This document shows, in pieces, positions 1 through 39,452 of a DNA stretch of 39,452 nucleotides (the stretch's first letter is position 1; the number at the start of each line of letters is the position of its first letter). The notes beneath the pieces were generated by a model that was not told where the DNA came from, did no database searches, and saw only the letters and a list, made by a program, of their open reading frames with translations. The stretch spans positions 1 through 39,452 of the IMG/VR virus record IMGVR_UViG_3300035698_002849, one strand, 5' to 3'. A program made the position numbers and the translations under genes. The DNA is from a virus.

Positions 1-127
1 CTCTATCACCGGAGCTTGTTGTTGGTCCTTTAGCGCTATAATTTCCGCCACTTTCAAATTGTCCTATTGCTTGACTTATTTTTGTAGCTTCATTTGTGTC
101 GCCACCAACCCCGTTAAAATCTGTCCC
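1..127. repeat. Terminal direct repeat, left copy (circular junction)
   Basis: These 127 bases are identical to 39326-39452. The reading frame of the LysM/transglycosylase gene runs unbroken through the repeat when the ends are merged, so the molecule closes into a 39,325-bp circle. An overlap of exactly 127 bases matches a common maximum assembly k-mer. It is therefore most simply an assembly overlap from a circular or circularly permuted genome, not a native terminal repeat. Confidence 0.95.
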
Positions 128-1834
128 CCTGATTCTGTTTAGCATCTCCAAGGCATCCTCTGCATTATTTATTCCTGCCTCTTTTATTGCTGGCTTTACT
201 GTTTCACTATAATAGTCTGGATACAAGGTTGCAAATTCAGTAAGATCAGTCACCGGTTCATTTTTTGTCGCTTCTCTTAACAAATTTCTAGATGCACTTT
301 GTAGTTTATCCATTTCTTTTTCGAAGTTTCCTTGTGACATTCTTACTCCCTTAATTACTCCATCCTCTGTTATTAATGCATTTCCAATAGATGTTGCTGC
401 CGATGCTATAACGGTTAATTCTCGATCACTCAAAGCTCCAAATGTGGCTCCCTGGCTTTTAGCATCAATTAACTTCTGCAAACTTAAATCATTTACTACT
501 TGGGCTATAGAGTTTAATGTATCATTTTTAGCTCCGAATAAATCTCCTATTGGCATTCTACCAAATGATGTCCCACCAACGGCTGTATTTATTCCAGGGC
601 TATTAAGTACATCATTTATAAGAGTGATCTTGTCTTTTAATACTAGCTTTGTTGATTCAGTAATTGGTTCTTCTTTGGTAACGTCATCCCAACCTCCACT
701 AGTTGTATTCCATTGTAGGGTTCGGCCATTCTCTTTTCTTATTGTCGGAGCCTTAAGATCATCAGGGGCTTCTGGAATACTTCCAAGAATTTCTCCTGTT
801 ACTGGATCGATTAATGACTCTCCTGGTTTCAATACAACTCCCTTGGCTGGATCTTGTGGAGCATCATATATACTTTCATATTTTCCGGTCTCTGGATTAA
901 GTTTAACAATACTATCTCCAACAACCTTTCCTGCTGCTGCTGTAGCGGCGGTTTTTTTATCTTCTTTTAGTTCTGTAAGTTTAAATTTACTAGCTTCAAG
1001 TGATGCTAATCTTTTTGCCTGTAATAACGCAGCCCTATTTTCTAGTGGCGCTGCTAAGTTCAATGCTCGTTCTTCTATGGATTTTTGTCTACCAGTTATA
1101 AATGAAAGAGGAATTGCTCTATCACCCTCTCCGGTATATGCAGTTTTATATGATTCTTGTAATCTACTTAATTCTTCTTGATTGGCAATTTCTTCCGGTG
1201 ACAATTCATAGGCACTCGCTACCTCACCACGTGCAGCTTCTATTGGAGTTGGTGCTGGTGGCGCGACTGGTGCTGTTGGTCCTGGTTGGCCTGCTGGGGT
1301 AACTTCTGGAGTTACCGGAGGTTCAACTACTCCGCCAGTTTCTGGATTAACAACATTTCCGGTAGAGGTAACTACTTCTCCGGGTTGACTAGTAGGGGAT
1401 ACTGGTGGAGTTACTCCTGCTCCCGCTCCGGGGCCAGATCCAAAGTTTATAACATCTCCAACATTTATTAGATTTGGGTTTGCTTGATAATTTGGGTTCA
1501 TTGCCAATAAATCAGACAATGACATGTTATTTTGTTCAGCAATTGCAGATAATGTATCTCCTGATTTTACTGAATATGATCCACCCTGTGTTGGCTTAGG
1601 TATAGAGCTAACAGTTCCTTGTTGAGCAAACTGTGACGGTTGCACGGCTGGATTATTAGAAAATTGTGGTGCTGTTGGCGCTATGGCTTTTCCGAGTGGT
1701 GTTTGTGGCCCAGCGTTAGCACCATAAATAGGCGCAACCGGTTTAGGTTGGTTTTGATTATTAACTGGTGATGTCCCTACTGAATTAAATAGCCGCTTCA
1801 TTGGGCTAAGTAAATTTGTATTGTATTCAACCAT
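1..1834 (-). CDS. LysM / lytic transglycosylase virion protein, N-terminal part (gene crosses the circular junction)
   Basis: The ATG is at 1834, four bases after the adaptor gene stop. The frame stays open to base 1 and continues in phase at 39325 down to a stop at 39033, giving about 708 residues. Residues ~86-131 form a LysM peptidoglycan-binding domain (YSVKSGDTLSAIAEQNNMS, later NPNLINVGDVINF). A Pro/Gly/Thr-rich linker (~132-190) and a long helical middle region follow. The C-terminal ~120 residues resemble a transglycosylase, with FESGGNY supplying a likely catalytic Glu near residue 594. It lies between the adaptor and the ejection-protein candidate. By analogy with enzymes such as T7 gp16, it probably opens peptidoglycan locally during DNA entry. 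It could instead serve as the endolysin, since no separate classical endolysin is visible. Confidence 0.85.
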   Translation of the reverse strand, partial: MVEYNTNLLSPMKRLFNSVGTSPVNNQNQPKPVAPIYGANAGPQTPLGKAIAPTAPQFSNNPAVQPSQFAQQGTVSSIPKPTQGGSYSVKSGDTLSAIAEQNNMSLSDLLAMNPNYQANPNLINVGDVINFGSGPGAGAGVTPPVSPTSQPGEVVTSTGNVVNPETGGVVEPPVTPEVTPAGQPGPTAPVAPPAPTPIEAARGEVASAYELSPEEIANQEELSRLQESYKTAYTGEGDRAIPLSFITGRQKSIEERALNLAAPLENRAALLQAKRLASLEASKFKLTELKEDKKTAATAAAGKVVGDSIVKLNPETGKYESIYDAPQDPAKGVVLKPGESLIDPVTGEILGSIPEAPDDLKAPTIRKENGRTLQWNTTSGGWDDVTKEEPITESTKLVLKDKITLINDVLNSPGINTAVGGTSFGRMPIGDLFGAKNDTLNSIAQVVNDLSLQKLIDAKSQGATFGALSDRELTVIASAATSIGNALITEDGVIKGVRMSQGNFEKEMDKLQSASRNLLREATKNEPVTDLTEFATLYPDYYSETVKPAIKEAGINNAEDALEMLNRIRGTDFNGVGGDTNEATKISQAIGQFESGGNYSAKGPTTSSGDR

Positions 1835-1838
1835 ATTT

Positions 1839-2771
1839 TTATAACATTATTGTTAGATTTGGATTTAGTATTGCATTATCTTCTCCATTATCAATAACCA
1901 TATCAGTAGTTGGTGATGCCCATCCTCTAACAAGATCTGCAATTTTTCCAGTTGGTAACCCTCCGTTTTCTCCAAAAGTACCATGGCTTTTTAAAAATGT
2001 TGTACCTCTGGCGTCTGCTTCTTTTTCCCAATACTTACCAATAGCATAATTCCACGGGAGTTCATGATAGGATTCTGGAAGTAATGGCATTTGACCGATG
2101 TTATAAACAGCGGTCCCGGCTGCGATCGCCGTTCCACCATATGCCCTTACTAATGTTAATACCGTTGTACTGGTAACAGATGCTATCTCATACCATACAC
2201 TATCACCGGTATTAGCGGTGTCAAGGTGCGTAATTCTTATATATCTACCAACCATTTGAGCCGTCCAAGCAGTACCATTTCCTGTTACTGTAGTTACTCC
2301 TGCTGTGGTTACTGTAGAGACAATTGTTCCGGTAGTATAATCTGCCACACTCAAATCAATGACTCTAGTTTTTTGAGTTATGTTAATTGTATTTCCTGCT
2401 GATGCCGGTGTTGGCCATAGGTATAATTGACCTCCAAATACATAATACCATTCTGGAATGTCTGAGGTATAACTAGATGTGTTAAGTAAATCCCAATGCA
2501 CTTGGCTTGGAGATAATCTTGGTACATATCGTTCGGTGTCTATTACAACAGCAACCTCTCTGACCTTGTCGCAATCATAGGGTAATGCATATGCTTGAGT
2601 GCTGGCGATCGTTGTTTTTGTCCTTAATCTTTCTAAAAATGGCCAATCTCTAACACTACAAATAGCCCGGTAGTCATCATTTGCAATCTGGTCTCCGAGG
2701 GTTAAATTGGCAGCATCAGTATTTTTAGTCAATGTGCCGTATAAATTCCTTCCGATGGTGTATGATTTCAT
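1839..2771 (-). CDS. Head-tail adaptor (podovirus gp4/gp11-like)
   Basis: This 310-residue protein resembles head-to-tail adaptors that bind under the portal of short-tailed phages. Typical features are the N-terminal helical stretch with LGDQIANDDYRAICSVRDWP, a segment beginning TTIASTQAYALPYDCDKVRE, then PEWYYVFGGQLYLWPTPA. A central beta-rich insertion (about residues 145-220: TTGTIVSTVTTAGVTTVTGN and on) is followed by a helical C-terminus (LPWNYAIGKYWEKEADARG). The adaptor ring would connect the portal to the nozzle protein encoded just upstream. The gene is tightly packed: seven bases separate it from the upstream stop and four from the next start. The assignment rests on remembered family pattern, not on a search. 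Confidence 0.7.
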   Translation of the reverse strand: MKSYTIGRNLYGTLTKNTDAANLTLGDQIANDDYRAICSVRDWPFLERLRTKTTIASTQAYALPYDCDKVREVAVVIDTERYVPRLSPSQVHWDLLNTSSYTSDIPEWYYVFGGQLYLWPTPASAGNTINITQKTRVIDLSVADYTTGTIVSTVTTAGVTTVTGNGTAWTAQMVGRYIRITHLDTANTGDSVWYEIASVTSTTVLTLVRAYGGTAIAAGTAVYNIGQMPLLPESYHELPWNYAIGKYWEKEADARGTTFLKSHGTFGENGGLPTGKIADLVRGWASPTTDMVIDNGEDNAILNPNLTIML

Positions 2772-2778
2772 ATAGTTA

Positions 2779-3288
2779 TTATAACACTGTTAATTCAACT
2801 TTGACAGTTACGTTTGCTAATGTCGTTAAAGTCCCGGTATCTTCTAATGCCAATCTATCTCCTACTTTCAATGTTTTATCGGCTAATGTAAGCGTTAGCG
2901 CTCCATCCTGGACTGTATCTGCTGTGGCTTTTAATGATAAGGTTGTAGATAATACATCCGATCCACTTCCGGGTGCTGTCGTACCAGTTAACTTCTCAAG
3001 CATTAATGTAACAGCGCCAGCATCGTTTCCGGCCGTTTGATGAACCTCTTGAAAGCCAGTAACAACACAAGCTATTGGCACTATGCAAAACACTCCATAG
3101 TTTGCTCCGGTTGCAGCATCAGCACCATAAATAGTGTAATCTTTATAAATTATTTTTCTGTATATATTTAGTTGATCAACTAAATCTGAATCAAATCCGT
3201 TATGGTTATGATCAGTAAATTTCTGAAACCTATCGTTAATAGATTTTAGATCTTCTCTTATTGTTTGTAATTCTTGTTGCTCGATCAT
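2779..3288 (-). CDS. Virion-associated beta-structured protein with HNHNG motif
   Basis: The protein has 169 residues. Residues 1-25 are a predicted helix or coiled coil (QQELQTIREDLKSINDRFQ). A short motif FTDHNHNGFDSDLVDQLNIY follows. DHNHxGxDS motifs of this kind are common in fibre and tail proteins of short-tailed phages and may bind metal. From about residue 60 the sequence is beta-rich and Ala/Thr-rich (a probable jelly roll). Its start overlaps the nozzle stop by four bases, implying translational coupling. It probably sits at the tail tip or nozzle, between the adaptor and nozzle genes. The exact role is not known. Confidence 0.55.
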   Translation of the reverse strand: MIEQQELQTIREDLKSINDRFQKFTDHNHNGFDSDLVDQLNIYRKIIYKDYTIYGADAATGANYGVFCIVPIACVVTGFQEVHQTAGNDAGAVTLMLEKLTGTTAPGSGSDVLSTTLSLKATADTVQDGALTLTLADKTLKVGDRLALEDTGTLTTLANVTVKVELTVL

Positions 3289-5045
3289 GGGTATAATCTT
3301 ATTTCTCTTAACTCGACATCAATACCTGATCCACTATCATCACTCAGTTCGATTTGTAGTTGGATGTTTTCTAAATCTGTCAACCCTATTTCTTCACTAG
3401 AAAACAAGTTAGTGACTCCATCACAATTTATAGTATCTATAACAGTAAATGCACTATCAATGTCTGCTCTGTAACTTATTCTTATATTTCCACCGGTTTC
3501 AAGTTCTCCTGGTCTTGCTAGAACAACTTCCATTCTTGAATACTTTGCCTTTGCTAATTTTGTACCAACTTCATAGAGAGGACTTTGAATAATAGTCTCA
3601 TAATCATCATATATTACAAGGCCATATAAATCAGAAGCAAAACTCTCAATGCCTCCACTAAATCCCATGTAATAAAACTCATTTTCTGCCCATAGTGCTG
3701 TGGCATTTGTAGATCCGGATGATGGTAATTTATCAATAGTAAGACGACCATCTTGAGATAATCTCCATACTCCTGAGTTTCCACTAGTGACAGTTTGTAC
3801 TCCAAAAATTAGGTCTCCATTAACTTGAGCAATTCCTCCCCACGTTATTGGGTTACTTCTAACGGTCCCGTCATTGTTTGTTAAATATGATGGCAATTTT
3901 CTGAATAATCTTGAATAAGTTCCCTGAGTAGTGTAAATGTTTCCCCAAGTACCGGCCAATATAAATACAGTACCACCTATATTTTCTAGTTTTTTAATGG
4001 AGAATTCTGGCACGTCTATCGGCATATCAAATGAGTTTGCAATTCTATTCCAAGGATATATTTTATTAAATGTATTTCCACCAATGACTAAATTGGTTCC
4101 TATTTCTTCTAAACATTCAGCCACTTCAAGGTTTGGTAAGTCTAATGCAGCATTGTTAAATGTGTATGTTGCTCCTGTCCCTGGATCAAATGTTTGACCT
4201 ACATTTTCTATAATGCTACCAACGTATCTACTATCACAAAAATATATTGCGTCATCTTGACCCTTTATCGCTTCATGGCTATTTCCTGTACCAGCAGGGG
4301 TATTCATTGTTTGCCATCCATTGGTCCAACTAGGTGTCTCAATTGCCGTAGTCCCAAACACATCTATGACATCAATTGATGTATTTCTAAATACAAATAA
4401 AAATGTTTTTGTTGTGCTAGAAAACGCTGATAGGACTAATCCATTTCCGTTAGATGATGTTACGTCTGCTGCTCCGGTATCTATTGCCGAGTTATGTAAT
4501 AGAAAAAACTTGACTGATTTTGTGAACCAAACCCTGCCATTATCACATAATGCCCATTTCTTGCTAGTTCTTGGATCTTCGATTATTGACTTAACATTCC
4601 CCATTGGTACTTGGTGCATTGTATGAACACCAGTACCAGTATCAGTTATATTAATGAATGTTCCGGCAGAAGATCCAACCGAATTCTTATAGCTAGTAGA
4701 CACTTTAAATGTAGTGGTGCTTATTTTTGTTATAAAATATATTGTATTTATCGCCAATGGGTCTGGTAGAGTATCTGTAGTTGTAAAATATACTGCTACT
4801 CCGGTGAATGTTTCTAGGTTTGTTTCAATCCTTGACGGGCATGTACAAACGTCTGTTGCAGCGACTGCTGTAAAAGTTTGTTCTGGTACTGTGAAAAAAT
4901 AAGGCCCGGGCTTACGACCACATTTAACTGTTCCTGGGAATGCATCAACATCAGCATTTTTAATCATACCAAATCCCTTATGTGGAGAGTCGGCTATTCC
5001 TAAATCCCAATCCTTTATTATTAATGGTTCTTGGTTACTACTCAT
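3285..5045 (-). CDS. Tail nozzle / stabilisation protein candidate (beta-propeller-like)
   Basis: This is a 586-residue, almost entirely beta protein with repeated blade-like segments such as KKWALCDNGRVWF, FVFRNTSIDVIDVF, GQDDAIYFCDSRYVGSII, EEIGTNLVIGGNTFNKIYPW and VNGDLIFGVQT. Its length and position next to the adaptor match the beta-propeller nozzle proteins of short-tailed phages (T7 gp12, P22 gp10), which close the DNA exit channel. A segment at about residues 55-150 (TFTAVAATD..., TTTDTLPDP, INTIYFITKIS) looks like an inserted Ig-like domain of the kind scattered through phage structural proteins. The stop overlaps the downstream gene by four bases and the start overlaps the XhlA-like stop, so this is one coupled block. 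Confidence 0.6.
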   Translation of the reverse strand: MSSNQEPLIIKDWDLGIADSPHKGFGMIKNADVDAFPGTVKCGRKPGPYFFTVPEQTFTAVAATDVCTCPSRIETNLETFTGVAVYFTTTDTLPDPLAINTIYFITKISTTTFKVSTSYKNSVGSSAGTFINITDTGTGVHTMHQVPMGNVKSIIEDPRTSKKWALCDNGRVWFTKSVKFFLLHNSAIDTGAADVTSSNGNGLVLSAFSSTTKTFLFVFRNTSIDVIDVFGTTAIETPSWTNGWQTMNTPAGTGNSHEAIKGQDDAIYFCDSRYVGSIIENVGQTFDPGTGATYTFNNAALDLPNLEVAECLEEIGTNLVIGGNTFNKIYPWNRIANSFDMPIDVPEFSIKKLENIGGTVFILAGTWGNIYTTQGTYSRLFRKLPSYLTNNDGTVRSNPITWGGIAQVNGDLIFGVQTVTSGNSGVWRLSQDGRLTIDKLPSSGSTNATALWAENEFYYMGFSGGIESFASDLYGLVIYDDYETIIQSPLYEVGTKLAKAKYSRMEVVLARPGELETGGNIRISYRADIDSAFTVIDTINCDGVTNLFSSEEIGLTDLENIQLQIELSDDSGSGIDVELREIRLYP

Positions 5046-5287
5046 TGTATTATTATTAGTCTAAGGACTGCTACAATAATAACAGTACCAACGGTGCTGA
5101 TCGATACCCAAACAAACTTCTCAACCCACTTGGCAGCATACCTTTCCGGTAAGTCGTCTATCTTGTCATTAAGATTTTTGAATTGTGCATTTATTGACGT
5201 TTCTAATTTTCCCACGCTTTTATTTACCTCTTGCATTTGAGTTTTTAATACTGCTATTTCTATTTTTTCGTTTTTGATTTGATTCAT
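5042..5287 (-). CDS. XhlA-like holin-associated membrane protein
   Basis: This 81-residue protein starts with a coiled coil (about residues 5-45, EIAVLKTQMQEVNKSVGKLE) and ends in one hydrophobic transmembrane helix (about 58-79, FVWVSISTVGTVIIVAVLRL). That arrangement is seen in XhlA-type proteins, which act with holins at the inner membrane to release endolysin. Some phages use it alone as a small holin. It sits between the LamG adhesin and the nozzle gene, away from the main holin at 35.4-35.6 kb, so lysis functions are split. A purely structural membrane-contact role at the tail cannot be excluded. Confidence 0.6.
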   Translation of the reverse strand: MNQIKNEKIEIAVLKTQMQEVNKSVGKLETSINAQFKNLNDKIDDLPERYAAKWVEKFVWVSISTVGTVIIVAVLRLIIIQ

Positions 5288-5290
5288 ATT

Positions 5291-5992
5291 TTAAAATGTC
5301 ATTATTGATGGTATAAATGAAGATTCTACAAATGGATACTGTAAGCCATCTCCTGAATTATAAAGCTCTGTTATTTCAGTAGTAGTTAATGCCCTACTCC
5401 ATACTCCTACCTCATCTACTAACCCACTAAAAAATCTTCCAGCTTGATACAATGACTGTCCACTACCGAACCCAGTTGTAATAGTAGCCGAACCGCTTCC
5501 ACTTAATGCAGTTGGTCCAGCACCCAAACTCGCATTAAGATATAAATTTGAGTTTGTGCCATTATAGGTCGCTACAACAAAATACCAAGTCCCAGTTGTT
5601 AAACTCACACTATATTGACAAAAACCATCAGCAACACCAGCTTTCAATCTATTAAATGCTAATGTCTTTGTTCCACTAATGTCTTTATATTCTAGATGAT
5701 GAACAACATGGCTTGTATCGTTTCCTTGATAAAGTATAGTAGAGCTATAATTTGACGCTGGTTGGGTAGTTATTTTTACCCAACAAGAAAGAGATATATT
5801 TCCTCCATCTATTCCTAGTCCAGATGTTTCTGAAAGGTATTTTGTTGTATTTGAAGCACCAAAATCTGCTGCATTACCTATCTTACCAGCATTAAAAGCA
5901 ACGCTATTATTGTTTGTTAAGTCAGCGCTTGCCACCTCATCGGTTAAATCGCTTAATTTATAGTCAGCTACTATGTTTGTTGTTAGTGCCAT
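5291..5992 (-). CDS. LamG-like (concanavalin A-like) adhesin domain protein
   Basis: This 233-residue protein matches the LamG-like jelly-roll pattern (Laminin_G_3 type). It shows IVADYKLSDLTDEVASADLT near the N-terminus, GNAADFGASNTTKYL, ISLSCWVKI at about residue 67, TWYFVVATYNGTNSNLYLN at about 135-155 and GLVDEVGVWSRALTTTEITE near the C-terminus. Such domains bind glycans or proteins and often form the distal host-contact part of phage fibres. The gene follows the fibre gene 5997-7631 with four bases between. It could be a fibre tip or a separate decoration. The single domain nearly fills the protein, so attachment to the virion must go through a partner or its short ends. Confidence 0.75.
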   Translation of the reverse strand: MALTTNIVADYKLSDLTDEVASADLTNNNSVAFNAGKIGNAADFGASNTTKYLSETSGLGIDGGNISLSCWVKITTQPASNYSSTILYQGNDTSHVVHHLEYKDISGTKTLAFNRLKAGVADGFCQYSVSLTTGTWYFVVATYNGTNSNLYLNASLGAGPTALSGSGSATITTGFGSGQSLYQAGRFFSGLVDEVGVWSRALTTTEITELYNSGDGLQYPFVESSFIPSIMTF

Positions 5993-5996
5993 TTTT

Positions 5997-7631
5997 TTAT
6001 TCTCTTATTGCCATATAAACAGTCAAACCCTTGGCTGCTGTACCATCGTGAATTGAATCAATGTCTATCGTTATTATATTTCCAACTGCCAATGTCGTGG
6101 TTGTTAAGTCTGGTGCAGTTGCAGCTGTTGTTGTAGTCTTTTCTGTTGAGTCAAAATCTAATTTATTTGTGGTCATTATTGATGTGCCACCAATACTAAT
6201 GTCTACTACTAATCCTACCCCAGTATTTATTCCGGCTGTACTATTAGTAGCGTATAAATAAAATGGTGTACTATCACTCTGTAAAATTGTTCCTGCTATT
6301 GGAGAAACAAAATCTCCTGCTATATTTGATGCTACTGCACAAGCTGTCCCTGCTTCAACCAGATTAAATACTAACCATCGTATATTTCTTTTTGATGCCA
6401 CAAACTGATCAACTGGTATTGCTCGCGTTGTATCCGTTCCGGTGTCAATTTCTGATGTTATGGCTAATTCTAAAACACCCTTAGCTGTTGTAGATCCACC
6501 AGTACAACTACTCAATACCCCAGCTGTTGGTGTACCCAATGCCGGAGTTACTAATGTTGGAGATGTCGCAAATACTAAAGCTCCCGATCCGGTTTCATCT
6601 GTTACCGCAGCGATTAAGTTTGTACTTGATGGAGTGGCCAAGAATGTAGCTACGTTTGCGCCAAGTCCAGAGACTCCGGTGCTGATAGGTAATCCGGTAC
6701 AACTTGTTAATACTCCTGATCCTGGCGTTCCAAGGGCCGGGGTTACTAAAGTCGGAGATGTGGCGAATACTAGAGAACCTGATCCAGTCTCATCAGATAT
6801 CACTCCCAATAATTCTAGTGATGTTGTTGCTGCAAACTGATCTAATCCGTTTGCGACAAGAGCGTCACCAACCCCCTTAGCATTTATTTGAGTTTGGATC
6901 GCTGATGTCAATCCTTTGATGTATGATAATTCTGTTAATGATGGATAAGTTGCTACCGGTGCAGATATAATTTCTTTTGATCCACCAGTTATTAGGATTT
7001 CAGATGCAGTCAAATAGTTTCCAGTTATTGATGTTTCAAATGTTGGAGCAGTTATTGGAGACTTAGCATTTAGTTGAGTCTGAATCGCACTAGTGAGTCC
7101 CTTAATATATGATAATTCTGTAAGCGACGGATATGTGGCCACGGCGAGAGATACAAGAGCCTTAGATGCATTAGTTGATATAAGCTCTGATGCAGTTAAG
7201 TTTGGTGCTGTAATAACTCCGTCGTCAGAAACAGTTGGGCCATCAGAAGTATATGCTTGAATAACCTTACCAGTAGTGCTATTAAATCTAACTATTTCAT
7301 TGTCAACTGATAGTGCTGGCCCGGTGACATCTCCACCACCTGCAAGTGTTGACCAAACAGGGTTTGCGGCCGCCCCTTGTGTTTTAAGGTATTGACCATT
7401 CGTTCCTGGTCCAAGATTAACCCAAGCCGTTCCGCTATAATAAAGAACGTCGCCTTGAGCTATGCCGGTTATTGTTACATCTCCTAAGTCTCCAAGATCT
7501 CCCATAACAGATGATGTCAACATTCTGTGAGTCGTTGGATCTACATAGATTGTGATTGGAGTAATACCATCAGCACTAGAAACACCGATCAGCGTTGTTA
7601 CTTGATTATTATCTCGTCTTGCTTCTGCCAT
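5997..7631 (-). CDS. Modular tail fibre with tandem phage repeats
   Basis: This 544-residue fibre has an N-terminal module (residues ~5-38, RDNNQVTTLIGVSSADGITP then IYVDPTTHRML) that also occurs twice in the next upstream protein (7638-7913). The shaft has two copies of ATYPSLTELSYIKGLTSAIQ and two copies of a DETGSG(S/A)LVFATSPTLV block continuing to TPALGTP. Both repeat types are familiar from phage tail fibres. The last ~130 residues (from about RNIRWLVFNLVEAGTACAV) form a beta-rich head domain that may be the receptor-binding tip. Its repeats and low complexity would favour recombination and domain swapping. The gene sits in a cassette of about twelve fibre and adhesin genes. Confidence 0.75.
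   Translation of the reverse strand: MAEARRDNNQVTTLIGVSSADGITPITIYVDPTTHRMLTSSVMGDLGDLGDVTITGIAQGDVLYYSGTAWVNLGPGTNGQYLKTQGAAANPVWSTLAGGGDVTGPALSVDNEIVRFNSTTGKVIQAYTSDGPTVSDDGVITAPNLTASELISTNASKALVSLAVATYPSLTELSYIKGLTSAIQTQLNAKSPITAPTFETSITGNYLTASEILITGGSKEIISAPVATYPSLTELSYIKGLTSAIQTQINAKGVGDALVANGLDQFAATTSLELLGVISDETGSGSLVFATSPTLVTPALGTPGSGVLTSCTGLPISTGVSGLGANVATFLATPSSTNLIAAVTDETGSGALVFATSPTLVTPALGTPTAGVLSSCTGGSTTAKGVLELAITSEIDTGTDTTRAIPVDQFVASKRNIRWLVFNLVEAGTACAVASNIAGDFVSPIAGTILQSDSTPFYLYATNSTAGINTGVGLVVDISIGGTSIMTTNKLDFDSTEKTTTTAATAPDLTTTTLAVGNIITIDIDSIHDGTAAKGLTVYMAIRE
6509..6806 (-). repeat. Tandem fibre repeats (SGSLVFATSPTLV-type)
   Basis: Two diverged copies of about 100 bp (near 6509-6608 and 6696-6806) encode the repeated peptide LVFATSPTLVTPALGTP. 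A second repeat pair encoding SLTELSYIKGLTSAIQTQ lies nearby, at about 6880-6960 and 7063-7145. These direct repeats lie inside the fibre gene and give a shaft of repeated units. Confidence 0.7.
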
Positions 7632-7637
7632 ATATTT

Positions 7638-7913
7638 TTATGTTGATTTTATAAGTAAATTTCCATTTGCCGGATCTCCATAAATTGGTACTGTTGTTTC
7701 TCCATCAGCATTTGAGACTCCCAACATAACTGGCACTCTATTTCCGTCTCTATCAGCATTGTCATCTGACAAATCACTCCCGGTTGCTCCGTCATCAACT
7801 TGTACAAAATGAGTTGTTGGATCTACATAAATTGGCAATGGAGTAACTCCATCAACGTTGCTTGTCGCAAGGATGGTTGGTACTCGATTATTGTCTCTTG
7901 GTGCTTCTGCCAT
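7638..7913 (-). CDS. Small protein with duplicated fibre-attachment module
   Basis: This 91-residue protein is made almost wholly of two copies of one module: RDNNRVPTILATSNVDGVTP with PIYVDPTTH (residues ~5-38), and RDGNRVPVMLGVSNADGETT with PIYGDPANGNLLI (~55-88). A third copy opens the adjacent fibre at 5997-7631. I infer that the module is a virion-docking or oligomerisation unit and that this protein is a connector or adaptor for the fibre. Seven bases separate the two genes. The function is not known. An alternative is a minor fibre or decoration protein. Confidence 0.6.
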   Translation of the reverse strand: MAEAPRDNNRVPTILATSNVDGVTPLPIYVDPTTHFVQVDDGATGSDLSDDNADRDGNRVPVMLGVSNADGETTVPIYGDPANGNLLIKST

Positions 7914-7914
7914 G

Positions 7915-8631
7915 TTATTTGATTCCTAAATGGATTTTAGCCTGTTCAAGTGCCTGGTAAGAGCTACGGATTGCCCGTTTTTCTTCGATCTGAGCTATTT
8001 CAACCTCTCTAATGGTTGTTTCCCTTATTTTGATAGCTTTCTCTCCTACATGGACGTTTTCCTCTCTCTTTTGGATACCCTGCTCTCTTAAATCTAACTT
8101 GGTAATTCTATTATAATACTTATTGACATTATTATCTAATTCTGCTGTCAACCTATCCAGGTTATTTTTTTCCTTTTCAATCTCAACCTTACTATTTTTT
8201 AATTTATTGCCTATCTCAATCAGTTCTTTTTTTAGTTTATTATTTTCCTTTATCTTTTTATCGTTGTCATTTATTCTAGCCTCGACATTTAACATGGCCC
8301 GATCAACATCATTCTTTTCTTCGGTTGCATTAGCAAGCATCTTTTTTGCCTCATCCTTGATTTTATCTATCGGCATTAATAGTTTTGTTCTCTGTTTTTC
8401 TAAAGCACCAATTTCTTTTTCTAATTTAACCCTATCTTTATTATATCCATTTTTAGCAACGTCGACCCTTTCTTCAATTTCTTGTAATTGTTTTTTAGCT
8501 TCTCCCCGGGCTGCATTAACTCTAAGTGCTAATCTATTTTCTTCATTGGCAAGTTTACTAACACGAAGTTTTGCCTCTTGCATAGCGGTATTCTTTGCGT
8601 GTTTTATTTCTAATGGATTTAAAAGTCTCAT
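7915..8631 (-). CDS. Long coiled-coil protein in the fibre cassette
   Basis: I choose the ATG at 8631 (238 residues, MRLLNPLEIKHAKNTAMQEA), eleven bases after the previous stop. Extending to 8706 would run into the upstream gene. Nearly the whole protein is charged heptad-type helix (RVDVAKNGYNKDRVKLEKEI, ELIEIGNKLKNSKVEIEKEK and so on). A break occurs near KLLMPIDKIKDEAKK. It resembles the other coiled-coil protein of the cassette (11273-11755) in composition but not in clear sequence. Possible jobs are a trimeric fibre shaft or a fibre-assembly chaperone. The genomic position, not the sequence, suggests this. Confidence 0.6.
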   Translation of the reverse strand: MRLLNPLEIKHAKNTAMQEAKLRVSKLANEENRLALRVNAARGEAKKQLQEIEERVDVAKNGYNKDRVKLEKEIGALEKQRTKLLMPIDKIKDEAKKMLANATEEKNDVDRAMLNVEARINDNDKKIKENNKLKKELIEIGNKLKNSKVEIEKEKNNLDRLTAELDNNVNKYYNRITKLDLREQGIQKREENVHVGEKAIKIRETTIREVEIAQIEEKRAIRSSYQALEQAKIHLGIK

Positions 8632-8641
8632 TGTTTGTTTA

Positions 8642-9739
8642 TTATCTTTCTTCAACTTTACTACCGACACCAACCCTAAGATAAAGTAATCCAGATAGAT
8701 CATCATTAATCGTAAGTGTCATCTTACTGGCATCTTCTGCTTTGAGTATAACTTCTTCATTAAATTGAACATTTACAGCTACCCAAGAAGTTGGGGTTTG
8801 TCCTCCTGTTCCACCACTACCAGAGATAGTCGCATTACTTAAACTCATGAAATCAATAAACTTGTTAATTGTCGCGGCACCTATAGTTACTCCATTTTCT
8901 ATTCTTTTATAATCAATTCCTGATGTTATTGCTGTACCAAGTAAAGTATCATAAGGGATGCTAGGCATTGTTCCAGCAACTAATGTACTGTCATAAGTAT
9001 TAGCTAAAACTACTTGGAGACTTTTAACCCTTAGCCAAGTTCCCAAGTCTGGTTCTAATGAGAATGTAATTGGGTCTCCTGATTCTTCTATTTGGATATC
9101 ATCTAAATAATACTTTGGTGATTTTCCCTCTATTGCTTCCTGTTCTACTCTAAAAGAGTCAATCGTTTCTCCGACTAATCCCATGTCAATTAATGGTATT
9201 ACTATTCTATGCCAAGCATCATAATCTAAATAATCAAAGTAATCACTTAAATCTACTTTAGTTCCAACTTGAGTACCACCGGTAGTTTCCCAACCATAGA
9301 AATCAACTGCATCTCCTGCTTTCCATTCTTTATCAACATAAATCCACATGGTAATACCAACATGACCTGTTAAATCTTGGTCACTACCCTTATCAATCTG
9401 AAATATATCACCAACTGGTATAGTGTCTACTTTAATACTTTTAGTTCCACCCGTTGTATGATTCTGATCTGTACTATTAAATACTGGTCTAGTACCTACT
9501 ATGTTAGTAGCTGTCCAATAAGCGGTATCAATTCCGTTATGTATTGGGATAGAAGTACCACTAAACTCACCATTAACATTCATGTTAACTCCATAAATGG
9601 AATTAGAAAAATATCCTAATTTGTTATCAAATGTTTTTAGTGGTCTTGTGGCCACAACTAAGGCATTTTTTTCTTCGTGATTAACTACATTTGCTACTAG
9701 GCCAGTGGCTGGATCTTTTATGTTGCTTTTAATGCTCAT
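8642..9739 (-). CDS. Fibre/adhesin protein with CBM-like jelly roll
   Basis: This is a 365-residue protein. The N-terminus (residues ~5-32, SNIKDPATGLVANVVNHEEK then NALVV) is a diverged copy of the module that opens the two upstream proteins (KDGTGTGHLAGVNDSNRL). The middle, roughly residues 75-220, resembles a carbohydrate-binding jelly roll: TTGGTKSIKVDTIPVGD, DLTGHVGITMWIYVDKEWK, WHRIVIPLIDMGLVGETIDS and KYYLDDIQIEE. The C-terminal region is beta-rich with a central GSGGTGGQ loop. A glycan-binding tail spike or fibre component is the likely role. No catalytic site is evident. Confidence 0.6.
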   Translation of the reverse strand: MSIKSNIKDPATGLVANVVNHEEKNALVVATRPLKTFDNKLGYFSNSIYGVNMNVNGEFSGTSIPIHNGIDTAYWTATNIVGTRPVFNSTDQNHTTGGTKSIKVDTIPVGDIFQIDKGSDQDLTGHVGITMWIYVDKEWKAGDAVDFYGWETTGGTQVGTKVDLSDYFDYLDYDAWHRIVIPLIDMGLVGETIDSFRVEQEAIEGKSPKYYLDDIQIEESGDPITFSLEPDLGTWLRVKSLQVVLANTYDSTLVAGTMPSIPYDTLLGTAITSGIDYKRIENGVTIGAATINKFIDFMSLSNATISGSGGTGGQTPTSWVAVNVQFNEEVILKAEDASKMTLTINDDLSGLLYLRVGVGSKVEER

Positions 9740-9742
9740 GTA

Positions 9743-10315
9743 TTATCCTATTTCTAAACCATGATAGTTGAATATAACTGTACCATTAACAGTAGCAGTT
9801 GATGTATCACACCAAATTGTCATTGTTGCATTCTTTGGCAAAATTAAATCTTGTTCAAAATTTAACATAGCCGTCGCGGTTTCTGCGATAAACTTATATC
9901 TATCAAATTCAGATCCTCCTGTTATTGTTGAGGTAGCTCCATCTAAATCTGCCCCCCTTTCAAATGTTCCACTTGCTGACTTTCCACTACCACCATTTAG
10001 ATTAATTGGTGTAAGAGCTGTCGCAGATAATCTTGTTCCCTTATCATTAATTTGAAAATATACCTCACAGGCTGCACTAACATACATTTTAACACCCTCT
10101 ACAGACATATCAGTATCCGATCCATTAACCATATAAAATATACAGTCATCGTTAGCTGTCGGTGATTGTGAAAAATAAACATTAAATGCTTCTCCATGTT
10201 CGTGATTAACATTATGTTCGTTTGATGATGTAACAGACTCTGATAAGAGTCTATTGCATTGGCTTACTCCAACGGAATAACCATTACCTTGACCATCTTC
10301 AATTTTTATACTCAT
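9743..10315 (-). CDS. Fibre-cassette structural protein with the DGxGxG...NRL module
   Basis: This 190-residue, beta-rich protein has an N-terminal motif (MSIKIEDGQGNGYSVGVSQC followed by NRLLSES) related to those of 8642-9739 and 10336-10917, suggesting a common docking piece. The body has features of a virion jelly roll: short alternating strands, a GGSGKSASGTFERGADL loop and the C-terminal TMTIWCDTSTATVNGTVIFN. It overlaps no gene and is spaced three bases from the next start. I do not recognise a named family. A head- or tail-decorating role is inferred from context. Confidence 0.55.
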   Translation of the reverse strand: MSIKIEDGQGNGYSVGVSQCNRLLSESVTSSNEHNVNHEHGEAFNVYFSQSPTANDDCIFYMVNGSDTDMSVEGVKMYVSAACEVYFQINDKGTRLSATALTPINLNGGSGKSASGTFERGADLDGATSTITGGSEFDRYKFIAETATAMLNFEQDLILPKNATMTIWCDTSTATVNGTVIFNYHGLEIG

Positions 10316-10335
10316 AAATTTATTGTTATTTTGAT

Positions 10336-10917
10336 TTATTTATCTTCCATAAATCCACGAACAATCATTGTTGCTTCGCCTGTTTCTTCTGCTGTCATTT
10401 GAAATGAGATCGTATCATTAGCACCTAAAATTATTGCCCCGCCTATTTCAAGTCGTGTACTTCCTTGTGCTAATAAAAGATTAAGTGCTGCTGCTCCACC
10501 TGCAATAGTCATTCCACCTGCCCCCTCATCCCAATACTCAACATCTAAGTCAAAGGTGTTATTACTTGACCTGTTTAGATTTCCAGCTGAACTTGCTGTA
10601 TTGTTAGCTGTTGGTGCTGATGATCCAAACCATAATTGTAAAGCTAAAGCTAAAATATGATTTGTTGTCCCACCATTCCAACTTGGTCTTATGTCTGTAA
10701 TTATCATATTTTGGGTAGAACTTGTATTTTTTATATACAATACCCTTTCACCTCCTGATGTTACTGTGAGTTGTGGCGTTGTTATTCCAAAAGCATTTTC
10801 TTCATCTCTTGATTCATAATAAATTCTTGGAGATGATGAAGCACTAACATCCAATCTGTTGGAATCATTTACACCAGCTAAATGCCCTGTACCAGTTCCG
10901 TCTTTTATTTGTGACAT
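10336..10917 (-). CDS. Fibre-cassette structural protein, paralogue of 9743-10315
   Basis: This 193-residue protein starts MSQIKDGTGTGHLAGVNDSN and continues RLDVSASS, the clearest form of the module shared with its two downstream neighbours. The rest is beta-rich (QLTVTSGGERVLYIKNTSST, LEIGGAIILGANDTISFQMT, MIVRGFMEDK). The body matches that of 9743-10315 in outline: a loop with NLNRSSNNTFDLDVEYWDEG corresponds to GSGKSASGTFERGADLDG. The pair therefore looks like an old duplication. It is probably a virion surface protein. No enzymatic motif is visible. Confidence 0.55.
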   Translation of the reverse strand: MSQIKDGTGTGHLAGVNDSNRLDVSASSSPRIYYESRDEENAFGITTPQLTVTSGGERVLYIKNTSSTQNMIITDIRPSWNGGTTNHILALALQLWFGSSAPTANNTASSAGNLNRSSNNTFDLDVEYWDEGAGGMTIAGGAAALNLLLAQGSTRLEIGGAIILGANDTISFQMTAEETGEATMIVRGFMEDK

Positions 10918-10923
10918 ATTTTT

Positions 10924-11271
10924 TTAGTTAATGATTTTATCCTCATCACCCAATGTTGTATCAGTGATAAATGACATTTGTAAATTTAAATGTAATAACT
11001 GTTTTAAAATTTCTTCCAATAATTCTTCTTGGCTTGTAAGACTCACAGCATTGCCATCGACATCATATAATGTTGTATGAAGTTGTCCATCATCATTAAC
11101 CTCAGCTGTCGTTCCGGTTGTACCAACTATTTGAGTCTCTTGAGAACCATCTTTTTGGGTGGATGCGATAATGTCAAGTTCTTCATTTACATCAACAAGC
11201 TCAGAAATTATTGCATCCTGTTTATCTTCTGTAGCGCCATTTGTTAATAATCCAGGATTTATTCCACCCAT
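10924..11271 (-). CDS. Small fibre-cassette protein (ATEDKQDAI type)
   Basis: This protein has 115 residues. The segment NGATEDKQDAIISELVDVNE is typical of short phage and prophage virion proteins that lead into a beta module. Here it continues with QIVGTTGTTAEVNDDGQLHT (residues ~48-68), which echoes the V-N-D-x-x-x-L pattern of the neighbouring docking modules. The C-terminus is helical (SLTSQEELLEEILKQLLHLN). It is probably a connector or minor structural protein. A single base separates it from the coiled-coil gene stop. The function is not established. Confidence 0.5.
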   Translation of the reverse strand: MGGINPGLLTNGATEDKQDAIISELVDVNEELDIIASTQKDGSQETQIVGTTGTTAEVNDDGQLHTTLYDVDGNAVSLTSQEELLEEILKQLLHLNLQMSFITDTTLGDEDKIIN

Positions 11272-11272
11272 A

Positions 11273-11755
11273 TTATACTTCTTTTATCGCGGTTTCTAGT
11301 CTTGTTTTTTTCTCGTCGAATCGAGTCTCAGCTATTGCCAAGTCAACTTCACTTTGGTGTAGTTTTTCTTCACGTTCAGATAATTCTTTTTCCTTGTTTT
11401 TTATAACATCTTCTCTGGCGGAGATGTCAACCAATGCTTTGTCCTGCTCGATCTTATTGTCTTTATTATTTTTTTCAAGATTATTTTTAATCTTGGTTTC
11501 CTTTTTGATGTCAACGTTTAATCCTCTTAGGAGTTCAACAGCATCTTGACTTCTTGTCTCGAGGTCTTTGATGTTTTTTATTAACTCCTTTTCTTTATTA
11601 TTGAATTGACTTATCTCGTATTTTTGAGAGTTTATCAAACCACCCAATCTTTTAATCTCGGCATCGCCGATAGTGATTGAGTCCTTAACAGCATCTATCT
11701 GCTTTTTAAGGTTTGCTGGTATTGTTGGATCGCTTTGTGGTTGTATAGTTCCCAT
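11273..11755 (-). CDS. Coiled-coil protein
   Basis: The 160-residue protein begins with a Pro-containing leader (MGTIQPQSDPTIPANLKKQI). From about residue 18 to 158 it is a continuous charged coiled coil (EAELSE-like repeats such as NKEKELSEREEKLHQSEVDL). Together with 7915-8631 it gives two rod-like proteins in the same cassette. I infer a fibre shaft, spacer or assembly scaffold. Nothing in the sequence proves which. The start follows the neighbouring stop by one base. Confidence 0.55.
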   Translation of the reverse strand: MGTIQPQSDPTIPANLKKQIDAVKDSITIGDAEIKRLGGLINSQKYEISQFNNKEKELIKNIKDLETRSQDAVELLRGLNVDIKKETKIKNNLEKNNKDNKIEQDKALVDISAREDVIKNKEKELSEREEKLHQSEVDLAIAETRFDEKKTRLETAIKEV

Positions 11756-11756
11756 A

Positions 11757-12065
11757 TTATATTTCGGTTACTACGTATTTTGGAGTTGTACCGTCAATCG
11801 TTATTACCCCGGTGTAGATTGCTCCGGTATCTTGAAAAATTGAAGCACCAATACCATCGCTGTCTCCGGTTCCACCCTTTAATATATGATGGAATACAGT
11901 TGTTGAAGCATCAGCTCCCAATCTTATAAACAATGGATTTGTGCCAACGTTCTGTATACTCCAACTAGCCCTAGCAGGATTACTTGCTAGAGCTGTTGCG
12001 CCGGTTAAGATCTCCGGGGTATTGGCTTCCTGCTTAGGACAAATTATTGCCTGTGAGTCTGCCAT
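11757..12065 (-). CDS. Small beta-sandwich virion protein
   Basis: The protein has 102 residues and an all-beta pattern: NPARASWSIQNVGTNPLFIR, LGADASTTVFHHILKGGTGD and GAIYTGVITIDGTTPKYVV. This N-P-A-R-x-S-W-x-I-Q-N sequence is a pattern I associate with small phage structural proteins near head and fibre genes. It probably forms a compact domain on capsid or fibre surfaces. The gene lies between the acidic 172-residue protein and the coiled-coil gene with 1-14 base gaps. No further function can be read. Confidence 0.55.
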   Translation of the reverse strand: MADSQAIICPKQEANTPEILTGATALASNPARASWSIQNVGTNPLFIRLGADASTTVFHHILKGGTGDSDGIGASIFQDTGAIYTGVITIDGTTPKYVVTEI

Positions 12066-12079
12066 ATAATTACTTGAGA

Positions 12080-12598
12080 TTATTTATCGGTTTTTGGTTC
12101 TTCCGATGGTGTCTCTGGTGGTGTTTCTGGTTCTTCGTATCCAGACTCAGCATCATCAGTTCCATCAGCTTCGCCACTATCTTCAACCTTACCGATTACT
12201 TGTGGTGCATTTCCAGGGCCAGTTGACTTATTGGCGCTAGCATCATATGGATCGATCTGATCTCTTGGCTCTACCTTGACGTTCATTGATGGTTCGTTTA
12301 TTTCTAAACTATCAGCATCATTAATGTCTAGGTTATCCTCGTCTGGTATTTCCTCGATAATTAGAGCCTTTTCAAATACATCCATAAACTCTTTAACCTC
12401 CCAAGGTTTCTTAGGTGAGGTGGCTTTTTCTTTTCCAATCTCAGTTAAGATTTGGTTCGTTAAATGTTTAGCGAAATGCCTTGCAATTCCTTTTGTGTAT
12501 TGTTTTTTTATACCTGGTTTAAATGTGTATGGCTTTCCATTCCAATAACCAGTAAAAGGTTTATCTGTAAAGTTGAAAAATATGTAATGTTTAGTCAT
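12080..12598 (-). CDS. Conserved-type head-region protein with acidic tail
   Basis: The protein has 172 residues. The N-terminal half (to about residue 75) is folded-looking and basic (HYIFFNFTDKPFTGYWNGKP, KPGIKKQYTKGIARHFAKHL). The C-terminal half is strongly acidic and Pro/Glu/Ser-rich (PETPPETPSEEPKTDK at the end), so probably disordered. Its position after the capsid and decoration genes suggests a minor head protein. A GC-rich array of hairpins directly precedes its start and may tune its translation. The start context ends in eight A residues before ATG with no Shine-Dalgarno. I do not recognise the family. Confidence 0.5.
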   Translation of the reverse strand: MTKHYIFFNFTDKPFTGYWNGKPYTFKPGIKKQYTKGIARHFAKHLTNQILTEIGKEKATSPKKPWEVKEFMDVFEKALIIEEIPDEDNLDINDADSLEINEPSMNVKVEPRDQIDPYDASANKSTGPGNAPQVIGKVEDSGEADGTDDAESGYEEPETPPETPSEEPKTDK

Positions 12599-12610
12599 TT
12601 TTTTTATGTG

Positions 12611-12698
12611 CCGTCCGGAGAGTCGGCATTAGACTCCGGAGGCTGGCGCGGTGAATCCAGCCAATTGTATAAGCACCGTTTTTGTGACCTGTCTGGTC
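12611..12698 (-). other. Cluster of three short hairpins, GC-rich intergenic
   Basis: The 120-base gap between two late genes holds inverted repeats unusual for this AT-rich genome. First, 12615-12639 has CCGG and AGTC pairing with GACT and CCGG, with a two-base bulge and a 7-base loop. Second, 12641-12662 has GGCTGG pairing with CCAGCC. Third, 12686-12698 has GACC pairing with GGTC. No T-run follows on the minus strand, so it is not a simple terminator. It may be a translational control, processing or partial attenuation element upstream of 12080-12598. Confidence 0.5.
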
Positions 12699-12718
12699 TA
12701 TGTTAAGTGATCGTTAGT

Positions 12719-13444
12719 TTATAACAATTTTAACATGATTGTACCGTATTCTGTATCTGTGGATGCGATCAATGCTGTACCAACCTTTGGTAAAAGCTCA
12801 GCAGCGCCGTCTGCAACTACTTCAACTGCACCGGCTACATTATCAGAAGCGACAACATCTAAACCAACGGCTAGATTACCATCGTCTCTAACAGCGCAAG
12901 GACCGGATACCTGTAACCAACCATAATAATCGGCGGTCATAGCATACACGGCTACTCCAACTGGCGCAGATGTTGCGGTTGTTGGGTTAATGATAACCCC
13001 GTCAAGTGGATTTTTGAATATATCTACTGTAGTATCAGTAGTCAACGCAACTTGAACTTCATCGTCAAGAGTTAGGGTCACGACAGCTGCGGTTGCTGCT
13101 GGATGACTACTAATTCTATACATGTGTCCCTCACCTGCGTCATCGGCAATTGTCACAAAACCATTAGCGTATTGGTTGGCTGTGACGGTTACTGTGTCAG
13201 TAGTAGTGATAGTTGTCGCACCGATTGCGGTTGCTGCAACTGCTACATCATGATCTCCAGTATCCTGAGCGGATGCCTGTTGAAGTTTACCGGCTATTAA
13301 TGCAGTACCACCAGCCCGGCCGTAACGAAAGGTTCTACCACCGCTACTATGGACTAGTTCGCCAAGATTGTGTTGAGCGCTTACGCTATCCTCATACAAA
13401 CGTTGGGCTGCCACTGCTGGGCCAGTTCCTGTAATCTGAGTCAT
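12719..13444 (-). CDS. Capsid decoration-like protein
   Basis: The protein has 241 residues and is Ala/Thr/Val-rich and all-beta. It begins TQITGTGPAVAAQRLYEDSV and includes SGGRTFRYGRAGGTALIAGK, a repeated Thr/Val strand segment, GEGHMYRISSHPAA and GVAVYAMTADYYGWLQVSGP. Proteins of this look and position, just after the capsid gene, are commonly capsid-surface or cement proteins. The region from about residue 85 to 165 resembles an inserted beta barrel with an EGHMYRISS segment. An AAGGAT sequence just before the ATG may serve as a short Shine-Dalgarno, unlike most genes here. The exact role is inferred from context. Confidence 0.55.
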   Translation of the reverse strand: MTQITGTGPAVAAQRLYEDSVSAQHNLGELVHSSGGRTFRYGRAGGTALIAGKLQQASAQDTGDHDVAVAATAIGATTITTTDTVTVTANQYANGFVTIADDAGEGHMYRISSHPAATAAVVTLTLDDEVQVALTTDTTVDIFKNPLDGVIINPTTATSAPVGVAVYAMTADYYGWLQVSGPCAVRDDGNLAVGLDVVASDNVAGAVEVVADGAAELLPKVGTALIASTDTEYGTIMLKLL

Positions 13445-13479
13445 ATCCTTAGTGTTTATTTGTTAATCCAGTTAAAAAT

Positions 13480-14445
13480 TTAGTCACCGCTTGAGTCAAC
13501 TGCAGTGCCATCTCCACCCCAACATCCTGCGACACCAACTTCGTCACAAGCAGCTGGAATTTCAATTTTACCGGTAGAGTTCGCAATGACTGCTGTTGAT
13601 CCACTATTAAATGTGGAGTTAGAAATCATTCCAGTACATCCGTCTACCACAGTGATAAACTTGGTGGCTAGGTCAAAGTTACAATGATCGACATTAACAT
13701 CCTTTGAATTTTCCAAAGACATGTGCAATGCAACTGCGACACCGTTATTTGATTTGAAGTTACAATACTCAATTGTGTGGCTGTTGTTCGGTACTGTATT
13801 ACAATCAAGATTGATTGCAAGAGCGTCAGTTCCTAATCCAAATGTACAACGGCTTATCAATGAAGCATATCCACCATAGACACTAATAGCGCCATAAGTA
13901 GCTGATGCATTCTTGAAGTAACAATTTTCAATTAATGCACCTACTGATCCCGCTAGAGTAGCATAACCAGCAACACCCTGTAATCTGATACCGTAAGTAC
14001 CACTGTTTCGAGTACAATTAAACTGTAATCCTTTAATCTGAACACCAGGAGCATTAACAGTCAAAAGGGCTGTTGCCGTAGCATTCTTAATTTTAGGACC
14101 ACTGAAAGGCTGTAGCGTACCTGTGCCACTCATACCAATCAATTGTAATCCCCACTTATCGTAAGGGATAGTTAGATCTTCTACATAAGTGCCAGGTTCA
14201 GAAGCATCTGCGTCTGGATCTATTGCTCTAATGTAAATGATATCTCTTGAAGACGAGGCAGTAATTGCTGCTTGAATGGTTGCTTTGGCCAAGTCAGGTG
14301 AATTACCTGGGTTGTCATCACTTCCATTGTCTCCATCTACGTACCTAACTGTTGCGAAATCATCGCCACCGTTAAGCACCTCTGAACTAAGCATCCTTGA
14401 CCCATACTTTAGGGCCGGGACGTAGTTACGAAGTAAATTCGTCAT
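13480..14445 (-). CDS. Right-handed beta-helix virion protein
   Basis: The protein has 321 residues. After an N-terminal stretch (~1-45) it shows parallel beta-helix rungs with stacked Asn/Cys/Phe positions: TVNAPGVQIKGLQFNCTRNS, GALIENCYFKNASATYGAIS, ASLISRCTFGLGTDALAINL, HTIEYCNFKSNNGVAVALHM, KDVNVDHCNFDLATKFITVV and GMISNSTFNSGSTAV. The family includes tailspike enzymes and non-enzymatic surface proteins. No conserved catalytic acid set is evident. Its location between capsid and decoration genes favours a head-surface protein. The start has AAGGA about ten bases upstream, one of the better Shine-Dalgarno matches in the genome. Confidence 0.65.
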   Translation of the reverse strand: MTNLLRNYVPALKYGSRMLSSEVLNGGDDFATVRYVDGDNGSDDNPGNSPDLAKATIQAAITASSSRDIIYIRAIDPDADASEPGTYVEDLTIPYDKWGLQLIGMSGTGTLQPFSGPKIKNATATALLTVNAPGVQIKGLQFNCTRNSGTYGIRLQGVAGYATLAGSVGALIENCYFKNASATYGAISVYGGYASLISRCTFGLGTDALAINLDCNTVPNNSHTIEYCNFKSNNGVAVALHMSLENSKDVNVDHCNFDLATKFITVVDGCTGMISNSTFNSGSTAVIANSTGKIEIPAACDEVGVAGCWGGDGTAVDSSGD

Positions 14446-14518
14446 GTAATTATTTCCTTTATATTTCTCCCTCTCTCGTAGCTAATAGCCCGAGGTAAAA
14501 GGCGAAACAATTAGTTAT

Positions 14519-15538
14519 TTAAATTCCTGTAATTCCTGTCAACTTACCGTGACGTTTTGGATTCTTAGTTACGAACTGTCCACCAAAGTAGATATGTCCA
14601 ACAACTGCCCCAGCATTAGCTGGAATAATCCAATCGCTCCATGAGAAACCTAATCCCATTGGTGCGCCGTAGTCGTTACCATCAATTTGAGATTTGTAAG
14701 CAACTGGTTTTGCCAACTTATAAGGCAATGCATACCAATCAAGGTCATCCTCTCTGACAGCGATCAATGCACCTGCTGTACATTTTTCATCCATCAAAAT
14801 TGGTTTACCAAGATAAGATAATGCGGTGAAACCTGTACCAGCACTTAATCCTTTCATCAAGGAAGCATCTTTATTGATTCTTTCTTGAGGTCGTAACAAT
14901 TGACCGTAGTAATTAAATCCTGCTTCGGTAGTGTAGAAAGCTGATGGCTTCTGAGCGCCAGTTGCCGTGTTGATCCACAATGTATCTACCTTAGCTAAAG
15001 TTAATGTACCACCGGAAGCGGTAACAGTACCTTGCAAAGTAGTGTATGCGGCTCTGCTTAATCCACCAATGTTTGCGACATCAGTTCCGTCATCTACTAA
15101 CGCTGCAAGACCCAATGGATCTTTTGATGCGTTACCAGTACCGTCGCCATAAAAGATAGTGCCTAAATCATCGGCCATATCTTCTGTGTCAGATTGGATA
15201 GTTAACTTCATCATGTCCAAAATCTTCTCGTCAGTATCAGCTACTGAAAGCTCATCACCGGGCAATGCGCAAGTGATCTGATAAAATGATGGAGTGAACT
15301 CCATGTATTGACGATTGTCTGTAGCTGCTACAGAGAATGTGTCAAAACCTCTGAATGATTGACCAGTAGTATTCTTAGAAACCTTTACAGGTACTCTTAA
15401 AGTTCTACCGCTCCACTTTTTCGCAGCACGTACAACACGCTGGAAAAGCACGTTTGATCCTAGGACGGTGTCAACTACAAAAGGCAAGTATTTTGTCTGT
15501 ACTGTAGTTTGCACCCTTTGTCCGTATAATTCTGCCAT
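14519..15538 (-). CDS. Major capsid protein (HK97 fold)
   Basis: From the ATG at 15538 the protein has 339 residues (MAELYGQRVQTTVQTKYLPF). A GTG at 15577 would add 13 residues, but the segment before the ATG contains an inverted repeat and looks like a leader. The capsid assignment rests on length, position directly after the scaffold, and sequence features: VVDTVLGSNVLFQRVV, the strand-rich GRTLRVPVKVSKNTTGQSFR, the helix DTEDMADDLGTIFYGDGTGN, and the closing segment GLGFSWSDWIIPANAGAVVG. It forms the icosahedral shell. No N-terminal delta domain with an obvious protease site is seen, which fits the use of a separate scaffold. Confidence 0.8.
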   Translation of the reverse strand: MAELYGQRVQTTVQTKYLPFVVDTVLGSNVLFQRVVRAAKKWSGRTLRVPVKVSKNTTGQSFRGFDTFSVAATDNRQYMEFTPSFYQITCALPGDELSVADTDEKILDMMKLTIQSDTEDMADDLGTIFYGDGTGNASKDPLGLAALVDDGTDVANIGGLSRAAYTTLQGTVTASGGTLTLAKVDTLWINTATGAQKPSAFYTTEAGFNYYGQLLRPQERINKDASLMKGLSAGTGFTALSYLGKPILMDEKCTAGALIAVREDDLDWYALPYKLAKPVAYKSQIDGNDYGAPMGLGFSWSDWIIPANAGAVVGHIYFGGQFVTKNPKRHGKLTGITGI

Positions 15539-15585
15539 TTTAAGGTGGTTATTTCTTAAGTTTGAATATACCGCCACCTACTAAT

Positions 15586-16353
15586 TTACCAAGGTTTGTC
15601 TTGTTCAAAATCCTTTGATGTTTTATAGTTTGCGGGTTTTGTCTCTCCTGTAGTTTCTGATGTAGTCGCGCTGGCAATCTTCTTTCGAGTCTTACCATCT
15701 TTAGCTGGTTTCGCTGGGGTTTGTTGCATCATTGCCCATCCGGCACGATAATTCCATTGACCCTTTGAATCAACTAGGTCGTTGTCCATCACAACTTTAA
15801 GGAGTTTGTTTGAGTCAACTTTACCTCCGCTTGGATTAAGTACCGTATCACCCTCAATAGAAGAAATCGCAGTTTTCATATAAGCCGTTGCTTTTTCAAC
15901 AGCTTCAGCTTCTTTTTTCTTTGATTCCTCGGCTCGCTTAACAGCACGTTCTTCTGCCTTAGCGATTTTTGCATCTTCATGCTTTAGATACTTGTTCCAT
16001 GCCTCCTGGTCCCCTCCGAACCAATCTTCTGGTTCAGTGTTTGCGTTGTTCTCATCACGTTTACTAGAGAATTCTTCTCTAATAGCTTTTAGATCATCCT
16101 GATGGCGGGTCTCCTGGTCGTTAAACCTGTTGTCCCATTCTTGCTCACGTTTTTTCCATCTTGGATGTTCATGGAATGGAGTGTCTTTGTCTGGATCTTC
16201 CGGCTGAGTATTTTCGTCTTGTTCCCCCTCAGTCGATGGGGTTTCTTCTCCATTGTTTTCTTCGGTTGGCGAGTCCTCGGAGTTTTCTGTCTCCGTGTCC
16301 GGTACGATGGTGATCTCACCCTCTGCCGGTACGTCTGCCATTACCTCTGTCAT
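15586..16353 (-). CDS. Scaffolding protein
   Basis: The 255-residue protein is very acidic at the N-terminus (residues ~10-60, Glu/Asp/Pro-rich). It has a long charged helix (about 65-165: WKKREQEWDNRFNDQETRHQ, AKIAKAEERAVKRAEESKKK) and a basic C-terminal part (KPAKDGKTRKKIASATTSE). Together with its place immediately upstream of the capsid gene, this is the standard scaffold profile: an internal assembly core that leaves before or during DNA packaging. The phage-encoded chaperonin may also act on the products of this region. It is the first gene behind the strong promoter P5. Confidence 0.75.
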   Translation of the reverse strand: MTEVMADVPAEGEITIVPDTETENSEDSPTEENNGEETPSTEGEQDENTQPEDPDKDTPFHEHPRWKKREQEWDNRFNDQETRHQDDLKAIREEFSSKRDENNANTEPEDWFGGDQEAWNKYLKHEDAKIAKAEERAVKRAEESKKKEAEAVEKATAYMKTAISSIEGDTVLNPSGGKVDSNKLLKVVMDNDLVDSKGQWNYRAGWAMMQQTPAKPAKDGKTRKKIASATTSETTGETKPANYKTSKDFEQDKPW

Positions 16354-16426
16354 AAGTATTTGGGTTATTAATGCGATCCACTATTTATTTGCAGCACCGT
16401 AGAACGAGAGTGCATTCATTAGTTTA

Positions 16427-16456
16427 ATTATAATGAATTAATTAATCGGTTGTCAA
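16427..16456 (-). promoter_or_regulatory. Late promoter P5 (sigma70 consensus)
   Basis: On the minus strand a perfect -35 TTGACA (16451-16456) and a perfect -10 TATAAT (16427-16432) are separated by 18 bases, in the 108-base gap between the staple-like and scaffold genes. Unlike the early promoters, it lacks the GCRAC-NN-GTYGC palindrome. A 12-codon reading frame (16381-16419, MNALSFYGAANK) starts almost at the predicted start site and might be a leader peptide, though chance is likely. The promoter would drive scaffold, capsid and downstream virion genes. Confidence 0.75.
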
Positions 16457-16461
16457 ATGAA

Positions 16462-16740
16462 CTACTCTTGATTATCATCTTCTGTCTTACCTTTTCCCTT
16501 TGTGCCAAACCCTCTAATCTCAAATTCTGAATCATTTGAAAATCTGCTGATTGATAAACCAACCATTTTGATCTTCATTTCGACTGTATATTCTTTTCCT
16601 ACTTCCCACTTTTTTGTTTCCGGGAAAGATTCATGTTTAAGTCTTAATCTTGGATAGGTCTTTGGCCTTTCCTTTTTACCATTTGATGATTCTATTGGGC
16701 CATCAAACATCTCGTCTTTTTCTGGTTCGATTGTTCTCAT
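16462..16740 (-). CDS. Capsid staple-like small protein
   Basis: The protein has 92 residues. The core YPRLRLKHESFPETKKWEVG then KEYTVEMKIKMVGLSISRF follows the pattern 'Y-P-x-L-x-L ... L-P ... (W/M)-x-V-G-(K/D)-x-x-x-(V/A)' that I associate with small capsid staple or cement proteins of short-tailed phages. Its position between portal and scaffold fits a head component. The acidic tail (KGKTEDDNQE) ends just before P5. Similar domains are easily confused, so the name is tentative. Confidence 0.55.
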   Translation of the reverse strand: MRTIEPEKDEMFDGPIESSNGKKERPKTYPRLRLKHESFPETKKWEVGKEYTVEMKIKMVGLSISRFSNDSEFEIRGFGTKGKGKTEDDNQE

Positions 16741-16744
16741 AGTT

Positions 16745-18697
16745 TTATTCTTTATTTTTTGGTGTTTTTATAGAAATTTTACCATTTTCCTTAGCCAAAT
16801 CATTCTGAATTTCCTTAGCAGATTTTAGATTATTGTGGATAGCAATGCCCTCTGGATCAAGCTTAATTCCTGCTTGTTCAGCTAATTGTGCCTGTCCTGC
16901 CGGTGGTAGATCTCCGTAGTTGATTGATCTTGATGGTGGTTCTGGTTTCTTTTCTTCACTTTGAGCCTCAAGAACCTGTTTAACCCTAGTATCATTTTTA
17001 AATAGTACATCCGGTGCGTTTTCTTGTAACCAAACATTAGCTGCCATTTCTTCCGGGTTAGGATAATCCAATGCCTTGTATAAATCGATCAATGACATTT
17101 TACCAGCGCTAGATAACTCTATTGCCTGGTTTGCTAGTGCTGTACTATCTTTTGGTAATAACGATCCCTCTTTAACACTGATAATAACCTTTGGAGTTTT
17201 CTGTTTTCCGTATCGATCATCATAAACATATAATAATTGAACAAACCAATTATATAAACTGTCAGCCATTTGCTCGAGGTATTCGCTAAACCCACCGCCA
17301 ATTCTATCTGTATCTAAAACTCTATTTTGTATTTTACCTCTGACTGTTTTCTCTCCTGCTAGGCCTGCTGAACTAGATCCAGATGTACCAAATATATCTC
17401 GCATTCTTGTTCGAGTATCTTGCAGTTGAACATAGATATCGTTTGGAAGTCCGGGGGCGCTCATCCTGGTGACTGCATCACTAACAGCGCCAGTTGGTAT
17501 GAATATAGTGCCACCTTTTCTTAGAGCATCTGTTACGCCCTTAGCTTGCTCTTTGGTTAGTCCAGATCGTTCTCCGGACACAACCATTCCACCATTCATA
17601 CTGTCAGCATTTTTATCAATCTGTCGTATTCGTTTATTCACTAAATCTTGACTAGCTAAATTCTGGCCAATTAATGATGTCTCATCGACTGGTTGCCTAC
17701 CAAGATTAAATACTGATAACAATATATATGGTTTTTTGGGTGTTGGTAAATGATTTATACCGGGGATTGATTCCATCACAATTTTTCCATCTTCACCTAA
17801 TGGTGGATTTCCTTGTTCATCATATTGACCCTCTTGTTCGGTAGCATAATTCCAATGAGGATTTTTAATCTTAAGTAATACCTGTTTATCAGCAATTGTC
17901 CAACACATGTATTCATCAGTCCACCACTCAATAAATCCAATCTCAGTTCCCATTGCTTTCTTGCTTTTGTCATCCTCTACCATTTTTTTAATAAGTTCAA
18001 TAGAGCCAGGTTCTCCAACTCCATCACCCAATATATCAACCAACCTAGATGCTGATAGTTTTCTTACTTCTCCAAGAAACTCTCCGGAGTACCCATCTTC
18101 ATCAACATTAGCTTCCGGATCTAGAATAAGTTTACGTGGTCTGATAACTCTAGCTGTTGGGATATCTTTGTCAAGATCCCATCCTGCCTTTATTGCACCC
18201 AATAAATATATAGCCCAATGCCTTGCAGCCTTTTTCATTTTCAACCTTATAACAATTTCAGATGCTATCTCTCCAAGCTCCTTTTTCAAGCTGGTAGCAT
18301 ATGCTAGGTTTTCCGGTGTTTGTTCAACTGATCTAGATAGAGTAACAACCGGGTCCGGGTTTCTTCGAGTAACCTGTGGCAAATATGTTTCTAATGATTC
18401 AAATATAACATTATCAACAAGCCCACGCCTTTTGTGCGCCTGGGGCATATCAAATTGTTTACCTCTCCAATACTCCTCATTTTCTTTTCCGTGTTCGACA
18501 AATTTAGCTTTAACTTCTGATTCATTCCACTTTTTTGTCCAGTTAGTGGTTAAACTCAAAAGCGCCTCATTGTCTATATTGACAGTAAGCTCTGGCAATT
18601 TGTCTGAAACTACTCCCTCATCTGTTTCGGTATTATCAGCACCCTTTGCTTTATTGACATTCCGACCAAGAGAATAAAATGCATCTAGTATAGTCAT
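16745..18697 (-). CDS. Portal protein
   Basis: The protein has 650 residues. It contains a typical portal core: HGKENEEYWRGKQFDMPQAH, LVDNVIFESLETYLPQVTRR, then HWAIYLLGAIKAGWDLDKDI, PTARVIRPRKLILDPEA and IGFIEWWTDEYMCWTI, with a long helical region (SQDLVNKRIRQIDKNADSMN) and a C-terminal helical tail (about residues 560-650). The dodecameric portal occupies one capsid vertex, docks the terminase and later binds the adaptor. The gene follows TerL, the usual order. Its -10-like sequence just before the ATG may supply a short or leaderless transcript. Confidence 0.85.
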   Translation of the reverse strand: MTILDAFYSLGRNVNKAKGADNTETDEGVVSDKLPELTVNIDNEALLSLTTNWTKKWNESEVKAKFVEHGKENEEYWRGKQFDMPQAHKRRGLVDNVIFESLETYLPQVTRRNPDPVVTLSRSVEQTPENLAYATSLKKELGEIASEIVIRLKMKKAARHWAIYLLGAIKAGWDLDKDIPTARVIRPRKLILDPEANVDEDGYSGEFLGEVRKLSASRLVDILGDGVGEPGSIELIKKMVEDDKSKKAMGTEIGFIEWWTDEYMCWTIADKQVLLKIKNPHWNYATEQEGQYDEQGNPPLGEDGKIVMESIPGINHLPTPKKPYILLSVFNLGRQPVDETSLIGQNLASQDLVNKRIRQIDKNADSMNGGMVVSGERSGLTKEQAKGVTDALRKGGTIFIPTGAVSDAVTRMSAPGLPNDIYVQLQDTRTRMRDIFGTSGSSSAGLAGEKTVRGKIQNRVLDTDRIGGGFSEYLEQMADSLYNWFVQLLYVYDDRYGKQKTPKVIISVKEGSLLPKDSTALANQAIELSSAGKMSLIDLYKALDYPNPEEMAANVWLQENAPDVLFKNDTRVKQVLEAQSEEKKPEPPSRSINYGDLPPAGQAQLAEQAGIKLDPEGIAIHNNLKSAKEIQNDLAKENGKISIKTPKNKE

Positions 18698-18703
18698 ATT
18701 TTT

Positions 18704-18732
18704 ATTATACTATTTTTTTAGATTGTCTACAA
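18704..18732 (-). promoter_or_regulatory. Possible promoter before the portal gene
   Basis: A perfect -10 TATAAT (18704-18709) lies 17 bases from TTGTAG (18727-18732), a weaker -35. The -10 ends only about six bases before the portal ATG, so a transcript would be nearly leaderless. The AT-rich stretch could also arise by chance. The early-type palindrome is absent. Confidence 0.35.
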
Positions 18733-18734
18733 GT

Positions 18735-20477
18735 TTAATTACTTCTCCAATCATCATCCTCTTTTTCCCACCATTCTTCTTCTGGCTTTACTCCTTTTCC
18801 AAACATTTCTTCTGGATCAAAGTCAACAGTTCCGTCTGGGTTAATTACATAACTATCTGGCTGTGGATCTGACCCTGCGCTAACAAACCCACCGGAGTCA
18901 CCAAATCTTGATATACCAATTCTATAATAAACAGTCGCATGTACCCAATCATCACGATCGTTTCTCAACCATTTATATTTAGGCACATTCAAGGCATTGT
19001 CATCTTCAACAATTCTATAAATATGAGACCAATGTAACCAATACTCATGCCAATCCTCTTTTGTCCCTCCATACAGCCTCACTCTCCTATCACGTAACTC
19101 ATCAACCAAAAGCTGGATCATTCTGTTTCTGTCTGCAATAACATTTCCATTCTCATCCTTTTCGCCCCAACGTATTAATTGCATTGTTTTCCTGTCTTGA
19201 GCGTAGTGACATAGGAATACTCGGCCGGGGTAGGCTTCTCGTAGTTTTCTTGATCCGATGATATCGCCTCCTTGATCTACAACCATTATACTATTTGGGA
19301 ATGATTTTAGGAAGTACTCTAGCGTTTCATTGAGTGCCAGCTTATTTACTTTGTCTGGCATATAATCCTTAACTTGTCCATACCCCAATAATCCCTGTTT
19401 GTTTCCATAAACATATCTAAGATCTATCCCGGTATCAACACCAATGACCATTCTACCTTTGTATAAATTCTTTTCATCAGTCACCGAGTCTTTGATCATA
19501 TCCTCTGTGACACTATTGCCACCACCAGCATAGGCTAATCCTAAAACCTTATTATAAAAATAGTCCATTGTTTGCTTGCCCTTTTGGACTTCTATATATT
19601 TCTCAACTATATCTTGAGCTGACACCCAAGGGGCCATTAGTAGGGATATGTGATACCCGGACCATTTAGCGTTCTCCTTGCCCTTTTTAGCCCTCCACTC
19701 ACCTATGGCTCGATCGTTTGATTCTAAAACAGCCTTACATTTCTTACACTTAAACTCCATTGTTTCGATGTCAATGCTCATTTTCTTTTCGTTTTCTGTA
19801 TCCCAAGTCAACATCTGCCACTTATCACAATGAGGGCATTTAATAAACCATTCCTTTTGATCTGATAATTTCCACTCAACATCAACACCACTGTTTGGTA
19901 CACTCGGATGACTAAATACATGAGTCTGTTTGAACTTTGAATGCTGTAGTCTAGCCTGGTAATCAGCCACAACATCTTGTTTTGATGAGTCTTTTTCATC
20001 ATGAACCAATCTATCGGCAGTAACCATAATCGCAGCTTTCTTTGTCCAGGTTCCACGAAAATACACCATGCTTAATCCAATTTGCTTTTGCTCGATGCTA
20101 TCCTTATCGGTTGTTAGATCCCCAAGGTGAGGATTATTCGAGATTATTCTGTTTACCTTACCACCAACAAAAACAGAGACGTCACCATCAGTTGGTAAGG
20201 TATAAATTATATCCATCCTATGATTTTCTGCGTCTCTAATGTTTTTAAGTATTTCGAGTGTACTCAATCCAATCTGCGCTGCCTTAGTTACCACCAGATT
20301 ATCGCTCTGATCATTGTAGATATCAATTAAAAACTGATGCTTGAGCCATTCTATCCTCTCACCTTTTTCGTTCTTGATCTGGTAGTAATCTATCCATGCA
20401 TCAACGTCCAGGGCTGCCAACTCCTTTGAGTCTAGCTCTGGACTGCCACTGCTTTTTGTTTTATTGTCTTTAGCCAT
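18735..20477 (-). CDS. terL: Terminase large subunit (packaging ATPase/nuclease)
   Basis: The protein has 580 residues. The ATPase domain has a degenerate Walker A, TKAAQIGLST (residues ~64-73), in the Q-x-G-(K/L)-S style of GpA-type terminases, and an acidic strand end VHDEKDSS as Walker B region. A zinc-ribbon insertion (CPHC ... CKKC, about residues 215-240) follows. The nuclease half shows VIGVDTGID, MVVDQGGDI and DDWVHATVYYRIG, supplying the metal-binding Asp residues and a conserved His. It drives DNA into the procapsid through the portal and cuts it. The start overlaps the upstream 73-residue gene by eight bases. Confidence 0.9.
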   Translation of the reverse strand: MAKDNKTKSSGSPELDSKELAALDVDAWIDYYQIKNEKGERIEWLKHQFLIDIYNDQSDNLVVTKAAQIGLSTLEILKNIRDAENHRMDIIYTLPTDGDVSVFVGGKVNRIISNNPHLGDLTTDKDSIEQKQIGLSMVYFRGTWTKKAAIMVTADRLVHDEKDSSKQDVVADYQARLQHSKFKQTHVFSHPSVPNSGVDVEWKLSDQKEWFIKCPHCDKWQMLTWDTENEKKMSIDIETMEFKCKKCKAVLESNDRAIGEWRAKKGKENAKWSGYHISLLMAPWVSAQDIVEKYIEVQKGKQTMDYFYNKVLGLAYAGGGNSVTEDMIKDSVTDEKNLYKGRMVIGVDTGIDLRYVYGNKQGLLGYGQVKDYMPDKVNKLALNETLEYFLKSFPNSIMVVDQGGDIIGSRKLREAYPGRVFLCHYAQDRKTMQLIRWGEKDENGNVIADRNRMIQLLVDELRDRRVRLYGGTKEDWHEYWLHWSHIYRIVEDDNALNVPKYKWLRNDRDDWVHATVYYRIGISRFGDSGGFVSAGSDPQPDSYVINPDGTVDFDPEEMFGKGVKPEEEWWEKEDDDWRSN

Positions 20478-20691
20478 TACCTGGTATATCTATTGATACA
20501 ATCCCATCTGCCCAAACTGTTCTAATCTGTCCACATAATACACAGCCTGATTTAGCTCCATAAACATCTCTGATTGGGACGATTACATTATCTGCTGTTG
20601 AGCTAGAGTTTGTTTGTGTTGAATTTCCTTTTGTTACTTGCTCGATCAATACGAATTGATGATTGCATGGTTGTTCTGGAATTGATGCCAT
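20470..20691 (-). CDS. Small Cys/His protein before TerL
   Basis: This 73-residue protein has PCNHQFVLIEQVTKG near the N-terminus and SGCVLCGQIRTVWADG near the C-terminus. Together C-x-H and C-x-x-C could form a zinc site. The last eight bases overlap the TerL start, so translation is probably coupled and co-function with packaging is plausible. No family is recognised. An alternative is a head-completion or regulatory protein. Confidence 0.5.
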   Translation of the reverse strand: MASIPEQPCNHQFVLIEQVTKGNSTQTNSSSTADNVIVPIRDVYGAKSGCVLCGQIRTVWADGIVSIDIPGNG

Positions 20692-20692
20692 A

Positions 20693-21172
20693 TTATTTAT
20701 TTTTAGCGAATGATTTAATTAACTTTGTGGCACTAACATGATCGGTAATACTCCCGTACAATTGACCACTTAATGAGTATGCTAGATCCCAGAGGTATCT
20801 TGCGCGCCTATTTCTATCAGTCATTATTTTACAAACCTCATCGTATTGTCTGGCGTATCCTTTGGCTTCTTGATCAAGTCTAAACTTTGGCTCTCTAAGA
20901 TACTTGCCCCACCATAATGCCGGGGTCATTCCTTTTGACTTCTGTTGCTTCATGTGAACCCTCTCATGCTTTATTATCTCTGTCGGTATCTCTAGCTTGT
21001 CCGGGTTGTAGATTGTATCGCCATAGGTATAGAATACTCCTGATGGCTTGATGTTTAGCGCCGAGCATAGGTTTCTGTAGATTGGTGGTTTCTTCTCAAC
21101 GATCTTAACGTCATCGTCTTTGTCTTTGTCAAGGAATTTAGGTTTGACCCTATTCCAAAATGCTGTTTTCAT
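20693..21172 (-). CDS. Zincin-like putative metallopeptidase
   Basis: The protein has 159 residues. IIKHERVHMKQQ (residues ~67-78) gives H69-E70-x-x-H73, the HExxH zinc-peptidase motif. A downstream acidic residue in FRLDQEAKGYARQY (E102) could be the third ligand. The arrangement of WWGKYLREPKFRLDQE after the motif is one I recall from small uncharacterised phage proteins. It sits between the small and large terminase genes. A role in head protein processing, host-protein cleavage or simply structural zinc is possible. No signal peptide is seen, so it acts in the cytoplasm or the virion. Confidence 0.6.
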   Translation of the reverse strand: MKTAFWNRVKPKFLDKDKDDDVKIVEKKPPIYRNLCSALNIKPSGVFYTYGDTIYNPDKLEIPTEIIKHERVHMKQQKSKGMTPALWWGKYLREPKFRLDQEAKGYARQYDEVCKIMTDRNRRARYLWDLAYSLSGQLYGSITDHVSATKLIKSFAKNK

Positions 21173-21232
21173 TTTGTTTTGATTATTTAATTATTTGTTT
21201 CTTCCCCCCACTGAGTTTAGGCTAGTTTTCAA

Positions 21233-21262
21233 TTGTAATTTTGGCGTTTTATTAAGTATAAT
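21233..21262 (+). promoter_or_regulatory. Possible plus-strand promoter (antisense)
   Basis: TTGTAA (21233-21238) and a perfect TATAAT (21257-21262) are 18 bases apart on the plus strand. This is the only plausible plus-strand promoter I noticed. It would transcribe the structured intergenic stretch to its right. No plus-strand gene follows. It may be a small-RNA promoter or a chance AT-rich match. Confidence 0.3.
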
Positions 21263-21320
21263 GTACGTTTTTATAGTGAGGAAAAGGAATAAACAATCAC
21301 TTATTATCTATAGGCTGTAG

Positions 21321-21430
21321 GCAAGGTTTGACTTGCAGGTTATCACAAAATAGTTTTCAGACACCACTGGAATTACTCGAGTTAACCAGATGTGGTCACT
21401 ACTATTTCACGGCTCACAGTCCGTCACCAC
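21321..21430. ncRNA. Candidate structured RNA with mutually exclusive stems
   Basis: The 279-base stretch 21173-21451 has no convincing gene. It contains a GCAAG/CTTGC hairpin (21321-21336) and three related arms: ACCAC (21363-21367), GTGGT (21392-21396) and ACCAC (21426-21430). The middle arm can pair with either outer arm, and ACGG/CCGT pairs inside the second hairpin. Alternative pairing of this kind is typical of switches and attenuators. It could act in the long minus transcript before the zincin/TerL genes, or as a plus-strand RNA from the promoter at 21233. No known family is recognised. Confidence 0.4.
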
Positions 21431-21451
21431 AGCTTATAAATAACAAATTGA

Positions 21452-21580
21452 CTATTCTCTTCTTTTTTCTAATTCAATAATAGTCCCGGCTGGAATTAAC
21501 ACTGTTTGACAAGCAAGAGCTGGGTTTATATCGTTTATGGTTTCTTCTACAATAACATCTTCCATTACTTCGTATTTCAT
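21452..21580 (-). CDS. Small hypothetical protein (42 aa)
   Basis: ATG at 21580 and TAG at 21452 give MKYEVMEDVIVEETINDINP... ending in IELEKRRE. The composition is acidic at the N-terminus and charged at the C-terminus, with a central hydrophobic LACQTVLIPAGTII segment resembling a single beta hairpin. It is in the same orientation as its neighbours. The start is AT-rich without a Shine-Dalgarno, like most genes here. Coding status is uncertain because of its size. The function is not known. Confidence 0.45.
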   Translation of the reverse strand: MKYEVMEDVIVEETINDINPALACQTVLIPAGTIIELEKRRE

Positions 21581-21652
21581 AATTTCTATTTAATTATTTA
21601 AGATTAGTGCCAGTTATTTCGGTAGCTGAGGAAACTGGCAAACCTCGTCTGA

Positions 21653-21835
21653 TCATCTGACCGTTGCGAACAAATTGTCTTGTTGCACTATCTTTGACTC
21701 TACTTCCTGTCTCTTTTTGAGACATTCCGGGCATAAGGATTTCTCTGCCAATTGCCCTGGTGGTATTTGGATGTCAAACCACATTGCTGTTAGTTTAACT
21801 CGGCCACAGTCTTTACATACCAACAGCGTTCTCAT
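21653..21835 (-). CDS. Small zinc-ribbon protein
   Basis: This 60-residue protein has CKDCG (residues 7-11) and CPECLKK (35-41), a two-knuckle zinc ribbon. AGGAGGT lies about seven bases before its ATG, the best Shine-Dalgarno in the window, eleven bases after the TerS stop. That contrast suggests unusually strong translation. It follows the small terminase subunit and may assist it or regulate transcription. No specific family is recognised. Confidence 0.6.
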   Translation of the reverse strand: MRTLLVCKDCGRVKLTAMWFDIQIPPGQLAEKSLCPECLKKRQEVESKIVQQDNLFATVR

Positions 21836-21846
21836 GGTCTGACCTC

Positions 21847-22350
21847 CTACATTTTGAGTTTTCGACTCTCATCTTCTATTCGCTTACGCCTGGCCTTTCT
21901 AATTATTTCAAGGGCATCCTTTTCTTCTTTTGTCATATCAGTTGTGAGGTCTGCTACTTCAACACTCCCGGCTAATTCCAGTTTACTTTTAGGCATGAAT
22001 GATGGGTCTTTTTTCTCAAGCCATCTCCAAGCATGTTGTGGATCTCCAAGTCTTGACACAATTGTTTGTTGAGCCTTTAGATCTGGCTTAAGTCTTAATC
22101 TCTCTTTTTCTTCCGGAAACTCTGGGTTTCTCGCTTGATAGTCATGGAGTGTTGAAACACCAATACCAGCATAGGCACATGCTTTAACGTCGTTTAGGCC
22201 TATAGTATATGCATCCCTTAGTTTCCGTAATGTCTTATCTGTCATCACTGTCGGTCTACCACACTCACAATACCCCTCAAGGTCTTTAAATCTCTTGCCT
22301 TTAGGTCGTTTAGGTTTATTACATTTTCCGCAGTTATTTGGTCTTGCCAT
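21847..22350 (-). CDS. terS: Terminase small subunit-like DNA-binding protein
   Basis: The protein has 167 residues. An N-terminal Cys cluster (CGKCNKPKRPKG; then YCECGRP, residues 7-31) probably binds zinc. It is followed by a helix-turn-helix region (KLRDAYTIGLNDVKACAYAG then IGVSTLHDYQARNPEFPE, ~44-80). After that comes RLGDPQHAWRWLEKKDPSFM, a pattern common in small terminase and related phage DNA-binding proteins, and a charged C-terminal helix (KEEKDALEIIRKARRKRIED). It would recognise the packaging site and recruit TerL, from which it is separated by about 1.4 kb and four or five small genes. The start overlaps the 52-residue gene by 17 bases. Confidence 0.65.
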   Translation of the reverse strand: MARPNNCGKCNKPKRPKGKRFKDLEGYCECGRPTVMTDKTLRKLRDAYTIGLNDVKACAYAGIGVSTLHDYQARNPEFPEEKERLRLKPDLKAQQTIVSRLGDPQHAWRWLEKKDPSFMPKSKLELAGSVEVADLTTDMTKEEKDALEIIRKARRKRIEDESRKLKM

Positions 22351-22492
22351 CGTGTTTTTTTATTAAATCTTTCATGTCGTCTAGATCGATGGTGACATAG
22401 TTATTCCCCATGTCATCATACCCAACTAGAATATCGATATCATTCTTATCTATATTTATATCCTCTTTTTTTATGTCTTTCCAATTACTCAT
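22334..22492 (-). CDS. Small acidic protein (52 aa) coupled to TerS
   Basis: ATG at 22492 and TAA at 22334 give MSNWKDIKKEDINIDKNDID, then ILVGYDDMGNNYVTIDLDDM and KDLIKKHDGKTK. The end overlaps the terminase small-subunit start by 17 bases in another frame, implying coupled translation. The sequence is Asp-rich with a central beta-like segment. No family is recognised. It lies directly after the large hairpin at 22509-22594. Confidence 0.5.
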   Translation of the reverse strand: MSNWKDIKKEDINIDKNDIDILVGYDDMGNNYVTIDLDDMKDLIKKHDGKTK

Positions 22493-22508
22493 TTGATCTA
22501 TTATTTAC

Positions 22509-22594
22509 TAATGGTGGGGGGCAAAATACCCGCTAAGATACTTTGGCAATAGTAGATTCACTCCTAGGCATAAATCTCTGCATCCCCCCCATTA
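22509..22594 (-). other. Large stem with enclosed hairpins upstream of TerS
   Basis: In the 115-base gap between two tiny genes, TAATGG-T-GGGGG (22509-22520) pairs with CCCCCCCATTA (22584-22594). This makes an 11-bp stem with one bulged base around about 62 bases. Inside, on the minus strand, AGATT pairs with AATCT and ACT with AGT, giving a three-way-junction-like fold. G/C runs are rare in this genome. It is not followed by a U-tract, so not a terminator. It might be a packaging recognition site, an RNA control element or a small RNA. Confidence 0.45.
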
Positions 22595-22607
22595 ACAAAC
22601 AATCTAT

Positions 22608-22772
22608 TTAAAATATAGCTCTATAGTCACAACTATCACAATGCTGTTCTCCCCCTGTTCTAGATCCATGTAAAAATGTATTGTCAACTAATTTTTTACC
22701 ACAATTAGGACACTTCAAAAATTCTTCTTTCCTTTCTTTTTCATCCATCATTTTATGTAATACATTATTCAT
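22608..22772 (-). CDS. Small zinc-ribbon protein (54 aa)
   Basis: ATG at 22772, one base after the preceding TAG, and TAA at 22608 give a 54-residue protein. The N-terminal helix is charged (MNNVLHKMMDEKERKEEFLK). It is followed by CPNCG (residues 21-25) and HCDSCDYRAIF (44-54), an intact two-knuckle zinc ribbon. It could bind DNA or RNA. Its next-door neighbour 22774-23028 is also a zinc ribbon, perhaps a diverged duplicate. Confidence 0.6.
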   Translation of the reverse strand: MNNVLHKMMDEKERKEEFLKCPNCGKKLVDNTFLHGSRTGGEQHCDSCDYRAIF

Positions 22773-22773
22773 A

Positions 22774-23028
22774 CTAATACAATTTAATTATATCATCTAG
22801 CATCTCCCTATCCTCTATCGAAAGGCAAATGTTGGCCGGGTGTTCTGTGTCTAATAATAACTCAACGGCCTTATCTTTCTTTATAAAAAAACAATTCCTT
22901 TCTTTTTCTGTTGGGTGGGGGGTAGGACATATTAAATACATTCCACTGGTTTCTAGCTTAGATCCACAATTAGGACATCTCTGATGCAAAAGGTTTTGCC
23001 ATTTTCGTTTTGGTTTTTCGTCTGTCAT
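22774..23028 (-). CDS. Zinc-ribbon protein (84 aa)
   Basis: After a basic start (MTDEKPKRKWQNLLHQ), CPNCGSKLETSGMYLICPTP and ERNCFF supply a zinc-binding knuckle set (residues ~18-47) resembling topoisomerase- or RNA-polymerase-type ribbons. The C-terminal half (KDKAVELLLDTEHPANICLS) is helical. It lies between the methyltransferase and another tiny ribbon gene. The role is unknown and nucleic-acid binding is likely. Confidence 0.55.
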   Translation of the reverse strand: MTDEKPKRKWQNLLHQRCPNCGSKLETSGMYLICPTPHPTEKERNCFFIKKDKAVELLLDTEHPANICLSIEDREMLDDIIKLY

Positions 23029-23044
23029 ACTATAAAACTATTAA

Positions 23045-24061
23045 TTACTTTATATTGTCTAGCCATTGTTTTTTTACCTGTTCTGACACCTTAGCGATCA
23101 TCAATGGTGGTACTGACATTCCTATTACATATTTAATGTTTAACCCCATAAAATCATAATCTTGAGGAAATGATCCTGCTAACTTTAGTATTTCACTAGA
23201 TAATTCATTTGGCTTGCTGTAATGAGTCATTTTAGCCCCTGACGTTGCTATTATAGTATTCAATACCCTGTAAGGACTACACTTGGCGGTGTTAAAAAAA
23301 CTTCCCTTTGGGTGAACCTTAGAAAAAGATCCATATTTACTACCCATCTTAATCCACCACTTCTTGTAAGCATCAGATAATTCTGCCCCACAAATATCTG
23401 TGGTGTCTTTTTCTATCTGCTGTAATATGATCGGCCTCTCGTTAAACCCCAATTTCAGTTTAGGTAAATCAATGTCCTTTCTATGCCCTATGATAAATAC
23501 TCTAACTCGCGCTTGTGGCACACCCATTGTGGCCCCGTTTAACATAAATGTTTGTGCTGTATATCCTATCTCATCAAACTTTTTCAATATATTTCTCCAA
23601 TAAGTCTTTGCCTTGCCTTGTACCAACCCGGCAACATTTTCAGTTATTATTACCTTTGGCTTTAACTTCTCTGCTAATTCAAGAAACCTAAAATATAAAT
23701 CATCTAATTTCTGGAATGCTTGACCCTCTGAAAACTTCTTTTTCTTCCCCCAATCTTTCTCTCTATTCCCGGCTATCGAAAATGATGTACATGGTGGTGA
23801 TCCGTCTAATATATCTAAATTATATAACTCCTTTGGTAATTCACTATTGATTAAATCCCTTATATCACATAGAAAATAATGTTTTGGGTTATGATTTTTT
23901 CTATAAATCATTTCCATCTTAGGATCAATATCATTCGCCCCTAAAACATTATAGCCTGCTAACTTGTATCCCATCGTTGATCCGCCTCCACAAGCAAATG
24001 TTGTGAATACAGTTTTATTGTGTTTCTTTGGATAATCTTTTAATGACCATTTATAATTCAT
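23045..24061 (-). CDS. DNA (cytosine-5-)-methyltransferase, orphan
   Basis: From the ATG at 24061 (338 residues) the order of motifs is classical: FTTFACGGGSTMGYKLAGY (motif I, ~19-37), GSPPCTSFS (motif IV, catalytic Cys 91), ENVAGL (motif VI, ~141), PQARVRVFIIGHR (motif VIII, ~182) and YVIGMSVPPLMIAKVSEQV (motif X). A variable target-recognition region lies at about 205-290. It would methylate cytosines in a short target. No cognate restriction gene is seen, so protection of phage DNA from host nucleases or control of packaging is likely. The first 11 bases overlap the ParB-like gene. A start at 24106 is possible but would overlap more. Confidence 0.9.
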   Translation of the reverse strand: MNYKWSLKDYPKKHNKTVFTTFACGGGSTMGYKLAGYNVLGANDIDPKMEMIYRKNHNPKHYFLCDIRDLINSELPKELYNLDILDGSPPCTSFSIAGNREKDWGKKKKFSEGQAFQKLDDLYFRFLELAEKLKPKVIITENVAGLVQGKAKTYWRNILKKFDEIGYTAQTFMLNGATMGVPQARVRVFIIGHRKDIDLPKLKLGFNERPIILQQIEKDTTDICGAELSDAYKKWWIKMGSKYGSFSKVHPKGSFFNTAKCSPYRVLNTIIATSGAKMTHYSKPNELSSEILKLAGSFPQDYDFMGLNIKYVIGMSVPPLMIAKVSEQVKKQWLDNIK

Positions 24062-24512
24062 ATCCGCATTGTGGGCAAGTTTTTGACACCGTTGATTCTC
24101 CATCATCGGGTGATAACTCGTTATTATTATAATTAAAGTCTAACTCAAGTATAGACTCATCAAACCCGGTTAACTCCAACATTGGTATTGACAATTCTTT
24201 TAATTCACTGATAGCCAATTCCATGTCCCAATCAGACTCATTCAATTTATTATCTGCAAGTCTGTATGCCTTTATTTCTTCATCGCCTATATCAACTTTA
24301 AGTGTTGGTACTTTATCTAATCCCAATAATTGGGCGGCCATATATCTGCCATGTCCTACAATTATGACATTGTCTTTGTCTATAACTATCGGCTGATTAA
24401 AACCAAATGCCTCGATTGAGTTTGCTATCTTCTTAATCTGTTCGTCTGGATGTGTTTTGGCATTTCTTAAATATGGTTTTACTTCACTAATTGGTTTTTG
24501 TTCAATTTTCAT
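24051..24512 (-). CDS. ParB-like nuclease-fold protein with C-terminal zinc knuckle
   Basis: The protein has 153 residues. Residues ~5-85 follow the ParB/Srx-like domain: ISEVKPYLRNAKTHPDEQIK, SIEAFGFNQPIVIDKDNVII, VGHGRYMAAQLLGLDKVPTL, then VDIGDEEIKAYRLADNKLNE. Phage proteins of this type often occur beside or fused to methyltransferases. The C-terminus ends in CPQCGYEL, half a zinc ribbon, whose stop overlaps the methyltransferase start. It starts inside the end of the exonuclease gene (ATGAAAATTGA overlap), so three genes form a translationally coupled block. It may bind DNA or modulate the methyltransferase. It is not a partition protein in the plasmid sense. Confidence 0.75.
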   Translation of the reverse strand: MKIEQKPISEVKPYLRNAKTHPDEQIKKIANSIEAFGFNQPIVIDKDNVIIVGHGRYMAAQLLGLDKVPTLKVDIGDEEIKAYRLADNKLNESDWDMELAISELKELSIPMLELTGFDESILELDFNYNNNELSPDDGESTVSKTCPQCGYEL

Positions 24513-25062
24513 TGCTCTTGATTATTTCGTGATAACATTTAAGAGTTGCCTTGACATCTCCTATAGCTGTGTGCTGATCATCAAAATCTTTTTTGAAGAA
24601 GAACTGATACATTTCAGTTAGCTTTGGCCATTTACTAACACCCATTATTGGCATTGCTTTTTTCATGGTGTCAAACCTCTTGTTTTTGTCGAGTATCTCA
24701 CACATAAGATCTTTGTTCATTCTGTATCTTAAACAGTTTGCCTTGATGATTGAAATGTCAAAATATATATTATGGGCAATTAATCTTTTTGATAGGTAGC
24801 AATCAAATAGGAAGCTTCTCAATACAAGTTCTTCATCGTGTCCATCTTTTTTAGCTTGCTCATTAGATATGCCATGAATCTTAGTTGCTTCTTCTGGTAT
24901 TTCGTACCCGTTTGGTTTTATCAAATAATGATTTTCCTTTGAGCCATCATCTCCTACATCTATCCAGGCGATGGATGCAATGTGAGGAAACTGTTCAAAA
25001 TCTGTTTCCCAATTAAGATCTTTTGCCGGTAACCCGGTAGTCTCTGTGTCGAATACGATCAT
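24502..25062 (-). CDS. DnaQ-like 3'-5' exonuclease
   Basis: The protein has 186 residues with all three exonuclease motifs: Exo I FDTETTG (D5, E7), Exo II AHNIYFD (H97, D102) and Exo III DDQHTAIGDV (H164, D169), the DEDDh arrangement. KIHGISNEQAKKDG (about 61-74) is also standard. It removes 3'-terminal nucleotides and may proofread or process recombination ends. No phage DNA polymerase is seen in the window, so it must act alone or with the host polymerase. It overlaps the ParB-like gene by 11 bases. Confidence 0.85.
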   Translation of the reverse strand: MIVFDTETTGLPAKDLNWETDFEQFPHIASIAWIDVGDDGSKENHYLIKPNGYEIPEEATKIHGISNEQAKKDGHDEELVLRSFLFDCYLSKRLIAHNIYFDISIIKANCLRYRMNKDLMCEILDKNKRFDTMKKAMPIMGVSKWPKLTEMYQFFFKKDFDDQHTAIGDVKATLKCYHEIIKSNEN

Positions 25063-25084
25063 AGTTTTTAAATTAAGGATTTAA

Positions 25085-25834
25085 TTATTTTACCTCTAAT
25101 GTAACTGACTCAGTCATTTCGTTTGACTTAAATGTTATTGTGTGATTTTCTGCTGTCTTAAATTCGTAATGGAATGGGAAGTAATAAACTGTCTTTAATT
25201 GTTGGCCGTCAAAGTATTTTGCAACATTTCCTGTAGTATTTATTGTTTTGTTTTGATCGCTATCGGTTGCTGTTACTGCTACTTGGGCCATCTTGTCCGG
25301 ATCTCCACTATCATTAAATACTATCAATCCAAGTTCGATGTAATTAGACTCATCAACTACTTGATCATTAGCAATATATTCTCTGTCTAGACCCTTTCCA
25401 TTAATTGGACTAAATATAACCAGCTTAGCTTGTGATACTGGTTCTTTTATTTCTTCTTCTTTTTTTGGCATAATTATTGTTTCTTGTATTATTGGCTGTG
25501 GTTGAGGAGTTGGTACTTCCACTATTCTCTCGATAACTATTATCTGAGGTGGCTGAATTTCTGGCTGTGCGGGTGCTTGCGGGGTGGTGCGGGTTACTTC
25601 CGGCTCTTTTACTACTTCTATAATTATTTCTCTTACAACCTCATTTTTAGCCTCTGGTATGTTTATATTGTTTTCAATGTTTATGGTGTCTGGCGCGATA
25701 TCAACCCTAATCGCTTCCTGTTTTTCAATAGCCAAGGGAGTATCGATCTGAGATGTCTTTTTTGGCATCATCATTGATCCGGTAATAATTCCTATTAGAG
25801 TAATAAATACCCCGATGACTATATACTTTTTCAT
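25085..25834 (-). CDS. Membrane-anchored protein with Pro/Gln-rich stalk and Ig-like domain
   Basis: The protein has 249 residues. It begins with Lys-Lys followed by a hydrophobic helix (MKKYIVIGVFITLIGIITGS, ~1-20), probably an uncleaved anchor. A long Ile/Glu/Pro/Gln stalk (~35-130, with PQAPAQPEIQPPQIIVIERI) leads to a beta domain (~140-249: SQAKLVIFSPINGKGLDREY, SNYIELGLIVFNDSGDPDKM, VYYFPFHYEFKTAENHTITF). The layout suggests an outward-facing protein anchored in the inner membrane. It is expressed in the chaperonin operon immediately after GroEL. Roles could include superinfection exclusion or envelope interaction. The family is not recognised. Confidence 0.6.
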   Translation of the reverse strand: MKKYIVIGVFITLIGIITGSMMMPKKTSQIDTPLAIEKQEAIRVDIAPDTINIENNINIPEAKNEVVREIIIEVVKEPEVTRTTPQAPAQPEIQPPQIIVIERIVEVPTPQPQPIIQETIIMPKKEEEIKEPVSQAKLVIFSPINGKGLDREYIANDQVVDESNYIELGLIVFNDSGDPDKMAQVAVTATDSDQNKTINTTGNVAKYFDGQQLKTVYYFPFHYEFKTAENHTITFKSNEMTESVTLEVK

Positions 25835-25837
25835 ATA

Positions 25838-27361
25838 TTATTCTTCCATTAAATGCTTAGGCGTTTCTACAATCATACCAGTTGTTGTCACCAATAGCGA
25901 TGCGATTGACACGGCGCTTTCAATCTGAGCCTTTAAAACATTTGCCGGGTCCATTACTCCAACTCTTTGCCATTGACCAATCTCTCCTGTTACAACATTA
26001 ATTGCTTGATCATCTTTAATTTCTTGATCATCATCCATTCCAACGTTTTTCAATAATTGGCTAAATGGTACTTTCAATGCTTTATTAAGGATTTCGCTAC
26101 TAGTCTCAATCCTTGATAATGCTACTCCGGCACCGGCAACTACTCCGCCCTTAAATGCTGAGTGTGTTGCATTGATTGCATCTTCGACTTTATATTTTAG
26201 TGCCTTTTCTTCGCTCTCTGTAGCAGCACCAACTTTAATAACTCCAACTCTATTTGTGAACCTTGCGATCCTCTTTTTAAGTTTGAGCACGACATTTTTA
26301 TCTGCTGATTGAGCAATAGCTTTTATTAAATCATCTACTACCAATTTAACATCTGCCTTTTTTCCTCTTGGCCCTACAATTACAGATTCCTTTTCTCGAC
26401 AGATAAATCTATCGGCTCTGCCTAGATCAGCGATGGTTGCATCTTCAAGCCTATCACCTTTGGTCTCACTGCATAATTTACCACCAGTCATAAGCGCCAT
26501 ATCTTCTAATGCTTGAGTCCTGTCTCCATCAATGTCCGGGGTACTAATAGCAATTCCAATAAACTTGCCTTGCATTTTGTTTACCACTAATGTCGATAGT
26601 GCTGTCTGTTCAACATTTTCAGCAACGATTATTAAACTGTTAATCTTCTTGGCTGCAAGCTTTTCCATTATTCCAATAACATCTTTTGCCTCTGTTAGCC
26701 GGTAGTCGGTGAATAAAATATAAGGTTTTTCAATCACAGCTTCCATCCTCTGGCCATCAGTTACCATGTATGGACTTATATATCCTCTCTCAATAGTTAT
26801 TCCCTCTTTTAATTCTGAGAATGTTTCCATTGTCCCTGATCGATCAACTGTTAATGCACCATCTACTCCTAAATCAAACCATGCATTTGCTATTAACTTT
26901 GCGACTTCTTCATCGTCAAAACTAACTAGCGCAACCTTTAATAATTCTTCTCTACTCTTAACTGGCTTTGCCTGAGAATTAATAAATGCCTCACATTCTT
27001 CTAATCCTTTTTTAAGTTCTTTTTCAATTTTACGTCCATCTTTTACTCCCTTAGATACCTCATTAATAATTGCTTGTAAAATAATAAGCGCTCCGGTAGT
27101 ACCATCTCCAACTCGATCGTTAGTTCTAATGGCAGTTTCTCTAACAACTTTTAACACTGCATTTTCAGCAGCATCTTCTAGCTCTAGATCGCGCGCTATT
27201 TGAACACCATCATCTAAGACGTGTCCATGAGTTAATTTACTGATAATAACCTTATTTCCTGCCGGGCCAAATGTTGGCTTGATAAGGTCAACTGTTTTAT
27301 CTACGGCCGATTTGATAACATCAAATGTGTTATTTTGTATAACTTTTACTTTTTCTGACAT
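25838..27361 (-). CDS. groEL: Phage-encoded GroEL chaperonin
   Basis: The protein has 507 residues, shorter than the ~545 of bacterial GroEL, and lacks the C-terminal Gly-Gly-Met tail (it ends KHLMEE). ATP-site motifs align along the chain: TFGPAGNKV (30-38), DDGVQIARD (D51), VGDGTTG (D86), KVEDAINATHSAFKGGVVAG (D394) and MDPANV (D471). The last Thr of the usual GDGTTT is Gly. The apical domain is recognisable (RGYISPYMVTDGQRMEAVIE, SLIIVAENVEQTALSTLVVN). The usual APGFGD loop reads TPDIDGDR. It folds proteins in a double-ring chamber capped by GroES, whose gene lies just upstream. Capsid or tail proteins are the likely clients. Confidence 0.92.
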   Translation of the reverse strand: MSEKVKVIQNNTFDVIKSAVDKTVDLIKPTFGPAGNKVIISKLTHGHVLDDGVQIARDLELEDAAENAVLKVVRETAIRTNDRVGDGTTGALIILQAIINEVSKGVKDGRKIEKELKKGLEECEAFINSQAKPVKSREELLKVALVSFDDEEVAKLIANAWFDLGVDGALTVDRSGTMETFSELKEGITIERGYISPYMVTDGQRMEAVIEKPYILFTDYRLTEAKDVIGIMEKLAAKKINSLIIVAENVEQTALSTLVVNKMQGKFIGIAISTPDIDGDRTQALEDMALMTGGKLCSETKGDRLEDATIADLGRADRFICREKESVIVGPRGKKADVKLVVDDLIKAIAQSADKNVVLKLKKRIARFTNRVGVIKVGAATESEEKALKYKVEDAINATHSAFKGGVVAGAGVALSRIETSSEILNKALKVPFSQLLKNVGMDDDQEIKDDQAINVVTGEIGQWQRVGVMDPANVLKAQIESAVSIASLLVTTTGMIVETPKHLMEE

Positions 27362-27362
27362 A

Positions 27363-27638
27363 TTAATTTAATTTAATTATTGTTTTTTCAGGGTGATACA
27401 ATTTCATATACACCCGTTTTGTTGATCCAAAGTCTTGAGCGAATTGTCGAACGTGATCCCTAAGATAGTTTGAATTATCTACTCTACCCTTATACCCCTT
27501 ATTCCATCTGAATGTCTTACCACATAATTTACACTTTTCTATTATTTTGGCGGGGCTTTCTCCTATTTTCGCCATGTCATGAGGTTGGCCGAACCTACAA
27601 CCGAACCTGGTGCCATAACGTATTGGTCTATCTATCAT
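27363..27638 (-). CDS. Zinc-motif protein between groES and groEL
   Basis: The protein has 91 residues. GCRFGQPHDMAKIGESPAKI (~13-32) and IEKCKLCGKTFRWNKGYKG supply Cys/His pairs (C14, H20, C36, C39) for a zinc site. The rest is basic and helical (NSNYLRDHVRQFAQDFGSTK). The GroES stop and this start overlap as ATGA, and its stop is two bases before the GroEL start. All three are therefore likely co-translated. Its place in the middle of a chaperonin operon is unusual. Whether it works with the chaperonin or is a passenger cannot be read. Confidence 0.6.
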   Translation of the reverse strand: MIDRPIRYGTRFGCRFGQPHDMAKIGESPAKIIEKCKLCGKTFRWNKGYKGRVDNSNYLRDHVRQFAQDFGSTKRVYMKLYHPEKTIIKLN

Positions 27639-27916
27639 TTTAAGAATGCAATTATATCTTCCTCTAGGATCAGTTTGTATTCGACTTTTTTGCCCTTTTC
27701 TTCTCTATCAATTTGTTCTCCCGAATAAGTTCCATAAACAACCTCGTCACCCTTTTCAATGTCGGGGACATCAGCGCCGACCTCTTGAACAATTCCAAAT
27801 GCTTTTTGTTCTGTTTCTTCTTGTGCCGGTAAAATAATTCCATGCTCGGTTTCGTGTGACTCTCTTGGGGTTGGTTTTACTAATACCCAAAGTCCTCGTG
27901 GTATAATTTTTTTCAT
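27635..27916 (-). CDS. groES: Phage-encoded GroES co-chaperonin
   Basis: The protein has 93 residues, normal GroES length. It starts IIPRGLWVLVKPTPRESHET, has the mobile-loop hydrophobic motif EHGIILPAQ (G26-I27-I28-L29, which contacts GroEL), then FGIVQEVGADVPDIEKGDEV, a roof/dome region, and ends EDIIAFLK. The beta-barrel pattern is clear. It would cap the GroEL chamber encoded downstream. It overlaps the zinc-motif gene by four bases. Confidence 0.9.
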   Translation of the reverse strand: MKKIIPRGLWVLVKPTPRESHETEHGIILPAQEETEQKAFGIVQEVGADVPDIEKGDEVVYGTYSGEQIDREEKGKKVEYKLILEEDIIAFLK

Positions 27917-27920
27917 AATT

Positions 27921-28166
27921 TTATTGTAGTTCAGAGATAGGAGTATCTCGTCCTGCTCTCTTGTTTTTTTTAATTATCTCTTTTCTTGCTATGGTAGCCT
28001 CATCCTCTGGCAATATGATAACCCCTTTTGGTTTAGGGCCAGCGTTTACCATTTTGGTTTCTATTATTTTTATTCTCTTTTCAATCCCTGCCCTAAAAAA
28101 TGCAAGGATTAAAAATACTAATATAGATGTTAAGAGTCCTAAAATGTAGCCAAGGATAAGGTCCAT
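27921..28166 (-). CDS. Small single-pass membrane protein
   Basis: This 81-residue protein has one N-terminal transmembrane helix (MDLILGYILGLLTSILVFLI, residues ~3-24). A basic helix follows (RAGIEKRIKIIETKM), then a cytoplasmic tail with PKPKGVIILPEDEATIARKE and KNKRAGRDTPISELQ. It precedes GroES by four bases. Such proteins in early phage operons are often lysis-related or host-takeover factors. I do not recognise the family. Confidence 0.5.
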   Translation of the reverse strand: MDLILGYILGLLTSILVFLILAFFRAGIEKRIKIIETKMVNAGPKPKGVIILPEDEATIARKEIIKKNKRAGRDTPISELQ

Positions 28167-28170
28167 AAAT

Positions 28171-28443
28171 TTATGCTTCTGGGTTTTCTAATTTTGGTGC
28201 TACTGGTTCCTCTTTTGGCGCTTCCTTTGGTGCTTCTTTTCCTCTCATACTAACGATGATTGGATCTGCTGCAACCAATCCATTTGGTAAAATTTTAGCT
28301 AGGGCAGATAGTCCTAATTCATATTTACCAAGTAATGGCCTTAACTCGCCATTAAAACCGTCAATTCTTTCCTCCAAATCCTTTTCCACTGGTGGTTGGA
28401 CTGGCGGTGTAGTTGCCGGTTGTTTTGGTGTTTGTTCTGACAT
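28171..28443 (-). CDS. Hypothetical protein with Pro/Ala/Lys tail
   Basis: The protein has 90 residues. A Pro/Thr-rich start (SEQTPKQPATTPPVQPPVEK) is followed by a compact helical core (ERIDGFNGELRPLLGKYELG then LSALAKILPNGLVAADPIIV). The C-terminal tail carries the tandem KEAPKEAPKEEPVAPK. No motif is recognised. It lies between the KGG-like and membrane-protein genes of the P4 operon. Confidence 0.45.
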   Translation of the reverse strand: MSEQTPKQPATTPPVQPPVEKDLEERIDGFNGELRPLLGKYELGLSALAKILPNGLVAADPIIVSMRGKEAPKEAPKEEPVAPKLENPEA

Positions 28444-28468
28444 AATTGTTTTTGATTATTTAATTATT

Positions 28469-28633
28469 TTATTCCTTAGTTTTATTCCATCTTTTTTCAG
28501 CTCCCTTTTTTCCAATAGCACTCATATATTTTGAACCTTTCTTTTTAAATGTAGCTTGACCTCCTCTACGACCAACCAGAGCATAAGCTTCTCGCTCTAC
28601 TTTTGACAATTTCTTTGTTTTTTTATCACTCAT
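28469..28633 (-). CDS. KGG-like small basic protein
   Basis: From the ATG at 28633 the protein has 54 residues: MSDKKTKKLSKVEREAYALV, GRRGGQATFKKKGSKYMSAI and GKKGAEKRWNKTKE. The pattern G-(R/K)-(R/K)-G-G-Q-A-T-x-K-K-x-G resembles KGG repeats of bacterial stress proteins, but with only about two units. Its highly basic character suggests nucleic-acid binding. A start at 28705 would add 24 residues of untypical composition, so I prefer the shorter form. It is the first gene behind promoter P4. Confidence 0.55.
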   Translation of the reverse strand: MSDKKTKKLSKVEREAYALVGRRGGQATFKKKGSKYMSAIGKKGAEKRWNKTKE

Positions 28634-28908
28634 AATTTTATTAATTTTCCGGAGGCTACTAAGATCTGCGGGATTTGGTTCTGACCGACAAGTACAGTTG
28701 GTCATATCAATGCAGTTCCTGCTTTGTGATACTTATGCTTTCCTCTTAAATGCATTTATCTTTTTTCTGCCGAAGCGTACTTATTTTTTTCATCTCGGAG
28801 GTTGGCATTTTTTCTTACTCACGATTCCTGCCACCCACGCGTTGTACTATACTCTTACAGTAGGGCTACCTACTGGATCTTAGCAACATTCGACAACCTA
28901 ATATATTT
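28634..28908 (-). promoter_or_regulatory. Long 5' leader of the P4 operon
   Basis: About 270 bases separate P4 from the first gene, long for this compact phage. A perfect hairpin (CAGTAGG/CCTACTG, 28858-28875) lies near the 5' end. Short open frames occur further down (MPTSEMKKISTLRQKKDKCI, then MHLRGKHKYHKAGTALI), but none is convincing. The leader could hold an RNA control element or a short unannotated peptide. No known riboswitch is recognised. Confidence 0.4.
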
Positions 28909-28937
28909 ATTATAGCAACCTGTCGCAACATTGTAAA
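28909..28937 (-). promoter_or_regulatory. Promoter P4 with palindromic operator (chaperonin operon)
   Basis: Minus strand: -35 TTTACA (28932-28937), 17-base spacer, -10 TATAAT (28909-28914), with an extended TGC before the -10. The spacer contains the palindrome read on the plus strand as GCAACCTGTCGC (28915-28926), shared with P1-P3. A protein bound here would block polymerase between -35 and -10. Confidence 0.75.
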
Positions 28938-28959
28938 CATATTAATTGTGGATATCTTT

Positions 28960-29439
28960 TTATACCCCGATTGGTTCAAGGCCATAATTTTCAGTAGGAG
29001 GTGCTTGTATTCCAGTCTCAGCCTCTATGTCCATAATATACTGGCCAAAACCTCCTTTACTTAGGCCGGTGGTACTTTTTACTATTCTTACCTTTTGGCC
29101 TAAGACTTCAACAATTGACTCTGTCAAAAACTTTCCTTTAAATAATGTATGTAATCGATCTAAATTTCGCTCTCCTGTTTCTAATGCGATCAGAGGGAGA
29201 TAAACACCCCAATAGTATCTATTCTGCTGTTCTGTACGTTTTGGTTTTTTATTACTTATTGTGATCAAAACCTGTTCATCACCTTTAAACTTATTCAGTT
29301 TATGTTGGTAATAGATCTGGCTTTGAAACACTAACAAATTATTCACGTTATCAACAGACTTTATAACTTTACCGGCAAAGCTCTGAGTAATGGTTACATG
29401 CTCGATAACGTCATCATCTTTTTTCCGTACTGATCGCAT
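28960..29439 (-). CDS. NinB-like recombination protein
   Basis: The protein has 159 residues. Its features match NinB/Orf-type phage proteins that bind single-stranded DNA and assist recombination. They are KKPKRTEQQNRYYWGVYLPL (~64-83), ERNLDRLHTLFKGKFLTESI, STTGLSKGGFGQYIMDIEAE (~122-141) and TGIQAPPTENY. The N-terminal ~60 residues form a beta-rich domain. It fits functionally with ERF, the PD-(D/E)XK nuclease, SSB and RusA in the same half of the genome. It ends just before P4. Confidence 0.7.
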   Translation of the reverse strand: MRSVRKKDDDVIEHVTITQSFAGKVIKSVDNVNNLLVFQSQIYYQHKLNKFKGDEQVLITISNKKPKRTEQQNRYYWGVYLPLIALETGERNLDRLHTLFKGKFLTESIVEVLGQKVRIVKSTTGLSKGGFGQYIMDIEAETGIQAPPTENYGLEPIGV

Positions 29440-29453
29440 ATTATTGAAAATTA

Positions 29454-29792
29454 TTATGAAGTTGCTCCTTGAGCAGCCGTTACACCCTCCTTTGGTGCTT
29501 CATCATTAGTTTCTGTTTCTGCTGGTACTTCCTCAGCAGGAGTTTCTTCGGCTGGGGTTTCTTCCTTAGCTTCTTCGTCTTGCTCTGCTGGGGCTTCTTC
29601 CTCAGCTGTTTCCTCTGATGCTACATCTAACGGTTCGCTGTCAGTAGCTTCGTCAACAACTTCCTCTGATGTTTCTGGATTAACAGACTCATCCTTAACT
29701 TCTTCTTTAACTACTGGTTTTGAACCGCATCTTACACAAACTTCTTCGCCTGGGTTCATTACGTGGCCATTGCCACAAATTACTTCTGTCAT
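29454..29792 (-). CDS. Zinc-knuckle protein with acidic low-complexity tail
   Basis: The protein has 112 residues. ICGNGHVMNPGEEVCVRCGS (residues 5-24) is a short zinc-ribbon start. The remaining ~85 residues are Glu/Ala/Pro repeats (EETPAEETPAEEVPAETET), almost certainly disordered and strongly acidic. An acidic tail can mimic DNA and bind host nucleic-acid enzymes, a known anti-host strategy, but this is only a guess here. It is the first gene after P3. Confidence 0.5.
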   Translation of the reverse strand: MTEVICGNGHVMNPGEEVCVRCGSKPVVKEEVKDESVNPETSEEVVDEATDSEPLDVASEETAEEEAPAEQDEEAKEETPAEETPAEEVPAETETNDEAPKEGVTAAQGATS

Positions 29793-29887
29793 TTTTTTTA
29801 GGTTATTTTTTTAAATCCAATTAACAAATTATTATTTTCTCATTTAGTTTTTTTTATTTATTAAATTATCAACTACTATGTAACTTA

Positions 29888-29916
29888 ATTATAGCAACCT
29901 GTCGGTAAGCTGTCAA
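29888..29916 (-). promoter_or_regulatory. Promoter P3 with palindromic operator
   Basis: Minus strand: perfect TTGACA (29911-29916), 17 bases, perfect TATAAT (29888-29893), with extended TGC before the -10. The -35 overlaps the RusA stop codon. The spacer holds GCAACCTGTCGG (29894-29905, plus-strand reading), one base from the palindrome seen in the other early promoters. It drives the acidic zinc-knuckle gene and the NinB-like gene. Confidence 0.8.
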
Positions 29917-30239
29917 ATCGTATATGGGGATATCTCAAATTCTACAAATTCTTTTCCTACCTCTACTAACTTCTTTACAACATGCCACTCGTATATAATT
30001 TTGTCATTAAAGCCATACTTGTTTGCGACTGCGTCTTGGAATGCCTTGATGCAGTTGTCTCCATCCGATGCTTCTGATATACCAAAGATGTATTCTACCG
30101 ACAACTTTCCGGCGGGTACGCTGATCCTTGGGAGCAGGAAGAACAAATCTTTTTTGTACTGTTTAAGATCTGCGGTAGCAAATCTTCTCCCGGTGTACGC
30201 TTTGTTAACACTCAATGGCTTTATTTGCAGGCACTCCAT
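29913..30239 (-). CDS. RusA-like Holliday junction resolvase
   Basis: The protein has 108 residues. It shows IKPLSVNKAYTGRRFATADL at the start, ASDGDNCIKAFQDAVANKYG (D59, D61, K65, D69) and FNDKIIYEWHVVKKL (D79), the acidic and lysine pattern of RusA endonucleases. It would cut four-way junctions that arise from recombination-dependent replication or before packaging. The start lies within the last 35 bases of the HNH-like gene, so the two are coupled. The conserved N-terminus requires this overlapping start. Confidence 0.85.
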   Translation of the reverse strand: MECLQIKPLSVNKAYTGRRFATADLKQYKKDLFFLLPRISVPAGKLSVEYIFGISEASDGDNCIKAFQDAVANKYGFNDKIIYEWHVVKKLVEVGKEFVEFEISPYTI

Positions 30240-30573
30240 ATTTATTGTTTAGGTATCTTTTAACCTGTCTATAATCAACGGCCTTGCTAATTCTGTCTAA
30301 TTCTTGATGAGTGGCTCGGTTTAGCGCGATCCATTGATTGATTTCCTTGTCAAGCTTGCCTCCTCGATGAACGAGCCAACAAATTGGTATTATCGCCCAT
30401 TTCTCTTGTAGTTGTTTGCCTTTGAATATAATGGAATGTTCCCACTCTATAAGTTTACCACTCATAGGATCTGGCGCGCAAATGTGATCTCTTAATAAAA
30501 CTGCCCTCATGCATCTTTTGTATTTTGGGTCAAGTGACATTTCTTCCCTAAGCTTAACTGGTATTTTATTCAT
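30205..30573 (-). CDS. HNH-like putative nuclease
   Basis: The protein has 122 residues. KLIEWEHSIIFKGKQLQEKW (E45-H46) and IIPICWLVHRGGKLDKEINQ (H69) with LNRATHQ (N85) give an H...N...H-like arrangement seen in small phage HNH recombination nucleases. CAPDPMSGK before the first His is also typical. It sits in a recombination cluster with RusA. Without structure modelling the catalytic set is uncertain. Confidence 0.6.
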   Translation of the reverse strand: MNKIPVKLREEMSLDPKYKRCMRAVLLRDHICAPDPMSGKLIEWEHSIIFKGKQLQEKWAIIPICWLVHRGGKLDKEINQWIALNRATHQELDRISKAVDYRQVKRYLNNKYGVPANKAIEC

Positions 30574-31012
30574 AGACTTCGATTTTTACTGTTATCAATC
30601 CAGGGCCAAGTGGAGATAATTGTTCAAATGCGTGGCTTGAAAGATCTAAAATTCTCTCTTTACATGGACCCATCAGTATTTGTTCTAGCTCTGTCCAGTC
30701 CTCACATTTTTTTGGTCCATAATCATTAACCCTGCATATTACATTACCTTTTTTATAACTAACTTTTAGCATTGTGCCTTTGGGGTATTTTCTGCTAGCA
30801 CAAGTATCGTTGATTTGGCTATAACATGGTCCATAAAAACCTCTGCATTGTTGATCTTCATGATCCAATGAATAATCATACCAACTAGCTATCCCATAAT
30901 CAAATACTGGTCTTAGCCGGTATTCTAATTTATTAACGTCTATATCCGGTACTCTTATACATAAAATTGCTACTGCTGATAAAATTGCACATGTTATTAA
31001 TGTCCTCCACAT
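30566..31012 (-). CDS. RlpA-like double-psi beta-barrel protein
   Basis: The protein has 148 residues. An N-terminal hydrophobic segment (residues ~2-20) could be a signal or anchor. Residues ~38-146 match RlpA: YGIASWYDYSLDHEDQQCRG, DTCASRKYPKGTMLKVSYKK, CRVNDYGPK (D97) and ERILDLSSHAFEQLSPLG (D123). RlpA enzymes cleave peptidoglycan lacking stem peptides. Some relatives only bind. Six cysteines in the exported part suggest disulfides, which fits extracytoplasmic function. Finding it inside the replication/recombination operon is unusual. It could alter the cell wall early in infection or aid lysis. Confidence 0.7.
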   Translation of the reverse strand: MWRTLITCAILSAVAILCIRVPDIDVNKLEYRLRPVFDYGIASWYDYSLDHEDQQCRGFYGPCYSQINDTCASRKYPKGTMLKVSYKKGNVICRVNDYGPKKCEDWTELEQILMGPCKERILDLSSHAFEQLSPLGPGLITVKIEVYE

Positions 31013-31024
31013 AATTTTATTTTA

Positions 31025-31114
31025 TTAATCTTCTTCTTCGTCCTCGATTGGTTGCTCAAAATTTTCCGGCCGATACCACTTCTCTATTTCTTGATCGTAA
31101 TTAATGTTTTCCAT
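31025..31114 (-). CDS. Tiny acidic protein (29 aa)
   Basis: From the ATG at 31114, eleven bases after the preceding stop, the frame encodes MENINYDQEIEKWYRPENFE followed by QPIEDEEED. A longer start at 31213 would overlap the previous gene extensively. It is strongly acidic at the C-terminus. Coding status is uncertain because of length, but the spacing fits the tight gene packing. Confidence 0.35.
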   Translation of the reverse strand: MENINYDQEIEKWYRPENFEQPIEDEEED

Positions 31115-31124
31115 TTGCCAATGT

Positions 31125-31571
31125 TTATTGATTAAATAATGTATCTTCTTGTGCTTTTTCTCCGGCAAATTCTTCCCTTTGTTTATAAGACTCTTGGTCA
31201 AAATCGAATACAAACATTAAATTACGTTTACCTGTGTGTGTTTTCCAAGCCTCATGATAATCCGGGAGAACTTCACTTGCCATTACTGCTACTGGATGCA
31301 TTACTCCCAACTTACCATTTATAAAATCTATTCCTATCTGTGTTGGCACCCATCCATTTTTTAAGTGAAGTGCTAAATCAAAATAAGTAAGATGACAGAA
31401 ATTAGTATATTGGCTGTTACTTATTCCAAGGCTTCCAAGTGATACTGGCTTTCCATATGCCTGGTATCTATCAACTAGCTTTCTTAATGCCTTAACTTTT
31501 CCGGCATTTAATTGTTGAATGTAGGCCGTTATTACATGGCCACAACATTCGCATTTGTTTGAATACTTCAT
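31125..31571 (-). CDS. Zinc-knuckle phage protein of unknown function
   Basis: The protein has 148 residues. CECCGHVITAYIQQLNAGKV (~7-26) gives a Cys pair, then KALRKLVDRYQAYGKPVSLG, GISNSQYTNFCHLTYFDLAL (a winged-helix-like stretch), GWVPTQIGIDFINGKLGVMH and DYHEAWKTHTGK. I recall similar proteins in replication modules of phages, but no assigned function. It probably binds DNA and follows the replisome organiser by seven bases. Confidence 0.55.
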   Translation of the reverse strand: MKYSNKCECCGHVITAYIQQLNAGKVKALRKLVDRYQAYGKPVSLGSLGISNSQYTNFCHLTYFDLALHLKNGWVPTQIGIDFINGKLGVMHPVAVMASEVLPDYHEAWKTHTGKRNLMFVFDFDQESYKQREEFAGEKAQEDTLFNQ

Positions 31572-31578
31572 GTTTTTT

Positions 31579-32403
31579 TTATAAGTTTTTTAATTCCGGG
31601 TAATAGTGGAGATCAACTATTGCATTTGGATTTGCTTTTGGTGTCCATTTACCAAACCTTTTTACTGCTATTGATCCATCATGTAGTGTTACCTCAATTA
31701 TTTTATCTTTTTTATCAGATGGTGGTAAAACATCGTCATTCCACCTCTCTTGATTTAACCATGTAGTCGGGTGAGGGACAAAAGCGCCATTATCCTTGGT
31801 CCATTGATCGCTTTTTTTATACTCCTCTAACGATTTTGCTATTAAATCGAACATCTTTTGATCTGGATTAATTTTTTTCCAGGTTTTTTCTGCTGTTTTT
31901 CTGCTAACCTTTCTAGGGTAAAGGTTCCAAAACATTTCGAATAATTTATAATCCACGACCATCTTCTTTTTACCTAACCTAACCTTACCTAACCTAACCT
32001 GTGGTGTCCGTGGACAGTCCGTGGACAGTCCAGATATTCGTTTATTATTGTTTTTAACATCAGATCTAGGCTTTGGTTCGATTGTTTTAACCCCGGCACT
32101 ATCCAATAATGGCTTATATATGCTATTTATCTTCCTATCTGATCTAATAACATTATGCTCATTCCAGTCTGTTATAAAACATACTTGATCCTCATTTAAT
32201 TGTTCTATAAAGTTTTTTGCCACTAAAACCTTAATAACGTCATCTTGTACTCCAAGCATTTTAATTATTGGGTAGGCCTCTACTACTCCATCATCGTCTG
32301 CCCTCATTCCTAAATGGAAGTAAAGCATTTGACTTTCAGATGGCATCATTAGAAACCTTGCACTATTTATTATTCTGTTTGAGAACATTCTACGATTAGC
32401 CAT
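31579..32403 (-). CDS. Replication initiator / replisome organiser
   Basis: The protein has 274 residues. The N-terminal ~110 residues resemble the phage replisome-organiser winged helix (MANRRMFSNRIINSARFLMM, DDDGVVEAYPIIKMLGVQDD, VIKVLVAKNFIEQLNEDQVC). A variable linker contains VRLGKVRLGKKK. The C-terminal part has FWNLYPRKVSRKTAEKTWKK and NGAFVPHPTTWLNQERWNDD, a common helicase-loading type ending. It would bind an origin and recruit host helicase. The linker DNA itself contains an iteron-like array that may be that origin. It is the first gene from P2. Confidence 0.75.
   Translation of the reverse strand: MANRRMFSNRIINSARFLMMPSESQMLYFHLGMRADDDGVVEAYPIIKMLGVQDDVIKVLVAKNFIEQLNEDQVCFITDWNEHNVIRSDRKINSIYKPLLDSAGVKTIEPKPRSDVKNNNKRISGLSTDCPRTPQVRLGKVRLGKKKMVVDYKLFEMFWNLYPRKVSRKTAEKTWKKINPDQKMFDLIAKSLEEYKKSDQWTKDNGAFVPHPTTWLNQERWNDDVLPPSDKKDKIIEVTLHDGSIAVKRFGKWTPKANPNAIVDLHYYPELKNL
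31973..32031. other. Candidate replication origin (iteron-like array)
   Basis: Inside the initiator gene, plus-strand 31973-32000 holds five or six tandem CCTAA/CCTTA-type units. Next to it, 32001-32031 has GTGGACAGTCC twice, containing the palindrome GGACNGTCC, plus a partial third copy. The protein linker these encode (VRLGKVRLGK) is low complexity, suggesting the DNA, not the peptide, is selected. Origins inside initiator genes are known in many phages, as in lambda O. Confidence 0.55.
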
Positions 32404-32417
32404 ATGTTTTTAATTTA

Positions 32418-32446
32418 ATTATAGCGACCTGTTGCCTAATTGTCCA
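32418..32446 (-). promoter_or_regulatory. Promoter P2 with palindromic operator
   Basis: Minus strand: -35 TGGACA (32441-32446), 17 bases, perfect TATAAT (32418-32423). The spacer has the palindrome GCGACCTGTTGC (32424-32435, plus reading). The -35 falls inside the 3' arm of a long hairpin (32440-32476). It drives the replication operon. Confidence 0.75.
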
Positions 32447-32476
32447 ATGGCTACCTGGATGGCAACCAATGGACAA
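32440..32476 (-). other. 16-bp hairpin overlapping the P2 -35
   Basis: Between the SSB stop and P2, TTGTCCATTGGTTGCC pairs with GGTAGCCATTGGACAA around a five-base loop. There is one mismatch near the middle and two G-U pairs in RNA. No U-tract follows, so termination would be weak. As RNA it may be a processing or 3'-end stabilising site for the upstream mRNA. As DNA it places the -35 in a strong inverted repeat. Confidence 0.65.
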
Positions 32477-32486
32477 CATTATTTTA

Positions 32487-32960
32487 CTAAAATGGTATAT
32501 CTTCCATTTTAATTTCTTCTTCTCCCGGGACAGGGGCAAACTGATCTGGTTGTTCAGCCGGAGGTGTCTGTGCTACTGGTGTTGGATCTGGTTGACTAGC
32601 CTCTGGCGCTGCCTGTTCTTGATCCTTAGGTTTAGCTCCAAATTGGAATGACTCTGCAATTACCTCTGTCCGATACTTTTTAGCTCCACCATCAGTTGGT
32701 TCCCAACTTCTTGTCTGTATTCTTCCCTCTATGAGTATTTGACTTCCTTTTCTCATGTATTGAGCGATCGTGTCTGCCATTTTAGAGAACACAACTATAT
32801 TATGGAATTCGGTCGCGGTTTGTTTTTGACCAGACTGTTTGTCATTCCATGTTCTGTTTGTGGCTATTGAGAAGTTACACACGCTATTGCCGTTAGGCAT
32901 TGTTTTTAGTTCCGGGTCTCTTGTTAGGTTTCCGACCAGGATTGCTTTGTTTAAATTCAT
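32487..32960 (-). CDS. ssb: Single-stranded DNA-binding protein
   Basis: The protein has 157 residues. The OB-fold domain (residues 1-~105) is classical: MNLNKAILVGNLTRDPELKT, VCNFSIATNRTW, EFHNIVVFSKMADTIAQYMR and KGSQILIEGRIQTRSWE. A Pro/Gln/Ala linker leads to the acidic tip MEDIPF that recruits host replication and repair proteins. It protects single strands during replication and ERF-mediated annealing. It ends the P1 operon. Confidence 0.95.
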   Translation of the reverse strand: MNLNKAILVGNLTRDPELKTMPNGNSVCNFSIATNRTWNDKQSGQKQTATEFHNIVVFSKMADTIAQYMRKGSQILIEGRIQTRSWEPTDGGAKKYRTEVIAESFQFGAKPKDQEQAAPEASQPDPTPVAQTPPAEQPDQFAPVPGEEEIKMEDIPF

Positions 32961-32993
32961 TTTATCATGTTATTTATAATAACGATTTGTTAC

Positions 32994-33650
32994 TTATAGT
33001 AACTCTCGCTCGCACAGAGCCTTGATCCCGGCCCATGCTTCCTTTGCCCTTGTGGTCATTTTTATTATATCAACCATATTTCTGGTGGTTGGTATCCTAT
33101 AAACGTTCCCGGTTGGCCTCATTTTGCCGTCTGGTGAGTATTCAGTCTCTACGTGGATTAATTCTATATCCTTTGGTATAAACCCCTTAGCTAACCATAT
33201 GGCCATAGAATAGAACGTTATTTGACCACTATCGTTGACCATTTTTTGAGTCCATGGTCTCACACTTGTTTTATCTTCCTTAAAGGCTGTGTAATCTGAT
33301 TTGGCGGTGTCTGGTATTGCTAGGATTGGAATGTCGCCACCCTTATTCTTTAACACCGGTATCCATACAATTCTTACATTGCCATCTCGATTCCACTTAA
33401 ACTTAAATCCCTTTTTATCTTCAACGTGCAGATCCATCCGCCTAAATTTTGGGATCTTCGCCATCATGAGGTCGAGCAGGGGATCGCCGGTTGCTTCCCC
33501 TGTCTCAAGCCCATTAGCCATTCTTGAACCATAGATCATATTTTTACTGATCCATTGTTTCTTACCACGTACATACTGGTCAAGGAAGCGCTCCTCTGAC
33601 TGTTCAAATGTGGTCATTTGGCTAAAACTTAGGTATGGTCGTGGCCTCAC
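32994..33650 (-). CDS. PD-(D/E)XK nuclease (RecB/Cas4-like)
   Basis: The protein has 218 residues. It starts with a GTG overlapping the ERF stop as GTGA. An ATG start further in would lose the conserved YLSFSQMTTFEQSEERFLDQ beginning. The active-site region reads AIPDTAKSDYTAFKEDKTS (D114, E125, K127), with Q143 in SGQITFYSMA, as in RecB-type nucleases. Next to the annealing protein, it is the likely exonuclease partner that makes single-stranded ends for recombination. Confidence 0.8.
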   Translation of the reverse strand: MRPRPYLSFSQMTTFEQSEERFLDQYVRGKKQWISKNMIYGSRMANGLETGEATGDPLLDLMMAKIPKFRRMDLHVEDKKGFKFKWNRDGNVRIVWIPVLKNKGGDIPILAIPDTAKSDYTAFKEDKTSVRPWTQKMVNDSGQITFYSMAIWLAKGFIPKDIELIHVETEYSPDGKMRPTGNVYRIPTTRNMVDIIKMTTRAKEAWAGIKALCERELL

Positions 33651-34429
33651 TTCTTTTGTGGTTTAAGTTTCATTAGTTTTGCATTTACCAGATTAGTAAA
33701 TTCTGTAATTTGTGCTGTGGTGTACTTTTTAGATCCGGTTATCTTTGACTTGTATTCCTCGAGTTCTTTTGCCGTGCAAGTATTGATTGCTTTCTTTAGC
33801 ATCTCAAACCCCTTAGCCGGAGTAACAGCAGGTTTTGCCGGTGGAGCATCAACTTTTTGTGCATCATTATCATCATCTCCTGTCATGATTCCAAATGCGT
33901 TGCAGAATGCATATCTCTTAGCAAATGTTAACCTTGCGCCGTATTTTTGAACCTCACTCATATACTCCTCACTTCCTATTGGTACAGAAAATTGGCTACT
34001 TTCGGAGTGTCCGGCTGTATGTTTAACAGCACATACTACTGTTAAGAGTTTTTCGTCTTGTTGTACATTTATACTGTATGATAGTCCATACTTGGCTATA
34101 TACACCTTAACCTGGCTGACGATCCTATCTAGAGTGGCATATTTATACCTCTCTTTTCCGCCTTTGTCATTAACTATCTTTTTCTTTTCGATCACCGGGC
34201 ATTCTTCTTGGAAATTTGCCATTGATGCATCAAACAGTTCTTTTGCCTTTTCTGCTCTCAATTCCTTTCTCATTGCTAATAGTTTTTCAACAGTCTCCAT
34301 CGGAGTGCCTTGCTGGATCGCCTGGGCTATTAGTACCTCTGCTTGGTTTGCGCTAGGCATTGTCTGAATAGCGCCTGGCTTTTGGATGTCTTTAGCAACC
34401 AAAGCCTTTGTCTCTTTTTTCTTTGCCAT
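33647..34429 (-). CDS. erf: ERF-family single-strand annealing protein
   Basis: The protein has 260 residues. The ERF core (about residues 55-195) is clear: KAKELFDASMANFQEECPVI, ERYKYATLDRIVSQVKVYIA, KYGLSYSINVQQDEKLLTVV, CAVKHTAGHSESSQFSVPIG, YMSEVQKYGARLTFAKRYAF and CNAFGIMTGDDDNDA. It pairs complementary single strands and supports circularisation or recombination of phage DNA. A helical C-terminal domain (about 210-260) follows a Pro/Ala linker. It is paired with the nuclease gene by a four-base overlap. Confidence 0.9.
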   Translation of the reverse strand: MAKKKETKALVAKDIQKPGAIQTMPSANQAEVLIAQAIQQGTPMETVEKLLAMRKELRAEKAKELFDASMANFQEECPVIEKKKIVNDKGGKERYKYATLDRIVSQVKVYIAKYGLSYSINVQQDEKLLTVVCAVKHTAGHSESSQFSVPIGSEEYMSEVQKYGARLTFAKRYAFCNAFGIMTGDDDNDAQKVDAPPAKPAVTPAKGFEMLKKAINTCTAKELEEYKSKITGSKKYTTAQITEFTNLVNAKLMKLKPQKK

Positions 34430-34444
34430 ATAACTTTTGATTAT

Positions 34445-35029
34445 TTATCTTGCTGCGATTGATTCTTCCTCATATACCTCGACTCCTGGTATACTTTTAC
34501 CTCCTAGAGCATCTCTCCTTATTGAGACCATGTCAGGGGTGAGGTATTCTCTTGGGAGTTTACTCTCGTCAGTGATTCTCACTTTTCTCACTTTTCTCAC
34601 TTGGACCTGGCCGACATCTCCGTGGGTTGTTGATTCTACTCGCTCAACCTTATCCATCTTTTTTTCTGCCGTCTCGAGTTTTATGTTTCCATCCTCTAAA
34701 CTCTTGGCGATCTTAGCCTCCCTTTTGGATGCTGCCTCATTTACTTTTCTATTGTAGTCAAGCAATTTTGTTTTGACTATCATTTCAGCTGCCTTAAATT
34801 GATCCTCGATTGGCTTATACTTTGATCTTGTTTCCTTTAGGATTGCGTTAGCTGGTTTTGTTATTTTTTCTTTTTCAGCTTTTATTGCAGATCCTGTTTC
34901 CTTAAGCCTACTGACGATATCAATTGCTGCCTTGTAGTCATCTTGACTTTCGATTATGATTGTGTTGGCCTGGGTTTCTAACTTTGATACCCGGCTTTTT
35001 AATACAACCACCTCTTTGTTGTTCTCCAT
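34445..35029 (-). CDS. Coiled-coil protein of the recombination operon
   Basis: The 194-residue protein is mostly helical: VVVLKSRVSKLETQANTIII, ESQDDYKAAIDIVSRLKETG, SAIKAEKEKITKPANAILKE and KREAKIAKSLEDGNIKLETA. A short basic repeat VQVRKVRKVRITDESKL comes near the C-terminus, then LPREYLTPDMVSIRRDALGG. It has the look of Gp157-type proteins often found before phage annealing proteins. The role is unclear, perhaps modulating recombination. Confidence 0.6.
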   Translation of the reverse strand: MENNKEVVVLKSRVSKLETQANTIIIESQDDYKAAIDIVSRLKETGSAIKAEKEKITKPANAILKETRSKYKPIEDQFKAAEMIVKTKLLDYNRKVNEAASKREAKIAKSLEDGNIKLETAEKKMDKVERVESTTHGDVGQVQVRKVRKVRITDESKLPREYLTPDMVSIRRDALGGKSIPGVEVYEEESIAAR

Positions 35030-35031
35030 GT

Positions 35032-35199
35032 TTAACTTATTAAATTAATAAAAAACTCGGCCTGTATTCTCCAAAATGGAGACCAGTACCCAGTTTGACC
35101 CTCGTATGCTAGTTGTGCGATTGATGTCATTAGGATCATAACATCAAACATGATTAGTGCCACGATCACGTAGTAAATGTTTGTTAATGCTTTTCTCAT
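35032..35199 (-). CDS. Small early membrane protein (55 aa)
   Basis: I choose the ATG at 35199 because an upstream ATG at 35286 lies before the P1 -10. The product (MRKALTNIYYVIVALIMFDV, then MILMTSIAQLAYEGQTGYWS) has one transmembrane helix at about residues 8-30. It is the first gene of the earliest-looking operon, so a host-takeover or exclusion role is plausible. No family is recognised. Confidence 0.5.
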   Translation of the reverse strand: MRKALTNIYYVIVALIMFDVMILMTSIAQLAYEGQTGYWSPFWRIQAEFFINLIS

Positions 35200-35256
35200 G
35201 GTATTATTGTTTGTCTGGTTAATTAGTGTTTGTTTCTTTCGACCTTTGTTACTATT

Positions 35257-35285
35257 ATTATATAGCAACGGGTCGCTATTGTCCA
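35257..35285 (-). promoter_or_regulatory. Promoter P1 with palindromic operator
   Basis: Minus strand: -35 TGGACA (35280-35285), 17 bases, TATAAT (35257-35262). The palindrome GCAACGGGTCGC (35265-35276, plus reading) lies in the spacer, shifted by two bases compared with P2-P4. It faces away from the lysis block and starts the recombination operon. Confidence 0.75.
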
Positions 35286-35314
35286 CCCCTACAACTGGGG
35301 ATAACTTTTTTACT

Positions 35315-35346
35315 AAAAAAGAGAGGGGGAGCTACCCACTCTCTCA
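35315..35346 (-). terminator. Intrinsic terminator after the lysis/internal-protein block
   Basis: On the minus strand AGAGAG, a mismatch and GGG pair with CCC, a mismatch and CTCTCT around a five-base loop (TAGCT), followed at once by six T. It separates the holin gene from P1. It is the only strong intrinsic terminator I found, so most of the genome is likely read by long transcripts. Confidence 0.85.
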
Positions 35347-35379
35347 ATTAACAAATGGACAAGTTACACCGGACCACCG

Positions 35380-35640
35380 TTATTTTTTTGGAGAAAATGC
35401 CATAACAACATTTTTACTTCCAGACCATAATCCAGATGAAGCTAGGCCAATAATAATTCCTTGAGCGATCATTGCCTGCCATGCTATTCCGGTAAGGGCT
35501 ACTAAACAGATTCCAATAACAATAGACAATAGTGGCGCGTATTCTTTTGGCAACCCGGTTAATTTAATTGCTGCGACAAGACCTAATGCTAAAGGGATCG
35601 CACCAATAACTAGTGGGCTGAATGCAAATAGTGATTCCAT
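35380..35640 (-). CDS. Holin
   Basis: This 86-residue membrane protein has about three hydrophobic segments: LVIGAIPLALGLVAAIKLTG (~10-29), PLLSIVIGICLVALTGI (~36-52) and AQGIIIGLASSGLWSG (~59-74). A short basic tail (KK at the end) follows. LPKEYAPLLSIVIGI and the Gln-Gly-Ile-Ile-Ile-Gly-Leu pattern are familiar from phage holins. It would perforate the inner membrane at the programmed time. It is the last gene before the terminator and follows the papain-like peptidase by twelve bases. Confidence 0.8.
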   Translation of the reverse strand: MESLFAFSPLVIGAIPLALGLVAAIKLTGLPKEYAPLLSIVIGICLVALTGIAWQAMIAQGIIIGLASSGLWSGSKNVVMAFSPKK

Positions 35641-35652
35641 CTTTTTATTTTA

Positions 35653-36672
35653 TTAATTATTATATCCACCAATTGGATAACTTATTTTTTCTGCTGGTAT
35701 GTCATCAAGAACTTCAACATTTATTTTTGACCATGCTCCACCAAATAAATCCAAGGCAAACCTCTCATATGCGATGGGGTGGAATTTACCATCATAGCTG
35801 ACCACATAAACTGTGCTGCTATCTTGGGTTTTTACTAATCTTGTCATATCTTCAATTAATTTATTAGGTTTGTCCATTAATGTCCACGGATTAAACATGT
35901 GGCCAGACTCAAAATAATCTTCTCTAATTTTTTGCCAACCATCTGGATGTAGTTTATCGCTTGGCCGTTCGTCCCAGCTATTTGGAGTTGATATATATTT
36001 ACCAAGCTCGTCAATACCGGCCTTTCCAAAGTATATACAATGGCTCCATTTTAGCTCTGTAGGGGGTTTTGGCTCATTTGTGGACCAAGATGCATTATTC
36101 TCTCCATTAAGCCCAGAAACGACACCGTGGTTGTCCCTGATGGCTCTGGCGTATAGCTCCATGTTTAGTCTGGCAACAATTGATCGGTATTCTTTGGCTT
36201 GTAATACTTTTGCTAATTTATCCATGTCCGGAGTCATCCACTCTTTACTCTGCATAAATTCTTCCGTTGGTGGGTTTCCGTTGTCATAACTAGTTAAGAT
36301 CCTTTCAAATAATGATCCCCAATTAACAATCAGTTTACCACCCTCTCTAATATAAGCACCTCCACTTGGAGTTCCTAATGTAATTTGAGAATAAATAGCC
36401 TTAGCTGATGCTTCGTCATATTCGCCAATTTCAACTGCATTTAATACCCCAACATAATAAGCCCAACCTTGACCAACACACGATCCTGATCTTCCTTGAT
36501 TCTTTATTGGTATTTTTATGTTTAATTCTTTTTCAACATCATATCCTTTTTCCCAATCAAACTCATCATTGCCCATCAAAATTTGATCGGCTATAAGATC
36601 TCGGTTATCGTCTGGTTGGAGTAAAGCACCTGTACCAAATTTACCATCTACTAATTTTATTTCTTCTTCCAT
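35653..36672 (-). CDS. Papain-like (C1 family) cysteine peptidase
   Basis: From the ATG at 36672 (339 residues) a C1-type site is visible: IKNQGRSGSCVGQGWAYYVG (Q59, C65), WSHCIYFGKAG (H211) and STPNSWDERPSD (N231), in correct order. An upstream TTG is less likely to be the start. No signal peptide is seen. It lies between the ejection-protein and holin genes, so it may be carried in the virion, process internal proteins or act on host proteins. C1 peptidases are uncommon in phages. Substrate is unknown. Confidence 0.75.
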   Translation of the reverse strand: MEEEIKLVDGKFGTGALLQPDDNRDLIADQILMGNDEFDWEKGYDVEKELNIKIPIKNQGRSGSCVGQGWAYYVGVLNAVEIGEYDEASAKAIYSQITLGTPSGGAYIREGGKLIVNWGSLFERILTSYDNGNPPTEEFMQSKEWMTPDMDKLAKVLQAKEYRSIVARLNMELYARAIRDNHGVVSGLNGENNASWSTNEPKPPTELKWSHCIYFGKAGIDELGKYISTPNSWDERPSDKLHPDGWQKIREDYFESGHMFNPWTLMDKPNKLIEDMTRLVKTQDSSTVYVVSYDGKFHPIAYERFALDLFGGAWSKINVEVLDDIPAEKISYPIGGYNN

Positions 36673-36673
36673 A

Positions 36674-39028
36674 TTATTTTCCAAAGTTTGTTTTACCTTT
36701 AGCCTTATTGAATATATCTATCAGTTGATCTTTTGTTTTTATTATTGACTTATCCCAAACTTGATACTGTGTTGGATTTAATTCATCCTCATATGACCAC
36801 TTAGCTCCAGCATAACCCTCTTTTTTTAATTGTTTTTCTGCAATGTCTTGAGGTATTTTATACTCCATGTTTGGATCTGCAGTATTATATGCATTTTCTA
36901 TTTTATTCTTTACATTTGGAGTCAATAATCCTTTTTCTTCTATATAGTCATAACTACTACTCCCTTTATATAATTTAGAATCATCTATATATGCTTCTTT
37001 TCTTATTTTCCCATAGCTCGAATCAGCCCCCTCTGGTATTGTCCAAAATTTTCCCTCTTTTCCAGTATCAGTAAACTGTGCTATTTTTTCCTTACTATTA
37101 ATAAATTCATTTGAAGTTTTATACTTTTTAGTTTCTTCAACTAAGTCATCTCCTACATTTAGTTTAATTTTTTTTTTAGGAGTGAATGCTGATGGAGTAA
37201 CTTTTTTTGCTGGTATCAATTCCTCAATAAATTCTTTTAATGCTTTTTGTCTAACTTCCGGGGTTTCAGCAAATGATCCAGTCAATGCATCAAATGCCCT
37301 TGCCGGTAGGTCACCAGTCTTTGTTGGTACAGATGATTTTATAATTCCCTTTAAGCTGGTTTTTCCTGAGATATCATAATACTTGTCTAATATATTATAG
37401 ACATCTTGTAAATCTCCCAAATTGCTTAATGTCTCACCTTTCAGAACCTTGTCGATATCTGTTAGTATTTTTCTTAACTTAACCCCGGAGACTGAATTAC
37501 CAGTTAATCTTCTACTCAATAATCCTGCTAGCATGTTTCCTATTTCTTCATCAGCTCCATCAGCTCCTTTCATCATTTTTCTTAGATCCATTAATGGATT
37601 AGCTATTTTTGCATATTCTTTATTGAGTGCTTTATATGCTGGATTTTTTGTATCTAAAACATCAGACAGTCCTTGCCTAACGGCATTGTATGCCCTCTCC
37701 TGCGTTCCGGTTATGTTAGCAAGTGATTTCTTTTTTCCACCAAGGATCTCAAAAATTTCTTGTCTTAATTTATGCTTTTGTGATCCACTACCTCCTTTAA
37801 TCGATTGTTGGAATATACTCTCTATCGCTTTTCTATCGCTTAACGTTTCCTTAGTTGTTAATACTGTATTTTTAAAATTAAGTTTTCCATTCTTTATTTC
37901 TAATCCGCTTATTTCTTTTTTAAGTTTATTAAAAACACTATCGTTTAATTCTTCTCTTGAAACAGTACCAAGGTCTTGCGCAATGTCACCAAGTTTTTGA
38001 CCAACAGTACCACGTTTTTTTTCTAATGTTTTTAGTGCCTTTGTTATTGGTTTTCCAACAACCTCCTCTGGCCTTACTTTTGAAACACCACTTGAAAAAT
38101 CCTCTGCTGACTTCAATAATTCTTTTACTGCTGGCTTTGTTTTATTTTGTACTCTCAATAGTGTATTTACATCTTGAACGTCAACACCAAGTCTTGCTGT
38201 CTTTTGGGCAGTTTTTGTTGGTAGTTGATTTATCGCACGATTGGATGATTTTTTCGTAGCTATATTTGTTGTTACTTTTTCTTTAATAGCAGCGGCCTTA
38301 CCAAATGTTGTCGGTATCGTTTCATCTACTATGTTTTTTGTTACTGACTTTACTTTAGTTGCCGCCTTTTTAGCACCGAATACTGTTTTTTGGACACCTT
38401 TTGAGACTGCTGGGATCGCTCCACCAATAGTACCACCAGCTAATGCACCAATTGCCCCGCTCTTAACAACATCTCCAACGCTTGAGTCTTTTTCTTGAAG
38501 TCCCATACCAATCCCTCCAAGACCACCCTCAACGGCACCTTGAATCGCACCAACTTTCATTGCTTGTAAAACTGCTTGCCTACCAAATAGTTTTGTGGCC
38601 CCGACCATGGTTCCACCTCCGGCAAAGTATGATCCTATCTCAAGACCTACGCCGACCGCTTCTTTTGCAGTCTTAACTGGTTCAACTTGACCAAATCCAG
38701 GGACATTAATTCCCTCTGTGACATCTTTGGCTCTACCAATAAATCTCTGTTCTTCTTCTTCTGTTAATTCTCCACCAGATAATCTGTCTATTGCTAAACC
38801 CCCAAGAGCACCGGCTCCCTTTACTGACTCAATTCCAGAGACTCCGGCTTTGACAAATGGTTCAATAACACTTTTACCAAATCCTTTTATTTTTTCAAAT
38901 GTGCTAGTTTTTTTCTGTGGCTCTATTGATGCTAGAAATTCATCACTACTAATAGAAACGTCTTTACTACTAGACGGTTGTTTAGATTTATATTTGTCTG
39001 CTATTTTTAGTTGTTCTGCTGTTAGCAT
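36674..39028 (-). CDS. Internal virion (ejection) protein candidate with possible ADP-ribosyltransferase-like C-terminus
   Basis: I choose the ATG at 39028 (784 residues, MLTAEQLKIADKY), four bases after the transglycosylase stop. A longer start at 39166 would overlap that gene by 134 bases. Residues ~50-220 are Gly/Ala-rich with amphipathic hydrophobic helices (GAGALGGLAIDRLSGGELTE, SGAIGALAGGTIGGAIPAVS), typical of ejected proteins that line the DNA channel. A long helical middle follows. The last ~150 residues (KYKTSNEFINSKE, then GKFWTIPEGADSSYGKIRKE, LKKEGYAGAKWSYEDELNPT and TKDQLIDIFNKA) recall ART domains of phage polyvalent proteins. The usual first His/Arg strand is not clear, so activity is uncertain. 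Confidence 0.65.
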   Translation of the reverse strand: MLTAEQLKIADKYKSKQPSSSKDVSISSDEFLASIEPQKKTSTFEKIKGFGKSVIEPFVKAGVSGIESVKGAGALGGLAIDRLSGGELTEEEEQRFIGRAKDVTEGINVPGFGQVEPVKTAKEAVGVGLEIGSYFAGGGTMVGATKLFGRQAVLQAMKVGAIQGAVEGGLGGIGMGLQEKDSSVGDVVKSGAIGALAGGTIGGAIPAVSKGVQKTVFGAKKAATKVKSVTKNIVDETIPTTFGKAAAIKEKVTTNIATKKSSNRAINQLPTKTAQKTARLGVDVQDVNTLLRVQNKTKPAVKELLKSAEDFSSGVSKVRPEEVVGKPITKALKTLEKKRGTVGQKLGDIAQDLGTVSREELNDSVFNKLKKEISGLEIKNGKLNFKNTVLTTKETLSDRKAIESIFQQSIKGGSGSQKHKLRQEIFEILGGKKKSLANITGTQERAYNAVRQGLSDVLDTKNPAYKALNKEYAKIANPLMDLRKMMKGADGADEEIGNMLAGLLSRRLTGNSVSGVKLRKILTDIDKVLKGETLSNLGDLQDVYNILDKYYDISGKTSLKGIIKSSVPTKTGDLPARAFDALTGSFAETPEVRQKALKEFIEELIPAKKVTPSAFTPKKKIKLNVGDDLVEETKKYKTSNEFINSKEKIAQFTDTGKEGKFWTIPEGADSSYGKIRKEAYIDDSKLYKGSSSYDYIEEKGLLTPNVKNKIENAYNTADPNMEYKIPQDIAEKQLKKEGYAGAKWSYEDELNPTQYQVWDKSIIKTKDQLIDIFNKAKGKTNFGK

Positions 39029-39032
39029 ATTT

Positions 39033-39452
39033 TTATGATTGTCTATTATAAATTGCTCTAACATTTTTAGCATACTGTGGGACACTAGTACCAATAACAT
39101 CCTTAGCTTGAGAGTTTTTCCCAACCGCACCTGGTCCAGCAAACCAAGCCACCGCAACATTTTCAACAGATCCGTACTTATTAAAGTATTGATTTATTTT
39201 AAATTGAGCGACCTTGTCCTGGATGTCTGGGCTGTTTAGAAACTCTTTTTTTGTAACAGAACGTCCTAGCGCTGCCTTACTCCATGATGGTATATTATTA
39301 CCCATTATCTGGTATTTTCCATATGCTCTATCACCGGAGCTTGTTGTTGGTCCTTTAGCGCTATAATTTCCGCCACTTTCAAATTGTCCTATTGCTTGAC
39401 TTATTTTTGTAGCTTCATTTGTGTCGCCACCAACCCCGTTAAAATCTGTCCC
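39033..39452 (-). CDS. LysM / lytic transglycosylase virion protein, C-terminal part
   Basis: This is the continuation of the gene starting at 1834. Bases 39326-39452 duplicate 1-127 and are in the same frame. It encodes the transglycosylase-like end: AIGQFESGGNYSAKGPTTSS, GDRAYGKYQIMGNNIPSWSK, QDKVAQFKINQYFNKYGSVE, and NVAVAWFAGPGAVGK. The E of FESGGNY and the following GKYQIM fit the soluble transglycosylase pattern. The stop is at 39033, just before the ejection-protein start. Confidence 0.85.
   Translation of the reverse strand, partial: GTDFNGVGGDTNEATKISQAIGQFESGGNYSAKGPTTSSGDRAYGKYQIMGNNIPSWSKAALGRSVTKKEFLNSPDIQDKVAQFKINQYFNKYGSVENVAVAWFAGPGAVGKNSQAKDVIGTSVPQYAKNVRAIYNRQS
39326..39452. 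repeat. Terminal direct repeat, right copy
   Basis: These bases are identical to 1-127. When one copy is removed the ends join without frameshift inside the LysM/transglycosylase gene. Confidence 0.95.

Follow-up and report, generated by a model that had tools for sequence, protein, structure and literature searches.

The four predicted early promoters of a phage that probably infects Parcubacteria share a short dyad between their -35 and -10 boxes. The reading preferred here, to which we assign a probability of roughly 0.5, is that these are host-style promoters with an embedded operator for a dimeric, likely phage-encoded repressor, so that one regulator would probably control all early genes at once. 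The window, which is the whole analysed stretch of 39,452 nucleotides (IMG/VR record IMGVR_UViG_3300035698_002849), constitutes a complete phage with a 127-bp direct terminal repeat at its ends and a G+C content of 38%; its substantial open reading frames all use the minus strand, and most of its genes lack a Shine-Dalgarno sequence. Among the encoded products are Erf, SSB, a DnaD-like loader, a NinB/Orf protein and Cpn10; positions 25838-27361 can be read as a 507-aa GroEL-like protein, a Dcm-like enzyme is equally predicted, and a RusA-like match among the window genes scanned is weak. As the genes are all on one strand and neither an integrase nor a divergent repressor was seen among the window genes scanned, the phage does not seem to possess a classical lysogeny switch. 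Relatives of its terminase occur at 56 IMG/VR loci and also on two contigs binned with Jorgensenbacteria and Nealsonbacteria genomes, and therefore a host from the Parcubacteria (Patescibacteria, which are ultra-small) is probable, with the caveat that binning may assign phage contigs wrongly. A protein search with the DnaD-like loader retrieved no viral relatives.

All four promoters are located on the minus strand and are predicted, from boxes, spacing and position, to be of the sigma70 type and to stand in front of early operons, the designation 'early' being derived from gene content and gene order. P4 (35257..35285, TGGACA-17-TATAAT) precedes the operon consisting of 35032-35199, an exonuclease-associated gene (34445), Erf (33647), a nuclease-like gene (32994) and SSB (32487), and P3 (32418..32446, TGGACA-17-TATAAT) precedes the DnaD-like helicase loader (31579-32403). 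P2 (29888..29916), with the perfect TTGACA-17-TATAAT, precedes a zinc-ribbon/acidic protein (29454-29792) and NinB/Orf (28960-29439), while P1 (28909..28937, TTTACA-17-TATAAT) precedes a small basic GRRGG protein, GroES and GroEL. The preliminary description of this DNA had given coordinates, near-consensus boxes and 17-base spacings for these promoters, all of which proved exact: the hexamers match in 11-12 of 12 positions, the spacing falls into the 16-18 bp range of sigma70 promoters located before a gene, and in an independent promoter scan P1-P4 were the sole sites scoring at least 10/12 within 27500-36800. It had equally placed a 12-bp palindrome, GCRAC-NN-GTYGC, into every spacer, and there it is found, with exact arms in three of the four promoters, as GCAACGGGTCGC in P4 (35265..35276), GCGACCTGTTGC in P3 (32424..32435) and GCAACCTGTCGC in P1 (28915..28926), and with one arm mismatch in the fourth, as GCAACCTGTCGG in P2 (29894..29905), all read on the plus strand. 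The late promoter (16427..16456, minus strand, TTGACA-18-TATAAT), which serves as a negative control, is free of the dyad, as had been claimed, and of a DnaA box as well.

Within the window, GCRACNNGTYGC with at most one mismatch occurs in five copies versus 1.21 expected; four of the five are those in P1-P4 and the fifth, a one-mismatch copy, is located in coding DNA at 17685. Many equal matches outside promoters, which would have spoken against an operator, are thus not present, this one match being the only such case. Five promoter-like sites in the window match in at least 11 of 12 positions, and four of them have CRANNNNTYG in the spacer, versus 4 of 405 such sites (about 1%) in a shuffled control of 200 dinucleotide shuffles. 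The observation of a shared dyad in the early promoters is confirmed as real, and it is somewhat larger than first claimed. A methyltransferase site, considered on account of the Dcm-like enzyme, was rejected, full dyad sites being confined to promoters. As the motif was derived from the four sites of the window, the independent tests are provided by the relatives.

In the relatives, the family consensus is the pseudo-palindrome SCRACNGCTYGS, which is found in both orientations at orthologous promoters. One relative, G339, has the dyad at all four counterparts (CCGACGGCTTGG, CCAACGGCTTGG, CCGACAGCTTGG and again CCAACGGCTTGG), and at least one orthologous promoter bears it in G015, G018, G022, G029, G702, L066, L194, L195 and L198. 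Counterparts of P4 with the dyad are found in G339, G018, G022, G029, G015 and G702, counterparts of P3 in G339 (7589), G015 (1528) and L195, counterparts of P2 in G339, G341, G702, L194 and L198, and counterparts of P1 in G339, G015, G018, L066, L040 and G702, and relatives with conserved gene order bear the dyad at the same operons. In 15 genomes or contigs, with the window included, the core dyad followed by a -10 box was counted 29 times on the coding strand and 4 times on the opposite strand, with 1.1 expected. Relatives that keep the promoters and drop the palindrome had been named as an argument against a switch; instead, the dyad core is kept while its bases drift, with GCRACAGGTYGC as the word of the window phage. 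Among 51 collected sites, pair 2-11 is always C-G, pair 4-9 is A-T in 45, and pair 5-8 is symmetric in 9, reading C..C in 28 and G..G in 8. Non-complementary bases are frequent at pairs 5-8 and 3-10 of the 12-mer. As C..C and G..G represent one site read from two strands, both orientations are in use. Compensatory covariation within the dyad was not detected beyond column composition (permutation p 0.84), and the claim of dyad symmetry therefore rests on the consensus and on the use of both orientations. Perfect symmetry, GCRAC/GTYGC, is found for the most part in the lineage of the window, where the site has turned symmetric. With a dyad-symmetric site that overlaps the core promoter and is repeated at promoters predicted to be co-regulated, the features of an operator are present, the symmetry being partial outside the window lineage.

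Across the family, the dyad is located 0-2 bp from the -10 box, which it abuts in three promoters of the window and from which it is 2 bp off in P4 (35257); in G016 and G027 it is found well upstream of the -10 box. The use of both orientations and the distance of 0-2 bp are expected of an independently bound protein and not of a fixed contact of RNA polymerase. That the dyad is a part of the promoter itself, namely a spacer or extended -10 motif that raises early promoter strength through contact with RNA polymerase or with an alternative sigma subunit, is therefore unlikely, although in many relatives and at two of P1-P4 its right arm does place TGN ahead of the -10 box, in the manner of an extended -10; host promoters of the same layout and the perfect late promoter equally do without the dyad.

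The dyad has also been used to find phages. A blind pattern, TTATCCAC-N8-24-CRASNNSTYG-N0-4-TATAAT, applied to 2.9 million viral contigs of IMG/VR on the level of DNA only and without protein information, retrieved 16 stretches, 14 of which encode homologs of proteins of the window phage, whereby the pattern had been framed on known relatives and some of the 16 stretches are already known contigs and others new. The blind scan thus singled out the phage family, which is hard to reconcile with the reading that one promoter was duplicated in the phage and that the dyad, by chance or shared ancestry, is functionless. Although the four sites within one phage are more alike than the sites of other phages, the flanks and leaders of P1-P4 are unrelated to one another and the dyad core has been kept over large divergence, which makes such a duplication most improbable. 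Other searches were set aside. Exact 17-mer matches in IMG/VR, bar the family member L013, are mostly located in coding DNA, several of them in a NNSTGCYNTG repeat, and therefore do not constitute evidence; in a scan for TTGACA, dyad and TATAAT without the upstream box described below, most matches outside the family are boxless and appear to stem from chance or from other phages, and an array in L144/G342 belongs to another phage type.

In Patescibacteria, the dyad-in-promoter pattern gave 18 matches versus 13 in the control among 286 genomes, 1 versus 2 among 380 genomes and 2 versus 1 among 384 genomes, and the motif, which is at chance level in the chromosomes, is thus phage-specific. One of the two matches among the 384 genomes is located on L256, a phage contig in a Parcubacteria bin with unrelated structural genes, yet with the same site and the same promoter layout. 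This unrelated Parcubacteria phage fits a host reader of the dyad or a shared module equally. The preliminary description had proposed a coordinated switch operated either by a phage repressor or by a host regulator sensed by the phage; of this proposal, the shared operator stood, as it recurs at orthologous promoters and is phage-specific, while the host-regulator half lost ground with hosts at chance level and different operators at host lexA promoters. A regulator encoded by the host, through which host state such as stress or growth phase would gate the early genes or by which the host would silence phage promoters, is consequently a rather doubtful alternative. In its favour, a universal phage-encoded repressor was not found in the family, and the site of L256 can be cited as well. 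On the other hand, host regulators usually have targets of their own, often including their own promoter, and the control-level counts in Patescibacteria genomes argue against a host reader.

The lexA regions of the hosts are instructive in this respect. In G096, the lexA-region promoter follows the phage layout, its spacer holding a LexA box and a DnaA box being located further upstream, and its counterpart in G067 resembles it except for a reversed LexA box, the operators of the two being GAACGCTCGTTC or GAACGAGCGTTC between -35 and -10. Parcubacteria LexA boxes and the phage sites thus have in common the succession of DnaA box, -35, operator in the spacer and -10, but differ in the operator, which is GAACNNNNGTTC in the host and CRACNNGTYG or CRACNGCTYG in the phage. 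Host LexA was rejected as reader of the dyad, since what is found in the lexA regions of hosts is GAACNNNNGTTC or some other repeat. As the host already uses the spacer-operator layout with another word, a phage-encoded repressor is favoured.

Candidates for such a repressor were sought among the phage proteins. The proteins that all family members have in common serve in structure or recombination or come from the chaperonin operon; a helix-turn-helix protein could not be recognised among the proteins common to all relatives examined, and the universal early proteins gave no regulator match. Among the zinc-ribbon proteins of the window, only the one between GroES and GroEL is found in all operator-bearing relatives. 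The small basic GRRGG-type protein (28469..28705, minus strand), the first gene after P1, is encoded in all relatives in which the P1 region is available and is a weak regulator candidate, for which neither a Pfam, PDB or fold match nor a match to a DNA-binding family was obtained. As reader of the dyad it was rejected, with a model that is a two-helix hairpin without fold match and without a residue tracking the operator word, as was the zinc protein at 31125, which is absent from relatives that keep the operator and has a poor model (pLDDT 59).

For a phage-encoded repressor, the following course of events can be envisaged. The early promoters are built like strong Parcubacteria promoters with a DnaA-box-like element (degenerate at P3), a -35 box, a 17-bp spacer and a -10 box, and the phage lineage has put a 10-12-bp pseudo-palindromic operator into each spacer. 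A dimeric regulator, most probably a phage product, might bind all four sites and, bound beside the -10 box, exclude RNA polymerase, whereby the recombination, replication-loader, NinB and chaperonin operons would be lowered together after the early phase or in quiescence. The opposite effect, an activator bound to the dyad that switches the early promoters on, is very unlikely. The promoters do possess an upstream element typical of activated promoters, but their -35 and -10 boxes are near consensus at an optimal spacing of 17 bp in all four, whereas an activator of the MerR kind, which binds in the spacer, requires 19-20 bp, and a site touching the -10 box normally represses.

The upstream element, unnoticed in the preliminary description, is a DnaA-box-like GTTATCCACA located about 38-43 bp upstream of the -10 box, with TTATCCCCA at P4 (35296..35304), ATATCCCCA at P2 (29925..29933) and ATATCCACA at P1 (28947..28955), all on the minus strand; P3 has a degenerate GCCATCCAGG in the usual place (32454..32463, minus strand), which matches GTTATCCACA in 6 of 10 positions and is below the scan threshold. 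The DnaA box sequence TTATNCACA or a close form is present in many relatives, and the window contains near-matches only. The gap from the end of WTATCCMC to the -10 box is most often 30-35 nt long; 34 cases were counted on the coding strand and 0 on the opposite strand. In the hosts, GTTATCCAC-N26-34-TATAAT is present in 94 of 188 Parcubacteria genomes, versus 3 matches of the reversed control; genes for a pilin and an MscS-like protein, mraZ and greA follow the element, as read by eye from translations, and in the host genome G096 dnaA is flanked by pairs of TTATCCACA and TTATCAACA. Being frequent in Parcubacteria genomes and paired beside dnaA of G096, the upstream element is a feature of host promoters which the phage has in common with them. 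DnaA is known as a transcription activator or repressor, and TTATCCACA upstream of a promoter is in common with DnaA boxes described as promoter elements (review PMC8203912); in Parcubacteria, by comparison, the box, a putative DnaA site, recurs at a fixed distance from the -10 box in many promoters of hosts and phages. Tentatively, DnaA of Parcubacteria, or a protein sharing its box, might be a general upstream factor of strongly expressed genes, with phages that copy the layout, whereby their early transcription would depend on the replication state of the cell, and that override it via a phage-specific spacer operator read by an undescribed regulator family. In the literature searched, no paper linking Patescibacteria to DnaA boxes was found, and promoter-motif searches returned nothing relevant.

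Several known systems are comparable. Operators of the lambda-type CI/Cro switch are pseudo-palindromic and overlap early promoters, as do the sites described here; lambda, however, has several operators per divergent promoter pair as well as integrase and repressor genes, whereas neither a multi-operator divergent pair nor such genes were seen in the window phage. Stoperators are numerous, asymmetric and mostly located outside promoters, where they stop elongation, while the full sites of the window phage are all located in promoters. A single short site repeated genome-wide is nevertheless a common feature with the stoperators of Cluster A mycobacteriophages, which are read by one phage immunity repressor and the sequence of which drifts between phages (PMC9283540, PMC6550527). 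Equally, in anti-CRISPR operons the core of a strong phage promoter contains an inverted repeat, at which an Aca repressor, a small phage-borne regulator, blocks RNA polymerase (PMC9410906); Aca acts on its own acr-aca operon, though, whereas the window site serves at least four early operons, and an aca helix-turn-helix gene was not found by Pfam or PHROG matches among the early genes scanned. The proposed phage system resembles Aca and Cluster A in function, with the defining features of neither being present. Knowledge of how transcription is controlled in Patescibacteria or their phages is close to nil. A phage-specific operator that is family-wide provides a short and cheap 12-mer probe for finding the regulator, and equally a DNA-pattern marker by which these phages can be recognised in metagenomes without protein search. 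With the upstream DnaA-box element, it becomes possible to test in vitro whether Parcubacteria promoters follow a general rule.

Two leaders show features of their own. After P1, relatives possess a structured leader RNA with covariation; the leader of the window (28706..28908, minus strand) is found at the same place, and its fold is weak in the window itself. The P4 leader contains the element AAAGGTCGAA (35238..35247, minus strand), which is conserved in the P4 leaders of G339, G018, G022, G702 and G029 and reads AGGTCGAT in G015.

The P1 leader (window 28706-28908, minus strand) corresponds in position to a structured RNA of phage relatives (L057:193-355, L086:13811-13980, L040:1990-2158, L094:5947-6100 and L044:1528-1690), which in alignment spans approximately 165 nt and is closed by a long stem. 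In this RNA, 18 of the 27 pairs have undergone two-sided changes and the covariation amounts to 0.521 versus 0.280 in shuffled and 0.14-0.21 in slid alignments. The leader of L057 folds with a z-score of -5.5; the fold of the window's own leader is weak. Comparison of the RNA with Rfam gave no family match. The P4 leader harbours the word AAAGGTCGAA (window 35238-35247, minus strand), located a little downstream of the predicted transcript start, which is preserved, identical or in a near form, in the P4/P0 leaders of the relatives G339, G018, G022, G015, G702 and G029, being positioned 60-90 nt further down in G029 and in the P0 leaders.

The DnaA box GTTATCCACA is found at constant spacing upstream of the -10 box in many promoters of Parcubacteria hosts (for example, L246:8577, L212, L204 and L237:14104), including those of mraZ, greA and pilin genes and one promoter of a lexA region, a sequence pattern that makes this arrangement a candidate for a general promoter rule of Parcubacteria. 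A phage contig from Parcubacteria whose structural genes are unrelated (L256, G109:C27) displays TTATCCAC, TTGACA, GCAACCGCTTGC and TATACT at about 5236-5283, upstream of an 82-aa ORF. In the relative G030, two strong minus-strand promoters (L090, 10784 and 12873) share the spacer word ATTGATAAYAG, which differs from the dyad and perhaps represents another operator.

In several phages, P2 precedes the gene for a very acidic low-complexity protein (window 29454-29792; also L194, L141 and L148:3450-3842), which in some of them begins with a zinc ribbon. This protein could act by mimicking DNA or by binding RNA polymerase. Nearly all relatives encode a conserved small cysteine/histidine protein (window 27363-27638) between the phage GroES-like and GroEL-like genes.
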